The translations under genes and the position numbers were made by a program. Below, piece by piece: positions 1-64,000 of a DNA stretch of 64,000 nt (its first letter is position 1; every line of letters starts with the position of its first letter). Origin of the DNA: Rhodoferax sp. PAMC 29310 (lineage in GTDB: Bacteria; Pseudomonadota; Gammaproteobacteria; Burkholderiales; Burkholderiaceae_C); the NCBI RefSeq assembly GCF_017948265.1, contig NZ_CP072852.1, positions 4,526,001 to 4,590,000 on the forward strand, in the 5' to 3' direction. The notes below the pieces were generated by a model. The model did no database searches. It worked only from the letters and a program-made list of their open reading frames with translations, and was not told the DNA's origin.

Positions 1-549
1 TGTGGTGGGCTCCAAGGCGCAGGCGCCTGCGTCAATGACGCCGGCAATCAGGTTTTTATAACGCTCCAGAATCTCTTGCGCATCGTTCAGGGCTTCGGTT
101 TCACCCTGCGGGATCAATGTGGTGGCCAGCAGTGGTGCGTGGTGAAGCTCCAGCAGCTCCTGCAGCACCTTGTGGTCGGGCACACGCAGACCTATGGTTT
201 TTCGGGCCGGATGGCTCAGGCGACGGGGGACTTCTTTGCTGGCTTCCAGAATAAAAGTGTAGGGCCCCGGTGTGGCCGATTTGATGAGTCGAAACTGCTG
301 GTTGTCCACGCGGGCGTAGTTGGCCAACTCGGACAGGTCACGGCACAAAAGGGTGAGATGGTGCTTGTCGTCTACGCCCCGGATTCGGCGCAGTTTGTCG
401 GCGGCGGCCTTGTCGTCCACGTGGCAGACTAATGCATAGCTGGAGTCGGTGGGGACCGCCAGCACTTCGCCTTTTTCGAGCAGGGCGACCGCTTGTTTCA
501 GCAAGCGAGCTTGCGGGTTGTCGGGATGTACTTCAAATAGTTGGGCCAT
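1..549 (-). CDS. yciO: YciO/Sua5/YrdC-family protein (partial, 3' end outside window)
   Basis: Reading the minus strand from the ATG at 549 gives 183 codons with no stop before the window edge, so the C-terminus is missing. The protein starts MAQLFEVHPDNPQ and contains the family segment TPGPYTFILEASKEVPRRL followed by KTIGLRVPD, which closely resembles my memory of E. coli YciO. The fold is that of the threonylcarbamoyl-AMP synthases TsaC/Sua5, which make the tRNA t6A precursor, but YciO proteins are a separate branch whose role is less clear. The neighbouring PHP phosphoesterase matches the E. coli pairing of yciO with trpH/rnm. A full TsaC role cannot be excluded. Confidence 0.85.
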   Translation of the reverse strand, partial: MAQLFEVHPDNPQARLLKQAVALLEKGEVLAVPTDSSYALVCHVDDKAAADKLRRIRGVDDKHHLTLLCRDLSELANYARVDNQQFRLIKSATPGPYTFILEASKEVPRRLSHPARKTIGLRVPDHKVLQELLELHHAPLLATTLIPQGETEALNDAQEILERYKNLIAGVIDAGACALEPTT

Positions 550-564
550 GGGGGGTATTTTCTG

Positions 565-1491
565 TCAAACCGATGGAGTGGTGCAGGCTGCGGCCGCTTT
601 TTGGCGTTTGGCGAGTTCCCGCGCCGACAGCAAGGCGTTGCCAATGCCGCTGAGCGTGATCACCGCAATGCCCATCCATGCAAAGCCGTCTGGGGTGTGG
701 TCAAACACCAGCCATCCACCCAGTGTGGCAAATGCAATTTGTGAATAGAGGAACGGTGTCAGAACTGGGGCCGAAGCGCGCATGTAGGCTCGAATCAGGA
801 ACAGGTGGCCAACGGTGCCGCACAGACCGATCAAAACAAAGAGCGGCCAATGGGCAATAAGGGCAGATGATTCCCAGTTGAACACCACGATGGGGGTCGT
901 CACCATAGTGCCCACCAGACCTGTGTAGAAATGGGTGGTGTAGGGGTTTTCATGCCCGCTCAAGCGGCTGGTAAGGACTTGAAACCAGGCAAAGGTGGTG
1001 ACCAGCGCAATGGGAAACAAGAGTGCCCAAGTGAAGACTTGCCCGCCTGGGCGAACCACCAGCAAGACCCCGACCAAACCGACGCCCATCAACACCCAGC
1101 GCTGGGGCGACACCCGGTCTTTCAGCAGCCAGGCGGCCATGCCGGTGGCTGCCAAAGGTGACAGCATGACCATGGCGGTAAATTCACCTACGGGCAAATA
1201 CTGCAGGCCAAAAAATGAACAAAAGCTGGTGACCAGCAACAACGCTCCCCGCAGAGCTTGAAAGCGGGGGTTTTTGGTACGGAACAAGCCCATTTTTTGC
1301 ACGGGAAAGCGCAAGGCAAAGGTGGCAACCGCCTGAAAGGCGTACCGAAACCAGAGCAGCATCAACACCGGCGCCAGCGTTGATGCGTATTTGGTGCTGG
1401 TGTCTAGGATTGAGAAGATCAGTGTGGCCAGGACAATGAGCAAGGCACCGCCGGTCTGCGCGCGCCGGTCGCGTTGAGCTGACTCGGTCAA
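565..1491 (-). CDS. DMT-superfamily (EamA) transporter
   Basis: This is a roughly 308-residue hydrophobic protein with about ten predicted membrane helices in two EamA repeats; the second contains a GLCGTVGHLFLIRAYMRASA-like stretch typical of RhaT/EamA exporters. The open frame reaches a GTG at 1536, inside the upstream PHP gene. I chose the TTG at 1489-1491 because it overlaps the PHP stop codon (TTGA), the usual geometry for translational coupling; no strong Shine-Dalgarno is visible for either start. It is the middle gene of a PHP, DMT, yciO minus-strand run. Substrate is unknown; metabolite export is a guess from the family. Confidence 0.85.
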   Translation of the reverse strand: MTESAQRDRRAQTGGALLIVLATLIFSILDTSTKYASTLAPVLMLLWFRYAFQAVATFALRFPVQKMGLFRTKNPRFQALRGALLLVTSFCSFFGLQYLPVGEFTAMVMLSPLAATGMAAWLLKDRVSPQRWVLMGVGLVGVLLVVRPGGQVFTWALLFPIALVTTFAWFQVLTSRLSGHENPYTTHFYTGLVGTMVTTPIVVFNWESSALIAHWPLFVLIGLCGTVGHLFLIRAYMRASAPVLTPFLYSQIAFATLGGWLVFDHTPDGFAWMGIAVITLSGIGNALLSARELAKRQKAAAACTTPSV

Positions 1492-2360
1492 GTGGGATCG
1501 CCGGCGTATTGGATGCGATCCTTGATCAATTCCCACACTGGCTTGAGGGTGCTCGGCAATAGGGGCAGAGTCCCCAGTTCGGTGTGACTCTCATCCGGGC
1601 TGTGGAAGTCACTGCCACGGGACGCTGCCAGATCAAACTCGCGGGCGGTGTCGGCATAGCTCAAAAATTCGGCAGGGGTGTGACTGCCGGTGATCACTTC
1701 GACGCCCTGGCCGCCGTGTGTTTTGAACTCGGTGAACAGCGCATATTCCTCGTTGGTTGAAAACTTGTAGCGCGCAGGGTGGGCAATGATCGCGACGCCG
1801 CCAGCCTGGGTGATCCAGGTCACCGCATCTTTCAAAGTGGCCCAGCGGTGCTCCACAAAGCCGGGCTTGCCTTCGGTCAGGTACTTGCGAAACACCTCGT
1901 AGGTGTCTTTGCAGACCTTGGTTTCCACCAAAAAGCGGGCAAAGTGAGTGCGCGAGATCAAATCGTGGTTGCCGGCAAATTGCAACGCGCCTTCATAGGC
2001 GCCCATGATGCCAGCTTTCGCCAATCCGTCGGCCATGTCCTTGGCACGCTGTCCCCGTCCGCCGCGGGTTTGTTGCAGGCCGGCGATCAGGGCTTCGTTT
2101 GTGGCATCAAAGCCCAAGCCGACGATGTGCACCGTGTGGCCAATGAAGGTAACGGAAATCTCAACGCCTGTCAGAAAGTTCAACCCTTCCGCCTTGGCAG
2201 CTGCCGCAGCGCGGGTCAAGCCACCGATCTCGTCGTGGTCAGTGAGAGCCCACAGTTCAACCCCGTTGGCCTTGGCGCGCTGCGCGAGGGCTTCGGGGTT
2301 GAGGGTGCCGTCAGAAACAACGGAATGGCAATGAAGGTCGGCGTTGAGTAGGGTAGTCAC
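1488..2360 (-). CDS. rnm: PHP-domain phosphoesterase, RNase AM / TrpH (YciV) type
   Basis: The 290-residue protein has the full set of PHP metal-binding signatures: DLHCHSVVSDG near residue 8, TDHDEIGG near 40, GVEIS near 65, AHPARYK near 200 and SRGSDFHSP near 250. Members of the YciV/TrpH clade release mononucleotides from 5' RNA ends and hydrolyse 3',5'-bisphosphonucleosides such as pAp. Length fits the family. Its stop overlaps the start proposed for the downstream transporter, and yciO follows, echoing the enterobacterial yciV-yciO neighbourhood. The exact substrate is inferred from family membership. Confidence 0.88.
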   Translation of the reverse strand: MTTLLNADLHCHSVVSDGTLNPEALAQRAKANGVELWALTDHDEIGGLTRAAAAAKAEGLNFLTGVEISVTFIGHTVHIVGLGFDATNEALIAGLQQTRGGRGQRAKDMADGLAKAGIMGAYEGALQFAGNHDLISRTHFARFLVETKVCKDTYEVFRKYLTEGKPGFVEHRWATLKDAVTWITQAGGVAIIAHPARYKFSTNEEYALFTEFKTHGGQGVEVITGSHTPAEFLSYADTAREFDLAASRGSDFHSPDESHTELGTLPLLPSTLKPVWELIKDRIQYAGDPT

Positions 2361-2415
2361 GATTTGATTTTAGGCTTTCGGGATAACCCTTGGATTTTGC
2401 TTGATGGGCGGGCGC

Positions 2416-4140
2416 TCAAGTTTCCGCGCCTTCGACCAGAAAGCGCACCCGGCGCACGCCGTTCCAGGCGTCCGCGTCGAGGCGAAACGCGAGCTTGACG
2501 CGGGCGGGCAGTGACTCGGTTCGGCCAAACCAGATGCCGTCGACTGGTTGCCCTTGGTGCTTGAGTTTGAGGGCCAGGTGTTTTTCACCCACCAGGCGCT
2601 GTGAGACCACTTCGACTTCTTCACTGAAGGTCGGTGCGGCAAACCCCTGCCCCCAGACCTCTTTGTGCAGGGCGTCAACCAGTTCCACGCGGCGAAACTC
2701 GGGCTTCAAGGGGCCATCGGTCTCCAGGCGGCGGGTCAGCGTGGCGGCGTCCAACCACTCTTGGGCAACTTCGTTGAGGCCTTGCTCGAATTGGTCAAAG
2801 TGTTCTTCGGCAATGGTGCAGCCCGCCGCCATGGCGTGACCGCCAAAGCGCAGCAGCACGCCCGGGTAGCGTTTGGCCACCAGATCGAGCGCGTCGCGCA
2901 AATGAAAACCGGGGATGGAGCGCCCAGACCCTTTCATCTCATGTTCTTTGCCGGGCGCAGCGCTGGCAGCGAACACAAAGGTGGGGCGGTGCAGCTTGTC
3001 TTTGATGCGTGAGGCCACGATGCCGACCACGCCTTCGTGAAAGTCGGGGTCAAACACACAAATGGCGGGTGGCGGCTCTTCGGATTCGTCAAACAGCGAC
3101 TCGGCAATGGCAAAGGCCTGCTCGCGCATATCGCCCTCAATTTCGCGGCGCTGGCGGTTAATGCCATCCAGCGTTTTGGCGAGTTCATCACCGTGCGCGG
3201 GGTCATCGGTCAACAAACATTCAATGCCGAGCGTCATGTCGGACAGTCGCCCGGCGGCGTTGATGCGTGGCCCCAGGGCAAAACCGAAATCAAAGGTGGT
3301 GGCCGTCGCGGCTTGGCGCCCGGCTGCTACAAAAAGAGAAGCTAGTCCCGCAGGCAGGGCGAGTGCCCGGATGCGTTTTAGCCCTTGAGCGACAAGGCGG
3401 CGGTTATTGGCGTCGAGCTTGACGACGTCTGCCACCGTGCCCAGCGCCACCAGCGGCAAAAGGGTGTCGAGCTTGGGTTGGTTTTGCGCGTCAAACACGC
3501 CGCGTTGGCGCAACTCGGCGCGCAACGCCAGCAGCACGTAAAACATCACGCCCACACCGGCGATGGACTTGCTGACAAACGTGCAGCCAGGCTGGTTGGG
3601 GTTGACGATGACATCGGCCTCGGGCAGTTCGATTTGGCCGTTGCGGCTGGCGGGCAGGTGGTGGTCGGTGACCAGCACTTGCAAGCCGAGCGCCCGCGCC
3701 GTGGCCACGCCGTCGAAACTGGCAATGCCGTTGTCCACGGTGATCAACACATCGGCGCCACTGTCTCTGACGCGCTGCGAAATCGGTGGCGTGAGGCCAT
3801 AGCCGTCCACCACGCGGTCCGGCACGATGTAGTCCACGTGCTGGGCGCCCAGCAGGCGCAGGCCGCGCACGCCGACGGCGCAGGCGGTGGCGCCGTCACA
3901 GTCGTAGTCGGCCACGATGCAGAGTTTCTTGTTGGCGGCAATGGCGTCAGCCAGCAACACGGCAGCGGCGGCGGTGCCCAACATGTCGGTGGGCGGAATG
4001 AGCCGGGCCAGGCCGTCATCGAGTTCCTGAGGGCTTTGCACACCGCGCGCGGCGTAAAGCTGCGCCAGCAGAGGGTGAATGCCGGCCTGCTCCAAGGCCC
4101 AGGCCGAGCGGGGAGGTATGTCTCTTACTATTATTTTCAT
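2416..4140 (-). CDS. recJ: Single-stranded-DNA-specific exonuclease RecJ
   Basis: This 574-residue protein has the DHH-phosphoesterase motifs of RecJ in order: DYDCDGATA near residue 78, VTDHHLP near 158, a central ALGPRINAAGRL segment near 295 and RFGGHAMAAG near 433, then a C-terminal OB-like region ending in a typical RVRFLVEGAE. RecJ degrades single-stranded DNA 5' to 3' in recombination and mismatch repair. Length agrees with beta-proteobacterial RecJ. Its ATG overlaps the stop of the upstream rpfE-like gene by four bases (ATGA), indicating coupled translation. Confidence 0.96.
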   Translation of the reverse strand: MKIIVRDIPPRSAWALEQAGIHPLLAQLYAARGVQSPQELDDGLARLIPPTDMLGTAAAAVLLADAIAANKKLCIVADYDCDGATACAVGVRGLRLLGAQHVDYIVPDRVVDGYGLTPPISQRVRDSGADVLITVDNGIASFDGVATARALGLQVLVTDHHLPASRNGQIELPEADVIVNPNQPGCTFVSKSIAGVGVMFYVLLALRAELRQRGVFDAQNQPKLDTLLPLVALGTVADVVKLDANNRRLVAQGLKRIRALALPAGLASLFVAAGRQAATATTFDFGFALGPRINAAGRLSDMTLGIECLLTDDPAHGDELAKTLDGINRQRREIEGDMREQAFAIAESLFDESEEPPPAICVFDPDFHEGVVGIVASRIKDKLHRPTFVFAASAAPGKEHEMKGSGRSIPGFHLRDALDLVAKRYPGVLLRFGGHAMAAGCTIAEEHFDQFEQGLNEVAQEWLDAATLTRRLETDGPLKPEFRRVELVDALHKEVWGQGFAAPTFSEEVEVVSQRLVGEKHLALKLKHQGQPVDGIWFGRTESLPARVKLAFRLDADAWNGVRRVRFLVEGAET

Positions 4141-5060
4141 AGCTGGTTCAGCAGGTTAGACGCGGGCTGGGGGCCAAAAATTCTCTTAAATTGGCTTATC
4201 AGTGTGCGGGGGCGGCTCTGGAAGGTTTGGGCGTGGCGTTCGCCGCAGAGTGTGACTTGAACGGCCTCCCCTTGATCCAGCGCGGCCCGCAGTTTTGTGC
4301 ATTCGTTGGCGTCGACCTGCTGCCAGGCTTGCGTCCAGCTGCTCCAATCTTCTTTCAACGCCGCTTGGCGCAGGGTGTCGATGACGATGGGCGGTGACGC
4401 ACTCGCCGCAGGTGTAGTTGTGTTCAAGCGCCCGGTGCCGCTCAGCCAAAACGAATTGACCACGGGTGCGCGCCGGGAAGACCGGGCCTCGTTCACGGGA
4501 TGGGTGTAGAGCAGCATCTGCATCTCGTTTTGCAAGCGGCGCAGAGGCGCAGCGTTGGCGTCGCGGGGCATCCAGTTTTCCAGGTTGCGCCCGGCCACCC
4601 GGTCCAGTGAGGCAGTGGCAATGTCGTCAAACACGGGGCTGTGGGCCAGCCATCGGGTGGCGTCATCAAACTGCAGCGTGATGCCGTCTTCTTCAAAATA
4701 GGGTTGCATGGCCGCCATCAGGGCGCGTGATTCATCTTCAGAAAAGTCTGCCAGAGGCCACTCGCCCATGGCGATCTGGTGCGAGCCTGCTTGCCAGTGG
4801 CATGGCGTGATGAAGGCCGCGCCGCTTTCAGCCTGCGCATGGTGAGCGGCCCAGGGGATGAGGCCGTCTGTCGTTGGCAAACCCAAGGCTCGGGCCAGCG
4901 CCCGTTCATGTGGGGTTGAGAGGCTGAACTCGTCGCCTTGGTCTGGTGCATCGGCCGTCAGCCGGGCCAGCAGTTTCTCCAGCTGAGGGAGTTTCAGTTT
5001 CGGCAGGGCGGACGCGCAGCCTTCGGCGAGGCAATAGGCAAACGGAATCAAAAGGTGCAT
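4137..5060 (-). CDS. RpfE-like protein (phosphoglycerate-mutase-like family)
   Basis: The 307-residue protein begins MHLLIPFAYCLAEGCASALP and contains DDATRWLAHSPVFDDIATAS and RAPVVNSFWLSGTGRL, features I associate with proteins annotated as 'regulatory protein, RpfE type' in beta- and gamma-proteobacteria. It sits directly upstream of recJ and overlaps it by four bases; in Xanthomonas rpfE also neighbours recJ, which supports the assignment. RpfE has been linked to the phosphoglycerate mutase superfamily, but no enzymatic role is established here and I see no clear catalytic motif. Treat function as unknown; the coupling to recJ is the firm observation. Confidence 0.75.
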   Translation of the reverse strand: MHLLIPFAYCLAEGCASALPKLKLPQLEKLLARLTADAPDQGDEFSLSTPHERALARALGLPTTDGLIPWAAHHAQAESGAAFITPCHWQAGSHQIAMGEWPLADFSEDESRALMAAMQPYFEEDGITLQFDDATRWLAHSPVFDDIATASLDRVAGRNLENWMPRDANAAPLRRLQNEMQMLLYTHPVNEARSSRRAPVVNSFWLSGTGRLNTTTPAASASPPIVIDTLRQAALKEDWSSWTQAWQQVDANECTKLRAALDQGEAVQVTLCGERHAQTFQSRPRTLISQFKRIFGPQPASNLLNQL

Positions 5061-5155
5061 GGGGCGATTGTCCGGGAAACCGATGGGGCAGGGCTCCGAG
5101 AGTCACTTCCCCTCGAAACAAGGTCGGTGAATCAGGGCCTGCACGTCAAGTACTT

Positions 5156-5210
5156 CGTTATTCAAAAAAACAGATAAACATATTATTTAATATTTTTTTT
5201 GGAAATAACG
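5156..5210 (+). promoter_or_regulatory. AT-rich dyad upstream of the sulfite exporter gene (possible CysB-type region)
   Basis: A strikingly AT-rich stretch is bracketed by perfect inverted arms CGTTATT (5156-5162) and AATAACG (5204-5210), with A-rich and T-rich flanks. Inside is a second dyad, ATATTA-TT-TAATAT (5180-5193). It lies 50-100 bases before the TauE/SafE start at 5262. In related bacteria such GTTATT...AATAAC architectures precede sulfur-assimilation genes, so a sulfur regulator such as CysB is plausible; the regulator is inference. Confidence 0.5.
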
Positions 5211-5261
5211 AGTGACCTCTACCATGCGCCAATTCGTTCAACTTCTATCAAAGCGGCCATC

Positions 5262-6220
5262 ATGCATCCCCACCCCAATCGTCCTGAACCTGTTGGATTC
5301 ACCACCAGCGAAGCGCCGCGAAATGCGGTATTTAGTTCCCGCCTTTTCCGCTATTGGTTGTATTTCCAGGTTAGCTGGGTCACGCTGGCCGTGCTCTGGC
5401 TGAGCACGAGTCATCACCTTCCCGCCTTGACGGGCTATTCGGGCGAGACGCCGGCCTGGGTGTCTGGTTTGTTGAGCGCCATGTTGGTGGGCATGGCGGC
5501 CCAATTGGTTGACGGCGCGCTGGGCATGGCTTACGGCGTGACGGCGACCACATTTTTGATTGCCAACGGCGCTTCTCCTGCGGCTGCCAGCGCCAGCGTT
5601 CACATTGCCGAGGTGTTCACCACCGGTGCGTCCGGCTGGTCTCATTACTCCTTGGGCAATGTCAGCAAGAAGCTGTTTTGGCGCTTACTCGCACCGGGCT
5701 TGGTTGGCGTCACTGCGGGCGCATTGCTGTTGTTCCACATCGATGGCGCCATGATCAAACCCTATATCTCCGCCTATTTGCTGGGCATGGGCGGGTGGAT
5801 TTTGTACCGCGCTTTCGTCCTTTACCGGCGCAAGAAGGTCATCGTTCCCGCGAAGAACCCCCCGGTGGCGGCATTGGCCATCACCGGTGGTTTTCTGGAC
5901 GCTGTGGGCGGCGGCGGCTGGGTGCCCGTGGTCACCACGAATCTGATTGGCACGGGTCAAGACCCCCGCACCACCATTGGCACCGTCAACTCCGCCGAGT
6001 TCTTTTTTTCAGTGGCTGGCGCCGGAGTATTTACCTTGTTTGTGGGGATCACGGACTGGTACCTGAGTACCTGATTGCAGGCTTGGTGCTGGGAGGACTG
6101 GGGGCGGCGCCTTTGGCGGCCCAGGTGACCTCACGCCTCTCCGCTCGCAGTCTTTTGCTGTTGGTGGGGGTCTTGATCAGTCTGGTTTCCGCGTTCAATT
6201 TGTACAAGGCGTTGCTGTAG
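5262..6220 (+). pseudogene. TauE/SafE-family sulfite exporter, frameshifted by an 8-bp tandem duplication
   Basis: The first frame encodes a multi-helix TauE/SafE protein (AQLVDGALGMAYGVTATTFL, then a conserved AITGGFLDAVGGGGWVPVVT repeat) but stops at 6072-6074. The remaining conserved C-terminus (IAGLVLGGLGAAPLAAQVTS) continues in another frame to 6220. The break is the tandem repeat GTACCTGA at 6059-6066 and 6067-6074. Removing one copy restores ITDWYLIAGLVLGG exactly as expected for the family. The open frame extends back to a TTG at 5199, but that codon lies inside the regulatory dyad, so the ATG at 5262 is preferred. It is either an inactivated gene, a reversible slippage switch, or a sequencing artefact. 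Confidence 0.85.
6059..6074 (+). repeat. 8-bp perfect tandem duplication (GTACCTGA x2)
   Basis: Two adjacent copies of GTACCTGA occupy 6059-6066 and 6067-6074. The second copy supplies the premature TGA. The length of eight shifts the frame by two, accounting fully for the frame change in the TauE/SafE gene. Confidence 0.95.
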
Positions 6221-6330
6221 CGCACACGTCGAGCCAGTTCACTAGAAAATCCCCTCTCCACCCCACCTGTCGGCAAAGCAGCGGCTGTCGGCGAGGTGGA
6301 CCAGACACCGTTCAAGCGCCCACCACACAT

Positions 6331-8019
6331 TCAGCGACGGCCTGAAATTGGGGTCGTCCGGTCGATGATGGCGGCCACATTGATGCCGCGGGGCAGGGTG
6401 CCGTAGTTGTGGTGCCCCATTTGGGTCAGGCGGGAGTTGCAAAACGTATCACTGATGAACGCCGGGCTGTGTCGCACCAGCAGGGCGCCCTGCAAGGCCA
6501 GGGCCATGCGGTCCACGATGTCGCGGGCGCGGTATTCAAGCGCCTGGACCTCTTTGAAATCTTTAACGAGGGCGTTCACGTATTGATCCAACGTAGCGTT
6601 CCCCCCTCGAGCCTGGTTGACTTCGGCGAAAAACGCCTCGGCCACCTCAGGTGTTTTAGACAGGGCGCGTAGCACATCCAGACACTCCACATTGCCACTG
6701 CCTTCCCAAATGGCATTGACGGGCGCTTCCCGGTACAGGCGCGGCATCATGCTGTCTTCCATGAAGCCGCTGCCACCAATGCATTCCATGGCTTCATAAG
6801 CATGGTTGGGGGTTCGCTTGCATATCCAGTACTTGCCCACCGCAGTGACCAGTCGCACCAAAAGGTCTTCGTGCTGGTCGGTGCGGTGGTCCATGGCGCG
6901 GGCGATGCGCAGGGTGAGTGTCATGGCGGCTTCGCTCTCCAGCGCCAGGTCGGCCAACACGTTTTGCATCAGGGGTTGTTGGTTGAGCACCTTTCCAAAG
7001 GCTGATCGCACCGAGCAGTGGTGCAGCGCCTGTGACGCGGCCATGCGCATGCCGGCACTGGAGCCAATCATGCAGTCGAAACGGGTCATGCTGACCATTT
7101 CGATGATGGTGCGCACGCCACGGCCTTCGTCACCCACCATCCAGGCCATCGCACCGCGAAGTTTTGTTTCGCTGGACGCGTTGGACGCATTGCCCATCTT
7201 CTTCTTGAGCCGCAGTACCTGCATCGGGTTTTTGCTGCCGTCCGGGCGCCATCGGGGTAGCAAAAAGCAGGACAAGCCACCGGGTGCTTGCGCCAGCACC
7301 AAAAAGGCGTCGCACATGGGGGCGGACACAAAGTACTTGTGTCCTACCAGTTCGTACATCTGGCCGGGGCCGCCGCCGCCCATGGGGATGGCACGGGTGG
7401 TGTTGGCCCTGACATCCGATCCACCCTGTTTCTCCGTCATGGCCATGCCGATGGTGACGCCTAGTTTCTGTTCAGCCGGGATGTTGCGTGGGTCATAAAC
7501 GCGTGCGGTGACTTTGGGCACCCAGGTGGCGGCCAGATCGGCTTGCAGGCGCAGGCTGGGTACGGCGGCAAAGGTCATGGTGATGGGGCAACCGTGCCCG
7601 GCCTCGACCTGCGTGTGCATATAGGTTTTGGCGGCGCGGGCCACATGGGCGCCGGTCCGTGGTTCGGTCCACGGGGACGCGTGCAGCCCCTGCTCAATGC
7701 TGGTGGTCATCAGTCGGTGATAGGCCGGGTGAAATTTGACCAGATCAACGCGTGTGCCAAAACGGTCATGTGTGTCTAGCTCTGGCGTGTATTTGTTGGC
7801 CAGCTGGCCCTGCTCCATGTACTCGGCAGTCCCGATCATTTGTCCAAAATTGTTCAGCTCGACTTGTGCCCAGCTGGCGCCTTCGCGAACAACCGCTTCG
7901 GACAAGGCGACATCTTGTGTGTAGAGGTTGTAGTCACACAGCTCGGTTGCAAGGTTGCTGAGTTCATGGGTGTCGGCCTGGGAGGCCCCCGTTTGAATGG
8001 GTGAATTTTCAGGGGTCAT
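6331..8019 (-). CDS. AidB-type acyl-CoA dehydrogenase family protein
   Basis: The 562-residue protein is clearly longer than ordinary acyl-CoA dehydrogenases and fits the AidB / isovaleryl-CoA-dehydrogenase-like branch. Seen motifs include GMAMTEKQGGSDVRANTT (FAD and substrate region, near residue 200), a GRGVRTIIEMVSMTRFDCMIGS helix near 300, and CIGGSGFMEDSMMPRLYREA with APVNAIWEGSGNV near 440, which carries the glutamate of the WEGSGN loop. AidB in E. coli is a flavoprotein of the adaptive response to alkylation that binds DNA; many homologues may simply be dehydrogenases. It stands alone, convergent with the broken sulfite exporter. Confidence 0.88.
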   Translation of the reverse strand: MTPENSPIQTGASQADTHELSNLATELCDYNLYTQDVALSEAVVREGASWAQVELNNFGQMIGTAEYMEQGQLANKYTPELDTHDRFGTRVDLVKFHPAYHRLMTTSIEQGLHASPWTEPRTGAHVARAAKTYMHTQVEAGHGCPITMTFAAVPSLRLQADLAATWVPKVTARVYDPRNIPAEQKLGVTIGMAMTEKQGGSDVRANTTRAIPMGGGGPGQMYELVGHKYFVSAPMCDAFLVLAQAPGGLSCFLLPRWRPDGSKNPMQVLRLKKKMGNASNASSETKLRGAMAWMVGDEGRGVRTIIEMVSMTRFDCMIGSSAGMRMAASQALHHCSVRSAFGKVLNQQPLMQNVLADLALESEAAMTLTLRIARAMDHRTDQHEDLLVRLVTAVGKYWICKRTPNHAYEAMECIGGSGFMEDSMMPRLYREAPVNAIWEGSGNVECLDVLRALSKTPEVAEAFFAEVNQARGGNATLDQYVNALVKDFKEVQALEYRARDIVDRMALALQGALLVRHSPAFISDTFCNSRLTQMGHHNYGTLPRGINVAAIIDRTTPISGRR

Positions 8020-8185
8020 GGTGGTGTCTCCAGATTGATTCGGGATTGTCCCTTGCGTGCTGGCGTGGTCAAGTCACACAGGGGCAGAGTGACAGTGCAT
8101 CTGGAACTCAGGGTAAGTGGGGCAGAAAATCTCAGGGTTACCCCTCGGTGCCACAATGGCGCCTGTTCAAAATAACGGTAATTTG

Positions 8186-9442
8186 ATGCAAATTCCCTAC
8201 GAGCTTATCCTTGGCTGGCGTTACACGCGGGCCGGTCGCGCTACCCGGCGCAATGGTTTTATTTCCTTTATCTCCGGGGTGTCCATGCTGGGCATTGCCT
8301 TGGGCGTGGCCGCGCTCATCATCGTGTTGAGCGTGATGAACGGGTTTCAGAAAGAGGTGCGGGACCGCATGCTCAGCGTGGTGTCGCACATCGAGATCTA
8401 CGCCCCTTATGGTGCGGCCTTGCCCGATCTGGCGCGTACCCTGGCTGAAACGCGGTCAAACCCCCAGGTTATTGGTGCTGCACCTTTTATAGCGGCTCAG
8501 GCACTGCTGGCGAGGGGTGAGGACATGAAAGGCACCATTGTTCGGGGCATTGACCCGGCCTTGGAGCCTGAGGTGACCGACCTGGCGGGTGAGTTGAAAA
8601 ACACCGCGCTAACCCGCTTGATTCCGGGCGAATTCGGTGTGGTGCTGGGCGGCGAGCTGGCCCGCTCGCTCGGCGTGCGTGAAGGCGACAAGGTCACGCT
8701 GGTGGCGCCCAGCGGCCAGGTTACGCCGGCGGGTGTGGTGCCCCGCCTCAAGCAAATGACGGTGGTGGGCACGTTTGACTCTGGCCACTATGAATACGAC
8801 TCTGCACTGGTGCTGATGCATGTGGACGATGCTGCCCGCATCTTCCGCCTGGAAGGGCCCAGCGGCGTGCGACTCAAGCTGCAAGACCTGCATCAGGCCC
8901 GCGCGGTGGCAGCGGAGTTGGCCAAGACCTTGACTGGTGACCTGCTGATTCGCGACTGGACGCGCCAGAACCGCACCTGGTTTGCCGCAGTTCAGCTGGA
9001 AAAACGCATGATGTTCATCATCCTGACGCTGATCGTGGCCGTGGCCGCGTTCAATTTGGTCTCCACCCTGGTGATGACGGTGACGGACAAACGGGCCGAC
9101 ATTGCCATTTTGCGCACCTTGGGCGCTAGCCCCCAGAGCATCATGGGTATCTTTGTGGTGCAAGGCGCCATGGTGGGTGTGATTGGCACACTGGCTGGCT
9201 TGGTGCTGGGCTTGGGTGTGGCCTTCAACATTGATGTGCTGGTGCCCGCGCTGGAGCACTTCCTGGGGGCGACGTTTCTGCCCAAAGATGTTTACCTCAT
9301 CAGCAGCATGCCCAGCGACCCCCAGCAGTCCGACATATTGCCGGTGGCCATCATTTCTTTGGTATTGGCTTTTCTGGCCACCTTGTACCCGAGCTGGCGC
9401 GCCAGCCGGGTGAACCCGGCGGAGGCCTTGCGTTATGAATAA
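8186..9442 (+). CDS. lolC: Lipoprotein-releasing ABC system permease LolC/LolE
   Basis: The 418-residue inner-membrane protein begins [18 protein letters not shown], then has a first transmembrane helix ([20 protein letters not shown]), a periplasmic domain of about 200 residues and three C-terminal helices of an FtsX domain ending [16 protein letters not shown]. With LolD it extracts lipoproteins from the inner membrane and hands them to LolA. The frame is open to 8117, but the ATG at 8186 matches the family N-terminus. It overlaps lolD by eight bases. Only one LolC/E-type gene is present here, so the complex may be a LolF homodimer type. Confidence 0.93.
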
Positions 9443-10175
9443 TCGTGTCCCCACCCCGGACGCATCTTCTGCGGTGCGGTCTGCGCTGCCCAAGCCAGGC
9501 GTCGTCTTGAGCGCGCGAGGTTTGACCAAACGCTTCACTGAAGGACGGCTGGATGTCACGGTCCTGCAGGGTGTCGACCTCGATGTGCATGCGGGCGAAA
9601 CTCTGGCCATCGTGGGCGCCTCGGGCTCTGGCAAAAGCACCTTGTTGCACCTGATGGGCGGGCTGGAGGCGCCGACAACCGGCAGTGTGCTTCTGAATGG
9701 TGCCGACCTGGCCCACCAAAGCGCCACCGAACAGGGGCGCTTGCGCAATCAGTACCTGGGGTTTGTGTACCAGTTTCACCATCTGCTACCGGAATTCAGC
9801 GCGCTGGACAACGTGGCGATGCCGCTGTGGATTCGGCGCATGGCTCCCGAAGAAGCCGCCCAGCAGGCCAGCAAAATGTTGGAAAGTGTTGGGCTTCAAG
9901 ACCGGTTGCACCATCGCCCTGCCGAGCTGTCGGGTGGAGAGCGTCAGCGGGTGGCCATTGCCCGGGCACTGGTGACGCGCCCGGCCTGTGTCTTGGCCGA
10001 CGAGCCCACGGGCAACCTGGACCGCAGTACCGCCAACGGTGTTTTTGAATTGATGATGGGGCTGGCTCGCACGCAGGGCACGGCGTTTATTGTGGTGACG
10101 CACGACGAGGCCCTGGCGGCGCGTTGTGGGCGTCAACTGCGGTTGGTGCAGGGCCAACTGGCCGGCACTTTGTGA
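9435..10175 (+). CDS. lolD: Lipoprotein-releasing system ATP-binding protein LolD
   Basis: This 246-residue ABC ATPase has Walker [11 protein letters not shown] near residue 57, the LolD-type [18 protein letters not shown]-loop region near 110, the signature [15 protein letters not shown] near 158, Walker [13 protein letters not shown] and a switch histidine in VVTHDE. The QFHHLLPEF segment is characteristic of LolD and distinguishes it from MacB- or FtsE-type ATPases. The N-terminus carries about 20 extra residues before ARGLTKRF. It overlaps the permease gene, forming the two-gene lol operon. Confidence 0.95.
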
Positions 10176-10206
10176 TTTGAAATATCAGTAAAGCGATGGA
10201 GCGCGC

Positions 10207-11442
10207 ATGAAAGAAGTTGGATTTACCACCGCCATTGTTCACTCAAACCGCCAAGCAGGCGCAGAGCACGGGGCCATACACAAGCCGATCCACACCTCGG
10301 TGCAATACGGGTTTGACCGCGTTGAAGACCTGGTGGGGGTGTTTCAGGGCAGCATCAAAGGCGGGTTCAACTACGCCCGTCAGGGCACGCCCACCACCGC
10401 AGCGCTGGAAACGCTGATCACTGGCTTGGAACAGGGCGTTGGCAGTGTCTGCTTTGCCACCGGCATGGCGGCCATCACCGCCACGTTTTTGACCCTGCTT
10501 CAGTCGGGTGACCACATCATCACCAGCCGCTTTGTGTTTGGCAACACCAACAGTGTGCTGAGCACATTGGTACGCTTGGGTATCACTGTGTCCATGGTGG
10601 ACGCGTCGGACAGCGCCCAAGTGGCGGCGGCCATTCAGCCCAATACCCGGTTGGTGTTTGTTGAGACCATCGCCAACCCCGGCACCCAGATTCCTGACCT
10701 TTCCGCCATTGGTGAGCTTTGCAAAGCGCGTGGACTTCTCTATGTCGTGGACAACACGGTGAGCTCCCCCGCGCTGTTCCGCCCCAAAAGTGTGGGTGCG
10801 GGCTTGGTTATCAATTCATTGACCAAAACCGTGGCGGGCCACGGCAGCGCCTTGGGCGGCTCGGTCACTGACACGGGTTGCTTTGACTGGCAAACCTACC
10901 CCAATATTCTGGACAGCTATCGCAAAGGCGATGCGGCGCAATGGGGCTTGTTGCAAATCAAGAAAAAGGGCTTGCGAGACATGGGCGCGTCCTTGTCATC
11001 GGAGCACGCCCATCAAATCAGCCTTGGTGCTGAAACATTGGCGTTGCGCGTGGAGCGGAGCAGCACGACGGCTCTGGCTTTGGCGCAGTACTTGGAAAAA
11101 CACCCCGCGATTGGACGGGTGTACTACCCCATGCTGTCATCTCATCCGCAACATGCCATTGCCAAAAAACACTTCAGTGCGGGATCGTGGTTGTTGTCCT
11201 TTGAGCTGCGCGACGCATCTGACTGCTTTGCTTTCATCAACCGACTGCAATTGCCCATCAAGGCCACTGGGCTGGGCGACACGCGCACGCTGATCATTCC
11301 CGTGGCGCACACCATTTTTTGGGAAGCCGGCGCACAGGTGCGGGCTGAGATGGGCATTGCAGACGGTCTGATCCGCGTATCTGTGGGGCTGGAGGACAGC
11401 GCCGATTTGGTGGCTGATTTCGAACAGGCCTTGCACGGCTGA
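10207..11442 (+). CDS. Cystathionine gamma-synthase family PLP enzyme
   Basis: The 411-residue protein has the Cys/Met-metabolism PLP fold: TSVQYGFDRVEDLV near the N-terminus, the tyrosine-arginine FNYARQGTPT phosphate-binding region near 58, CFATGMAAI near 85, the DNT of VVDNTVSSP near 180 and the Schiff-base lysine in NSLTKTVAGHGSALGG near 205. The family includes cystathionine gamma-synthase, O-acetylhomoserine sulfhydrylase and methionine gamma-lyase, and sequence reading alone does not separate them. The protein starts 31 bases after lolD and may share its transcript. Confidence 0.88.
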   Translation: MKEVGFTTAIVHSNRQAGAEHGAIHKPIHTSVQYGFDRVEDLVGVFQGSIKGGFNYARQGTPTTAALETLITGLEQGVGSVCFATGMAAITATFLTLLQSGDHIITSRFVFGNTNSVLSTLVRLGITVSMVDASDSAQVAAAIQPNTRLVFVETIANPGTQIPDLSAIGELCKARGLLYVVDNTVSSPALFRPKSVGAGLVINSLTKTVAGHGSALGGSVTDTGCFDWQTYPNILDSYRKGDAAQWGLLQIKKKGLRDMGASLSSEHAHQISLGAETLALRVERSSTTALALAQYLEKHPAIGRVYYPMLSSHPQHAIAKKHFSAGSWLLSFELRDASDCFAFINRLQLPIKATGLGDTRTLIIPVAHTIFWEAGAQVRAEMGIADGLIRVSVGLEDSADLVADFEQALHG

Positions 11443-11571
11443 GATGCCAGGCTTTCTGTCGTTTAGCTCACGCCCTGGCCTGAAAGGGATGGCTTTCGAG
11501 GGTTTGCAGGGGGCCTTGATCGCCCTCGGGTGACCTAAGCTGCCCCACTTCCATAGCAGCAGGATGTGATC

Positions 11572-12774
11572 ATGAAATTTCGCCAGTTCAAACGCTTGGC
11601 TTGCCTGACCGGTTTGCTCGGTACTCTTGGCTTGGCCATCGCCCAACCCACCCAAACTGTCAAAGTGGGTTTGATTGGCCCCTTGACTGGTCCCTCGGCT
11701 GATTTCGGCATCCCCATGGCGAATGGCGCCAAGCTGGCGGTGGACGAAATCAATGCGGCTGGCGGTTACCTGGGGCGTCCGATTGAGTTGGTCATCCGAG
11801 ACGACACGGCCAATCCCGATATGGGTTTGAAAATGTCCCAGGAGCTTGTCAAGGAGCAGGTCATAGCCACCGTGGGGTTTTGCAATACCGGTGTTGCTTT
11901 GAAGTCGCTGGAGGTTTATCAAACCGCCAAAACGCCTTTGATCGTGCCCTGTGCCACCGGCACACCCATCACCACCAAATACCCGGCGCCTGAAAGCTAC
12001 ATTTTCAGAACCTCAGCCCGCGACGCCATACAGGCGCCTTTTGTGGTGGACGATATCGTCGCCCGAGGCTGGACCCGAGTGGCTGTTTTTGCCGACAAGA
12101 CAGGGTATGGCGAGGCCGGCCTGCAAGATGTCGTGAAAGCATTGGCGGCCAAAAATCTCAAGCCGGTTTACATCAGTCGATTTGACCTTGGTGTGAAGGA
12201 TTTACAGGCTGAGTTGAAAGAGGCTCAGGCGGCCAACGCCAATGTGGTGTTCAGCTACACCGTGGGCCCTGAGTTGGCCACCATTGCCCGGGGTCGGGCG
12301 GACTTGAAGTGGTCAGTTCCCCAGGTGGGACCTTGGCCGCTTTCCTTCCCGTCTTTCATTGACGGTGCCAAGGGCGCGGCAGAGGGCGCCTTGACCTCGC
12401 AAACCTTTATTGCCGAGCCCAGCAACGAGCGCCGTAGCTCTTTCATCAGCGCCTACGCCCGCAAGTACAAAACCAAAAACATGGGGGTGCCCATGGCCGC
12501 AGCGCAAGCCTACGATTCGGTCTATTTGCTGACCTACGCCATTCTGGGCATTCGCAGCGGCGATTTGTCCGGGCCCAACGTCAAAAATGCGCTGGAGAAC
12601 ATGTCCAAGGTGTATTACGGCGTCACCGCGACCCACGAGAATCCCTTCAGCAAAGACGACAAAGACGCAGTGACCCCCAATATGCTGGTCATGGGCATGG
12701 TCAAAAACGGCGCAGTGACTTTTGCCTACCCGGAAGACCGTACGCGCAACCTGTTTGTCCAGCGCAAGAAATAG
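11572..12774 (+). CDS. Branched-chain amino-acid-type ABC substrate-binding protein (orphan)
   Basis: The 400-residue protein has a Sec signal peptide (KRLACLTGLLGTLGLAIAQ) followed by a Peripla_BP_6 / LivK-type domain starting VKVGLIGPLTGPSADFG. Further family landmarks are LAVDEINAAGGYLGRPIEL, TVGFCNTGVALKS and AAAQAYDSVYLL. I chose ATG 11572 over the GTG at 11566 because an AGGA element lies eight bases upstream. No livHMGF genes are nearby, so it must work with a transporter elsewhere or as a receptor input. It converges with the polyamine-type importer, with only five bases between the stops. Confidence 0.88.
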   Translation: MKFRQFKRLACLTGLLGTLGLAIAQPTQTVKVGLIGPLTGPSADFGIPMANGAKLAVDEINAAGGYLGRPIELVIRDDTANPDMGLKMSQELVKEQVIATVGFCNTGVALKSLEVYQTAKTPLIVPCATGTPITTKYPAPESYIFRTSARDAIQAPFVVDDIVARGWTRVAVFADKTGYGEAGLQDVVKALAAKNLKPVYISRFDLGVKDLQAELKEAQAANANVVFSYTVGPELATIARGRADLKWSVPQVGPWPLSFPSFIDGAKGAAEGALTSQTFIAEPSNERRSSFISAYARKYKTKNMGVPMAAAQAYDSVYLLTYAILGIRSGDLSGPNVKNALENMSKVYYGVTATHENPFSKDDKDAVTPNMLVMGMVKNGAVTFAYPEDRTRNLFVQRKK

Positions 12775-12779
12775 GCCGG

Positions 12780-13649
12780 TCAGCTTGAGGGCGGTGCGTC
12801 CGATGGCTTGGCGCCGCGCAACAGGGTGAGCGCCAGCAGGGCAGACGCCACCATCAAAAACAGACTGACGGCGTTCAGAACCGGTGTGGCGCCTTCTCGC
12901 ATGCGGCCATACATCATCACCGTAAGCGGCGAGTCCGAGCCGACCAGCATTAAGGTGGTGTTGAAGTTCTCGAAAGACATCAGGAACGAAATGGCGGCGG
13001 CGCCAATGAGCGCGGGCTGGAGATAGGGCAGGGTCACGGTGGTCAACACCGCCGCGCGGGATGCGCCCAGGTTGTAGGCAGCCTCTTCCAGCGTGATATC
13101 AAAGCGCTTCAGCCGTGCGGTGATGGTCAACGTGGCAATGGACACGATGTAGGCAAACTGCCCCAGCACCACCAGCGGCAGCCCAGGTCTCAAAAATTCC
13201 AGCTCCCATCCCCACAGGTCGTCGGCCAAGTTCGCAATGCGGCTGGCAAAGGCCAGAATCGAAATGCCCAGAATCACACCGGGAATCACTAAGGGCGCGA
13301 GCATTAGGAGGGACAGTGCCTGCTTACCCCGAAACTGCGTTCGTTCAATCAAAAAGGCATTTGCCGTTCCGACCAGAACGGAGAGCACGGTGACCCAGCA
13401 GGCCACCACCACGCTGGTCCACAAACTGCCCAATAGTGCCGTGTCGGCAAACAGACCCTCTTGACCGGGTGTTGTGCCCAGAAACCACGCCAAGGTGAAG
13501 CCGCGCCAAGGCGGCGCAGGATAGGGCGCATCGTTGAACGCAAAGACCGCCACCACCACGAGCGGCAGGAACAGGAAGGCAAAAAAGATGACGCCGTAAA
13601 TCACCGTGCTGGCGCGTAGCCAAGGGGGGCGGGGCAGGGAGAGGATCAT
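12780..13649 (-). CDS. Polyamine-type ABC transporter permease (PotC-like)
   Basis: The 289-residue inner-membrane protein has six predicted helices and the binding-protein-dependent transport signature DITLEEAAYNLGASRAAVLTT near residue 190, which docks with the ATPase. The start, FFAFLFLPLVVVAVFAFND, is typical of PotC/PotI permeases of the spermidine/putrescine family. It overlaps the PotB-like gene by four bases and is the last gene of the importer unit. The transported compound is inferred from context to be a polyamine or amino alcohol, not known. Confidence 0.9.
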   Translation of the reverse strand: MILSLPRPPWLRASTVIYGVIFFAFLFLPLVVVAVFAFNDAPYPAPPWRGFTLAWFLGTTPGQEGLFADTALLGSLWTSVVVACWVTVLSVLVGTANAFLIERTQFRGKQALSLLMLAPLVIPGVILGISILAFASRIANLADDLWGWELEFLRPGLPLVVLGQFAYIVSIATLTITARLKRFDITLEEAAYNLGASRAAVLTTVTLPYLQPALIGAAAISFLMSFENFNTTLMLVGSDSPLTVMMYGRMREGATPVLNAVSLFLMVASALLALTLLRGAKPSDAPPSS

Positions 13650-14533
13650 GATCGCTGCATCACTTCGCCAAACTTTTGGCCGCTCAGCCTCAATCCCAAC
13701 CAGACAATGGCGGTGCTGAGTCCCAGCAGCAAGAAACCAAACGCGGCGCCTTGCTCCCAGTTAAAGCGGGTGATGAACTGGGTGTAGATTTGCTCGGTGA
13801 ACCACTGCGAATTTTTGCCGCCCAAGAGCGTGGGCGTCAGGTAATTTCCCAGCGTCAGCATGAAGACCACAATGCAGCCCGCCACGATGCCGGGCGCTGC
13901 ATGCGGAATCACAATCTGCCGCAAAATTGACCAGCCATTGCCGCCCAGGTCATACGCCGCCTCGATCAGTGAGTCATCCAGACTCTCCAGCGCGCTGATC
14001 AGCGGGATCACCATGAACAACATGGAGGTGTAGACCAGCCCGACCAGAATGGTGGCATCGTGGTACAGCATTTCCACCGGTGCCGGGGTCACGCCCAAGG
14101 TGACCAGCAAGTCAGGCAAAACACCGGACTCGCGCAGCAAAATCATCCAACCCAGGGTCCGCACGGTCTCACTCACCCAGAATGGAATCAGGCACAGCAC
14201 AAACAATAGCGCTTTGCTGCGGCCCCGCACCAGTTTGGCAATGGTCCAGGCAATGGGGAAGGCCATCAGCAGAGTAATGGCGGTCGCCAATATCGACATG
14301 ACGGCGGTGCGCACAAAGGTGTGCCAGTACAAAGGTTCTTCAATAAAGGTCAGGTACTGCGCAAAGCTGGGTTCGTAGACGCGAGGGGCCACGCGGGCCC
14401 GCAGCGACAGAATCGCCAACTCGACATGGGGCAGCAGAACCAGGCCTGCCAGCCAAACCACTGCTGGGGCCAACAGCAACATCAGGATCAAGCGCGCCTG
14501 AAGTTGGTTCTGGTTCGTCACCTCAGTGCTCAT
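13646..14533 (-). CDS. Polyamine-type ABC transporter permease (PotB-like)
   Basis: The 295-residue protein has six predicted membrane helices, starting LILMLLLAPAVVWLAGLVLL, and the EAA-loop LIEAAYDLGGNGWSILRQI near residue 195. The LRTAVMSILATAIT-like segment and WVSETVRTLGWMILLRESG are common in PotB/PotH permeases. It starts three bases after the ATPase stop and overlaps the next permease, so the four importer genes are tightly packed. Confidence 0.9.
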   Translation of the reverse strand: MSTEVTNQNQLQARLILMLLLAPAVVWLAGLVLLPHVELAILSLRARVAPRVYEPSFAQYLTFIEEPLYWHTFVRTAVMSILATAITLLMAFPIAWTIAKLVRGRSKALLFVLCLIPFWVSETVRTLGWMILLRESGVLPDLLVTLGVTPAPVEMLYHDATILVGLVYTSMLFMVIPLISALESLDDSLIEAAYDLGGNGWSILRQIVIPHAAPGIVAGCIVVFMLTLGNYLTPTLLGGKNSQWFTEQIYTQFITRFNWEQGAAFGFLLLGLSTAIVWLGLRLSGQKFGEVMQRS

Positions 14534-14536
14534 GGT

Positions 14537-15682
14537 TTATGCCGAAGCCTTGGACGCAAAACAAACGGCCCGCTGAGGATCAAATCCAAAGCTCACGGTC
14601 TCACCCACCCGCAAGTCAGACAGGTGGCCGGTCTGGGGCAAAGCAATGCGAAATTCAGTGCGAGATTTCTCTTCATGCAAGAGTACCGCCGAGTTGGCGC
14701 CGTCAAACAGCAAGCTGTCCACCTGCGCCCGGTAATGCGGCAGGCCGGCGTCGGCAAACACCTGGGTGTCGCGTGCCAGGCTGGCAACCTCCGGGCGCAC
14801 AAAGGCTTCAACTTGATCACCTGTTTGAACCTTGCCTGATGCCCGCGTGGTGAGCACCATGCCGTCGTCGCCAGTGACGGTGACCAGGTCCCCGTTCACG
14901 GCCGTAGCGCGGCCTTTCACCTGGTTGTTGGCACCCACAAAGCCGGCGACGAACGGGGTATCGGGTTGGTAGTAAAGCGCCTGAGGCGTTCCCACTTGCT
15001 CGAACCGGCCATGGTTCATGACTGCCACATGGTCAGACAGCACCAGCGCCTCTGATTGGTCGTGGGTGATGTAAACAAAGGTGGTGCCGAAGGCTGCCTG
15101 CAACTGTTTGAGCTCAATCTTCATGTGCTCGCGCAGCTTCAAGTCCAGGGCACCCAGCGGTTCATCCAATAGCAAAAGCGTGGGCTCCAGTACCAGACTG
15201 CGAGCGATGGCCACCCGTTGTTTTTGACCGCCTGAAAGTTGCTCCACGCGCTTGTTCTGCGCGCCGGGCAGGCTGACCCGTTCCAGCATCTCACCCACAC
15301 GCCGCTTGATCTCGTCTGGTGCGACGCCCCGGCGAGCCAAGCCATAGCCCACGTTCTCGCCGACTGACATCATGGGAAAGAGCGCCAGGTGCTGAAACAC
15401 CATGTTCACCGGGCGCCGGTTGGGTGGCACGCCTTTCATGGGCTTGCCGCCAATGCGAATCTCGCCAGAGTCCGGGCTTAAAAAGCCCGCAATCATGCGC
15501 AACAAGGTCGTTTTGCCACATCCAGAAGGGCCAAGAATGGAGAAAAAACTGCCGCGCGCTACGCTAAAAGATAGTTCATCTACCGCCAGAAATCCGCCGT
15601 AGCGCTTGCCCACGCGCACGGCTTCCAGGTCAGGCTGAGTCCCCCCACTCAATGGGGGGGGGGCAGCAATGTCGGAACTCAA
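14537..15682 (-). CDS. Polyamine-type ABC transporter ATP-binding protein (PotA-like)
   Basis: This 381-residue ATPase has Walker A LGPSGCGKTT near residue 52, LSGGQKQRVAIARSL near 148, Walker B LLLLDEPLGALD and the switch YITHDQ, then a TOBE domain (VEAFVRPEVASL onward), as in PotA. The only start matching the reading frame is TTG at 15682, 11 bases after the binding-protein stop, with a weak AAGGCG upstream. Codons 7-10 contain a run of ten C residues followed seven bases later by six Gs, so the 5' end can form a hairpin and is a slippage-prone tract. A later TTG start downstream of the tract is possible. Confidence 0.9.
   Translation of the reverse strand: MSSDIAAPPPLSGGTQPDLEAVRVGKRYGGFLAVDELSFSVARGSFFSILGPSGCGKTTLLRMIAGFLSPDSGEIRIGGKPMKGVPPNRRPVNMVFQHLALFPMMSVGENVGYGLARRGVAPDEIKRRVGEMLERVSLPGAQNKRVEQLSGGQKQRVAIARSLVLEPTLLLLDEPLGALDLKLREHMKIELKQLQAAFGTTFVYITHDQSEALVLSDHVAVMNHGRFEQVGTPQALYYQPDTPFVAGFVGANNQVKGRATAVNGDLVTVTGDDGMVLTTRASGKVQTGDQVEAFVRPEVASLARDTQVFADAGLPHYRAQVDSLLFDGANSAVLLHEEKSRTEFRIALPQTGHLSDLRVGETVSFGFDPQRAVCFASKASA
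15654..15663 (-). repeat. Ten-base homopolymer tract in the 5' end of the PotA-like gene
   Basis: Ten Gs on the plus strand (ten Cs in the gene's sense) encode a proline run. On the plus strand six Cs lie seven bases before the G run, giving a perfect GC hairpin over the start region. A length change of one would shift the frame if translation starts at 15682. Confidence 0.85.
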
Positions 15683-15693
15683 GCCGGGTCGCC

Positions 15694-16761
15694 TTAGTTG
15701 GCGGCCTTGATGCGGTCCAGCACGCGACCTTCAATTTCCTCAATGCCAGCTGGCACAGCGGGGTACCACTTCACGTTTTTCAAGGCGGCTTCGGGGAAGC
15801 TTTCCGCAAACTGGGCTTTGAGCTTGGCATCCATCAACTGGTCAGCACCCTTGGAGGCGGTGAAGTTGCCGGCCGCCGAGGCCACGCGGGCAGCGATCTC
15901 GGGGCGCATGTTGAAGTTGATCCAGGCGTAGGCGCCAGCGTCGTTTTTGCCTTTGGCAGGCAGCGCAAAGGTGTCAATCCAGCCCAGAGCGCCGGACTTT
16001 GGCGCAATGTACTGAAACTCAGGCTTTTCAGAGTTGAGCTTCCAGCCACCCGTGTCCCACATCATGGCACCCACAATTTCACCGGCCCGCATGCCGTTGA
16101 GCAACTGATCCTTGTTGTCCCAGTAAAACTTGATGTTGCCTTTGCAAGCAATCATGGCCTTGCCGACTTCATCCATCAAGGCGCCATAGGCTTTAGGGTC
16201 ACCGTACAACGCAAACGGGTCTTTGCCGGCGGCAAAGGCGAAGGCCAGCAGGGTTGGCCGTTTCAACCGCATGGCGGTCTTTCCCTTGACGTCGGCACGG
16301 CACAAGTCAGGGTAGTCAGCCATTTTGGTGAGTTTGGTGTTCACCACCAAGCCATCAGTGCCCCAGATGTGTGGCAGGCCATAGACTTTGCCTGCCAAAG
16401 TCGTGTTTTTCTTGGTGGCTTCCAGCATGGATGGGATGAATAACTCGGCTTTGAGTTTGCTCAAGTCCATCGGCTTGTAAATGCCGAACTCCTGTTGAGG
16501 GCCAGTGATGCGGTCTTGGGACGGCTGCGCTAGGTCAAAACCTGCACCACCAGTGGCGCGCAACTTGGAAATCATCTTCTCGTTATCAGACAGTGTCACC
16601 TCGACGGTGTAGCCGCTTTCCTTTTCGAACTCGGCCACGATGTCTGCCGGGGCGTAGCCGCCCCAGGTTAGCAATCGGAGTGTTTTTTCCTGCGCCATGG
16701 CGGAGCCCGCCATGGCGAGCGCGACCACGCCTGCGGCGATAAGGGTGAGTTGAGTTTTCAT
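15694..16761 (-). CDS. Polyamine-type ABC transporter substrate-binding protein (PotD/PotF-like)
   Basis: The 355-residue protein starts MKTQLTLIAAGVVALAMAGSAMAQ, a clear Sec signal peptide, followed by KTLRLLTWGGYAPADIVAEFEKES, the typical beginning of extracellular solute-binding family 1 proteins of the PotD/PotF group. The frame is open upstream to 16938, but ATG 16761 gives the signal peptide directly. Also seen are VYGLPHIWGTDGLVVNT and GWIDTFALPAKGKN. It is the first gene of the importer operon and lies behind a promoter-like element shared with the permease gene 5.6 kb away. Ligand is unknown. Confidence 0.92.
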   Translation of the reverse strand: MKTQLTLIAAGVVALAMAGSAMAQEKTLRLLTWGGYAPADIVAEFEKESGYTVEVTLSDNEKMISKLRATGGAGFDLAQPSQDRITGPQQEFGIYKPMDLSKLKAELFIPSMLEATKKNTTLAGKVYGLPHIWGTDGLVVNTKLTKMADYPDLCRADVKGKTAMRLKRPTLLAFAFAAGKDPFALYGDPKAYGALMDEVGKAMIACKGNIKFYWDNKDQLLNGMRAGEIVGAMMWDTGGWKLNSEKPEFQYIAPKSGALGWIDTFALPAKGKNDAGAYAWINFNMRPEIAARVASAAGNFTASKGADQLMDAKLKAQFAESFPEAALKNVKWYPAVPAGIEEIEGRVLDRIKAAN

Positions 16762-16839
16762 GCTTGTTTCCTTGAAAAGTGTGACAGAGATGAATGACGA
16801 CCAGCAAGGCTGGTGGACGCTAAAGATTACTGCAGCCAT

Positions 16840-16857
16840 GTGACAGTTAAGTGTCAC
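16840..16857. promoter_or_regulatory. Perfect inverted repeat GTGACA-N6-TGTCAC upstream of the importer operon
   Basis: Six-base arms GTGACA (16840-16845) and TGTCAC (16852-16857) flank GTTAAG. The site lies about 80 bases before the binding-protein start and would fall in the 5' leader if transcription starts at the upstream promoter-like element. It could be an operator or an RNA hairpin. The spacing does not fit a CRP site, which needs TGTGA-N6-TCACA. Confidence 0.45.
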
Positions 16858-16895
16858 TGCTGTGGCTGGAATGTGTCTACGGTCAACCGGAAACA

Positions 16896-16937
16896 ATCCT
16901 AGGAACACCTGTTCTTCTTGCCTATCCCAAATCGGCA
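16896..16937 (-). promoter_or_regulatory. Promoter-like element of the importer operon, copy B of a shared motif
   Basis: Read on the minus strand the element is TGCCGATTTGGGA followed by TAGGCA (-35-like, plus-strand 16919-16924), 17 bases, then TAGGAT (-10-like, 16896-16901). Copy A at 22464-22505 has the same blocks at the same spacing. The upstream box overlaps the weak -35, the usual position for an AraC-family activator. It is the only obvious promoter in the 218-base gap before the binding-protein gene. Confidence 0.7.
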
Positions 16938-16979
16938 CATGACTGGTAGAAATAGGCAGGATTTACCCTAGGCCCTGGT

Positions 16980-18353
16980 TCACGGTTGACGCAAATGCCA
17001 GGCCTTGGGTCGGGTAAAGGCTTGAATGCCATAGGTGGACAAGGTCAGCCCTACGCCGGAGTCACCATGGCCGCTCCAGGGCAGACGTGGGCTGACGCGG
17101 TCACAGCAGTTCCAGTACACGGTGCCCGCGTTCACCTGGTCCAACAGGTTTTTCGCACGCGCCTCGTCGCGGGTGAAGATGCCTGCCGTCAAGCCGTAAC
17201 GGGTATCGTTCATCAGCTCCACCGCTTGGGCGTCGCCCGTGACCTTTTGAATCCCGATGATGGGACCAAAACTCTCTTCACGCATGAGGGCCATGTCATG
17301 ACTGACGTCGGCAAACACGGTGGGCTCAAACCAGTTGCCGGGCCCAGGTAGCCGCTTGCCGCCGGTGAGCAGGCGGGCGCCTTTGGCTTTGGCATCGGCC
17401 ACTTGTGCTTCCAGCACGTCAAGCTGCGGCGCGCGGGTGATGGCGCCAATGTAAGTGTCTGCGCTCATGGGGTCGCCCGCTTTGAAGGTCTTTACCGTGG
17501 CCACAAACGCCGAAACAAAGTCGTCGTGAATGGACTCGTGCACATAAATGCGCTCCACCGAGCAGCAGCTCTGGCCCGTGTTGTACATGGCGCCGTCTGC
17601 CAGCGATTCGGCGGCTGTTTTGGGGTTGGCATCTTCGCAGACATACGTGGGGTCTTTGCCCCCCAACTCCAGTTGCACCTTGACCATGCGCGGCCCCAGT
17701 GCTTCCATGATGCGGGCGCCGGTGGCGTGTGAGCCGGTGAAGAACAAGCCGTCAATTTTCTGTGCGAGCAGGGCAGCGCCCACATCGCCACCGCCAATCA
17801 AGGTGATGAAGGCGTGCTCTGGCACACCCGCCGCGTGCAGCAGGCGGGCAATCGCCAAGCCGGTTTGCGCCGCGTACTCTGACGGCTTGTAAAGCACCGC
17901 GTTGCCCGTGAGCAGGGCGGGAATGAATACGTTTCCACCCACAAACCAAGGGTAATTCCAGGCCGAGATGTTGGCAATCACGCCCAATGGCGTGTGTTCA
18001 ATTTGCTCAGTCATGCTGCCGTCAATGAAGACGGTTTCCGTGGCCTGTTCGTCATCCGCCTCTTCGATAAAGAAATCGATTCGGGCAATGAGGCCGTTAA
18101 GCTCGTTTCGCGACATCTGGATCGGCTTGCCGGTCTCACGTGTCATTGTGGCGGCCAGTTCATCCAGCTCGGCCAGCACACCGGCTTTGAAGCGTTCGAT
18201 ACAAGCTTGGCGTTTGGCCATGGGCGTGGCGGCCCACGGCTTTTGGGCTGCCCGGGCGAGCGTTGCTTTTGCGGCGACTGAAGTTGCGTCGTCCGCAGGA
18301 AGTTCGGCGATCAATGCGCCCGTGGCAGGGTTGTGAATGGCAAGTTGATTCAT
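16980..18353 (-). CDS. Aldehyde dehydrogenase (NAD(P)-dependent, putative gamma-glutamyl aldehyde oxidation)
   Basis: The 457-residue enzyme has the ALDH core: NISAWNYPWFVGGNVFIPAL near residue 125, FTGSHATG near 200, the general-base glutamate in VQLELGGKDPTYV near 225 and the catalytic cysteine in YNTGQSCCSVERIYVHESI near 260. The upstream frame reaches 18440, but MNQLAIHNPATG at 18353 matches the family start and removes an overlap with the dehydrogenase gene. It follows the iron alcohol dehydrogenase by 17 bases. In context it would oxidise the aldehyde made by that enzyme, possibly gamma-glutamyl-aminoacetaldehyde to gamma-glutamylglycine; this is inference. Confidence 0.9.
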   Translation of the reverse strand: MNQLAIHNPATGALIAELPADDATSVAAKATLARAAQKPWAATPMAKRQACIERFKAGVLAELDELAATMTRETGKPIQMSRNELNGLIARIDFFIEEADDEQATETVFIDGSMTEQIEHTPLGVIANISAWNYPWFVGGNVFIPALLTGNAVLYKPSEYAAQTGLAIARLLHAAGVPEHAFITLIGGGDVGAALLAQKIDGLFFTGSHATGARIMEALGPRMVKVQLELGGKDPTYVCEDANPKTAAESLADGAMYNTGQSCCSVERIYVHESIHDDFVSAFVATVKTFKAGDPMSADTYIGAITRAPQLDVLEAQVADAKAKGARLLTGGKRLPGPGNWFEPTVFADVSHDMALMREESFGPIIGIQKVTGDAQAVELMNDTRYGLTAGIFTRDEARAKNLLDQVNAGTVYWNCCDRVSPRLPWSGHGDSGVGLTLSTYGIQAFTRPKAWHLRQP

Positions 18354-18370
18354 GGCAGGGTCTTTCTGGC

Positions 18371-19504
18371 TCACAGGGCCGCTTTGAAGAGGGCGTCGAA
18401 ATCGGCCGCAGTACAGGGGCGTGGATTTGTCTGATGACAAATGTCGGCGGTGGCAATTTCAATCAAGCGGGGAAAATGCTCAGGTTTCACGCCATGGGCC
18501 GCCAAACCGCCGGTGATGCCAATGCTTTGTTTGAGTTGCTTCAACCAAGGCACAAAGGCCGCACCACCGCCGGGCACCTTGCAGACGTGGGCGAGTTCAT
18601 CGAACTTCTCGGGTGCGGACTCCATGTTCCACGCCAGTACCGTGTCAATCATCAAGGCGTTGGCCAAGCCGTGGTGCAAGTCGCAGACAGCGCCCAAGGC
18701 GTGGGCGCAGGAGTGCACCGCGCCCAGGTCTTTCTGGAACGCAATGGCGCCCATCATGGAGGCCATCATCATGTCGGAGCGAGCCTTCAAGTCGCCCGGG
18801 TTTTGAACGGCAGTTAACAGCGCCGCAGCGGCAATACGTGTGCCCTCCAAAGCGATGCCGTCGCACAAGGGGTGGTAGGCGGGTGACAGGTAGCTCTCAA
18901 TGTTGTGGGTCAGCGCATCCATGCCGGTGGCGGCCGTCACGTGGGACGGCAGGCCTACTGTCAGTTCCGGGTCGGCAAAGACGGTTTTGGCGAGAATTTT
19001 GGCGCTGAACACCACCCGCTTCAAATGGGTGTCGTTCTCGCTGACCACGCTAGAGCGCCCCACCTCGGAGCCGGTGCCCGAGGTGGTAGGCAAGGCGATG
19101 AAGTAGGGCAGCTCGTGGGTAATGGGCCGCATTTGTGGGTGGTCCCATACGTATTCCAGAATATCGCCTTCGTGCGTAGCGGCTACGCCCACCACTTTGG
19201 CCACATCCAGCGCTGCGCCACCCCCAAAACCAATCACGCAATCGGCCTGATGCGCCTTGTAGGCAGCGGCGCCATCCATGACCTGGCTGCAGGTGGGGTT
19301 GCCAAAGACGCCGGTAAATACCGCCACGTCCAGTCCGTCAAGATGTGAAACAAACTCGGTCAACACCGGCAAGGCACCCAGCGCCCGGTCGGTCACGATC
19401 AAGGGGCGCTTGCAGCCGGCTTCGATCAAATGTTTTGCTACTAATTTGCGAGCGCCTGCGCCAAATTTGATGGGGGTAGGGAAGGAGAAGTTGGTAATAG
19501 TCAT
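18371..19504 (-). CDS. Iron-containing alcohol dehydrogenase
   Basis: The 377-residue protein is a group III alcohol dehydrogenase. It shows the nucleotide-binding GFGGGAALDVAKV near residue 93, LPTTSGTGSEVGRSSV near 138 and metal ligands in ATGMDALTHNIESY (Asp, His near 190-195), VHSCAHALG near 260 and DLHHGLANA near 273. It lies six bases after the glutamine-synthetase-like gene and before the aldehyde dehydrogenase. An alcohol-to-aldehyde step in a polyamine pathway is unusual, since diamines need an oxidase or aminotransferase. It points instead to an amino-alcohol substrate such as ethanolamine. Confidence 0.92.
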   Translation of the reverse strand: MTITNFSFPTPIKFGAGARKLVAKHLIEAGCKRPLIVTDRALGALPVLTEFVSHLDGLDVAVFTGVFGNPTCSQVMDGAAAYKAHQADCVIGFGGGAALDVAKVVGVAATHEGDILEYVWDHPQMRPITHELPYFIALPTTSGTGSEVGRSSVVSENDTHLKRVVFSAKILAKTVFADPELTVGLPSHVTAATGMDALTHNIESYLSPAYHPLCDGIALEGTRIAAAALLTAVQNPGDLKARSDMMMASMMGAIAFQKDLGAVHSCAHALGAVCDLHHGLANALMIDTVLAWNMESAPEKFDELAHVCKVPGGGAAFVPWLKQLKQSIGITGGLAAHGVKPEHFPRLIEIATADICHQTNPRPCTAADFDALFKAAL

Positions 19505-19510
19505 GGTCGT

Positions 19511-20899
19511 TCAGATGATTTCAAAGTAACGTTTCATTTCATAGTCTGTCACAGCGTCCAGCCACTGCCGCCATTCCCAGTCGCGGGTCGCCGCGAAATG
19601 GTCGACAAAACCGTCACCCAGCCAGTCTCTGGCAATGGTGGATTTCTCGAAAATTCGGGTGGTCTCAATCAAGGTGCGCGGCGCCCGTGCAATGTGCTCG
19701 CCGCCCACATTGGTCCCAGTAATCGGGGGGGCTGTCAGCTTCAACCCCTTCTCCACACCGTCCAAACCGGCGGCAATCACCGCCGCCATGGCCAGGTAGG
19801 GATTCACGTCAGCGCCGGGGCAGCGTGTCTCCAGCCGGGTGGCCTTGGGGCTTCCGGCAATGACCCGAAAACTGGCGGTGCGGTTGTCCACGCCCCAAGT
19901 GGGTTTGACCGGGGCCCAATAGCCGTCCACCAGCCGCTTGTAGCTGTTGATGGTGGGCCACATCATCGGTGCAAACTCCATCAGGCAGGCCACCTGCCCC
20001 GCAAGGTAGCTTTCAAACAGCGGGCTCATCTTGCGCGGGTTCTTGGCGTCAAAAAACAGATTGTTCTTGCCGTCAGACAGACTTTGGTGAATGTGCCCGC
20101 TGCAGCCTGGCAGCTGCTGATGCGGCTTGGCCATGAAGCTGGGCATGATGCCAAAGCCCGCCCCAATCTCTTTGGTGCCCGTTTTGAAAAGAATGGCACG
20201 GTCGGCCTGCTCCAGTGCTTCGCTAAAGCCCAATGCCGCTTCATAGACGCCCGGGCCGGTCTCGGTATGCAGCCCCTCAATCGGCACGCCAAATGCCAGC
20301 ATGTCGTCCATGATGGCATTCAGAAAATCCCGGTTCTGGTTCATGCGCAGCAGCGAATAGCCAAACATGCCCGGTGTGAGCACCTCGGGTCCCACTCCCT
20401 TCTTGGCCGCCCAGCTTTGAGGGGTTTCCAGAAAGTTGAACCACTCAAACTCCATGCCGGTCATGACCTTGAAACCCATTTTTTCGGCACGCTTGAGTAC
20501 CCGTTTCAGGGTCTGGCGGGGGCACTGGGCGTGGGCCGAACCATCGGCGTTGACGAATTCGCTCAAAAAGAAGGGCACATCGTCGTCCCAAGGCACATGG
20601 CGTGCGGTGTTCAGATCAAGCCGGGCCAGTGCGTCCGGAAAGCCGTGCTGCCAGCCGGTGGCCGTGGTGTTGTCATAGGTGACATCCATCATGTCCCAGC
20701 CCAAAACGACATCACAAAAGCCAAAGCCACCGCCGGGTGCCGGCTCGGCGGCGCCCAGAAACTTGTCGCGGTGCAGGTACTTGCCGCGCAGAATGCCATC
20801 AATGTCGCTGACCGCCACCTTGACTTTTTTGGCGTCGGATTGTTTGAACTGGGTCAGTGCGGGGTGTTCGCCCGCTGTTTTTTTCTTTGAGGTCGCCAT
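19511..20899 (-). CDS. Glutamine-synthetase-family gamma-glutamylamide synthetase
   Basis: This 462-residue protein is a catalytic GS fold but not a housekeeping GlnA. It has a GS N-terminal domain with VSDIDGILRGKYL, then EFEWFNF near residue 155, ETGPGVYEAAL near 215, the ATP-site GCSGHIHQSL near 263 and ETRCPGADVNPYLAMAA near 365. This branch includes PuuA, IpuC and GlnA4-type enzymes that join glutamate to polyamines, isopropylamine or ethanolamine. The frame is open to 20968, but ATG 20899 avoids overlap with the permease and has a GGAAAGG element upstream. The amine substrate is inferred from its neighbours. Confidence 0.9.
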   Translation of the reverse strand: MATSKKKTAGEHPALTQFKQSDAKKVKVAVSDIDGILRGKYLHRDKFLGAAEPAPGGGFGFCDVVLGWDMMDVTYDNTTATGWQHGFPDALARLDLNTARHVPWDDDVPFFLSEFVNADGSAHAQCPRQTLKRVLKRAEKMGFKVMTGMEFEWFNFLETPQSWAAKKGVGPEVLTPGMFGYSLLRMNQNRDFLNAIMDDMLAFGVPIEGLHTETGPGVYEAALGFSEALEQADRAILFKTGTKEIGAGFGIMPSFMAKPHQQLPGCSGHIHQSLSDGKNNLFFDAKNPRKMSPLFESYLAGQVACLMEFAPMMWPTINSYKRLVDGYWAPVKPTWGVDNRTASFRVIAGSPKATRLETRCPGADVNPYLAMAAVIAAGLDGVEKGLKLTAPPITGTNVGGEHIARAPRTLIETTRIFEKSTIARDWLGDGFVDHFAATRDWEWRQWLDAVTDYEMKRYFEII

Positions 20900-20918
20900 A
20901 GAGCCTTTCCAGTGACGG

Positions 20919-22418
20919 TTAGAGGACGGGCGCGCCGCTGGCAACGCGTTGGGCCTTGGCGTGGTCAAGGGCGAACTCTTCTTCCGGAGAAAGAATCAGG
21001 CGCTTGCGGCCCACCAGTGCAAAGTAGGCGATGCCCACGCTGAACCAGATGGCCACCCACATCACGCCTTGCTGATAAACCGGGTCCGTCAACTGAAAGT
21101 AAAGGGTGACAGACGCAATCAAAATCGTCAACACCGCGCCCACCACCCCAAACGGGCTGCGGTAAGGCCGTGCCAGCGCGGGAAAGTTCTTGCGCAGCAA
21201 AATGAACGACAGCGCTTGCATGATGTAAGAAAACATAGCGCCAAACACGGCCATGTTCAGCAGCGTACCGCCAATGACGGCTGCGCCCTTGTCCGCCCCC
21301 AGGCTGAACCACAGAATGAACATCACCACCAGGGCCAGAACGGCGCCGGTGATCATGGCAATGTGAGGCGTCTTACGGCTACCGTGGGTCACTGACAAGG
21401 CCGACGGAAAGTAGCCTGCCCGGCTGAGCGAGTAGATTTGGCGCCCCTTGGCGAAGATGATGGTGTGAAAGCTGGCGACCAGCCCGAGTACTGCCACTGT
21501 TGCCAGAGTTTTTGCAATACCGTCACCATAAATGGCTTTGAAACCGTCCAGCAAGGGCTCGCCTGAGGTGCCCAGTTTGTGCGAACCCACGCCGGCCACC
21601 GAGGGGTTGAGCCACAAAATCATGAAGGCCGACAAAATCAGGGTAAATATGCCGGCCAGAATGCCGCGTGGCATGTCCCGCTTGGGGTCCACCGACTCTT
21701 CCGCCGCCAGTGGCAACTGCTCAATCGCCAAAAACAACCACACCGCAAACGGCAGGCATGCCAGTACACCCGCCAGTCCCATCGGCAGGAACGGGCCGTG
21801 GCCTTCGGGCAAGGCGATCCCGCCTTCGCCCACGTTCATCGCCCACTTGGCGAAATCAATAGAGGGCAGGGCGCTGAACCAGAACACCACCAGGCAAGAC
21901 AGCGCCAGCAGCGTCACGATCAAGGTCACCTTGAACGACAACTCCACGCCCACGATATTGAGACTCACAAACAAAATGTAAAACCCGATCCACCACAGCG
22001 GCAGCGTCTCTGGCGATGTGCCAAAAATACCCGCCATATAGCTGCTGATGAAATAAACGATGACCGCCGGCGTCAGCACATACTCCACGTTTTCAGCCAG
22101 CCCGGTGACAAAGCCACCCCACTGACCCATGGCCGTGCGGGCGAAGGAATAGGCGCCGCCGGTGTGGGGCAACGCCGGAGACATTTCAGCCAACGAAAAG
22201 GTCAGCCCCAGGTACATGATGGCGATGATGATGGTCGCCAAAAACATGCTGCCCCAGCCATTGGCCAGTCCCAGGTTCCAGCCGGAGAAGTGGCCGGAAA
22301 TCACCGCCCCTACGCCCAACGCCCACAGGGACCAAACCCCGGCGTACCGACGCAGCCCTCGTTTGTCAAAGTAACTCTGGTCAACTTTGGTGTATTGCAC
22401 ACCGGACGAATCGCTCAT
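20919..22418 (-). CDS. APC-family ethanolamine-type permease
   Basis: The 499-residue protein has about twelve predicted helices. The segment WALGVGAVISGHFSGWNLGL near residue 34 strongly resembles the ethanolamine permease (Eat) group of the amino acid/polyamine/organocation superfamily. Also seen are PHTGGAYSFARTAMG near 80 and FLAIEQLPLAAEESVDPKRD near 235. It opens the catabolic operon, 19 bases before the GS-like gene. A promoter-like element lies about 46 bases upstream, between it and the divergent AraC regulator. Substrate specificity is a family-level inference. Confidence 0.88.
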   Translation of the reverse strand: MSDSSGVQYTKVDQSYFDKRGLRRYAGVWSLWALGVGAVISGHFSGWNLGLANGWGSMFLATIIIAIMYLGLTFSLAEMSPALPHTGGAYSFARTAMGQWGGFVTGLAENVEYVLTPAVIVYFISSYMAGIFGTSPETLPLWWIGFYILFVSLNIVGVELSFKVTLIVTLLALSCLVVFWFSALPSIDFAKWAMNVGEGGIALPEGHGPFLPMGLAGVLACLPFAVWLFLAIEQLPLAAEESVDPKRDMPRGILAGIFTLILSAFMILWLNPSVAGVGSHKLGTSGEPLLDGFKAIYGDGIAKTLATVAVLGLVASFHTIIFAKGRQIYSLSRAGYFPSALSVTHGSRKTPHIAMITGAVLALVVMFILWFSLGADKGAAVIGGTLLNMAVFGAMFSYIMQALSFILLRKNFPALARPYRSPFGVVGAVLTILIASVTLYFQLTDPVYQQGVMWVAIWFSVGIAYFALVGRKRLILSPEEEFALDHAKAQRVASGAPVL

Positions 22419-22463
22419 GTGGGGCTCCTGGATGTTGTTGGAGATCAGGGAAAGACCGAGTGC

Positions 22464-22505
22464 ATCCTAGGAAGTGGCTAACCGGCTGACTATCCAAAAT
22501 CGGCA
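22464..22505 (-). promoter_or_regulatory. Promoter-like element of the permease-GS-dehydrogenase operon, copy A of a shared motif
   Basis: On the minus strand the element reads TGCCGATTTTGGA, then TAGTCA (-35-like, 22487-22492), a 17-base spacer, and TAGGAT (-10-like, 22464-22469). It shares the upstream box, the weak -35, the -10 and the exact spacing with 16896-16937. It sits between the permease start and the divergent regulator gene. The likely activator is the adjacent EutR-like protein. Confidence 0.72.
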
Positions 22506-22603
22506 GGTTTACTTTGAGTAGCATCAATGTTTTTTTCAAATGCGGTAGAGTACGGGGTAAACCCGGGGTGTGCTGAAGCTGGCAATCCGGTCAGAATTAA
22601 TAA

Positions 22604-23608
22604 ATGCCTGCTCAATCCGCGAACGCGATGTCCTTGGGTGCCCAGTACCTTGGACTGGGTGGGCGAGGCGTGTCTGCGTTGGCCAGCGCCACCTTTGCAG
22701 ACGTCGAAGAGCAAGCCTGCGCATTGACAGGCTGGAATCAAGACTATTTGCAACTCAGCGCGGGTGCGTTTCAGGGCGAAATCTGTCAGGTTGAAGGCGC
22801 CTGTATCAAGCTCTTTATTGAGCGTGTGCAGCAGTCGCTGTTTCAAACTGGCGTTCTACCGCGCAACGTGCTGGCGGTTGGCATTCCGTTAAGCGCCAGT
22901 GGTGCTGGCATGTTCTGCGGCCAGGCTTGTGCGTCTGACGCGTTTCATGTGTTTTCCGGCTCGTCCGGATTCGAGTTCAGAACCTCTCAGCAGCACACCA
23001 TGCTTGGCATTGAATTGCAGTTGGGCGATGGGTGGCTGAGCGACGTAGGGCCAGGCGTTGAGTCCGGTAATCACCGGGACTTACCCGCACAGGCCGGCGC
23101 CTTGCCAATGGGCCCTGCTGCGCTGGCCGAACTCAAAACCTATTTGCTGGCCTTGCTCCAGTCCGCGCAAACCGCACCTGATGTGTTGTCCAGCCCGGCC
23201 GTGGTCAACACCGTGGCCGATTTTTTGCTGGACCACATGGCCCGAAACTCGGTGGGCGCTGGCTTGACTGATGAGTTACCGGTTCACCAAAAGCTGGTGC
23301 AACGGGCCTGCGCTTTGGTCCATGAAACGCTGGAGCAGGCCCCCACCGTGGCGCAACTCTGCATCGACTTGGGCGTGAGCCGGCGCACCCTTCAAAACGG
23401 TTTTCAGCGCACCCTGAATGTCAGCCCGCTGAACTACCTCAAAGCCGTGCGCCTGGGCCAAGCGCGCCGGGCACTCAAGCAGGTGCGCTCCGTGACCGAG
23501 GCCGCAACGGCCTTTGGCTTCTGGCACTTTGGTCACTTCTCACAAGACTACCTGACCATGTTTGGCGAGCGCCCCTCAGACACCTTGAGGCGCCACCAAA
23601 GCGACTAA
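22604..23608 (+). CDS. EutR-like AraC-family transcriptional regulator
   Basis: The 334-residue protein has a variable N-terminal sensing region and a C-terminal AraC helix-turn-helix domain from about residue 235: TVAQLCIDLGVSRRTLQNGF, then ATAFGFWHFGHFSQDY and FGERPSDTLRRH. The second helix region resembles E. coli EutR, the ethanolamine operon activator (GFWHLGQFATDY as I recall it). It is transcribed away from the permease operon and is the best candidate to bind the shared boxes at 22464-22505 and 16896-16937. The effector is not known; an amino alcohol or its gamma-glutamyl derivative is plausible. Confidence 0.88.
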   Translation: MPAQSANAMSLGAQYLGLGGRGVSALASATFADVEEQACALTGWNQDYLQLSAGAFQGEICQVEGACIKLFIERVQQSLFQTGVLPRNVLAVGIPLSASGAGMFCGQACASDAFHVFSGSSGFEFRTSQQHTMLGIELQLGDGWLSDVGPGVESGNHRDLPAQAGALPMGPAALAELKTYLLALLQSAQTAPDVLSSPAVVNTVADFLLDHMARNSVGAGLTDELPVHQKLVQRACALVHETLEQAPTVAQLCIDLGVSRRTLQNGFQRTLNVSPLNYLKAVRLGQARRALKQVRSVTEAATAFGFWHFGHFSQDYLTMFGERPSDTLRRHQSD

Positions 23609-23647
23609 CCCCGCTCGCCAACTTCGTCATGTGGTAGTTTCACCGGC

Positions 23648-24499
23648 ATGACGACCTGGATCGACACCCATTGCCACCTTGACGCCGCCGAATTCGGCTC
23701 GGAGGCCCTTGCAGTGCGGGCACACGCCGCACAACAAGGCGTGAAGCACTGCGTCATTCCCGCCGTATTGGCCGCCAACTTTGACAGGGTGCGCCATTTG
23801 GCCCATGCCAGCGGCGGCAGCTACGCGTTGGGCATTCACCCCCTCTATGTCAAACAGGCAAAGGACTCTGATCTGCAGCAACTGGACGCTCAGTTGACGC
23901 TGCACCGCGACGACCCCCGCTTGGTGGCGGTGGGCGAAATTGGGCTGGACTTGTGGGTGCCCGAATTGACGCAAAGCCCCTGGCGAGAGCGGCAGACGAA
24001 CTTTTATCTGGCGCAATTGAAATTGGCCAAGCAGCATGACATGCCGGTGATTCTTCATGTGCGCCGTTCCGCCGACCTCCTTCTCAAAGGCCTGCGCGCG
24101 GTGGGCGGTGGGCGCCCCTGGCTAGGCATTGCCCATGCTTTCAATGGCAGTAACCAGCAGGCGCAAGCATTTATTGCACTCGGCTTCAAACTGGGTTTTG
24201 GAGGGGCGATGACGTATGAGCGCGCCCAGCAGCTGCGTCGCCTGGCGACAACCCTGCCGTTGGAGTCCATCGTGCTGGAAACGGACTCGCCCGACATGCC
24301 CCCGCACTGGATCTACAAAACTGCCGCGCAGCGAGAAGCGGGTGAACCCCAGGGGCGCAATACCCCCGGCGAGCTGCCCCGTATTGGCGCTGAACTGGCC
24401 GCCTTGCGCGGGATTTGTGTCGAGGAACTGGCTGAAGCCACCACACGCAACGCTTTGGACGCTTTGCCCCGGTTGCGCGCCTTGCTGGCGTCTTTCTGA
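23648..24499 (+). CDS. TatD-family metal-dependent hydrolase (DNase)
   Basis: The 283-residue protein starts MTTWIDTHCHLDAAEFG with the HxH metal site, then has VGEIGLDLW near residue 98, LAKQHDMPVILHVRRSADL near 135, IAHAFNGS near 160 and ETDSPDMPPHW near 213. These are the standard signatures of TatD amidohydrolase-fold nucleases, which degrade DNA 3' to 5'. The YcfH/TatD length of about 260 residues is matched. Three TatD-like subtypes exist and I cannot say which this is. Confidence 0.93.
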   Translation: MTTWIDTHCHLDAAEFGSEALAVRAHAAQQGVKHCVIPAVLAANFDRVRHLAHASGGSYALGIHPLYVKQAKDSDLQQLDAQLTLHRDDPRLVAVGEIGLDLWVPELTQSPWRERQTNFYLAQLKLAKQHDMPVILHVRRSADLLLKGLRAVGGGRPWLGIAHAFNGSNQQAQAFIALGFKLGFGGAMTYERAQQLRRLATTLPLESIVLETDSPDMPPHWIYKTAAQREAGEPQGRNTPGELPRIGAELAALRGICVEELAEATTRNALDALPRLRALLASF

Positions 24500-24571
24500 A
24501 CTTGGGAGGCCGCAAGCCTCAAAAACCGCTGCGCTATGCTCACAAACACTTGTTTACCCTAGGAGTCGCCT

Positions 24572-25918
24572 GTGTTTCCACTGCCCATCACCACTGAACA
24601 ATCCATTGGCCGCCTGGTCTTGCGGCTGAGCGGGTTTGTGCAGGGGCGGCTGTGGCTGCAGGTGCTGGTGGCCATGGCCATTGGCATTGCCACCGGTATG
24701 GCCATTGGGCCCACAGGCGGCTGGTTGACACCCAAGATGGCGCTGCTGGTGAGCAATTGGCTGGCCATGCCGGGCTACTTGTTTTTGGCGATGGTGCAGA
24801 TGATCGTCATCCCGCTGGTGGTTGCCTCCATCATTTTGGGCATGACCAGTTCGCGCGACATGCAGCAGTTGCGCAGCATGGGCTTGCGCACGGGGCTGTT
24901 CTTTCTCTTCACCACCCTAGTTGCCGCAGTCATTGGCTTGGTCATTGCGCTGGCGGTGCAGCCCGGCAGCTACCTGCAGGTGGACCAGTTGCCGAGCGCC
25001 ACGGCGGTCACTGCCTCGGCGACGAGCGCGGCCCCTTCACTCGCCACCTTGCCTTCCCAGATTGTGCGCATCGTGCCGACCAACCCATTGCAGGCCAGCG
25101 TAGAGCAGAACATGCTGCAGGTGGTGGTGTTTGCCATCTTCATGGGCGTGGCACTCGTGACGATGGACGGCAAGCTGGCCAAACCGCTGGTGGATTTGTT
25201 GGGTGCCGTGCAAGAGGTCAGCATGGTCGTGGTGCGCTGGGCCATGTACCTGGTGCCACTGGCGGTGTTTGGCCTCATGACGCAGCTCACCGCCCGCATG
25301 GGGCTGGACGCGCTGCTGGGCATGGGTGTGTATGTGCTGACCGTGCTGACCGTGCTGGGGGCGCTGCTGCTGACCTTTGCGTTTTTGATGGTGGTCTATG
25401 CCGTGGGACGGCGCCGCTCGCCATTGACCTTTCTGCGTGGCAGCCGCGATGTGTTGTTGCTCGCGTTCTCCACCTCCAGCTCGGCTGCGGTGATGCCGCT
25501 GACCATTCGTACCGCCGAGGAAGCACTGGGTGTGCAGCAAGGCGTGTCGCGCTTCGTGATTCCGCTGGGGACGACCATCAACATGGCGGGCACCGCGCTT
25601 TATCAGGTGATTGCCACCTTGTTTCTGGCGCAGGTCTATCAGGTGGACGTGGGCTTGCCCGGGCTTTTGCTGGTGGTGGTGCTCGCAGTCGGCGCCTCCA
25701 TTGGCTCGCCAGGCACGCCGGGCGTTGTTATTGTGATTTTGTCGATGATGCTGGGCACGGTGGGTATCCCGGCTGAAGGCATTGCGCTCATCATCGGCGT
25801 GGACCGCATTCTTGACATGAGTCGCACCACACTCAATGTGGCCGGTGATCTGGTGGCGGCAAGTGTGATTGACGAGCACACGCTGCGTGTGCCAGAAGAG
25901 GTTGGTCGCCAGGCTTGA
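24572..25918 (+). CDS. Dicarboxylate/amino acid:cation symporter (DAACS family)
   Basis: This 448-residue membrane protein has the DAACS landmarks: PGYLFLAMVQMIVIPLVVASI near residue 62, the serine-rich reentrant loop AFSTSSSAAVMPLTI near 295, the GTTINMAGTALYQ helix near 330 and GVDRILDMSRTTLNVAGDL near 410. These resemble GltP/DctA-type transporters that bring in C4-dicarboxylates or glutamate with Na+ or H+. It begins with GTG at 24572; AGGAG at 24561-24565 is placed well. It is a single-gene unit. Confidence 0.92.
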   Translation: MFPLPITTEQSIGRLVLRLSGFVQGRLWLQVLVAMAIGIATGMAIGPTGGWLTPKMALLVSNWLAMPGYLFLAMVQMIVIPLVVASIILGMTSSRDMQQLRSMGLRTGLFFLFTTLVAAVIGLVIALAVQPGSYLQVDQLPSATAVTASATSAAPSLATLPSQIVRIVPTNPLQASVEQNMLQVVVFAIFMGVALVTMDGKLAKPLVDLLGAVQEVSMVVVRWAMYLVPLAVFGLMTQLTARMGLDALLGMGVYVLTVLTVLGALLLTFAFLMVVYAVGRRRSPLTFLRGSRDVLLLAFSTSSSAAVMPLTIRTAEEALGVQQGVSRFVIPLGTTINMAGTALYQVIATLFLAQVYQVDVGLPGLLLVVVLAVGASIGSPGTPGVVIVILSMMLGTVGIPAEGIALIIGVDRILDMSRTTLNVAGDLVAASVIDEHTLRVPEEVGRQA

Positions 25919-25958
25919 GTCAAAATTCTCGTGGGTCGCGCTGGCTGGGCGCTGCAAT

Positions 25959-26585
25959 TCAAGGCTGAACCCGGCCCAGCACAGCCAACCCGCCTTCTCC
26001 GGTTTTGACGATCACGCCTTGTCCCGAAGCCGGGGAGACGCCCGTTAGCGCCGTGATGTTGACCTGATGCGTCACTACCACGAGGACGCCGGGGCCTTGC
26101 CACTGTTTCAGAATGGCCAGTGCGGCAGCCGTTTGCGCAGTCTGGCGCTCCGATGTTTCAAAAAATGAGTTGAACGGGGCGGCATCGTGACTCAGCCCAG
26201 GGAAAGCCAGCTGGGCAGTCTCTCGGGTGCGACACCATTGCGAACTCAGCACCTCGCCGACGGGGATACCCCAGCTGCGGAATTGCTCATCGATCCGGCG
26301 AGCCTGGGCCCGGCCTGTGGCGTCAAGGTTGCGCTGGCTGCTGCAGTCACTGAGCGTGAAGCCGGGCGGGTCGCTGAAGCCGGGCGCATTGGCGTGGCGA
26401 AACAGCACAATGCTGCCGCTTTGGACCGCCGCCCAATCGGACTGCGCCCAGCCAGCGCGCGGCAGGCCCAGTGCGAACAATGCCAGGAGTAAGACCGTCA
26501 GCCAGGCCGGCCAGCGCCACTGGCGGCTACGAGAACCGGGGCTGGCCTGTGCCTGGGGTTCATAAAGTGGTTCGCACCAGCGCAT
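25959..26585 (-). CDS. Exported histidine phosphatase family protein
   Basis: The 208-residue protein has an N-terminal hydrophobic segment (WLTVLLLALFALGLPRAGWAQ) consistent with secretion, then the catalytic SIVLFRHANAPGF near residue 57, SSQWCRTRETAQLAF near 115 and the second histidine in VVVTHQVNITALTG near 170. The family covers phosphoglycerate-mutase-like phosphatases; the RHANAPG and CSSQRNLDATG features resemble small periplasmic enzymes of unknown substrate. The signal starts after a basic 25-residue leader, so the true start could be later than 26585. Confidence 0.85.
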   Translation of the reverse strand: MRWCEPLYEPQAQASPGSRSRQWRWPAWLTVLLLALFALGLPRAGWAQSDWAAVQSGSIVLFRHANAPGFSDPPGFTLSDCSSQRNLDATGRAQARRIDEQFRSWGIPVGEVLSSQWCRTRETAQLAFPGLSHDAAPFNSFFETSERQTAQTAAALAILKQWQGPGVLVVVTHQVNITALTGVSPASGQGVIVKTGEGGLAVLGRVQP

Positions 26586-27242
26586 GATTCATCCCTCCTT
26601 TTCCATTGATGTCAGTAGTAGGCGAAATGTGTTTCGAATGGCCATCGTTTTATTGATGGCTAAAGAATGATGTGCACCCGCCGGAAAAGTTCCAAATAAG
26701 GCCACACGTTGCTGATGAAAAACTCACCGCCAGGGGGGGGCACAAGACAAAAGCCACTTGATTCGCGTCAACGACCGGCAGCAAATTGGCTGCAAAAGTT
26801 TGTCCATCCAAACCGGCAAACAATAGGTGTCCATGAAGACAAATATCGTGTTGACCGTCGACCCGGGTCTGATTGCACATCTTTTGGGGTGCGGGTTTGG
26901 GGCCGGGGAAACAGCCGATTCAGCGCAGAAGGAGCAAGCTCGCCAGCCTGGAGCGCCAGATCCGGCCGATACCTGCAACCCCCGCTTTGTGCAGCACACC
27001 GGCAAGATGGTTGATGGATGTCAGGACCAAAATGTGGGCGTGGCGAAGTTTCCCCTTGATCGCCTGGAAGGCGGTTCCACCGGTTCGGATTGCACCTGCA
27101 TTGGTGGCAACTTGTGTATACAGAGCGGCTTTTTCCTGAAACTCGATAATCCTGAAGCCGATGACTGGTTGCGTGAACAGCGCAGCGCGTTGTGCTCCCC
27201 CCCTGAAGCTGCCCGACAACCCTGATTTGATGAGTGCTCTCA
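26586..27242. other. Intergenic stretch without a supportable gene
   Basis: No reading frame here resembles a known family. Competing frames exist on both strands (for example plus 26833-27225 and minus 26920-27243) but both are cysteine- or proline-rich in ways typical of shadows, and neither has a convincing start. Visible features are the dyad GCCATC-N8-GATGGC at 26641-26660 without a T tract and a run of eight Gs near 26733. It may hold the remains of a lost gene, since the next gene looks like the tail of an anti-sigma factor. Confidence 0.5.
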
Positions 27243-27758
27243 ATGACTGAATCCGATTCCTCCGCCCGTCCTCCCTGTCATGCGGGGCGCTGGCGGGCTG
27301 CCACCGTGTTTTGCTTGCTGGTGATGGCCATTGCGCTGGCCACGGGCATGAGCATGTTTGAGCAGTTCAAGGCCCAACTTAGCCACCTGCAAACCAAGCT
27401 GGAAACGGTGCATCAAATTAAATACGTGGCCGTGTTGCTGGACGAGGCCAAGGCGCCTGCGCTGCTGGTCACCTTGGATCCGCTGGAGGCGGCCTTGCAG
27501 GTGCAGCGTTTGAACAGTGTGGCAGAAGGGCGTGAGGACACCATGCAGTTGTGGGCCGTGCCCGTGGCGGGCGAGCCGCGGTCGCTGGGTGTTTTGACCC
27601 GGGGCAACAAAACGCTGAGTGTTCCTGTGGCTGATGGTGCTTTGGACGATGTCCCCCGCCTGGCGATCAGCGTGGAAGAGAAGGGCGGCGTTGAGCCCGG
27701 GGTGGCCCCCCGCTTGCCTTACCTCTTTGAAGGCACCTTGATTCAAAAGGCCCTGTAA
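27243..27758 (+). CDS. Membrane-anchored RskA C-terminal-like domain protein lacking the zinc-binding anti-sigma domain
   Basis: The 171-residue protein has a short cytoplasmic tail, one membrane helix (ATVFCLLVMAIALATGMSMF near residue 20) and an outer domain with QLWAVPVAGEPRSLGVL and LAISVEEKGGVEPG, the hallmarks of the C-terminal domain of anti-sigma-K (RskA) factors. The usual N-terminal zinc-binding HxxxCxxC domain is absent; only about 18 residues precede the helix. No ECF sigma factor gene is adjacent. ATG 27243 is preferred over the GTG at 27234. It could be a truncated anti-sigma factor or a separate family using the same outer domain. Confidence 0.7.
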   Translation: MTESDSSARPPCHAGRWRAATVFCLLVMAIALATGMSMFEQFKAQLSHLQTKLETVHQIKYVAVLLDEAKAPALLVTLDPLEAALQVQRLNSVAEGREDTMQLWAVPVAGEPRSLGVLTRGNKTLSVPVADGALDDVPRLAISVEEKGGVEPGVAPRLPYLFEGTLIQKAL

Positions 27759-27770
27759 TTTTTTGGGAGC

Positions 27771-28208
27771 ATGGCGATGGCTGAAGTGACGGGGATTGAC
27801 CATATTTACATCACCGTGTCTGACTTGGCGCGGTCCGAACTGTTTTATGACCAAGTCTTGATGCTGGCCTTGGGGTTTCGCAAAAGCAAGTTCACCCTGG
27901 GCGGTGACCCGCACATTCAGTACTTCAACCGATTGTTCGGCTATGTGTTGCGCCCGGCCCGGGCGGCCACGCCGCACGATGCCTACGCGCCCGGCTTGCA
28001 TCACTTTTGCCTGCGGGTGCACACGGCCGCCGAAGTGCATGAGGTGGCCCAGGCGCTGCAGGGCGTGGGCATTGACGCGACAGCGACGCGGCTTTACCCC
28101 GAGTACGCACCCGACTACATGGCCACGTTTTTTGAAGACCCTGACGGCCTGCGTCTTGAGGTGACCAATTACCGCCAAGAGCGCCGGGACCGCCATGCCA
28201 ACTGGTAG
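27771..28208 (+). CDS. VOC-superfamily (glyoxalase-like) protein
   Basis: The 145-residue protein shows the vicinal-oxygen-chelate pattern: GIDHIYITVSDLARSELFYDQVL at the start, LHHFCLRVHTAAEVHEV in the middle and ATFFEDPDGLRLEVTNY near the end, with a metal-site histidine and the terminal glutamate. Such proteins include glyoxalase I, dioxygenases and fosfomycin-resistance enzymes. Which reaction it catalyses cannot be told. The following glycosylase gene starts inside its last codons, overlapping by 14 bases. Confidence 0.85.
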   Translation: MAMAEVTGIDHIYITVSDLARSELFYDQVLMLALGFRKSKFTLGGDPHIQYFNRLFGYVLRPARAATPHDAYAPGLHHFCLRVHTAAEVHEVAQALQGVGIDATATRLYPEYAPDYMATFFEDPDGLRLEVTNYRQERRDRHANW

Positions 28209-28737
28209 CGTGACTGCAATTGATCAGGCGGTGCTACCACGTTTGGCCGGGTTGCTGCCCATTGTTTCCAGCAACACCCGCTTGCTGATATTGGGCAGTT
28301 TTCCCGGTGCGGTGTCTTTGGCCAAACAGCAGTACTACGGGCACCCGCAAAACCAGTTTTGGCGGATATTGCAAGCTATTTGGCCCGATAGCCTTGGTGG
28401 AATAAGCGCATGCAGCTATGAAAAACGGAGCGATTGGTTGTTGGCGCGAGGCCTGGGTGTGTGGGATGTGTACGCCAGTTGCGAGCGCCAGGGCAGTCTG
28501 GACACGGCCATTCGAAACCCGCAGGTGAACGACTTTGCAGCCCTGCTGCAGCGCTGCCCGCAACTGGCCTCAGTGGCGCACAACGGCGGTGAGAGCTTTC
28601 GCCATGCCAAACACACGGCGGCGCTGGGACTGGCTGTGTACAAGCTGCCGTCCACCAGTCCGGCCAACGCCAGCTGGAGTTTTGAGCGCAAGTTGGCCGT
28701 TTGGCGCGAGGTGATGGTGGGCGCCGGTTTGGTCTGA
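28195..28737 (+). CDS. DNA-deoxyinosine glycosylase (family 6 uracil-DNA glycosylase superfamily)
   Basis: The 180-residue protein carries LLILGSFPGAVSL near residue 30, QQYYGHPQNQFWRIL near 45, GLGVWDVYASCERQGSLD near 85 and LPSTSPANASWSFE near 145. These match hypoxanthine-DNA glycosylases, which remove deaminated adenine and sometimes uracil from DNA. Residues of the loop between FWRILQAIW and DWLLARG are encoded by a copy of a short interspersed repeat (28371-28426) that preserves the frame and appears to lengthen the loop by a few residues. Confidence 0.85.
   Translation: MPTGSVTAIDQAVLPRLAGLLPIVSSNTRLLILGSFPGAVSLAKQQYYGHPQNQFWRILQAIWPDSLGGISACSYEKRSDWLLARGLGVWDVYASCERQGSLDTAIRNPQVNDFAALLQRCPQLASVAHNGGESFRHAKHTAALGLAVYKLPSTSPANASWSFERKLAVWREVMVGAGLV
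28371..28426 (-). repeat. Short interspersed repeat, copy 1 (inside the glycosylase gene)
   Basis: On the minus strand the copy reads TTTTTCATAGCTGCATGCGC, then TTATTCCACCAAGGCTATC and GGGCCAAATAGCTTGC. AGCTAT occurs near both ends (28374-28379 and 28414-28419). It aligns with copies at 44773-44824 and 52686-52750 and resembles a repeat I recall as common in Comamonadaceae genomes. It is translated in frame. Confidence 0.65.
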
Positions 28738-28776
28738 CACCGCGTGCGCCCCCACGATGGCGATAATGGCTTTATC

Positions 28777-29532
28777 TTGAAAAAACGCACCCTCAAACTC
28801 CCCGAAGTCAATTTCTCTGACGAGGGCGACCTCCGTCACCTGCATCTGGGCACCGAGTGGATTCAGGGCACCATGCGAATGGACGCCCCCACTGCGCTGT
28901 TTCACGAGTACATCCAGCGCATGATGGCCTGGCTGCTGTTTGTGGAGCCAGACACGGTTAAATCCCGCCAAGCTGTGCAGCTGGGGCTGGGCGCGGGGTC
29001 CCTCACCAAGTTCTGCCACAAAGAACTGCGCATGAAGACCACCGCCATTGAGCTCAACCCGCAGGTGCTGGCCGCCTGCCGGGGCTGGTTCAAACTGCCG
29101 GCTGAAAACAGCCGCATTCAGGTGGTGCTGGCCGACGCGGCACAAGAGATTCAAAACCCCAAATGGTGGGGCACGGTGGACGCACTGCAGGTGGACCTGT
29201 ACGACCACGAAGCCGCCGCCCCGGTGCTGGACAGTCTGCCGTTTTACAACCACTGCCACCGCCTGTTGACGCCAGAGGGCTGCATGACGGTGAACCTGTT
29301 TGGCCGCGCCTCCAGTTTTGACCGCAGTGTGGAGAAAATCTCCGCCGCCTTTGGCGCTGACGCCGTTTGGGCGTTCAAGGCGACCCGCGAAGGCAACACC
29401 GTGGTGCTGGCGCAGCGCACCCCGATTCGCCCCAAGCGCGAGGTGATGATGGCCCGCGCCGAAGCGATTGAAGCCCAATGGGGCCTCCCCGCCACCAAAT
29501 GGGTGCGCGTTTTTAAACCGATGCCGAAATGA
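28777..29532 (+). CDS. Spermidine-synthase-like class I methyltransferase-fold protein
   Basis: The protein of about 251 residues has a SpeE-like fold: LHLGTEWIQGTMRMDAP near the N-terminus, HEYIQRMMAWLLF, the nucleotide-site VQLGLGAGSLTKF near residue 70, TTAIELNPQVLAACR near 88 and DALQVDLYDHEAAAPV near 135. It lacks an obvious decarboxylase neighbour, so a true aminopropyltransferase role is uncertain. The frame is open to a GTG at 28744, but family proteins begin near KLPEVNFSDEG, so TTG 28777 is preferred. Its stop overlaps the next gene's start (ATGA). Confidence 0.78.
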   Translation: MKKRTLKLPEVNFSDEGDLRHLHLGTEWIQGTMRMDAPTALFHEYIQRMMAWLLFVEPDTVKSRQAVQLGLGAGSLTKFCHKELRMKTTAIELNPQVLAACRGWFKLPAENSRIQVVLADAAQEIQNPKWWGTVDALQVDLYDHEAAAPVLDSLPFYNHCHRLLTPEGCMTVNLFGRASSFDRSVEKISAAFGADAVWAFKATREGNTVVLAQRTPIRPKREVMMARAEAIEAQWGLPATKWVRVFKPMPK

Positions 29533-31319
29533 CCTCACCTACTGCGCCTTCTCCTTCGGTCGGATCTGCTCACAGAGGGCCGGTGGACTGGCGCAGCCTG
29601 GTTACCTGGTTGCACCAGGACAAAGTGATTAGCCTGGAAGAGGCCAAACGCATCACCGCCCGATGCGCGCAAGCGGAGAGCGTGCAGCACCCATTGGTGC
29701 GTCTGGCCAGTGTGTCAGTTCGCCGCGCATCAGATGACAAAGCCATGGACATTGAGTTGCTCACCCAATGGCTGGCCGAGCGCACGGGTTTGGCGTATTT
29801 GCGCATTGACCCGCTCAAAGTGGAGGTGGGCAAGGTGGCTGACACCATGGGCGCCATGTATGCCGAGCGACACAAAATTTTGCCGGTTCAGGTCACCGCC
29901 AGCGAGGTGGTGGTGGCCACGGCCGAGCCGTTTTTGACCGACTGGGTCGGCGAGGTGGAGCGTCAGGCCCGGCGAAGCGTGCGCCGCGTGCTGGCCAGCC
30001 CGCAGGAGATTCAACGCTACACGGCCGAGTTTTACGCGCTGGCCAAATCGGTGCGCGCCGCCAACAAAGCGGGGGGTAACGCGGCCAGCGCCAGTTTTGA
30101 GCAGCTGGTGGAACTGGGCAAGGGCAACAAGCAGCTTGATGCCAATGACCAGGGTGTCGTGCAGGTGGTGGACTGGTTGTGGCAATACGCCTTTGACCAA
30201 CGGGCCAGCGACATTCACCTGGAGCCCCGGCGCGAGCAGGGCGTGATTCGCTTTCGCATTGACGGGGTGTTGCACCCGGTGTACCAGATGCCCCCCGGCG
30301 TGATGACGGCAATGACGGCACGTATCAAACTGCTCGGCCGCATGGACGTGGTGGAGCGGCGCCGGCCACAAGATGGCCGCATCAAGACCCGCAACCCGCG
30401 TGGCGACGAGGTGGAGATGCGAATTTCCACCTTGCCCACGGCGTTTGGCGAAAAGATGGTGATGCGAATTTTTGACCCGGACACCACGGTCAAAGACCTG
30501 GATGCGCTGGGTTTCTCCGCTCATGACGCCCAGCGATGGGAGGCGCTGGTGAAGCGCCCGCACGGCATCATTCTGGTCACCGGACCCACAGGCTCGGGGA
30601 AAACCACCACGCTGTATTCCACGCTGAAGCGTGTCGCCACCGAGGAGGTGAACGTGAGCACGGTGGAAGACCCGATCGAGATGATCGAACCCGCCTTCAA
30701 CCAGACGCAGGTGCAAACACAGCTCGACTTTGGCTTCACCGAGGGCTTACGCGCCTTGATGCGCCAGGACCCGGACATCATCATGGTGGGTGAGATTCGC
30801 GACCAGCAAACCGCCGAGATGGCGGTGCAGGCCGCGCTCACCGGGCACCTGGTGTTCTCTACCTTGCATACCAACGATGCGCCCAGCGCGGTGACCCGGC
30901 TGATGGAGTTGGGGGTGCCTGCCTATTTGATCAACGCCACGCTGCTGGGCGTGCTGGCCCAGCGTTTGGTGCGCACGCTGTGCAAACACTGCAAGGTGGT
31001 GGATGAGACCGCCTCGCGTGATGCGTTGGCCGACCTGGTCAAACCCTGGCAGCTGAGCGGCTCTTACAAACCCTACAAGGCCGTGGGTTGCGTGGACTGC
31101 CGCATGACCGGTTTCATGGGCCGCATGGGCTTGTACGAGTTGCTGGTGGTGACTGAAGGGTTCAAGGAAAGGATCAACAAGGAGCCGAGCATGGACGTGC
31201 TCCGGCGCCAGGCCGTGAGCGATGGCATGCGTCCGCTTCGATTGGCGGGGGCCTTGCGGGTGGCCGAGGGCCTCACCTTGGTCGACGAGGTGCTGGCTTC
31301 CACACCTGGCTTGTCTTGA
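29529..31319 (+). CDS. GspE/PulE/PilB-family secretion or pilus assembly ATPase
   Basis: The 596-residue protein has an N-terminal T2SSE domain (residues 1-170) and a C-terminal ATPase domain with ASDIHLEPRREQG near 222, Walker A VTGPTGSGKTTTLYS near 350, VEDPIEM, the Walker B and Asp box RQDPDIIMVGEIRDQQTAEMA near 415 and the His box GHLVFSTLHTND. A CKHCK and CVDCR pair near 490-525 forms the zinc site seen in GspE/PilB. No other secretion or pilus gene is nearby. It is coupled to the preceding gene by a four-base overlap. Confidence 0.9.
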   Translation: MTSPTAPSPSVGSAHRGPVDWRSLVTWLHQDKVISLEEAKRITARCAQAESVQHPLVRLASVSVRRASDDKAMDIELLTQWLAERTGLAYLRIDPLKVEVGKVADTMGAMYAERHKILPVQVTASEVVVATAEPFLTDWVGEVERQARRSVRRVLASPQEIQRYTAEFYALAKSVRAANKAGGNAASASFEQLVELGKGNKQLDANDQGVVQVVDWLWQYAFDQRASDIHLEPRREQGVIRFRIDGVLHPVYQMPPGVMTAMTARIKLLGRMDVVERRRPQDGRIKTRNPRGDEVEMRISTLPTAFGEKMVMRIFDPDTTVKDLDALGFSAHDAQRWEALVKRPHGIILVTGPTGSGKTTTLYSTLKRVATEEVNVSTVEDPIEMIEPAFNQTQVQTQLDFGFTEGLRALMRQDPDIIMVGEIRDQQTAEMAVQAALTGHLVFSTLHTNDAPSAVTRLMELGVPAYLINATLLGVLAQRLVRTLCKHCKVVDETASRDALADLVKPWQLSGSYKPYKAVGCVDCRMTGFMGRMGLYELLVVTEGFKERINKEPSMDVLRRQAVSDGMRPLRLAGALRVAEGLTLVDEVLASTPGLS

Positions 31320-31391
31320 GTCGGCTGGGCGCTCATCGGGCAATGCTTCGGTGCCGCGCTAAGTCACGGCTGGTGCCAGAGAAGAAATAAT

Positions 31392-32324
31392 ATGGAAAAT
31401 AAGACGCCAGCCCCCGTTCAATCTGCGCAGAATGCTCCTAAAAGTGTAGTGGTTGGCTTGCTGCTGGCCAGCTTTGGTGCCATTGCGTTCAGTGGCAAGG
31501 CGATCATCGTCAAGCTGGCCTACCGCTATGGGGTGGATGCGGTCACGCTCATCATGTACCGCATGCTGTTTGCCTTGCCCATCTTCACCGTCATGGCTTG
31601 GTGGTCCAGTCGCGGCAAGCCGCCGCTCACCCGGCGGGATTGGTGGGGCGTGCTGGGGCTGGGGCTAACCGGCTATTACCTAGCGAGTTTTCTGGATTTT
31701 GTGGGCTTGGCCTACATTAGCGCTTCGCTGGAGCGGCTCATTCTGTACCTGAACCCCACACTGGTGCTCCTGCTGGGGCTGGTGCTTTACAAACGAAAAA
31801 TTACCCGGCTGCAGGCGCTGGGCATGGGCATCAGCTATGGCGGGGTGATGCTGGTGTTTGGGCATGAGATCAATTTGCAGGGCGCGGACGCTGCGCTGGG
31901 CGCCTTGTTGGTGTTTTTAAGCGCGATCAGTTACGCGGTTTACCTCAGTTTCAGTGGCGAGATGGTGAAGCGACTGGGCTCGTTGCGCCTGGTCGGGCTG
32001 GCGACCAGCGTGGCTTGTCTGCTTTGTATCGGGCAGTTTTTATTTCTGCGGCCTTTGAGCGCGGCAATGGTCGCGCCCGAGGTGATCTGGCTCTCGGTGT
32101 TGAACGCCACCTTGTGCACTGCCGTGCCGGTGCTGGCAGTCATGATGGCGATTGAGCGCATTGGCGCCAGCCTGGCGGCCCAGACCGGAATGATTGGCCC
32201 CATGTCCACCATCCTGCTTGGCGTGGTGTTGCTGGGTGAGCCCTTCACCGCGTGGGTGGCGGCAGGTTCTGCGCTGGTGATTACCGGTATTTTTGTGTTC
32301 TCACGCAGCGGTCGCTCCCGCTGA
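31392..32324 (+). CDS. DMT-superfamily (EamA) transporter
   Basis: The 310-residue protein has ten predicted membrane helices in two EamA repeats, with GAIAFSGKAIIVKLAYRYG in the first and AISYAVYLSFSGEMVKRLGS starting the second. The N-terminus has about 20 polar residues before the first helix. Family members export amino acids, sugars or metabolites; nothing in the context narrows this. It lies 72 bases after the ATPase gene. Confidence 0.87.
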   Translation: MENKTPAPVQSAQNAPKSVVVGLLLASFGAIAFSGKAIIVKLAYRYGVDAVTLIMYRMLFALPIFTVMAWWSSRGKPPLTRRDWWGVLGLGLTGYYLASFLDFVGLAYISASLERLILYLNPTLVLLLGLVLYKRKITRLQALGMGISYGGVMLVFGHEINLQGADAALGALLVFLSAISYAVYLSFSGEMVKRLGSLRLVGLATSVACLLCIGQFLFLRPLSAAMVAPEVIWLSVLNATLCTAVPVLAVMMAIERIGASLAAQTGMIGPMSTILLGVVLLGEPFTAWVAAGSALVITGIFVFSRSGRSR

Positions 32325-32394
32325 CCTGTTGGCAGCGAGGGCTTGTCTTCACCACTATCATGGGCATCACTTTTTAACGAGCAAGGTCATCAGA

Positions 32395-33189
32395 ATGGAT
32401 TTAGGTATTGCAGGCAAGTGGGCGTTGGTGTGTGGCGCCAGCAAGGGACTCGGATTTGGCTGCGCCCAGGCGCTGGTACGCGAAGGCGTGAACGTGCTCA
32501 TCGTTGCCCGGGGGGCTGAGGTGCTGGAAGCAGCTGCTGCGCAATTGATAGCATCTGGTGAAGGAACAACGGGCGCGAGCGTTCAATTTGTTGTCGCAGA
32601 CATCACCACGGTTGAAGGTCGCGCGGCCGTGTTTGCGATTCGGCGTGAATTTGACATCGTGGTGACCAATGCCGGCGGCCCGCCCACGGGAGATTTTCGT
32701 GACTGGGACCGGGAGGCCTGGATCAAAGCGGTGGACGCCAACATGCTGACCCCGATTGAACTGATCAAGGCAACCGTGGACGGCATGGCCGAGCGGGGGT
32801 TCGGGCGCATCATCAACATCACCTCCAGTGCGGTCAAAGCGCCGATTGACATTTTGGGCCTCTCCAATGGTGCCCGCAGTGGTCTGACCGGCTTTGTGGC
32901 CGGCGTGGCCCGCAGCCCGCTGGCGGCCAAGGGTGTGACGATGAACAATTTGTTGCCGGGCGCCTTTGACACCGACCGGCTCAAAGGCACGCTGCAAGGC
33001 GCGGCTCAAAAAACGGGCAAGTCATTGGACGCGGTCATGGACGCCCGGCGCCAGACCATTCCGGCGCGCCGCTTTGGCACGGTGGAAGAGTTCGGTGCTA
33101 TCTGTGCATTCTTGTGCAGCCAGCAGGCCGCGTACATCAACGGCCAAAACGTGTTGGCCGACGGCGGCGCCTTCGCAGGCACCTTTTAA
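32395..33189 (+). CDS. SDR-family NAD(P)-dependent oxidoreductase
   Basis: The 264-residue protein is a classical short-chain dehydrogenase by fold: LVCGASKGLGFGCAQAL near residue 12 for the cofactor, VVTNAGGPPTGDF near 88 in the NAG position, TSSAVKAPIDILGLSNGARSG near 140 and INGQNVLADGGAFAG at the end. The usual YxxxK is not present: LSNGARSGL occupies the place of the tyrosine motif. That substitution is seen in a clade of SDRs of unknown activity and may change the reaction. The frame extends back to 32293, overlapping the exporter, so ATG 32395 is chosen. Confidence 0.87.
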   Translation: MDLGIAGKWALVCGASKGLGFGCAQALVREGVNVLIVARGAEVLEAAAAQLIASGEGTTGASVQFVVADITTVEGRAAVFAIRREFDIVVTNAGGPPTGDFRDWDREAWIKAVDANMLTPIELIKATVDGMAERGFGRIINITSSAVKAPIDILGLSNGARSGLTGFVAGVARSPLAAKGVTMNNLLPGAFDTDRLKGTLQGAAQKTGKSLDAVMDARRQTIPARRFGTVEEFGAICAFLCSQQAAYINGQNVLADGGAFAGTF

Positions 33190-33195
33190 CCCCGC

Positions 33196-34098
33196 TTAAC
33201 GGCGAGAAGACACCACGATGCCGCCTGCGATCATGATGAAGGCGAGCACGTGGTAGGTCTGCGGTGTTTCCCCCAGAAAGACCGTTGAAAGCAACGCCGT
33301 GAACAAGGGGGTGAGGTTGATGAAAAACCCGGCTGCAGCGGGGCCTGCCCGCCCCACACCGGCGCCCCAGGCGCGGTAGGCAATCACAGCGGGGCCCACG
33401 GCGATGAACACCAGGGCGGCGCCCAGTGGCCAGCTCCACTGAAAATGCCCTTTGCCCAGCGCCCATTCCCCCCCGGAACTCAAGGCCGACCAGACCAGTC
33501 CAAAGGCAATCTGGCCCAACAAAAAAGCAGACCAGTTTTGCCGCAGTGAGGCGGGCTCGGTGGTGGGTCGAGCCAGCATCCAGCTGTAGGTGGCCCAGGC
33601 GGCAGAGGCCATGAGCACGTAAACGTCTCCAGGTACCAAGCGCACTTGCTGCAATACTTGAAGCTCGCCCCGGCTCAAGACCAGCAACACGCCGATGATG
33701 GACATGGCCGCACCAACGAGTTGTCGTCGCGACACTTTGACACCATAGAACAGCCGCCCGATCAGCAGCATCCAGATGGGGGTGCTGGAGCCCACCAGCG
33801 TCACATTGATGGGGGCCGAGGTATTCAGAGCCAGGTAGAGCAGGGCGTTGTACGCGCCCACGCTGAGCAAACCCAGCATGGCAAAGCGCCGCCAATTCGG
33901 CCACAACAGGCTGTCGCGCCGCAGCACGTTGCCTGCCAGAGGCAGCAGAATCGCAAAGGCCAGCGCCCAGCGCAGCAGGTTCAGTGTCATGGGCGACACC
34001 ATCTCGCTGATCAGTCGGCCAACTACGGCATTGCCCGCCCACATCAGGGGCGGAATGCTCAACAACAGGGCGGCGGTGGGGGTTAATCTGGCTTGCAA
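33196..34098 (-). CDS. DMT-superfamily (EamA) transporter
   Basis: The 300-residue protein has two EamA repeats, starting LLLSIPPLMWAGNAVVGRLIS and continuing MTLNLLRWALAFAILLPLAG, with a PLFTALLSTVFLGETPQTYH segment in the second half. The proposed start is TTG 34098, which lies inside the last codons of the GGDEF-EAL gene (16-base overlap). No later ATG gives a full first helix. It converges with the SDR gene. Substrate unknown. Confidence 0.85.
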   Translation of the reverse strand: MQARLTPTAALLLSIPPLMWAGNAVVGRLISEMVSPMTLNLLRWALAFAILLPLAGNVLRRDSLLWPNWRRFAMLGLLSVGAYNALLYLALNTSAPINVTLVGSSTPIWMLLIGRLFYGVKVSRRQLVGAAMSIIGVLLVLSRGELQVLQQVRLVPGDVYVLMASAAWATYSWMLARPTTEPASLRQNWSAFLLGQIAFGLVWSALSSGGEWALGKGHFQWSWPLGAALVFIAVGPAVIAYRAWGAGVGRAGPAAAGFFINLTPLFTALLSTVFLGETPQTYHVLAFIMIAGGIVVSSRR

Positions 34099-36386
34099 AC
34101 CGGGGGTAACTCACTCAACATGGTCTCAAACGCCGCCAATGGGGTGGGTTTTCCGAACAAATAGCCTTGGTACATATTGCAACCGTGCAGTGCCAAAAAT
34201 TCCTGCTGGGCTTGGGTTTCGACGCCCTCGGCAATCACCTCCAACCCCAGATTGCGGGCCATTCCGATGATGGTTTGCACGATCACGCCATCAGTGTCCT
34301 TGATGCCGATGTTGCGTACAAAAGACTGGTCAATTTTCAGTTGGTCCAGGGGCAAGCGGGTGAGGTAGGCCAGCGAGGAGTGGCCAGTGCCGAAGTCATC
34401 CACCGAAAACTGCACGCCGAGCGCCTTGAGTTCGGTCATCTTCAAAATGGTGCCCTCAATGTTTTCCAATACCAGCGACTCGGTCAACTCCAGCTTGAGC
34501 GCCTGCGGGGACACGCCGGTTTCCTGAAGAATGGCGCTCACCTCTTCTACAAATGACGGTTGCATGAACTGGCGCGCGCTGACGTTGACCGACAGCAACA
34601 AGTGCTGGCGTTCGGGGTCGTTATGCCACACCGCAAGTTGTTGGCAGGCCATGCGAAGCACCCAGTGCCCGATGGGCAGAATCAGCTCACTCTCTTCGGC
34701 CACAGGAATGAACTCGCCGGGGGATACCAAGCCCCTTTGAGGGTGATGCCAGCGAATCAACACCTCGGCACCCACCACATGTCCAAACAACTGGTGCTGG
34801 GACTGGTAGTACAACTGAAATTGACCGTCTGCCAAGGCCACGCGCAAATCACTCTCCATGTCGGCGCGCGCGTTGATGTCCGCCTGCATTTTGGGGTCGA
34901 AAAAGCACAGCGCGTTGCGGCCTTTGGCCTTGACCTGGTACATCGCAATGTCGGCTTGCTTGAGCACTTCAGTGGGAGTTTGCGCTTCGCTGCCAAAAAC
35001 TGTGGCGCCAATGCTGGGCGTGCTCAGGTAATTATGTCCTTGAAGCTGGTAAGGCTCATTCAGGCAGGCCAGCAGTTTGTTGCCTACCCGGCGCGCTACG
35101 GCCACCGCGCGGTGATCGTCACTTTTGAGGTCGCTCAACATCACCACAAATTCGTCGCCGCCCAGTCGGGCCACAGTGTCTTTGTTGCGTACGGTGGCGG
35201 ACAGGCGCTGTGCAACCTGTCGCAGCAGTTCATCGCCCACGTCATGGCCCAACGTGTCATTGAGGGTTTTGAAACGGTCCAGGTCCAAAAACAGGAGGGC
35301 GCCCAATTGACCGCTCCGGGCATTGGCATCAAAGGTCTTCTGCAGCCGGTCCATCAGCAGGCGCCGGTTGGGCAAGCCGGTGAGGTGGTCAAAGAACGCA
35401 AGCTGCTCCACCTCCGCTTTGGATTCCGCCAGTCGCCGGCGGGCCTCTCCCAGTCGGGCCAGGTAGTTGATGGCGAAGGCGCAGGCCGCCAAAGTCATCA
35501 GCACAAAAATCAATGCGGTGCCCAAAATGAAATTGCGCTGGATGCGCCAGCTTTGCAGCGCGGCCTCAATTGGCAGGCTGGCGGCTACGGCGATGCCTCG
35601 GTACAAAATAGGGCGAGTCACCACGATGGCAGGTTTACCGCTCAAACGGGCGGCCATGCGCATGGGTTGCCCGTCTGGTTCGGGTCGTGCCAGTGGTGAT
35701 GACTTCACAGGGCGGGTGCCGCTGGTTTGAACCGGCATGCTGACCAGCAACTCTCCGCTGGTTCTCTCCAACGTCACCTCCAGGCCTGGCATGTCGACGC
35801 CCTGGACGATGATGTTGGTCAACAGCGACAAAGGAACTTCAGCGACGGCAACCACCAAGGAGGTGTCGGCGAGGTGGATGTAGCGGGCCAGGTAGAACAC
35901 CGATTCAGCGCTTGAAAAACTGACCGACGGTGCGCTAATCCGCAGGGTGGATACGGGCTGGGCGACCACGTCGTCTAGAAATCCGGCGGGCAAATTAAGT
36001 TGCAACAGCTTGCCGCTCGGATCAGAAGTGGCCAGAATCTTTCCTTTGGCGTCCAGCAGTGACATGCTTCTCAGCAGCATATTTTGCTGGGCTGTTCGTG
36101 TCATGGACACCGACGCTGTGGTCAGGTCAATCCAGTCCACCATGGAACCGGATAAGCCCAGTATTTCATCGAGGCTGGCCAGCAAAACATCTACGCCCAA
36201 CAAACTGCGGTTCAGCGTCATGCTGGCGCCATTGGTGAATCGAACCACTTGGGACTCGTTGCTGGACAAGTCGTCGCGGCGGGTGCTTACAAACAAGCTG
36301 GTCGCGGTGACGACGATCATCAGTACGAAAACCGCGGTTGATCCCAGAATGATGGCCGTAACCCGGCCTGGTTTTTGCCATTTCAT
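34083..36386 (-). CDS. Membrane-bound GGDEF-EAL protein with periplasmic sensor domain
   Basis: The 767-residue protein has a first membrane helix (AIILGSTAVFVLMIVVTATS), a periplasmic region of about 240 residues that looks like a Cache-type sensor, a second helix near 288-310 and a cytoplasmic GGDEF domain with FDHLTGLPNRRLLMDRL near 333 and an intact VARLGGDEFVVML near 410. An EAL domain follows with EVLIRWHHP replacing EAL by EVL, and VDDFGTGHSSLAYLTRLP and IDQSFV near 690. Both synthesis and breakdown of c-di-GMP are possible. Its start overlaps the stop of the upstream DctP-like gene, suggesting that periplasmic protein is its input. Confidence 0.9.
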   Translation of the reverse strand: MKWQKPGRVTAIILGSTAVFVLMIVVTATSLFVSTRRDDLSSNESQVVRFTNGASMTLNRSLLGVDVLLASLDEILGLSGSMVDWIDLTTASVSMTRTAQQNMLLRSMSLLDAKGKILATSDPSGKLLQLNLPAGFLDDVVAQPVSTLRISAPSVSFSSAESVFYLARYIHLADTSLVVAVAEVPLSLLTNIIVQGVDMPGLEVTLERTSGELLVSMPVQTSGTRPVKSSPLARPEPDGQPMRMAARLSGKPAIVVTRPILYRGIAVAASLPIEAALQSWRIQRNFILGTALIFVLMTLAACAFAINYLARLGEARRRLAESKAEVEQLAFFDHLTGLPNRRLLMDRLQKTFDANARSGQLGALLFLDLDRFKTLNDTLGHDVGDELLRQVAQRLSATVRNKDTVARLGGDEFVVMLSDLKSDDHRAVAVARRVGNKLLACLNEPYQLQGHNYLSTPSIGATVFGSEAQTPTEVLKQADIAMYQVKAKGRNALCFFDPKMQADINARADMESDLRVALADGQFQLYYQSQHQLFGHVVGAEVLIRWHHPQRGLVSPGEFIPVAEESELILPIGHWVLRMACQQLAVWHNDPERQHLLLSVNVSARQFMQPSFVEEVSAILQETGVSPQALKLELTESLVLENIEGTILKMTELKALGVQFSVDDFGTGHSSLAYLTRLPLDQLKIDQSFVRNIGIKDTDGVIVQTIIGMARNLGLEVIAEGVETQAQQEFLALHGCNMYQGYLFGKPTPLAAFETMLSELPPVCKPD

Positions 36387-37480
36387 GGCGGTGACGCAGC
36401 CACAATGTTATTCAGGGGGCCAATGGTTCGGTTCCAGATGTCAGCGCAAGTCACACCACAGCGCTTGATCCATCGAGGCAGCACGGCTGTCGAGAGGATC
36501 TCCAGGCTTTTCTTGTCATCTTGCGCGGATGGGCGTACCTCAATCATCGCGCCACGTCGCCCTTTGCTACAACTGGGAGCTCCTCTGTTGCAGGCCAGTC
36601 CGTCTGCCGTTTCGCGCTCGCTTTCCGCCCAGATTTTTTGTTCCAGTTTGGGGAGTTCGTTGCGCAACAGGGCTCTCAGATCCGGTGGCATGCCATCCCA
36701 CGCGTCAGAGTTGGTTCCAAAAAAGGCAAGTCCCCAATTGATGGGCATGGCGTAGATGTGAGAGGTCACTTCATGCAAGCCCACGGTATTGCCGGACATG
36801 GTGCCGGTGATGGCACAGTCAAGCTGGTTGGCGATCAGGCTGCTTTTGATTTGGACGAATCCCGTTAACACAGGTGTTGCGCCCAGGGCCGCCATGAAAT
36901 CGGACTGGGTGATCGACGACACCCGAACGCGACGCCCCGACAGATCGCTCAGTTTGGTCATTGGTTGTTTGCAATACACCACCTGTGCCGGGTAGACATA
37001 GATCGCCAGCATCTCGATTTTGTAACGCGAGCGCAATTCCGACTCCAGAAAAGGTCTGAACGCCGCCAGATTGCGCTTCAGCGTGGGCATGTCGGGATTC
37101 AGACCCGCCAAGTCGGGTGCAGCAAATTGAGGGTAGTAGGCGGCCACGGAGCTCAACAAGATGGTGCCAAAGGGAATGACACCCAGTTGAATCAAGCGAA
37201 GAATGTCTTTGCCGGGAACACCGGTTCGGTCAAAGGGGACGATGTCGGCAGTAAAGCGCCCACCACTCAGGCGCGGTAAATCCTTGGTCCAGAAAGGTTC
37301 TTCATTCTTGGTGTATTGGTTCAGTCCGGCCAGCCCGCCGATGATGCGCAGTGAATAGGGGCTGGGCTCCTTATCTTGCGCGAATGCGCTACCCCAAAGA
37401 CTCAAGGCGAGCAGGGTTGCCATGATCTGGCGCAAGCAGGGGGTCAGGCGATGGACGTGAGGCAAAGGGAATTGGGGCAT
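36383..37480 (-). CDS. DctP-like (TRAP-type) periplasmic substrate-binding protein, orphan
   Basis: The 365-residue protein has a signal peptide (LRQIMATLLALSLWGSAFAQ) and a DctP-type fold: YSLRIIGGLAGLNQYTKNEEPFW, then LSDLSGRRVRVSSITQSDFMAALGATPVLT near residue 185 and NQLDCAITGTMSGNTVGLHEV near 225. TRAP binding proteins normally pair with DctQ and DctM membrane proteins, but neither is present. Instead the gene overlaps a GGDEF-EAL receptor by four bases. The open frame reaches 38104, overlapping a divergent gene; ATG 37480 gives the signal peptide and is preferred. Confidence 0.82.
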   Translation of the reverse strand: MPQFPLPHVHRLTPCLRQIMATLLALSLWGSAFAQDKEPSPYSLRIIGGLAGLNQYTKNEEPFWTKDLPRLSGGRFTADIVPFDRTGVPGKDILRLIQLGVIPFGTILLSSVAAYYPQFAAPDLAGLNPDMPTLKRNLAAFRPFLESELRSRYKIEMLAIYVYPAQVVYCKQPMTKLSDLSGRRVRVSSITQSDFMAALGATPVLTGFVQIKSSLIANQLDCAITGTMSGNTVGLHEVTSHIYAMPINWGLAFFGTNSDAWDGMPPDLRALLRNELPKLEQKIWAESERETADGLACNRGAPSCSKGRRGAMIEVRPSAQDDKKSLEILSTAVLPRWIKRCGVTCADIWNRTIGPLNNIVAASPP

Positions 37481-37609
37481 GGTCAATTGATCTCGGTCAT
37501 TTTCGCAGAAAGCTGAGTCGAGACGCAGGGTTATGGCGACCCCACTGCGTAGCACCGCGTTTATTCGTGGCACGATGACGGATGATTCAATTATGAAGGG
37601 TTTTGAGAC

Positions 37610-38605
37610 ATGACTTCTATTTCTTCTCGCGCCATACACATTGAACAAACTGGAGGGCCAGAGCAACTTCAATTGGTCAACGTGACCGTTGGCGACCCGG
37701 GACCCGGGGAAATCCGCATTCGCCACCATGCCATCGGGCTGAACTTCATCGACGTGTATCAGCGCAGCGGGCTGTATGCCTTGCCTTTGCCTTTGCAACT
37801 GGGCATGGAGGCCGCTGGTGTGATTGAGGCCGTAGGAGAAGGCGTGACCCACCTCCAGGTGGGCGACCGGGCCGCTTATGCCAGTCAGCCACCTGGCAGT
37901 TACTGCGATCTGCGGGTGATGCCTGCCAAATGCGTCTGCAAGCTGCCGGACGCCATTTCCTTTGAGACCGGCGCGGCCATGATGCTCAAGGGCCTCACTG
38001 CCCAGTACCTGCTCAAACGCACGCAGCCTCAGGGTGGTTTGCAGCCCGGCGACTTTATTCTCTTTCACGCTGCTGCCGGTGGTGTGGGTCTGATTGCCTC
38101 CCAATGGGCCAAAGCCATGGGCTTGCAGCTAATTGGAACGGCTGGCTCGGACGCCAAGTGCGCCCTGGCCAAGGCCCATGGTGCTGCCCACGTGATCAAC
38201 TACGCGACAGAAGATTTCCTCGCACGGGTGAAGGAGATCACAGGAGGCAAGGGCGTCAAGGCGGTTTATGACAGCGTCGGCAAGGACACTTGGGAGAAAT
38301 CACTGGATTGCCTGGCTCCGTTTGGGCTGATGGCCAGTTTTGGCAATGCCTCGGGTCCAGTGGCCCCGTTTGCCCCTGGCATTTTGGGGGCAAAAGGGTC
38401 GCTGTATGTCACCCGTCAAACCCTGTTCAATCACATCGCCACCCGGGAAAGCACCCAAGCCATGGCCGATGACCTGTTTGAGGCGGTGACCAGCGGAAAG
38501 GTGACGATTCGCATCGACCAGCGCTACAAGTTGGAAGACGTGCAGCAGGCCCACCGTGATCTGGAGGCCCGCAAGACCACCGGCTGTACTATTTTGACGC
38601 TGTGA
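37610..38605 (+). CDS. Quinone oxidoreductase (NADPH:quinone reductase, zeta-crystallin type)
   Basis: The 331-residue medium-chain dehydrogenase has GLNFIDVYQRSGLYALPLPLQ near residue 44, GMEAAGVIEAVGEGV near 65, the cofactor motif LFHAAAGGVGLIASQWAKAMG near 148 and YDSVGKDTWEKSLDCLAPFG near 222. It lacks the zinc ligands of alcohol dehydrogenases, as expected for QorA. Such enzymes reduce quinones with NADPH. Its 3' end overlaps the convergent phosphate-transporter gene by 17 bases. Confidence 0.92.
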   Translation: MTSISSRAIHIEQTGGPEQLQLVNVTVGDPGPGEIRIRHHAIGLNFIDVYQRSGLYALPLPLQLGMEAAGVIEAVGEGVTHLQVGDRAAYASQPPGSYCDLRVMPAKCVCKLPDAISFETGAAMMLKGLTAQYLLKRTQPQGGLQPGDFILFHAAAGGVGLIASQWAKAMGLQLIGTAGSDAKCALAKAHGAAHVINYATEDFLARVKEITGGKGVKAVYDSVGKDTWEKSLDCLAPFGLMASFGNASGPVAPFAPGILGAKGSLYVTRQTLFNHIATRESTQAMADDLFEAVTSGKVTIRIDQRYKLEDVQQAHRDLEARKTTGCTILTL

Positions 38606-40265
38606 ACTCGGGGCCCGCGTCCAGAACCGAATGACGCAAGCGGTTCGGGGCCAGTGCCCCGGCCGAGTCCAGGATGGGGTAGGCGATTGAGCAAATGTGA
38701 GAGTTGATGCGTTTGAGGTCGCTGATCAAATCCAGATGGAGCGAGCTGGTTTCAATACTCTGCAGGGTGTTGACGGCCAGACGCTCCAGGTGGGCTGCGG
38801 CGTAGGCGTGCTCCAGATCCCTGAACCGGGTTTTTTCTTCCAGCAACTTTTGTGCATCGCGCACGTTGCCGTTAAGGAAAACGCTCATGCCCAGACGCAG
38901 GTTGTTGACGAGGCGGGCGTGCAGGTCGCTGATCTCGTTCATGCCGGCTTCCGAGAAGGCCCGGCCGGGTTTGATTTTTTTGTCTTCAATGTCGATCAGC
39001 ACGCGCTCGATGATGTCGCCAATTTGCTCCATGTTGATGGTGAAGCTGATGATGTCGGTCCAGCGGCGACCTTCGGACTCGCTCAATGCTTCGCGGGAGA
39101 TTTTGGTCAGGTAGTACTTGATGTCCGAGTAAAGTTCGTCAACCGTGTCATCCATTTTCTCGAGTTCCTGAGCCAGGGCCTCGTCGTCTGTCTTGATTAC
39201 CTGCAGTAGGCCCCGCAGCATGGTCTCCACCACGTCCGCCTGATGCATGGATTCACGCACGGCACAGGAAATGGCCACTGACGGTGTGGCCAGTGCCGAC
39301 ACGTCCAGATGTCGTTGCCGTCCCGCGACCGTATTCTTTCGGGGGACCGGCAGCCCCAGCTCGACCCAGCGGCCAATGGTGCCCGTCAAACCGAGGAAAA
39401 TGGCCCCGACCATCACATTAAAGGACAGGTGAAACAGCACGACCACCGTGGCCGTGTCACCCAGATAGGGGCGAACATGCGTCAGCCACAAACCGAGTAA
39501 GGGCGTGGCAATGCCGATGCCCAGTATCTTGAAGAAGAGGTTGCCCAGCGGCACTTGCCGGGTTTGAATATTTGACTTGAGGGTGGTCAGCACGCCCAGC
39601 AATCCGCTTCCCAGATTCGCACCCAAGACCAGTCCAAGCGCCACTGGCAGTGGAATGACCCCGGTACTTGCCAGCGCGGCGGTGAGCAGCACGATGGCCA
39701 GGCTGGAGTAGCTCAGCACCGCCAAAAATGCGCCCACCAGAATTTCGCTCAGAATGTCACTGCTCACCGACGCGAGCAAGGCCTTGACGGTGGCCGACTG
39801 CGTCAGCACCGTGGCGGACGCAGACACCAGTTGCAGCGCCAGCAGCATTAGACCCAACCCAATCAGCACCCGCCCGACTCGGCCCACGGTGGTGGATTGG
39901 CGCGCGATGAATAGGACGACGCCGACCAGAATGAACAGGGGCGACAGCCAGGACAGATCACGCGAGAAGACCACAGCCATCACGCTGGTGCCAATGTCGG
40001 CGCCTAGCATCACGGCCAGGGCCGATGGCAGCGCAATCAGCCCCTGGCCTACAAAAGATGAGACGATGAGCGAGGTGGCGGTGCTGGACTGGAGGATGGC
40101 AGTGACACCCACGCCAGACAGGGCGGCGGTGAAGCGGTTGCGAACGCTGTGGGCCAGCACGGCGCGCAGATTGGCGCCAAGCACCCTCAGCATCCCCGTT
40201 CGAACCATGTGCGTGCCCCAAATCAACAGGGCAATGGCGGCCAGCAGGTTCAGCAGTTGGATCAA
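38589..40265 (-). CDS. Na/Pi cotransporter family protein with PhoU-like C-terminus
   Basis: The 558-residue protein has an N-terminal membrane region with the duplicated Na/Pi-cotransporter repeats: GVTAILQSSTATSLIVSSFVG near residue 53 and LVLGANLGSGLLGVLTT near 212, the QSST motif being typical of NptA/SLC34-type carriers. Residues 335 onward form a helical PhoU-like domain (EMEQIGDIIERVL type heptads near 415). The family includes phosphate symporters and cation regulators; the substrate here is not proven. Confidence 0.9.
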   Translation of the reverse strand: MIQLLNLLAAIALLIWGTHMVRTGMLRVLGANLRAVLAHSVRNRFTAALSGVGVTAILQSSTATSLIVSSFVGQGLIALPSALAVMLGADIGTSVMAVVFSRDLSWLSPLFILVGVVLFIARQSTTVGRVGRVLIGLGLMLLALQLVSASATVLTQSATVKALLASVSSDILSEILVGAFLAVLSYSSLAIVLLTAALASTGVIPLPVALGLVLGANLGSGLLGVLTTLKSNIQTRQVPLGNLFFKILGIGIATPLLGLWLTHVRPYLGDTATVVVLFHLSFNVMVGAIFLGLTGTIGRWVELGLPVPRKNTVAGRQRHLDVSALATPSVAISCAVRESMHQADVVETMLRGLLQVIKTDDEALAQELEKMDDTVDELYSDIKYYLTKISREALSESEGRRWTDIISFTINMEQIGDIIERVLIDIEDKKIKPGRAFSEAGMNEISDLHARLVNNLRLGMSVFLNGNVRDAQKLLEEKTRFRDLEHAYAAAHLERLAVNTLQSIETSSLHLDLISDLKRINSHICSIAYPILDSAGALAPNRLRHSVLDAGPEFTASK

Positions 40266-40293
40266 GGCTTTTCCTCTGAAAAAAGTCTTGAGC

Positions 40294-40794
40294 TTACTTC
40301 GTTTTTCTGACCCGAAGCAACTCGTCGAGAATCAGGCAGGCGGCGCCAATGGAGATGGCGCTGTCAGCGATGTTGAACGCGGGGAAATGCCAAGTTCCCC
40401 AATGAAAATCAAGAAAGTCAACCACGTAGCCATAACGCACCCGGTCGATCACATTGCCAATGGCGCCGCCCAGAATGCAAGCCAAGGCAAATGAAAACAA
40501 TTTTTGGCCGGGATGGGCTTTGAGCATCCACAGAATCACGGCGATCGCCACCGCCCCGATGCCGGTGAAAAACCATCGCTGCCAACCGGATGCGTCGGCG
40601 AGAAAGGAGAATGCCGCGCCGGTGTTGTGCACCCGAACAATGTTAAAAAAGGAAGTGACCAGTGTTCTGTCTCCGAGCTGGTAGTAGCCCAGAATCAGGA
40701 TCTTGGTGAACTGGTCTGCAATCAGCAGAATCAGCGCCAAGCCCAGCCAGGGCAACATACTGCTTGAGGATGAAGAGAAACCTTTTGCCATCAC
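40294..40794 (-). CDS. lspA: Lipoprotein signal peptidase LspA (signal peptidase II)
   Basis: The 166-residue membrane protein has four predicted helices and the conserved catalytic blocks of SPase [13 protein letters not shown] near residue 55, [22 protein letters not shown] near 112 with the first catalytic aspartate, and [12 protein letters not shown] near 140 with the second. It cleaves prolipoproteins before the lipidated cysteine. Its start overlaps the ileS stop by four bases (ATGA), matching the common ileS-lspA order. Confidence 0.96.
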
Positions 40795-43670
40795 GCGAAC
40801 TTCCGATCTTCACCTGAGCCATACAGATTGCTGGTGCAACGGCCGCAAATACCGGGGTGAGCGGCGTCAATGCCAACGTCATCCCGGTAATGCCAGCAGC
40901 GTTCACATTTGATGCCTTTTGTGGCACTGGCCGCTATGGATAGAGTGGAGTCTGCTATCAAATCAATAGTGGATGTAATGAAGACAAACTTCAAGTCATC
41001 GCCCAGGCTATTTAACAACTCGAAGTCAGCGGCGTTCACGGTAAGGGCAACATGCGCCTGCAAGGAAGAGCCCACCTGGCCCTCGGCTCGCAGGGTTTCG
41101 ATATCTTTGTTCACGGCATCTCGCAGTTCGCGAATACGCGCCCACTTGGCCAGCAGCGCGGCGTTGGGCGCGTCTTGCTGCAGGTAGGTATCCATGAAAA
41201 TGGATTCTTGCGTGGCGGTGGGCGTTTTGCCGGCCCCACCCAATACCGCCCAGGCCTCTTCAGCCGTGAAGCTCAAGAACGGTGCCATCCAGCGCAGCAT
41301 GGACTGTGTGATTTGCCACAGCGCGGTTTGCGCGCTGCGCCGTGCCAGCGAGCCGGGTGCCGAGGTGTAGAGCCGGTCTTTCAGCACGTCCAGGTAGAAC
41401 GAGCCCAGGTCTTCCGAGCAGTAGATTTGCAGCTTGGCCACCACGGGGTGAAATTCATACACCTCAAAGTGCGCCAGGATGTCAGCTTGCAACTGGGCCG
41501 AACGGCTCAGGGCGTAACGGTCAATTTCCAGCATCTGGTCCAGTGGCACGGCATCGGTGGCCGGGTCAAAGTCGCTCACGTTGGCGAGCAAAAACTTCAG
41601 CGTGTTGCGCACCCGGCGGTAGGTGTCCACCACGCGGGCCAGAATTTTTTCGTCGCCGGCAATGTCACCAGAGTAATCGCTGGCGGCCACCCACAAGCGG
41701 ATGATCTCCGCACCCAGTTTTTTACTGGTTTCCTGCGGGTCTACGCCGTTGCCCTGGCTTTTGCTCATCTTGTGGCCCTTGCTGTCCACGGTGAAGCCGT
41801 GGGTCAAGATGCCTTTGTAGGGCGCGCGGCCGTTCATGGCACAGGCGGTGAGCAATGACGAGTGGAACCAGCCGCGGTGTTGGTCATGGCCTTCCAGGTA
41901 CAAGTCGGTCTCTGGGCCTTGCTCGTGCCCGCTGCCGGCGTGAGAGCCTTTGAGCACGGTGGTGTGGGTGGTGCCGGAGTCAAACCAGACTTCCAGAATG
42001 TCGGTACTTTTGGTGTACTGATCCGCCTCTTGTGCGCCCACTTTGGCGAAGATGGCTTCGGTAGTGGCCACGCTCCACGCCTCAATGCCGCCTTGCTCGA
42101 CCATGTCGGCGGCGAGGTCCAGAATCTCCATGGTCAGTGGGTGCAGTTCACCGCTGTCTTTGTGCAAGAAGAAGGGCAGAGGCACGCCCCAGCTGCGCTG
42201 ACGGCTGATGCACCAGTCAGGGCGGCCGGCAATCATGTCGCGCAGGCGTGTTTTTCCGTTCTCTGGGTAAAACTTCGTTTGCTCAATTGCGTCCAGTGCG
42301 GTTTGGCGCAGGGATTTCGGGGCCTTGTCTTTGGTGAACACGCCTTCGCCTTCGTCCATGCGAATGAACCACTGGGCCGCCGCGCGGTAGATCACTGGCG
42401 TCTTGTGGCGCCAGCAATGCGGGTAGCTGTGAACAATGTCAGTAGTGCAGAACAGGCGGCCGGCGTCGCGCAGCGCGTCGATGATGACCGGGCAGGCCTT
42501 CCAGATGTGCTGGCCGCCAAACAGGGGCAACTCAGGCGCGTAGGCGCCGTTGCCCTGCACCGGGTTCAGGATGTCGTCATAGGCCATGCCGTGGGCGACG
42601 CAGCTATTAAAGTCTTCTACGCCGTAAGCGGGCGCCGAGTGCACGATGCCGGTGCCGTCATCGGCCGTGGCGTAGTCGGCCAGATAAATCGGGCTCAAAC
42701 GGTCATAACCGGCGTCCACGTGGGCGAGCGGGTGCTTGAAGTTCAGGCCGGCCAGATTTTTGCCTTCTGTGGTGGCCAGCACCGAGCCGGTCAGCTGGAA
42801 GCGCTCCATGCACTTCTCGACCAGTCCTTCGGCGAGCACCAGCAGGCCGCGCTCGGTGTCCACCAGCGCGTAGATAATTTCGGGGTTCAGGTTGAGCGCC
42901 TGGTTGGCGGGAATGGTCCAGGCGGTGGTCGTCCAGATGACGACAAACGCGTCTTTGTCGATAGCGGTCAGGCCGAACGCGCTGGCCAGCTTGGCCGGCT
43001 CCGCGCACATGAAGCCGACGTCCAGCGTCTGTGACTTCTTGTCGGCATATTCGATCTCGAACTCTGCCAGGGACGAGCCGCAGTCAAAACACCAGTAAAC
43101 GGGCTTCAGGCCACGGTACACAAAGCCGCGCTCCACCACGCGTTTGAAAGCGCGGATTTCTTCGGATTCGTTTTTGAAGTCCATGGTGCGGTAGGGGTGG
43201 TCCCAGTCGGCCAGCACGCCCAGGCGCTTGAAATCAGCGCGCTGCAGGTCAATCTGCTCGGTGGCAAAGGAGCGGCTCTTGGCCTGCATCTCGTCGCGCG
43301 GCAGCTTGCGGCCAAATTTCTTTTCAATCGCGTTCTCGATCGGCAGACCGTGGCAATCCCAACCCGGAATGTAGGCGGCGTCCATGCCCTTCAGCTGGCG
43401 GGCCTTGACGATCATGTCCTTCAGGATTTTGTTGACGGCGTGACCCATGTGGATCTGGCCATTGGCATACGGTGGACCGTCATGCAGCACAAATTTGGGC
43501 GCACCAGCGCGGGACGCACGCAGTTTTTTGTAGATGCCTAGGTCTTCCCAGGCCTTGACCCAGCCCGGCTCACGCTTGGGCAAGTCGCCGCGCATGGGAA
43601 AGGGCGTGTCCGGCAGATTCAACGTGCTGCGGTAATCGGTTTTGGGGGCGCTGTTGGTGTCGTCGGTCAT
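40791..43670 (-). CDS. ileS: Isoleucine--tRNA ligase
   Basis: The 959-residue class I synthetase has the HIGH-type [18 protein letters not shown] near residue 70, the catalytic-loop [12 protein letters not shown] near 632 and a C-terminal zinc-finger CERCWHYR...[10 protein letters not shown] near 920-955. The central region holds the editing domain. It is bacterial type with a C-terminal zinc motif, so mupirocin-sensitive class is likely. The gene lies between ribF and lspA, as in many proteobacteria. Confidence 0.97.
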
Positions 43671-43751
43671 GATTCTGAGGGAACTGGGGCGCCGCAGTGC
43701 AGCGCAGGTTGGAGTCTGAGGACCCGTAGGGAGGGCAGAAGCTGGGCGGCG

Positions 43752-44762
43752 CTAAATTCGGTCGCGCGTGGTTTGGCGTTGCGTTTGCCCGTGCAGTGAC
43801 GCCAGGTAGGCACGTGCGTCATCGCAGTCTTTTGCAATGCCCTTTGTCAGGGCATCCAGGCCGTCGTATTTGAGTTCGCCGTGCAGTTTGTGTAGCAGTT
43901 CCACGCGGATGATTTTACCGTACGCCTCTTGGCCAGCCAGGCTGGCGGGCCACTCTAGGCAATGCGTCTCCAGCAGAACACGCCCGCCGTTCACGTCGCT
44001 CGGGTCCAGCGAGGGTCGAATGCCCAGGTTGGCGACGCCTGGCAGCGGGTTGTCGCCCAAACCGTGCACCAGCACCACAAAAATGCCGCTGGCCGCCGGA
44101 TTCCAATGAGAAAAGCGCAGGTTCAGGGTTCTAAATCCCAGCTCGCGGCCCAGTTTGCGGCCATGCACAACGTGCCCTGAAATTCGGTAGGGGCGCCCCA
44201 GTAGCGCTGCGGCGTCTTCCATGCGACCCTCGCCCAAGGCCTCGCGCACTGCTGAACTGGACACCCGAAGCCCATGGACCTCGTAGCTGTTCATGCGGGC
44301 CACGTCAAAGCCTTGCGTCAGGCCGGCGGCATCGAGCATGGCGTAGTCGCCCGCGCGTTTGGCGCCAAAGCGAAAATCGTCTCCGACCAATATGTACTGC
44401 GTGCCCAAGCCCTTGACCAACACCTCGTCAATGAAGGATTGCGCCGCTTGTGACGCCAATTTGGCGTCAAAGGGCAACACAATGGATTGGTCCACGCCGG
44501 CCTGCGCCAGATCCGTGAGTTTGTCGCGCAGTGTGCCTACCCGAGCCGGGGCCAGCTCGGGCTTTTGCAGGGCCGCTGCAAAGTAATCCCGGGGGTGCGG
44601 CTCAAAGGTCATGACGCAACTTGGCACACCCCGCTGCTGGGCCTCGCTGCGCAGCAAGGCAAGCATGGCTTGGTGGCCCCGGTGAACACCGTCAAAGTTG
44701 CCAATGGTCAACGCGCAGGCTTGGGCGATGCCCGGGTGATGAAATCCTCGGAAAACCTTCAT
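43752..44762 (-). CDS. ribF: Bifunctional riboflavin kinase / FAD synthetase RibF
   Basis: The 336-residue protein starts MKVFRGFHHPG and has the nucleotidyltransferase motif TIGNFDGVHRGHQAML near residue 17, VTFEPHPRDYF near 53, LVGDDFRFGAKRAGDY near 125 and SSSAVREAL near 160. A C-terminal kinase domain follows with YRISGHVVHGRKLGRELGFRTLNL near 190. It converts riboflavin to FMN and FAD. The frame is open to 44804 but that part is encoded by the adjacent repeat, so ATG 44762 is chosen. Confidence 0.95.
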   Translation of the reverse strand: MKVFRGFHHPGIAQACALTIGNFDGVHRGHQAMLALLRSEAQQRGVPSCVMTFEPHPRDYFAAALQKPELAPARVGTLRDKLTDLAQAGVDQSIVLPFDAKLASQAAQSFIDEVLVKGLGTQYILVGDDFRFGAKRAGDYAMLDAAGLTQGFDVARMNSYEVHGLRVSSSAVREALGEGRMEDAAALLGRPYRISGHVVHGRKLGRELGFRTLNLRFSHWNPAASGIFVVLVHGLGDNPLPGVANLGIRPSLDPSDVNGGRVLLETHCLEWPASLAGQEAYGKIIRVELLHKLHGELKYDGLDALTKGIAKDCDDARAYLASLHGQTQRQTTRDRI

Positions 44763-44772
44763 TCGTTGGTAT

Positions 44773-44824
44773 CTTTTTGATAGCAGGCTGCGCTTTTCAT
44801 TCAAGCGATTGAAGCCAATTTGTC
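44773..44824 (+). repeat. Short interspersed repeat, copy 2 (upstream of ribF)
   Basis: The copy reads TTTTTGATAGCAGGCTGCGC, then TTTTCATTCAAGCGATTG and AAGCCAATTTGTC. It aligns with the reverse complement of copy 1 over most of its length (shared ATAGC, TGCGCTT, CAAG and GCCAA blocks) and lies immediately upstream of ribF, where it could influence the leader. Confidence 0.6.
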
Positions 44825-44989
44825 ATGGAAAGAGCGTATATTGTGTCCTAGCAGCCTTTCAATCTGTTTGAGCGGGCTGTGCCGGGAATAGCATTTCGTG
44901 TCAGTGCGTGTTTGAAGTGCAAAGATGAGGTCGGTGGTTGAGCCAGCCGTCCACGTCTTTGAAGCGTCAGAAGTAGCAGGAGGCGTGTT

Positions 44990-45547
44990 TTGAAGGTCTT
45001 GAAATTGTCAGCCCAAGGGTTGCCCCAGTCATGGATTTCACTGGAGCAAGCGGTGATCCACTACGCAGCGGAGGAAGTCCGCTGGGAGATGGGCGCCAAC
45101 GTGGCCGTGTTCCATGGGGGTCACAATGCGGTCACGGGAACCCAGTCGGTCATCACCGTCAATAGCATCATTGGCACCAAGGGGGTGCCCCGCATCAACC
45201 CCTTTAACCTGAAGCCCGGGCTGACCAACGCCAAACTGTTCACCCGTGACCGGGGAGTTTGTGCCTATTGCGGCAACCACTTTCACGACGAAGTGCTGAC
45301 CCGAGAACACATCATTCCGTTCGCGCAGGACGGTGTGGACACCTGGATGAACGTGGTCACGGCCTGCAAGCCCTGCAACCACCGTAAAAGCCACCGCACG
45401 CCCGAGCAGGCCAATATGCCTTTGCTCTATACCCCCTATGTGCCCAGTCTGTGGGAGGACTTCATCTTGCGTAACCGCCGCATCCTGGCCGACCAGATGG
45501 AGTTTTTGATGGCGCATGTCCCCAAGTCGTCTCGGCTCATGGTCTGA
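44990..45547 (+). CDS. HNH endonuclease family protein
   Basis: The 185-residue protein has an HNH motif in its second half: a zinc-site CAYCGNHFH near residue 88, LTREHIIPFAQDGVDTWMNVVTACKPCNHRKSHRTPEQ near 100-135 with the catalytic histidine. The N-terminal part (LEQAVIHYAAEEVRWEMG) is characteristic of a widespread chromosomal HNH family not linked to restriction. The start is TTG at 44990, supported by an AGGAGG at 44978-44983. No methylase or phage genes are nearby. Target is unknown. Confidence 0.87.
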   Translation: MKVLKLSAQGLPQSWISLEQAVIHYAAEEVRWEMGANVAVFHGGHNAVTGTQSVITVNSIIGTKGVPRINPFNLKPGLTNAKLFTRDRGVCAYCGNHFHDEVLTREHIIPFAQDGVDTWMNVVTACKPCNHRKSHRTPEQANMPLLYTPYVPSLWEDFILRNRRILADQMEFLMAHVPKSSRLMV

Positions 45548-45720
45548 TTTGGTGCGTTGACTGACGACGGTTTGCAAGATTTTGTAACGAATTTTTCTTG
45601 GAATCGGCTGTCGCATTTCTGCTATCGTGAACCGTCCATTTGAGGGTATTGTCTGGGAAAGGCGTTGGAGCTACCGCGGTGGCATTGGCCTTTCAGAGAA
45701 TTCAAAAAAGCAAGTTCAGG

Positions 45721-48042
45721 ATGCCCATTCACTCACCCATTCCCAATGACGTGGCCTCACGCGAGGCGACCGTTTTCGCGTACCGTCACCTCCGCGGTCT
45801 GGTTGGGCAGACGCTGGCCTATTTCGCCGCACATGAAACCGAAAACCTGGCCAGCGTGCGTGATCATTTGCTTGAAATGGCTGAGGCCAGGCCATCGCTG
45901 GAGCGAATGCAGAACCTGCGATCTGCCAGTCATGTCCTCAAACAACATGCGGACAAGTTCAACAGCGCCTTTCAGGAAACCTTGCAAGCGGCAATGGACG
46001 CTGAACTAACGTCTTTATTGCCGAACTTGAAGTCGATTGACCTGCGAGGCGTGACAGACTTTAGCCCCGTGGATGGGATTGCTCTGTCCTTGGTGGACAT
46101 GGACGAAGTGGAACGTATCCTGCTGGTTGACCGGGTAACCCAGAAGTTCAATGTCTGTTACGACTCTAGTGTGAGTGCGTTGACTCTGCGATTAGGTTTT
46201 TTGGTGGGGCATGATGCCCAGTACAGCAACCCCTTTCGCCCGGAGGTCTTCGTTCGATCATTTCTGTCGGCTTGGGAAACTTGTGCATTTGATGAGCAGG
46301 CCACAGAGGATCTGATGCTGGGTTTTGACCCCGCGCATAGCGTTGATCTGACCGACTTGTATGCCGAACTGAATGCGACGCTGATCAAAGCCGGAATCGA
46401 GGCGCGAGTGGTGCATCGCATCAAAAAATCGGAGGGCGGTGTCTCGGCCTATGCGTCCTTGGGCTCCGACTCGTCTCCGGGGGCGTTGACCAGTACTGAC
46501 GATAGTCGACAAGGTGAGCGCGGCCCTGAGCGACCCGAGCCAGAGGCGGCGCCGTCGGCTTGGCGATCGCTGGCGCCTGTTGGTCAACAGATCGCCGCAC
46601 AGGCCAGGCAATTCTTGACCCGCCTGGGTTTTGTGTCTCCGCTGGCCGCGCCAGACTCCCGTGAGCAGGAGGGCTTGGTCTGGATGGAGTCCGACAGGGG
46701 CGATGCTCAGTCGCCTCATGCGCCTGCTGACCCAGAGTTCATGGGGTATTTGGGGGAAATGCAGTCTGGCGCTGGCGTCTCCACTTCCAGCAATGGTTTG
46801 GCGCGACAAGCTCCGGGGGATCAAAATATTCTGCGGCAAATGCGCGACAGTGAGGAAGTTCGTCGCGCGCCGGAATTGGATCGGGGGACAGTGGATGCCC
46901 TGGCGGAGGTATTTGATTTCGTCTTTGCCGACCAGTCCATTCCGTTACAAATGAAGTATGTGATTGGGCGGCTGCAAATTCCGGTGCTCAAGGCGGCCAT
47001 GATTGACCGGGACTTTTTCCTCTCCGGCGAACATCCTGCGCGGCGATTGGTCGATACCTTGGCTTCAGCGTCAGTCGAATGGGCGCCAGAAAAAGGGGAG
47101 GACGACCCGCTTTACCAGCGAATTGAGACCACGGTGATGCGGGTCTTGAATGAATTTGAAGACGATTTATCGCTGTTCAGCGATTTGCTGCGCGAGTTCA
47201 CGGAGTTCTTGTTTGAGTCGGAGCAGCAGTTGCAGGGGCGTATCGAACCTGCCGCTGACGTCGAACGTTCGGATGAGTCGCTGGAGCAGGCCCTGGCCCA
47301 GGCTGACGAGACGATCGCCCTGCGGATTCAGGCCTCGTCTGCGCAGCTTCGACTGGTGCCTTTTTTAACCCCATTTTTGACGAACCCCTGGCGAGAAGTG
47401 ATGGCCCGTGCCTGGCTGACCGTTGAGGAAGATTCGGCACCATGGGATCGCGCCGTGGCCACGATGGAGCAGTTGATTTGGTCCACTGAACCCAAGGTCG
47501 AGTCGGACGACCGCCGGAAGCTGGTTGCCGTGCTCCCTGATTTGGTACGCCACCTGAATGTTGGGCTGGACGCGATTGACTGGTCGGGTGATGCCCGCGC
47601 CACCTTCACCCGGCGGCTGATCGCCACGCACATGCTGGCCATTCGGATGACGAAGTCACCGGCGGCTGACACGGAGACGGCCGAATTGGACGAGACCGCC
47701 AGCCAGCAAGCCATTCAGGCCCTGGACCAACGCAGGTCGGAGAAACTGGCTGGATCGAACGATGATTTCGATGCGGCTGCGCAAAAATTCACCCGCGGGT
47801 TGTGGTTTGAATTCGCGGGGGAGTCCAGTTTGAATCATCGTTGTCGGTTGAGCTGGATCAGCCCCATGCGCACGCGTTTCCTGTTCACCAACCGAGACGG
47901 CTTTGACGCCTTTGTTCGCACAGAGCGGGAGGTTGCCGCTTTGCTGAGGTTGGGTCGACTTCGGGTCATTGACCAGGAACCCATCATCTCGCGCGCGCTG
48001 GACCGGATCATGACCCAGACCGACCCACGGCAGGTGGCCTGA
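45721..48042 (+). CDS. DUF1631-family protein
   Basis: The 773-residue, mostly helical and acidic protein matches the DUF1631 family found in beta- and gamma-proteobacteria (the core is around LFSDLLREFTEFLFESEQQL and WFEFAGESSLNHRCRLSWIS near the end, a PilZ-like tail). A flexible, low-complexity linker lies at about residues 235-350. The open frame extends to 45640, but ATG 45721 has a CAGG element before it and matches related starts. No biochemical role is known; the C-terminal part hints at c-di-GMP-related binding, which is inference. Confidence 0.8.
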   Translation: MPIHSPIPNDVASREATVFAYRHLRGLVGQTLAYFAAHETENLASVRDHLLEMAEARPSLERMQNLRSASHVLKQHADKFNSAFQETLQAAMDAELTSLLPNLKSIDLRGVTDFSPVDGIALSLVDMDEVERILLVDRVTQKFNVCYDSSVSALTLRLGFLVGHDAQYSNPFRPEVFVRSFLSAWETCAFDEQATEDLMLGFDPAHSVDLTDLYAELNATLIKAGIEARVVHRIKKSEGGVSAYASLGSDSSPGALTSTDDSRQGERGPERPEPEAAPSAWRSLAPVGQQIAAQARQFLTRLGFVSPLAAPDSREQEGLVWMESDRGDAQSPHAPADPEFMGYLGEMQSGAGVSTSSNGLARQAPGDQNILRQMRDSEEVRRAPELDRGTVDALAEVFDFVFADQSIPLQMKYVIGRLQIPVLKAAMIDRDFFLSGEHPARRLVDTLASASVEWAPEKGEDDPLYQRIETTVMRVLNEFEDDLSLFSDLLREFTEFLFESEQQLQGRIEPAADVERSDESLEQALAQADETIALRIQASSAQLRLVPFLTPFLTNPWREVMARAWLTVEEDSAPWDRAVATMEQLIWSTEPKVESDDRRKLVAVLPDLVRHLNVGLDAIDWSGDARATFTRRLIATHMLAIRMTKSPAADTETAELDETASQQAIQALDQRRSEKLAGSNDDFDAAAQKFTRGLWFEFAGESSLNHRCRLSWISPMRTRFLFTNRDGFDAFVRTEREVAALLRLGRLRVIDQEPIISRALDRIMTQTDPRQVA

Positions 48043-48094
48043 GGGTGGGCGTCAAGCCACCCCCGATATCAATGACGTACAGGGAAACAAACTG

Positions 48095-48991
48095 ATGAAT
48101 AACGACTTGGTCCGCCGTCAGGCTGCGACATTGGCCTGTCTTCTTGGCAGCAGTTTCTTCCCGTTGGCCTCGCTCGCCGCCGTGCCAGAGGTTGCTCACG
48201 CGGATATCCGTCCTTCGGCACCCGCCGCCCTCATGCTGGCGACCCATTGGCAAGACAGTTTGGACCCGTCAGAGTTCTTGGTGAGTGAAAAGCTCGACGG
48301 CGTGCGTGCTTTCTGGGATGGGCACACCCTGCGTTTTCGCAGTGGGCGCAGCATTGCGGCCCCCGCCTGGTTCACTGCAGCCCTGCCGCGCACGGCACTG
48401 GATGGCGAGTTGTGGACCGGGCGCGGTCAGTTTGACAAGGTTTCTGCGGCCGTGCGGCGCAAGGTGCCGGTCGATGCCGAGTGGCATGAATTGAAGTACC
48501 AAATTTTCGACTTGCCGGGTCAAGCCGGCAGCTTTGCTGAGCGCGTGGCGCGCATGGGTCCGCTACTGAAGGCCTCTGGTGTGCCGTGGCTGCAAGCCGT
48601 GGTGCAGGAGCAAGGCAGTGATAGGGCAGGCTTGCAGCGGCAGTTGACGCAATTGGTCGCTGAAGGTGGTGAGGGCTTGGTACTGCATCGTTCAGAAGCA
48701 CCGTGGCAAGCAGGCCGAAGTGATGCGCTTCGCAAGCTCAAACCGCTACCGGACGAGGATGCCCGCGTCGTGGCGTACCAGCCGGGCAAAGGCCGCCATG
48801 TCGGTCTTATGGGTGCGCTCCAGTTGGAGACGCCTTCCGGCAAACGGTTCTTCTTGGGGACGGGCTTCACCGATGCCCAGCGAGAGGTGCCGCCAACCAT
48901 TGGGTCGGTCGTCACCTACCGGTACCGAGACCGCACGCCCAATGGCGTGCCCCGTTTTGCGTCATTTTTGAGGGTTCGTCCCGCTGAATAG
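48095..48991 (+). CDS. ligE: Exported ATP-dependent DNA ligase, LigE type
   Basis: The 298-residue protein has an N-terminal export signal (RRQAATLACLLGSSFFPLASLA, with a twin arginine that may be Tat- or Sec-type), then the adenylation motif SEKLDGVRAFWDG near residue 62 with the ligase lysine. Further motifs are LDGELWTG near 108, EGGEGLVLHRSEAPW near 190 and DALRKLKPLPDEDARV near 208, followed by a minimal OB domain. This is the lean periplasmic ligase group found in Neisseria, Haemophilus and Campylobacter, proposed to seal nicks in incoming or extracellular DNA. It is converging with the acyl-CoA dehydrogenase genes. Confidence 0.88.
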   Translation: MNNDLVRRQAATLACLLGSSFFPLASLAAVPEVAHADIRPSAPAALMLATHWQDSLDPSEFLVSEKLDGVRAFWDGHTLRFRSGRSIAAPAWFTAALPRTALDGELWTGRGQFDKVSAAVRRKVPVDAEWHELKYQIFDLPGQAGSFAERVARMGPLLKASGVPWLQAVVQEQGSDRAGLQRQLTQLVAEGGEGLVLHRSEAPWQAGRSDALRKLKPLPDEDARVVAYQPGKGRHVGLMGALQLETPSGKRFFLGTGFTDAQREVPPTIGSVVTYRYRDRTPNGVPRFASFLRVRPAE

Positions 48992-49031
48992 GAGGCGGGA
49001 TGGCCGGGGCGCAGGCCCCAGCGCACCTCAA

Positions 49032-50147
49032 TCAGGCGAAAACGCCTGCCGTGTCTTGCATGCGGTCAGACACCTCACCCAGGTGGTGCAGGGTGTCGCC
49101 AAACGTCATTTCAAGCTGGGTCAGCTTCTTGAAGTAATGGCTGCCGATGTACTCGTCCGTCACGCCAATGCCGCCATGCAGCTGCACCGACTGTTGCCCG
49201 ACGAAGCGCATGGCGACACCCAGCTGGTACTTGGCACGGGCCATGGCCGCGCGTCGCTCAGGCGCTGGGGCGTTGAGTTTGAGTGCCGCGTAATAGCTCA
49301 TGGAGCGGGCCAACTCCAGTTGCATTTTCATGTCGGCTGCGCGGTGGCGCAGGGCCTGAAAGCTGCTAATAACCACGCCAAACTGCTTGCGGGTGTTCAT
49401 GTACTCGGTGGTGAGGGTCATGGTTTTGTCCATCACACCCACGGCTTCGGCGCAGGTGGCGGCAATGCCAATGTCCACTGCGTGTTCGAGTCCTGCCAGG
49501 CCGTCCAGCGTGATCAGGCTCGCAGGGGCTTGGGCCAGTGTGACCTCGGCCGCGCGGCTGCCGTCTTGCGTGCCATAACCGCGGGTGGTCACACCACTGG
49601 CGCTGCGCTCCACCAAGAATAAGGCCAGCTTGCCGTCTACCAGGGCAGGCACGATGAAGGCGTCCGCCTGGTCGCCGGCAGGTACTATGCTTTTGATAGC
49701 TGTCAGCGTATATCCTGCGTCGGCATGAGTTGCTTTTGCCTCACAAACATTGAGTTTGTAGCGCGCCGCACGTTCTTGGTAAGCCAGAACCACAAGGGCC
49801 TCGCCGCTGGCGATTTTGGGCAGCCAGGTGGACTTGAGCGCATCGTCGGCGTAGCCGTTGATTACACCGCCAGCAATCAGGCTTTGCGCCAGTGGCTCCA
49901 GCACCATGCCGCGCCCCAGTTCTTCCATGGCCACCATGCCCTCCACCGGGCCCATACCCATGCCGTCATGGGTGTCGGGAACGTACAGACCGCATAGGCC
50001 CAGCTCGGCGATCTCGTTGAAGGCATCGCGTGAAAAGCCGCCGGCTTTGACTGTGGCGTTGTGGCGTTCGAAAGAGTAGCCCTTGTCCACCCATTTGCGC
50101 ACAGCGTCGCGAAGTTGTTCCTGGTCGTCAGAAAAATCGAAATCCAT
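49032..50147 (-). CDS. Acyl-CoA dehydrogenase, PimD-like (small) subunit
   Basis: The 371-residue protein begins MDFDFSDDQEQLRDAVRKWV and has ELGRGMVLEPLAQ near residue 75, TEYMNTRKQFGVVISSFQALRHR near 265 and VQLHGGIGVTDEY near 340. It pairs with the preceding gene as in pimeloyl-CoA dehydrogenase PimC/PimD and other two-gene acyl-CoA dehydrogenases that work as heteromers. No YEG-type catalytic glutamate is obvious at the usual C-terminal position. The frame is open to 50315 but that part shadows the upstream gene, so ATG 50147 is used. Confidence 0.87.
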   Translation of the reverse strand: MDFDFSDDQEQLRDAVRKWVDKGYSFERHNATVKAGGFSRDAFNEIAELGLCGLYVPDTHDGMGMGPVEGMVAMEELGRGMVLEPLAQSLIAGGVINGYADDALKSTWLPKIASGEALVVLAYQERAARYKLNVCEAKATHADAGYTLTAIKSIVPAGDQADAFIVPALVDGKLALFLVERSASGVTTRGYGTQDGSRAAEVTLAQAPASLITLDGLAGLEHAVDIGIAATCAEAVGVMDKTMTLTTEYMNTRKQFGVVISSFQALRHRAADMKMQLELARSMSYYAALKLNAPAPERRAAMARAKYQLGVAMRFVGQQSVQLHGGIGVTDEYIGSHYFKKLTQLEMTFGDTLHHLGEVSDRMQDTAGVFA

Positions 50148-50160
50148 GATGTGTGTCCTT

Positions 50161-51339
50161 TTATCCGAGTACGACCTGAGCCACGATGTTGCGCTGCACT
50201 TCATTGCTGCCGCCGTAGATCGTCGTTTTGCGCAGGTTGAAGTAGGTGGAGGTGAGTGGCGCGCAGTGCAGGGCACCCACCGCGTCGCCTTGCCAACCGG
50301 CCTCCATCGCCTCATGGATCAGGGGCAGGGCGTAAGGCCCTGCGGCCTGCATCATCAGCTCGCTAAAGCGCTGCTGAATCTCACTGCCGCGAATCTTTAG
50401 CAAACCTGCCACGTCCAGTGACTGCTTGCCCGATTTTTCAGCGGCCAGCACGCGCAGCACCATCATCTCCAGTGCCACCACGTCCACTTCCAGCTTGGCG
50501 ACCTCATCCCGGAAGCGCACATCGTCATAGACGCCTTCGGCCTTGGCGATGCGTTTGAGGCGTTCCAGCTCGCGCTTGGTGCGGTTCACGTCTGCAATGT
50601 TGGTGCGTTCGTGGCTCAACAGGTGCTTGGCGTAGGTCCAGCCCTTGTTTTCTTCGCCAATCAGGTTCTCGGCGGGCACTTCGACGTTGTCAAAAAAGAC
50701 TTCGTTGACTTCGGCTTCTCCGTCCAACAGCACGATGGGTCGCACCGTGACGCCAGGCGACTTCATGTCGATCAGCAAAAAGCTGATGCCGGTTTGTGGC
50801 TTGCCTTCAGTGCTGGTGCGCACCAGGCAGAAAATCCAATCGCCGTACTGGCCCAGGGTGGTCCAGGTCTTCTGACCGTTGACGATGTATTTGTCACCCT
50901 GGCGCTCGGCGCGGGTTTTGACAGAGGCCAAGTCCGAACCAGAACCTGGCTCGCTGTAGCCTTGGCTCCACCAGACTTCGCCGCTGGCAATACCGGGCAA
51001 AAAGCGCTGTTGTTGCTCTGCATTGCCAAACGCCATGATGACGGGCGCCACCATGACTGGCCCAAACGGCACCACGCGTGGTGCGCCGGCCAGCGCGCAT
51101 TCTTCTTCAAACAGGTGTTTTTGAATCGAGTTCCAGCCCGGGCCGCCAAACTCTTTGGGCCAACCGTGGCCGAGCCAGCCTTTTTTGCCCAAAATTTTGG
51201 CCCAACGCTGCATGTCGTCTCGGGTCAGGTGCAGGGCGTTGTGCACCTTGTGGGAAATGTCGGCGGGGAGGTTGTCGCGCACCCAAGCACGAATGTCCTC
51301 GCGAAAGGTTTGCTCTTCAGGGGTAAATGCCAAGTCCAT
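50161..51339 (-). CDS. Acyl-CoA dehydrogenase, PimC-like (large) subunit
   Basis: The 392-residue protein starts MDLAFTPEEQTFREDIRAWV and shows WWSQGYSEPGSGSDLASVKT near residue 124 (FAD and acyl site), VNGQKTWTTLGQYGDW near 153 and IYGGSNEVQRNIVAQVVLG at the end. The last motif has glycine where many family members carry the catalytic glutamate (YEGT), a feature of the PimC branch. The downstream gene encodes the partner subunit 13 bases away. Substrate could be a dicarboxylyl-CoA or branched acyl-CoA; no CoA ligase is nearby to decide. Confidence 0.9.
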   Translation of the reverse strand: MDLAFTPEEQTFREDIRAWVRDNLPADISHKVHNALHLTRDDMQRWAKILGKKGWLGHGWPKEFGGPGWNSIQKHLFEEECALAGAPRVVPFGPVMVAPVIMAFGNAEQQQRFLPGIASGEVWWSQGYSEPGSGSDLASVKTRAERQGDKYIVNGQKTWTTLGQYGDWIFCLVRTSTEGKPQTGISFLLIDMKSPGVTVRPIVLLDGEAEVNEVFFDNVEVPAENLIGEENKGWTYAKHLLSHERTNIADVNRTKRELERLKRIAKAEGVYDDVRFRDEVAKLEVDVVALEMMVLRVLAAEKSGKQSLDVAGLLKIRGSEIQQRFSELMMQAAGPYALPLIHEAMEAGWQGDAVGALHCAPLTSTYFNLRKTTIYGGSNEVQRNIVAQVVLG

Positions 51340-51383
51340 AGAAGGGTCTCCAAATATCCTACATTTTTAGCACGCTCGTTCGT

Positions 51384-52082
51384 TTAGCTCTGTCCGGGCG
51401 GCGACACGCCTAATTCGGTGCAAATTTTTTCAACCGTGCTGCGCAACTGCGCCACTTCGGCCTCCAGTTGGGCAATGCGCTCCAAGGTGCTCGATGAACC
51501 CGAGCCGTCCTGGCCGCGTGGTGAGGTGTTGACCTGGCTCTCATCCACCGGGCCGCAAAGCAGGTGAGCCCAGCGTTGCTCACGGGCGCCAGGGGCGCGT
51601 GCCAACTTCACGACCAGCGGGCCACCTTTTTCTTCAGAGCGCTCCTGCAACTCTTCGAGAAAACCGTCAACGGACGAAATGTCGGCAAATTTGTACCAAC
51701 GGTCGGCATTCAGTCGCAACTCGCCTGCTGTTTGCGGGCCGCGCAGCATTAATAGCCCCAGCAGCACGGCGCTTTGCTCGAACACGCCGACACCGCGTTG
51801 AAAGTTGTGCTCATAGCGGGTCACGCGCCCGCCGCTGCCTTCGCGCACCAGACTGGCGTCTTTCAGGCTGTCCAGCGCGGTGGCAATTTGGGCTTCGTCC
51901 AGTTCCATCGTCGGTTCGCGGCTGGTTTTTTGGTTGCAACCCAGCATCAACGAATTGAGGGTCAGCGGGTAGCTGTCAGGCACCGTGCGGGCTTTTTCCA
52001 TCATCGTGGCCAGCACACGGGCCTCAATGTCAGTCAGCAGCGGGCTGGGCGTAGGGGCGGAAGTGGCGGGGGGCAAGGTCAT
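51384..52082 (-). CDS. YceH-family protein (UPF0502)
   Basis: The 232-residue protein has the YceH winged-helix repeat pattern: [42 protein letters not shown] near the N-terminus and [24 protein letters not shown] near 110. The C-terminus has a short leucine-rich coiled-coil ([16 protein letters not shown]), common in longer family members. Function is unknown. The frame extends to 52148, beyond the start of the divergent purN, so ATG 52082 is chosen. Its start lies 13 bases from the purN start, so each promoter must lie within the other gene. Confidence 0.87.
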
Positions 52083-52095
52083 AATTCGGTCCGGT

Positions 52096-52695
52096 ATGAA
52101 AAACATCGTTATTTTGATCTCAGGCGGCGGCTCCAATATGGCTGCCATTGTGAAAACCGCTCAGCGCGAGGGGTGGGCCAAGAAATATGGCGCCCGTGTC
52201 GCCGCCGTCGTCAGCAACAAGGCCAGCGCCGGCGGCTTGACCATTGCCGCCGACCAAGGGCTGGCCACTGCGGTGCTGGACCACAAATCGTTTCCCAGCC
52301 GCGAAGCGTTTGACGACGCACTGGCGGCCATCATTGACCGTTATGACGAACTTGGTGCACCGGCGCTGGTGGTCTTGGCCGGTTTTATGCGCATATTGAC
52401 GCCAGGCTTTGTGGCTCGCTACGAGGGCCGTTTGCTGAACATTCACCCGTCTTTGCTGCCTGCCTTCCCCGGCTTGCACACCCACCAGCGCGCGCTGGAT
52501 GCGGGCTGCAAGTTTGCGGGAGTCACTGTGCACCAGGTCACGGCGGAACTGGATCACGGCCCGATCCTGGACCAGGCCGTGGTGCCGGTTCTGGCCGGTG
52601 ACACAGCGGACGACATAGCCGCCCGCGTTCTGACCCAGGAACACCTCATTTACCCTCGGGCTATTGCGACCTTGCTGCAAGCAAGTTGCTATTAA
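52096..52695 (+). CDS. purN: Phosphoribosylglycinamide formyltransferase PurN
   Basis: The 199-residue enzyme starts [20 protein letters not shown] and carries [11 protein letters not shown] near residue 38, [33 protein letters not shown] near 95-125 with the catalytic Asn-His pair, and [18 protein letters not shown] near 150 with the catalytic aspartate. It transfers a formyl group from 10-formyl-THF to GAR in purine synthesis. ATG 52096 gives the family N-terminus; earlier codons overlap yceH. The stop falls inside a short repeat (52686-52750), so the last few residues (QASCY) are repeat-encoded. Confidence 0.95.
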
Positions 52696-52750
52696 TAAGA
52701 TAGCTTTGTCCGTAGTAAATTCGGGGGCTAGAGGGGAAAAAGGCTTATAA
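52686..52750 (+). repeat. Short interspersed repeat, copy 3 (overlapping the purN 3' end)
   Basis: The copy begins TTGCTATTAATAAGATAGCT, continues TTGTCCGTAGTAAATTC and ends GGGGGCTAGAGGGGAAAAAG plus GCTTATAAA. GATAGCTT, GGCTA and AAAGGCTT blocks match the other copies. The purN stop codon lies in it, and the downstream MacB permease gene ends just after it. Confidence 0.6.
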
Positions 52751-52752
52751 AT

Positions 52753-53957
<1,205 letters not shown>

Positions 53958-53958
<1 letters not shown>

Positions 53959-54725
53959 CAGTGGACTCCCATTTGCACAGCCTGAGCCGTCGGGGATGCG
54001 GCGCCAGCGTGTGCGATCAGCCCTGTGGGGTGGGGGTTGGGCTGGTCGCTGTCAATCACGCCATCGACAAAATGCACGATGCGTTTGGCGTAGGCAGCCA
54101 TGTCCGCCTCGTGGGTGACCATGAGAACGGTGATGCCATGCTCTACATTCAGCGCCCACAGCAACTCCATGATCTCGCGGCTGCGGTGGGTGTCGAGGTT
54201 GCCGGTGGGCTCATCGGCCAGCAACACAGCGGGTTCGGTGACGATGGCGCGGGCAATGGCGACGCGCTGTTGCTGACCTCCTGACAGTTCGGCCGGTGTG
54301 TGGTGCTCCCAGCCCGTGAGGCCCACGGATGCCAGGGCTTTGGTGGCCGCCAGGTGGCGGGCCTTGGCGCTTTCACCCCGGTACAGCAGGGGCAGCTCCA
54401 CATTTTCCTGGGCGGTGGTGCGGGCCAGCAAGTTAAAGCCCTGAAATACAAAGCCCAAAAACTGGCGGCGCAGGCGTGCACGCGGGTCGCGCCCCAGCGT
54501 TTCTACGTGCACGCCGTTGAACAGGTATTCCCCGGAGGTGGGTGTGTCCAGGCAGCCCAGCATGTTCATGGCGGTGGACTTGCCCGAGCCGCTGGGCCCC
54601 ATAATGGCCACAAAGTCACCCGCCTGGATGCTGAGGTCCACGCCTTTCAGGGCTTGCAGCGCGGTGGCGTCCTGGCCGTAGGTCTTGGTGACCCCCTTGA
54701 GCTGAATCAACGGTGCGCCGCTCAT
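53958..54725 (-). CDS. MacB-type ABC transporter ATP-binding protein
   Basis: The 255-residue ATPase carries Walker A MGPSGSGKSTAMNMLG near residue 42, the Q-loop FVFQGFNLLARTTAQENVELPL near 90, the signature [15 protein letters not shown] near 145, Walker [12 protein letters not shown] and VTHEADMAAYA near 205. The GFNLL segment is typical of MacB-like ATPases. It starts within the MacA stop (ATGA) and its stop overlaps the permease start. A 25-residue C-terminal extension follows the conserved core. Confidence 0.93.
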
Positions 54726-56023
54726 GGCTTGCTGGCGCTGCGCTGGTCGGTGATGACGAGCATGCCTTCGCGCAGGTCGCCGCCGGTGATCTCCGTCATG
54801 CGTCCGTCGTTGATCCCGGCGGTCACGCTAGTGGCGGTTGCAACCCCGTCTTGCAGCACCCAGACCTGTTTGGCCGGGCCACTGCCTGAGGCGGTTTTCT
54901 TGCCACGGGGAAACCGGGGCAAGAGGCTGGAAACAATGCCGCCGTCAGCTTGATCGCCTGCTTTGGCGCTGGCGGTCGGCTGAAAGCGCAAGGCCGGGCT
55001 GGGCACCAGCAGCACGTCTTTGCGCTCGGTAGCGGTGATGGTGGCCGCCGCCGTCATGCCGGGTCGCAAGCTCAAATCGCTGTTGTCCACGTCCAGATAG
55101 GTGACGTAGGTGACCACGTTTTCCGTGATGGTGGAGCCAAACGCCACGCGGGTGATGGTGGCCGGGTATTTGCGCGCGGGGTAGGCACTGACGGTGAAAC
55201 TCGCTTTTTGCCCCACCTTCACCGCGCCCACGTCAGCCTCGTCCACGTTGACTTGCAAACGCAGCTCTTTCAAGTCCTCGGCCACGGTGAACAGGGTCAC
55301 GGCCTGCAAGGATGCGGCTACCGCGTTGCCGGGGTCGACCGTGCGGGTCAACACCACGCCATCAATGGGCGAACGAATGGAACCCTTGGACAGGTTGGTG
55401 ACGTCAGTGGATGCGGTGGCTGTGGCCTCGGCCACGTTAGCCTGCGCGACCAATTGGTCTGCCACAGCGCGAGCCACGGTGGCGCGTCCACTGTCCAGTT
55501 CAGCAGCGGAGGGCACTTTGCCGCCCGACAGTCGTGACACTTCTTCCAGTCGGGCCAGATTGCCTTGCGCCTCTTTCAAAGTCGCACTCACCTGGCTCAC
55601 TCGGGCTTTCGTCGCGGCCAGCGTCGCGCGAGAGCGAGCGACCTGATCGTTGAGCTTGGCTGTGTCCAGCTCCACCAGCACTTGGCCTTTTTTGACCCGG
55701 TCGTTCACATCCACGTACACCTTGCGCACGGTGCCGGACAGTTCGCTGCCAATGCTCACTGACCGGGTGGGTTGCAGCGTGCCATTGGCGGCGACCGAAA
55801 GCGTGAGGTTGCCTTTGCCAACCGCGGTGGTGACATAGGCCGGGGCGGCCTTGGCTTGGGCATTTTTTTGCCAGTAGTAATAGGCCCCACCGCCAATCAG
55901 CAACACGACCAGACTGCCCCACACCAAGGGGCGGCGCCACCAGGACGGGTGGACGGGGTCGTTGAGCAGCGCATTCATGTCGGCGCTGGAGATGGGGTCA
56001 CGGGTGGCGGCTTTGGAGGTCAT
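54722..56023 (-). CDS. MacA-like efflux periplasmic adaptor subunit
   Basis: The 433-residue protein has a cytoplasmic N-terminus, a single membrane anchor (RPLVWGSLVVLLIGGGAYYYWQ near residue 33), a biotinyl-lipoyl-like segment (SGTVRKVYVDVNDRVKKGQVLVELD near 95), a coiled-coil hairpin from about 120 to 200 and a second lipoyl half GSIRSPIDGVVLTRTVDPGN near 215. This is the HlyD/MacA layout. ATG 56023 is chosen over the TTG at 56029. It links the MacB pair with the outer-membrane channel encoded just upstream. Confidence 0.91.
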   Translation of the reverse strand: MTSKAATRDPISSADMNALLNDPVHPSWWRRPLVWGSLVVLLIGGGAYYYWQKNAQAKAAPAYVTTAVGKGNLTLSVAANGTLQPTRSVSIGSELSGTVRKVYVDVNDRVKKGQVLVELDTAKLNDQVARSRATLAATKARVSQVSATLKEAQGNLARLEEVSRLSGGKVPSAAELDSGRATVARAVADQLVAQANVAEATATASTDVTNLSKGSIRSPIDGVVLTRTVDPGNAVAASLQAVTLFTVAEDLKELRLQVNVDEADVGAVKVGQKASFTVSAYPARKYPATITRVAFGSTITENVVTYVTYLDVDNSDLSLRPGMTAAATITATERKDVLLVPSPALRFQPTASAKAGDQADGGIVSSLLPRFPRGKKTASGSGPAKQVWVLQDGVATATSVTAGINDGRMTEITGGDLREGMLVITDQRSASKP

Positions 56024-56086
56024 GTTCAATTCAGGTGAGGCGAGTGCAATGGTGGCAGGTGAGCAATTTGGCAGGGGCGTCTGGCG

Positions 56087-57508
56087 TTAAGCCCAGCCAC
56101 CACCCAGTGCCTTGTAGAGGCGCACATGGTCGGCGCTGATGTCGGCCTGCGTGGTGGCCAGGCTGTCTTGTGCGTTCAGGAGCGTACGTTGCGTTTGCAA
56201 CACGGTTTGAAAATCAATCAGGCCGCTGGCAAAACGGTTTTGCGCCAGCAGTGCCGCTTGTGCCGCTGCAGCTTCGGCGGCTTGCAGTCGGACCAACCGG
56301 TCGCGATCGCCCTGCAACCCAACCAGGGCGTCTTCCACGTCCTTCAGGGCGGCCAGAACCGTGGCCTGGTAGCTGCTGCGCGCTTGCGTCAAGACCGCAG
56401 ACTGGGCTCGCACCTGGGCTTCGGTCGCGCCGCCATCAAATAGCGGAAACGACACGGCGCCCAACAACGCGGCGGTGGCCGTGGCGCCGCTGGTGAGGCC
56501 GCTCAGGGTCAAAGCGCTCAAACCCATTGAGCCACCAATGGAGAAACTGGGGTAGCGCGCAGCCTCGGCCACTGACACGCGGGCCAATGCGGCTTTGACG
56601 CGAAACTCAGCAGCGCGCACATCCGCGCGCTGGCGCAGTGTTTCAGCCGGAATGCTCAGCGCCAGTTGCTGGCTCACCTGCGGCACGGCTTGCGGGGTTG
56701 CCAACCGGGTATTAAGCGCCGCCGGGGTTTGTCCCGTGAGCACCGCCAGACTGTGGCTCGCTTTCTGAATGCTGGCCAACAGCGTGGGAATTTGCGCGCC
56801 GGTTTGCTCGGCCGCCGTGCGGGCCTGCGCCACTTCCAGCGAGGTGATCAAGCCGGCCTGCGCACGCCAGTCGGTGATTTGCAGAGTCTCAGTCTGACTG
56901 GCGAGGTTGGTGCGGGCGATTTGCAATTGGTTTTGCAGGCCCCGCAGCTGGATATAGGCCAGCGCCAGTTCAGCCGTGATGCTGCTTTGCACGTCGGTCA
57001 AAGAGGCTTCTGCGGCCAGGGCATCGGCTTCGGTCGCCGTCAAGCCACTTTGTTTGCCGCCAAAAAAGTCAGGGTCCCAGCTTGCGTCCAGGCCCGCCTT
57101 GAAGCTGTTGGCGCCTGAGCTGCTGGAGGTTTCACTTCGCTGGGCTGAGCCTGAGGCTGACACGCCGGGCAGCAGATTGGCGCTTTTGACATCGCGCAGG
57201 GCCAGCGCCTGGGCCAAGGCCGCCTGCGCTGTTTTCATACTTGTGTTGGCTTGCAGCGCCTGTGTCACCAGTTCGCTGAGAATGGGGTCGTTGAAGTGGC
57301 CCCACCATGCGCTCAATGAGCTGGCAGGACTGGATTGTGCCCCCGGCATTGTGGCCGACCATTGGGTAGGCACCGCTACCTCGGGTGCCGACGTTGACTT
57401 GGGCATGACGCTGGCGCAACCGGGGAGCGCCAATGACAGCAACCAGAGCGACGAAAGTCGCCATTGCGGGCGGCTGCAGGAGAGGCGGGGCGGGGAAGGG
57501 GGTGTCAT
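56087..57508 (-). CDS. RND/MacAB-type outer-membrane efflux lipoprotein (NodT/OprM family)
   Basis: The 473-residue protein has a lipoprotein signal with lipobox LPGC (LWLLSLALPGCASV) and two OEP repeats: SELVTQALQANTSMKTAQAALAQ near residue 75 and the second around RADVRAAEFRVKAALARVSVAEAARYPSFSIGG near 275. These belong to the TolC-like channels of the NodT group. The frame is open to 57550, but ATG 57508 gives the signal directly. It is the first gene of the MacAB cluster, 63 bases before the adaptor, so a complete tripartite pump is encoded in one operon. Confidence 0.92.
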   Translation of the reverse strand: MTPPSPPRLSCSRPQWRLSSLWLLSLALPGCASVMPKSTSAPEVAVPTQWSATMPGAQSSPASSLSAWWGHFNDPILSELVTQALQANTSMKTAQAALAQALALRDVKSANLLPGVSASGSAQRSETSSSSGANSFKAGLDASWDPDFFGGKQSGLTATEADALAAEASLTDVQSSITAELALAYIQLRGLQNQLQIARTNLASQTETLQITDWRAQAGLITSLEVAQARTAAEQTGAQIPTLLASIQKASHSLAVLTGQTPAALNTRLATPQAVPQVSQQLALSIPAETLRQRADVRAAEFRVKAALARVSVAEAARYPSFSIGGSMGLSALTLSGLTSGATATAALLGAVSFPLFDGGATEAQVRAQSAVLTQARSSYQATVLAALKDVEDALVGLQGDRDRLVRLQAAEAAAAQAALLAQNRFASGLIDFQTVLQTQRTLLNAQDSLATTQADISADHVRLYKALGGGWA

Positions 57509-57646
57509 TGTTCTTACTTTACAGGGCGAGCGCATTCCCTTATTGTGCAAAAGTCAAATGACGCAGGGGTTTCGCTCCTGTGAAGACTTGTAAAGCCATC
57601 GGCTATCGCGATGGCCAGCGCCCATGCCCCGCCATCCGCTTCTGCC

Positions 57647-58441
57647 TCAGTTTCGCAAGGCGTCGGCCTGTCCGGCGTATTGGTAGGCCCGTAAGCCGAT
57701 CCACTCGTGCAGGCCCAGATGCCAGCGTTCTGCGCCGCGCTGCAGGGAATACTCTGTCCAGGGTGTCGCCCGGCCTGCGCGGTAATCCACCGGGTAGGCG
57801 GTCACGTTCCAGCCAGCTTGCCGAAATGAGGCCATCGCGCGGGGCATGTGCGACGCTGACGTCACCAGCAACCAGGGTCGGGTGGGTTTGACGCCAGGCA
57901 GCACCGCACTCAAAACGGCGTTTTGATGGGTGTTGGTTGATGCCGACTCGTACATCACACGACTGACCGGCACGCCCATGCTGTCAAAAAACAGCTTGGC
58001 CCGGTCAGCTTCGGTCATCGATGTGGCCAACAACTCACCGCTGCCGCCGGTGAACAGCAGTTGCAGGTGGTTGTAGCGTTTCATCAGCGCAACCGATGCA
58101 GTCATGCGCTCGGCCGCGTTGTTGAGCGCGGGCTGGTCGTTGCCCTTCAGCACATAGGCCGGCTCAAGTGCACCGCCCAACACGACGATACCCGTGTAAT
58201 TTGACAAATCCGCCGAGGCTGGCAGGGCTGGGTGCTGAGATTCCAGATGGCGCAAGAGCATTTCCGGCGGTAGCTGCCATCCTTGCAACAGCAAAACCAG
58301 CAGGGCCAACCAGCACACGCCTGTGCCCCAAGCCTGTCGCTTGCGCATCCACAGCAGCCCAAAAAACAGCAAAATGCCCACCCAGGCCAGAGGCTGGGTC
58401 GCAAACGACAACAATTTGGAGGCAACAAACATCGGTGACAT
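57647..58441 (-). CDS. YdcF/SanA-family (DUF218) membrane protein
   Basis: The 264-residue protein has two predicted N-terminal helices (QPLAWVGILLFFGLLWM and GVCWLALLVLLLQGW), then the DUF218 domain: TGIVVLGGALEPAY near residue 85, LLFTGGSGEL near 128, SASTNTHQNAVL near 168 and LLVTSASHMPRAMASFRQAGW near 190. Family members such as ElyC are tied to envelope assembly and vancomycin sensitivity. It lies 24 bases after mgtE and may be cotranscribed with it. Confidence 0.88.
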   Translation of the reverse strand: MSPMFVASKLLSFATQPLAWVGILLFFGLLWMRKRQAWGTGVCWLALLVLLLQGWQLPPEMLLRHLESQHPALPASADLSNYTGIVVLGGALEPAYVLKGNDQPALNNAAERMTASVALMKRYNHLQLLFTGGSGELLATSMTEADRAKLFFDSMGVPVSRVMYESASTNTHQNAVLSAVLPGVKPTRPWLLVTSASHMPRAMASFRQAGWNVTAYPVDYRAGRATPWTEYSLQRGAERWHLGLHEWIGLRAYQYAGQADALRN

Positions 58442-58465
58442 GGTAGCGGCCCTGGTTTTGACGCT

Positions 58466-60124
58466 TTATTTAATCAGCACCAGGGTGGCCAACCCCAGGA
58501 AGGCGAAGAAACCAATGACATCGGTCACGGTGGTCAGAATCACGCTGCCGGCCAGCGCAGGGTCAATTCCCACACGGTCCAGAATCAGCGGAATCGCCAA
58601 GCCAGCCAATGCCGCGCACAGCAAATTGATCAAGATTGCCACGCCCAAAATGCCACCAATGGCCCAGTCGCCAAACCAGGCGACCGCCATCAGCGATACC
58701 ACCACCGCCCACAGCAGCCCATTCAGCAGGGAAATACCCACCTCCCGGTTCAAAAGCGTTCGCAAGTTGCCCTTTTGAATCTGCCCCAGAGCAATGCCCC
58801 GAATCACCAGCGTGAGGGTCTGGCTTCCCGCCACACCGCCCATGCTGGCCACAATCGGCATCAACACCGCCAGCGCGACCACCTGCTGCAAGGTGGCTTC
58901 AAACTGCCCAATGACCCAGGCGGCGAGAAACGCAGTAAGTAAATTGATGCCCAGCCACACCGCCCGCCGGCGCGAACTTACCAAGACCGGCGCAAAAATA
59001 TCGGCCTCGTCATCCAGGCCCGCCATCTGCATCATGGTGCGGTCAGAGTCGTCGCGAATCAGGTCAACCACGTCATCCACCGTGATGCGGCCAATCAGCT
59101 TGTTGTCGTCGTCAATCACCGGCGCCGACAACAGGTCGTGGTCCTGAAACAGCCGGGCAACATCCACCGCGGTGGTGTGCACCGAGATGCCGGCAACGTC
59201 CGTGTTCATCAGGTCGGTTACCCGCAAATTCAGGTCGGCCGTCACCAGTGTGCTCAGGCGCAGCGCGCCCTGGTAGTGGCCTTCGCGGTCCACCACCATC
59301 AACATGTCCGTCTGCGGTGGCAAGGTTTCCAGCAGGCGCAAATAGCGCAGCACTGTTTCAACCTTGACGTTGGCGCGCACCTCGATCGGGTTCGCGTCCA
59401 TCAGACCACCGGCCGAGTCCTCGGGGTAGGACAGCATTGATTCCAGCTTTTCGCGCCGGGTGCCCGTGGTGTTTTGCAGCAGCCGGCTGCCCAACTCACT
59501 GGGCAGGCTTTGAATCAAGTCAACCAGGTCGTCCAACTCAAGGTGGTGCACGGTCGCGACCAAGTCGTCCAGGTCCAGCTCCTTGGCCAGGGTGACGCGG
59601 ATCTCGTCGTGCAGATAGACCAGAACCTTGCCGGTTCGCTCGGTGTCCACCATGCTCCAGACGGACCGCCGCTCGTTGGGGGGCAGTGCCTCCAGCAGCC
59701 CCGCCACCTTGGCCGGGTGCGTGCGGTGCAGTATCTTGCCCACCCGTTTGAGCTTGCCGCCGCGCAAAGCGCTGCGCACGGCTTCGAGTTGGTTGACTGC
59801 TACGTGACCCGGTTTGCCGACTTGGGCGGCGTCTGCGGCGTCGGAGGCCTCCCGCGACTCACCCAGCAATTGCCCGCGCAACTCCAGGTTCAGGTGCGGC
59901 AAGATGCGCGCCTCCAGCGCGGCATCCACTTGTTGCCACAAGGCCGTGCGCTGCTCGGCATCGAGCAATTCCAGCAACGCCGCCAGTTTGGCCGGGTGAA
60001 CCCGCAGCAAATGCTTGCGAACGCGCTTGTTCTTGCCGTCATTGAGCGCCTGAATGATCTGCTCGCTGTCGGTACGCGAGCGAATCTCTTCAGCGCTTTG
60101 TGGGTCTGGGGTGTTCGAATTCAT
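58466..60124 (-). CDS. mgtE: Magnesium transporter MgtE
   Basis: The 552-residue protein has an N-terminal superhelical MgtE_N domain in which the repeated HPAKLAALLELL and HPAKVAGLLEALPP units occur near residues 42 and 132, two CBS domains at about 230-350 (MLSYPEDSAGGLM and DHDLLSAPVIDDDNKLIG), and five C-terminal helices with VALAVLMPIVASMGGVAGSQ near 425. It imports Mg2+ and gates by Mg2+ binding to the cytoplasmic domain. The N domain is extended, with a second HPAK unit, compared with compact MgtE proteins. Confidence 0.94.
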   Translation of the reverse strand: MNSNTPDPQSAEEIRSRTDSEQIIQALNDGKNKRVRKHLLRVHPAKLAALLELLDAEQRTALWQQVDAALEARILPHLNLELRGQLLGESREASDAADAAQVGKPGHVAVNQLEAVRSALRGGKLKRVGKILHRTHPAKVAGLLEALPPNERRSVWSMVDTERTGKVLVYLHDEIRVTLAKELDLDDLVATVHHLELDDLVDLIQSLPSELGSRLLQNTTGTRREKLESMLSYPEDSAGGLMDANPIEVRANVKVETVLRYLRLLETLPPQTDMLMVVDREGHYQGALRLSTLVTADLNLRVTDLMNTDVAGISVHTTAVDVARLFQDHDLLSAPVIDDDNKLIGRITVDDVVDLIRDDSDRTMMQMAGLDDEADIFAPVLVSSRRRAVWLGINLLTAFLAAWVIGQFEATLQQVVALAVLMPIVASMGGVAGSQTLTLVIRGIALGQIQKGNLRTLLNREVGISLLNGLLWAVVVSLMAVAWFGDWAIGGILGVAILINLLCAALAGLAIPLILDRVGIDPALAGSVILTTVTDVIGFFAFLGLATLVLIK

Positions 60125-60299
60125 GTTGGCTTAATTTTCCCCTATTGGAGAGGACAGGGTGGACCCAATTTGAGAGCACCTTAGCTCTAGACCGCCCGCA
60201 GACCCCATTCGAGGCGTCCCAACAGCGCAAACAGCCCGTTTTCCGGCTCCTGTCTTGGCGATGGACCCATAAGGCGATAATTTTCGGTAAAGTGATCGG

Positions 60300-60440
60300 A
60301 TGCGACCCCTCCGCCCCAGTAAACGCCTGGCCTCCAAAGCCACACCGCCCAAGCGCTCCTACAAAATCGCGCTCTGGGCGCTCGCCGTTACCCTGATGAT
60401 CCTCATTCTGAAGGTGCTTCCGTATACGGATCGCTGGTAG
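60300..60440 (+). CDS. Candidate 46-residue single-helix membrane protein
   Basis: An ATG at 60300 opens 46 codons to a TAG at 60438-60440. The product has a basic N-terminus (MRPLRPSKRLASKATPPKR) and one strong hydrophobic helix (IALWALAVTLMILILKVL), then YTDRW. The basic-then-hydrophobic pattern is that of a small type II membrane protein. No convincing Shine-Dalgarno is present, and I recognise no family. It lies in the 700-base gap between mgtE and the TPR gene. Confidence 0.35.
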   Translation: MRPLRPSKRLASKATPPKRSYKIALWALAVTLMILILKVLPYTDRW

Positions 60441-60486
60441 GTTGGCGCCGATTTAGAGGGCGAACTGAGAAACTCCCGGCAGGTCA

Positions 60487-60732
60487 ATGCAAACCGGCAA
60501 ACCTTGGCGCGTCAGATCGTGCTCAACATCGTTCCCAGTCCGACAACCACGGCCAGCGCCAGCGATTGGTGTTGTGCTAGTGGTGACCACCTTGGCTGCG
60601 CTGGTGGGCAGTGCAGAACTGGCTGGCAACCTGCTGTTTCCGTCGCTTATGTTGATAGTGTCGATGTTTTTCACGTCGCTGTACTTCACCTTCCTCTACA
60701 GTTTTGAGCTGCCTGAGCCGACCACACCCTGA
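60487..60732 (+). CDS. Possible small membrane protein (81 codons), start uncertain
   Basis: The second half of this frame reads as two close hydrophobic helices (IGVVLVVTTLAALVGSAELA and FPSLMLIVSMFFTSLYFTFL) with GC-rich codon use and ends SFELPEPTTP. The first 25 codons are arginine-rich and look untranslated, so the true start may be a GTG within the first helix or lie upstream across a frame change. On the other strand there is also a hydrophobic stretch, so I keep this as a weak call. Confidence 0.3.
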   Translation: MQTGKPWRVRSCSTSFPVRQPRPAPAIGVVLVVTTLAALVGSAELAGNLLFPSLMLIVSMFFTSLYFTFLYSFELPEPTTP

Positions 60733-60817
60733 CGCACAGTCAGCCTCCTTGCCACGGAGACCCCGAAAACTGCAGGGCGGTCTCCCTCGGATATCTTCAG
60801 CCAACGCCGATTGAATA

Positions 60818-61303
60818 TCAGGGGTTAGCCGCTTTGTAATCGGCCAAAGCACGGGCAAGGTCAACATATTCTTCACACGTTTGATTGCCGCACAAGGTCT
60901 GTAACTGCGCCAGGTGTTTTGCAGCCTGGGCAGGTTTTTTAGCCATTAGATAAGCCTCGCCTATGTACTCATGCGCCCCCAGGTGTCGTGGGTTGAGTTG
61001 GAGAGCCGTGTCGTAGTGCTGGAAAGCTTTGCTTAAATTGGGACTGGTTTGCTTGCGATAGCTGTAGCCAAGCAGGTTGTGAACATCAGCGTTACGAGGC
61101 TCTTGGCGCACTGCAGCTTGCAACTCAGCCAAAGCCTTACTCCAGTCTTTGGCAGCGATCCAACTGCGCGCGTTGTGCAATCGGTCAGACACTTTGATGG
61201 TCGGCTCATTGAGATTTTCATTCACTGGGGTGTCAGCGGCCAGCGCGTGGCCGCCGCTCAACAGGACCGCACTCAAAAAAAAGGCTTCGCAACTGGTTTT
61301 CAT
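60818..61303 (-). CDS. Secreted TPR-repeat protein
   Basis: The 161-residue protein has a signal peptide (CEAFFLSAVLLSGGHALAA) and about three tetratricopeptide repeats: WIAAKDWSKALAELQAAV, VHNLLGYSYRK with LSKAFQHYDTALQLNP, and AHEYIGEAYLMAKKPAQAAKHLAQL. A CGNQTC pair near the end may form a disulfide. Such proteins usually act as periplasmic scaffolds. ATG 61303 is preferred over the upstream frame extending to 61333. It stands alone between degraded regions. Confidence 0.82.
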   Translation of the reverse strand: MKTSCEAFFLSAVLLSGGHALAADTPVNENLNEPTIKVSDRLHNARSWIAAKDWSKALAELQAAVRQEPRNADVHNLLGYSYRKQTSPNLSKAFQHYDTALQLNPRHLGAHEYIGEAYLMAKKPAQAAKHLAQLQTLCGNQTCEEYVDLARALADYKAANP

Positions 61304-62088
61304 GGCAACAGCTTTAAGGGTTAAAAACCGCATTAAGGCATAAGTAAAGACACCTCATCGTTGACTCAGAATTTTCAGTTTCACTGCATCAGGTGTCACT
61401 ATTGATCCGGCCCCAGGAAGCTTCAGCCCGCAGAGCATTTGACTCTGGAGGCTTGGAAGAAATTGCGTACCCGTTGGGGGTAAGCTCTTCAGCATGAAAA
61501 TGTGTTCGTTAGCCACATCCCTCAACTTTGCTTTCGTGAGACTGGGAACGCGTCTGCCCATGGCTTGTTTGTGTGAGACGCTAATTGACCTAGGGAAACT
61601 CCGCATAACCCCTGACGCCTTATGCAAGAAGCCTGCAGGTGCTGCAAAAAAAGTAGCATGAAACAAACCGCTTTGAACATGGGGATGCTCTGAACAACTC
61701 CTCATCAGATCGAGTAGCAGGCCGTTGATTTTCAAATCGTGAAATTTTCTGGTCAAACGCCAGAAATGTCATCTTTGGGTGGGATGTGCCCGACGTTGAT
61801 GAAGCGCTGCCGGAACGGCTCATCCTCACAGCCATCCGGCAGGCGCTGGACGGGCGCGAGAAAAAATGGTCTGACACCCGGTCGCCATCATGTGCGCGTC
61901 AAGCCGCTCAGGCTTTCGTTTCGGCAAGTACTGAGTTTGAGGGGCAAACTGCCTCGCACGGACTCGACGGTCCTGGGTGCGCCACCGCACAGACGGAGCC
62001 GCGCAGGATGCCGATGATTGTCCAGAGTTCGAAAGACTCGAAGAGCGATCTGCATTTTGAATGCACAACCAACCAGAAGGAGATATTC
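61304..62088. other. Stretch without a supportable gene, possible insertion-sequence debris
   Basis: No frame in this segment matches a known protein; open frames such as minus 61355-61756 have no recognisable domain. Two short segments look alike on the minus strand: GGGTTATGCGGAGTTTCCCT near 61592-61611 and GGAGTTGTTCAGAGCATCCC near 61681-61700. They resemble insertion-sequence ends but I cannot assign a family. A plus-strand frame at 61786-62088 runs into the next gene without a stop and has no known domain. Confidence 0.4.
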
Positions 62089-62289
62089 ATGTTCAGAACC
62101 ATCACGGCAACCTATGCCAGCAATGCCGCCGTCACCAACGTTGTCGACGAACTGATCAATGGCGGCCTCCCGAGCGAAAAGATGTCGATCGACGATGACA
62201 CGATGCAGGTCATGGTCAAGATTCCGGAAAAGGAGGTTTCAGGAATAATGGAAATCCTGAATCGGCATGAGCCGACCAAAATTCTCTGA
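62089..62289 (+). CDS. Small (66-residue) conserved-looking protein of unknown function
   Basis: The product is MFRTITATYASNAAVTNVV... ending RHEPTKIL. The ATG at 62089 is preceded by AGAAGGAGA at 62075-62083, an excellent Shine-Dalgarno. The beta-alpha pattern (TITATYASN, then a VVDELINGGLPSEKMSIDD helix-turn, then MQVMVKIPEKEVSGIMEIL) resembles small stress-associated proteins of the 'general stress protein 17M-like' type. The frame is open upstream to 61786 but the ribosome site decides the short form. No partner is evident, since both sides are degraded. Confidence 0.7.
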   Translation: MFRTITATYASNAAVTNVVDELINGGLPSEKMSIDDDTMQVMVKIPEKEVSGIMEILNRHEPTKIL

Positions 62290-62390
62290 GGCACGCGGCC
62301 AGGGGTTGCGATGACGCTTTGTGAGCTGATGGCGCTGAAAGCCCGCACCCGTGAACCGCAGCGCGGGGCCTTGGACTGCGGCTCCAGTCA

Positions 62391-62549
62391 ATGGGCATCG
62401 CGCGCGTGCTGGTCAGCCCGCGCCTGCGGGCCCAGCAGACCTGTGATCTTGCCCGCCTCGGAATGGCGAGCGAGGTCGAGCCCGATCTGGCGGAATGGGA
62501 TTACGGCGACTTCGAGGGGCGGCGCTCCGTGGATGTCCGCCCGCAATAG
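62391..62549 (+). pseudogene. Histidine phosphatase fragment (about 52 codons)
   Basis: The frame reads GIARVLVSPRLRAQQTCDLA and then VEPDLAEWDYGDFEGRRSVDVR, the internal signature of a phosphoglycerate-mutase-type histidine phosphatase (the SPRxRAxQT and EWDYGDFEG motifs). The catalytic RHGET start and the whole C-terminal half are missing. The fragment ends at a stop at 62547-62549, and the IS91-type sequence begins about ten bases later, which suggests the element truncated the gene. Confidence 0.75.
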
Positions 62550-62559
62550 AGAAATCAGC

Positions 62560-63300
62560 GTCCAGCCCTCTTGCAACACGCGGCGCATGGTGGAGATGAC
62601 GGCACACCTGACGGATCACGTTTTCCCCCGCTGCCGGTACGCCACTGGGTGCTCTTCGTCCCGAAGCGGCTGCGCTACTTCATGCAGCGTGATGGGGCGG
62701 TGCTCAACATGGTGCTGCGCATCTTCCTGAGGGTAATTGCCCAAACTCTGCAAACCCACAGCCTTGGGGCGGCCCATGTGGACAGGGCGGCCCTGCACAT
62801 CAGGGGCGCGGCTTTCATTGACCGCGTTGGCTCCAGCCTGAACGGGCATGTGCACTTTAGTTACGACGTAACTTGAGTACAAGTTAGTCTGCACTGCAAC
62901 TTCGTTGTCACGTCTGTTTGGTCGGTGGGGTGTTTGAGGAACTGGCGGGAAAAGCCGATACCCAATTTTCACCGCCGGGCATCGTCTCTCACCCGGCCAG
63001 TGCTATCGATGAGACCGCTGTGGCCCAGGTACAGACTGATTTGCGAAGACGCATCCTGCGCGCCTTTGTGGGCCGGGGCTTGCTGGGGAGTTGTGACGCC
63101 AAAGAGATGCTGGCCTACCAGCATAGCGGCTTCTCGGTGGATGCCAGTGTTTGCATCGAAGCACACGACCGGGCCGCCCTGGAGCGGCTGCTGCACAAGA
63201 GGGCGCTGCCTTGGTGTACCGCAGTGCCAAGCAGCGCAGCGAGCCTGGCTCTGACAAGCGTGGCGCCAAGGTCGACGAACTGCATCTCACGCCGTTGATG
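62560..63300 (+). mobile_element. Degenerate IS91-family transposase remnant
   Basis: Pieces of one transposase lie in four frames: VQPSCNTRRMVEMTAHLTDH (from 62560), LPVRHWVLFVPKRLRYFMQR with LHIRGAAFIDRVGSSLNGHV (to 62876), AVAQVQTDLRRRILRAFVGR with MLAYQHSGFSVDASVCIEAH (62918-63200), and AALVYRSAKQRSEPGSDKRG with KVDELHLTPL (to about 63300). These are stretches I associate with IS91-type (Y2) transposases. The first Zn-site cysteine is replaced by glutamine, and a short internal deletion sits near 63195. Both ends are missing, so it is not mobile. Confidence 0.82.
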
Positions 63301-63473
63301 CTGATGTGTTCCAGGGAACGGGTTGGCCGGGTGCTGACGGGTTTGGGTGCTTTCTTCATGAGGTGTCCAGGGGAGAAGTTGTAGGCAGGGCCTGCCCACC
63401 GCTTGATCCCGTCAGGGGCCTTCAGCCCAAGTCGGCTTCAATCCTGCCACCAGACCGCTTCCAGAGGTCAGCT

Positions 63474-64000
63474 TCAGGGCAGCAATCGCTCAATTTTTGT
63501 CTCCATGGCCGTTTGAGGCCGATTCGATGGATGCAGCACCTCTGTCAACATCGGCAAATGCCAGTCAGGTGCACGTTTCTCAATGAACGCTTGTACGCCT
63601 TCCAGGGCGGCATCATCCATCATGTTGCAGGCCATTGTTTGCGCCGCATCAGCGTAGGCTGGCTCAATGCCTTTTTCGAGTTGGCGATAGAACAGTCCCT
63701 TTCCAAGAGCCAGGGCGACGCGCGGTTTGCTCAAAATGCTGTTCACAAGCCGGGCCACTTCTTCATCCAGCTCGGCAGGCTCTGCCACCCGGTTGATGAG
63801 TCCTTTGGCAAGCGCCTGCTGCGCGTCAATAAACGCCCCTGTCACCAACATTTCAAACGCTTGCTTGCGGCCCATATTGCGCGACAAAGCCACACTGGGC
63901 GTGGCGCAAAATAATCCCAAATTAACGCCACTGACCGCAAACCGGGCCGTGCTTGATGCGACTGCCAAATCACACATCGCGACCAACTGGCAACCCGCTG
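63474..64000 (-). CDS. Enoyl-CoA hydratase/isomerase family protein (partial, 5' end outside window)
   Basis: The visible 175 C-terminal codons include AGCQLVAMCDLAVASSTARFAVSGVNLGLFC with the conserved CDLA and GVNLGL signatures of crotonases, then ALAKGLINRVAEPAELDEEV and GVQAFIEKRAPDW. The gene starts beyond the window. After APDW, where many family members end, about 27 further residues follow to the stop at 63474, close to the degraded IS91 region, so the tail may be acquired. Reaction type (hydratase, isomerase or other) cannot be told without the oxyanion-hole half. Confidence 0.85.
   Translation of the reverse strand, partial: AGCQLVAMCDLAVASSTARFAVSGVNLGLFCATPSVALSRNMGRKQAFEMLVTGAFIDAQQALAKGLINRVAEPAELDEEVARLVNSILSKPRVALALGKGLFYRQLEKGIEPAYADAAQTMACNMMDDAALEGVQAFIEKRAPDWHLPMLTEVLHPSNRPQTAMETKIERLLP

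Follow-up and report, generated by a model that had tools for sequence, protein, structure and literature searches.

Genes and shared elements in the window

The window, a 64000 bp stretch of the Rhodoferax sp. PAMC 29310 genome (RefSeq accession number NZ_CP072852.1; coordinates 4526001 to 4590000), includes a catabolic operon and an ABC importer operon on the minus strand, and the gene for an AraC/EutR-like regulator is divergent from the first of these:

22604..23608, plus strand, AraC/EutR-like regulator (HTH_18), the presumed activator, divergent from the permease operon
20919..22418, minus strand, Eat-like APC permease, first gene of the catabolic operon (TIGR00908, 353.7 bits, under the cut-off of 381.75)
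19511..20968, minus strand, glutamine-synthetase-like (GS-like) enzyme, presumed from homology only to be a gamma-glutamyl-amino-alcohol synthetase (below all curated cut-offs)
18371..19504, minus strand, iron-containing alcohol dehydrogenase
16980..18440, minus strand, aldehyde dehydrogenase
15694..16761, minus strand, PotD/PotF-like substrate-binding protein, first gene of the importer operon
14537..15682, minus strand, ABC transporter ATPase
13646..14533, minus strand, ABC permease, PotB/PotH-like
12780..13649, minus strand, ABC permease, PotC/PotI-like

A shared element lies upstream of each operon, and both sites read TGCCGATTT(T/G)GGATAG-N16-TTCCTAGGAT on the minus strand. The importer copy is TGCCGATTTGGGATAG-N16-TTCCTAGGATTG (minus strand from 16937), with its box 176 bp upstream of the start codon of the PotD/PotF-like gene, and the permease operon copy is TGCCGATTTTGGATAG-N16-TTCCTAGGATGC (minus strand from 22505), with its box 87 bp upstream of the Eat-like permease gene. 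The CCTAGGAA block is found at 16898-16905 and at 22466-22473, with 16 bases between the blocks in either copy. The following features were assigned:

22490..22505, minus strand, predicted operator of the permease-GS-dehydrogenase operon (box A TGCC, 22502-22505; box B GGAT, 22492-22495)
22464..22469, minus strand, -10-like hexamer TAGGAT of the permease operon, beginning at +36 as counted from the first base of the box (start site predicted)
16922..16937, minus strand, predicted operator of the importer operon (box A TGCC, 16934-16937; box B GGAT, 16924-16927)
16896..16901, minus strand, -10-like hexamer TAGGAT of the importer promoter
16943..16958, minus strand, TGCCTATTTCTACCAG, 21 bp upstream of the importer box, a non-conserved match to box A alone and possibly a weak second half-site

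Direct reading of the sequence thus reproduced all coordinates, blocks and spacings given in a first-pass annotation of this DNA, which had also proposed that the element should not occur at random positions in the genome. With no mismatch, TGCCGATTTNGGATAG was found at just these two places in the window, and 3 extra places appeared at 3 mismatches. When the whole genome (one contig of 4,593,249 bases) was searched with the 40-bp pattern allowing up to 3 mismatches, exactly two places were found, both in the window, and the reversed control gave 0 matches. The same two places alone were returned by a less stringent search for the box together with the -10, in which at most 1 mismatch was allowed. 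A terminator scan of both element regions found none.

Conservation of the box at related loci

A profile of 24 homologues (picked from 120 listed) gave the best 80 of 112 relatives' loci, and genome searches added more. Records with the regulator gene divergent from a permease or GS gene of the type found here, the window counted in, formed a core set, from which L006 and L010 were left out as second copies of L011 and L005, respectively. The box is present in all 19 core records in the form TGCC-N-A-N4-GGAT, with TGCC, A and GGAT (9 columns) invariant throughout, and columns outside the box average 0.23 bits, the highest background column reaching 1.37. Four divergent loci were added later (L124-L127), and the exact box was found in three of them; the fourth, L125 (GS kind), has TACC in place of TGCC (TACCGAAATGGGAT). 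The elements of L126 and L127 duplicate those of L021 and L023.

The first-pass annotation had suggested a scan upstream of orthologous permease, GS and importer genes, and the expectation held for permease and GS loci (19/19 divergent loci, then 3/4 further) but not for the importer promoters, nor for genome G033, where the permease is present without the element in a different neighbourhood. The importer element occurs in 2/14 orthologous importer promoters, those of the window and of genome G040 (L004, same gene), L089 having been left out as a second copy of the G040 record. The other 12 have no clear element, with a 2-mismatch resemblance in L098 and L099. The element was therefore rejected as a general feature of the importer, and the importer copy is lineage-specific. 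At a Rhodoferax lacus locus (L061, position 4344), a second box precedes an APC permease gene instead. A separate motif, (G/A)GCCGAATTGGGAT-CCGACCCC, recurs in the G033 locus (L118; positions 13063, 13307, 17249, 17493 and 18658) and is perhaps a REP-type repeat.

Among 40 more distant loci, which include the core-group member L029, TGC[CA]-N-A-N4-GGAT was found in 22 within the 480 bp examined, with 0.15 in shuffles. The form TGC[CA]-N-A-N4-GGAT[AT] gave 54 matches in 66 whole loci (1.21 Mb), where 2.3 are expected for uniform bases. Matches in the three bins of identity to the regulator numbered 26, 44 and 6, with permuted-pattern means of 1.9, 5.6 and 2.2, respectively; because single permuted patterns reached 13, 30 and 13, composition plays a part, and position counts for more as evidence. 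Of ten proteins scanned for families, nine are encoded downstream of a box, the tenth being the hydrolase treated below. Three of the nine are APC permeases, one of them an Eat permease, and another three are Gcw_chp (TorF-type) porins; the rest are an amidase, a short-chain dehydrogenase and a DUF1329 protein. In L057, two boxes lie upstream of a TorF-type porin gene that precedes the permease gene.

A second box (0-1 mismatch) was seen 89-109 bp upstream of the proximal one in 5/19 core loci (L016, L017, L019, L029 and L022). It sits at the 5' end of the regulator gene, where autoregulation or looping is possible.

A strict box plus -10 pattern was also sought in 250 genomes of the family, and 4 places in 3 genomes were found, with 0 for the reversed control. 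Two are those in the window, one (G127) adjoins the gene for an AraC relative, and one is in G307. The regulator profile matched in 32 of the 250 genomes and the strict pattern occurs in 2 of these, so the strict pattern misses most genomes that hold a relative of the regulator. Among the 30 of 41 profile-match loci given, the exact GGAT box is present in 8 of the 29 besides that of the window, and in 6 of the 7 best-scoring ones. At the G307 place (L119:1501), an exact box and -10 were found in a genome without a relative of the regulator, and none of the 13 query proteins is encoded in the vicinity.

Promoter geometry and comparison with Pm

Spacing was counted over 58 non-redundant sites, from 79. 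Counted from the first base of the box, a TAnnnT sequence begins at +36 in 22 sites and at +37 in 7, making 29/58 with the fixed -10 distance expected of an AraC/XylS-type site, and every other offset from 16 to 59 was represented by 0-3 sites. The two blocks expected of such a site, about one helical turn apart, are found as TGCC-N6-GGAT in 19/19 core records, L125 with its TACC being a later addition. The downstream block that had been proposed as a shared part of the element is present in both window copies, but CCTAGG is not itself a conserved unit; relatives carry a varied -10-like hexamer at about the same distance (TAGGAT, TACGAT, TACCAT, CACAAT and others).

The XylS site is given as TGCA-N6-GGNTA, occurring twice, in extracts from PMC4514859, and as box A TGCA and box B GGTA in extracts from PMC5481539. 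In Pm of pWW0, half-sites TGCAAGAAGCGGATA and TGCAAAAAATGGCTA are spaced 21 bp apart, and TAGGCT starts exactly 36 bp after the proximal half-site, TGCA-N6-GGCTA. The half-site found here, TGCC-N6-GGAT(A), has the same form and the same +36 spacing to the -10, and the promoter thus resembles the proximal half of Pm. The C-terminal domain of XylS is also related to that of the window regulator (31% identity over 135 residues). However, box A ends in A at Pm and in C here, and Pm has two half-sites, whereas 0/58 sites here score at least 5 of 8 for a tandem half-site at -21. A conserved Pm-style second half-site 21 bp upstream was accordingly ruled out, and the arrangement is not that of XylS at Pm proper.

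Regulators associated with the box

The presence of the box anywhere in the locus follows identity to the window regulator, being 18/18 at 45% or more, 38/40 at 36-45% and 6/22 below that (L084, in which the gene is cut, was assigned by hand to the 36-45% bin). Many of these regulators are named ethanolamine operon activators in one annotation source. The recognition helices of the 22604-23608 protein we take to be SRRTLQ and GFWHFGHF, with residues assigned from family knowledge. Residue 311, in the second helix, was read from the alignment and the box was sought near the regulator or permease gene. A GGAT box was found in 58/90 loci with His at this residue, 0/12 with Gln, 0/4 with Ala, 0/1 with Tyr and 1/4 with Arg, hence 1/21 for the non-His regulators; L126-L128 in these counts repeat other loci. 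Because the relatives share ancestry, Fisher values for the identity and residue-311 tables are not probabilities.

No exact GGAT box was found in the stretch examined in 32 of the 90 His-type loci. Eleven of these have a first helix of the SPRKL type, for which the GGAT box is present in 0/11 loci, and in L032, L033 and L036-L038 the box is further off. In L132, L146, L149 and L150, neither an SPRKL helix nor a farther box explains its absence. Gln-type loci carry TGCC-R-A-N3-TTGAT in L117, L136, L145 and L080 (4/12), CCGAT in L133 and L144 (2/12) and GCGAT in L137 (1/12), and 5/12 are without a TGCC-R-A box of the kinds sought. The rule that Gln means TT is therefore too simple.

Interpretation

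The element, its spacing, its conservation and its tie to a regulator clade and to helix residues are seen directly in the sequences, and from them we infer binding and activation by the regulator, together with the start site, inducer and substrate. It is highly likely that each copy is an activator-dependent promoter (class II AraC-type) containing the predicted site of the 22604-23608 protein, without the tandem half-site of XylS. As the element recurs before uptake and breakdown genes beside one regulator family in many bacteria, the shared switch is very probably the site at which this regulator turns on the use of ethanolamine-like compounds. The 22604-23608 protein would bind the half-site TGCC-N6-GGAT(AG) with one helix-turn-helix (HTH) motif per block, at about -48 to -33, overlapping a poor -35 (TAGTCA/TAGGCA), and RNA polymerase would be brought to a TAnnAT -10 lying a set distance away, an arrangement comparable to the proximal XylS half-site at Pm. 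Via one copy it would control the catabolic operon (permease, GS-like ligase, iron-containing alcohol dehydrogenase and aldehyde dehydrogenase), and the second copy would put the polyamine-type ABC importer under the same regulator in this lineage. Ethanolamine, or an amino alcohol related to it, is the probable inducer. The first-pass annotation proposed activation by the product of the neighbouring EutR-like gene, and this gains support from the way the box tracks an AraC clade and two recognition helices.

It is very improbable that another protein reads the box as its operator, or that the AraC-like protein acts there as a repressor. The second box seen in five core loci, where the regulator gene begins, could mean repression or looping, but the position of the proximal box over a poor -35 fits activation, and box B varies with the residue in the second helix. 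An alternative (ECF-type) sigma factor promoter, in which the box is the -35 and TAGGAT the -10, would account for two conserved blocks at a fixed distance, and no sigma-70-type promoter was above the scan threshold in either element region (shuffle mean 0.2). However, the box is 14-16 bp long, its blocks are separated by one helical turn, which suits AraC proteins with two HTH motifs, and it tracks the AraC clade and the recognition residues. No sigma-factor family was found among 20 window proteins scanned (for one of them, no family at all reached the threshold), and this reading is very improbable.

Recent duplication of a promoter stretch without function could explain why both copies in G040 share GGCAAGC and TTCATAC and the two in the window share CCTAGG. 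This is scarcely credible, as it is contradicted by the orthologous loci, where the box is kept across many records and the flanks have diverged, and the N16 middle is identical between copies at 4/16 positions in the window and 10/16 in G040. The earlier proposal of function rather than recent duplication agrees with these data.

A promoter of the AraC/XylS-activated type is of an ordinary kind, and what appears to be new is an operator for a known kind of regulator, well supported by comparison. No operator for these ethanolamine operon activator-like regulators was found in the literature in a search confined to open-licence papers. A defined site with a fixed promoter geometry would make regulons predictable from sequence, and a specificity rule for the reading of the box is suggested as a directly testable idea. 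The distribution points as well to a recruitment of transporters into the regulon that differs by lineage, the ABC importer here and an APC permease in Rhodoferax lacus.

Comparison with known ethanolamine systems

A gamma-glutamyl route has been proposed for ethanolamine in Streptomyces and in Phaeobacter, according to extracts from PMC6529630 and PMC10132767, respectively. As in that pathway (GlnA4 of Streptomyces coelicolor; Phaeobacter MED193), a GS-like ligase is clustered here with alcohol and aldehyde dehydrogenases, and some Streptomyces clusters are described as also holding a permease, as here, whereas the Phaeobacter cluster has a TRAP transporter and an adjoining regulator named RpiR. 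The window operon differs from the pathway in having no hydrolase gene, which is present in relatives. In L009, L010 and L015, the two dehydrogenase genes are separated by a gene for Peptidase_C26, the expected hydrolase; none was found between those of the window (18371-18440), and the lone match in the genome itself is partial and 42% identical. The window ligase is presumed from its sequence to act on an amino alcohol, e.g. ethanolamine. The catabolic operon is patchy, with the permease found in 3/89 genomes of the genus (E 1e-150 or better).

A second EutR-like gene in the same genome (L117, coordinates 3176500-3196000; 5010-9849 within the locus) is divergent from genes for an Eat permease, EutB and EutC, each of which scores higher than its curated cut-off. 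Its element is TGCCAAAATTTGAT, with a TTGAT-type box and TACATT at +36. In view of this second locus, there may be two routes for ethanolamine in this genome, or the GS operon may serve another amino alcohol. Against the EutR family NF007522 (curated cut-off 319), the window regulator scored 132.3 bits and the L117 paralogue 238, both under the cut-off. Ethanolamine ammonia-lyase genes are not found beside the window regulator, which has the GS-type operon, whereas EutB and EutC are encoded beside the paralogue.

EutR, the eut activator of E. coli and Salmonella, resembles the window regulator over its full length (33% over 320 residues for the E. coli protein) and has the same SRRTLQ helix. 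However, E. coli EutR has Gln and not His in the second helix, which is of the glutamine type, box B at its candidate site is TGTT and not GGAT, and its annotated target is the microcompartment eut operon. The candidate, TGCCGAATTTTGTT, lies upstream of eutS in E. coli K-12 (promoter stretch TGCCGAATTTTG), with two mismatches to the GGAT box and CACGAT at +36. Scores of the consensus against shuffles were at most 0.025 in all 13 regions and 0.004 for eutS, values that are partly circular because the consensus was formulated with the E. coli site and several of the others already in view. A search for EutS in 187 genomes of the class, meant to extend the E. coli site to other species, gave no match, and no EutR operator was seen in extracts from an ethanolamine-use review (PMC5821096) and from a Salmonella EutR paper (PMC4643982). 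The eutS site is possibly the operator of E. coli EutR, a lead from one site that supplies a candidate for this regulator.

A broader reading, put forward tentatively and with rather more doubt than confidence, is that sites resembling TGCC-R-A-N4-(GG, TT or CC)-GAT could be the operator of the whole EutR branch, from the Burkholderiales to eutS of E. coli K-12. Box A would be read by the nearly constant SRRxLQ helix and box B would be set largely by one second-helix residue (GG where it is His; TT or some other pair where it is Gln). A single half-site would suffice, unlike the tandem pair of XylS, aided in some species by a further site ~100 bp upstream, where the regulator gene begins.
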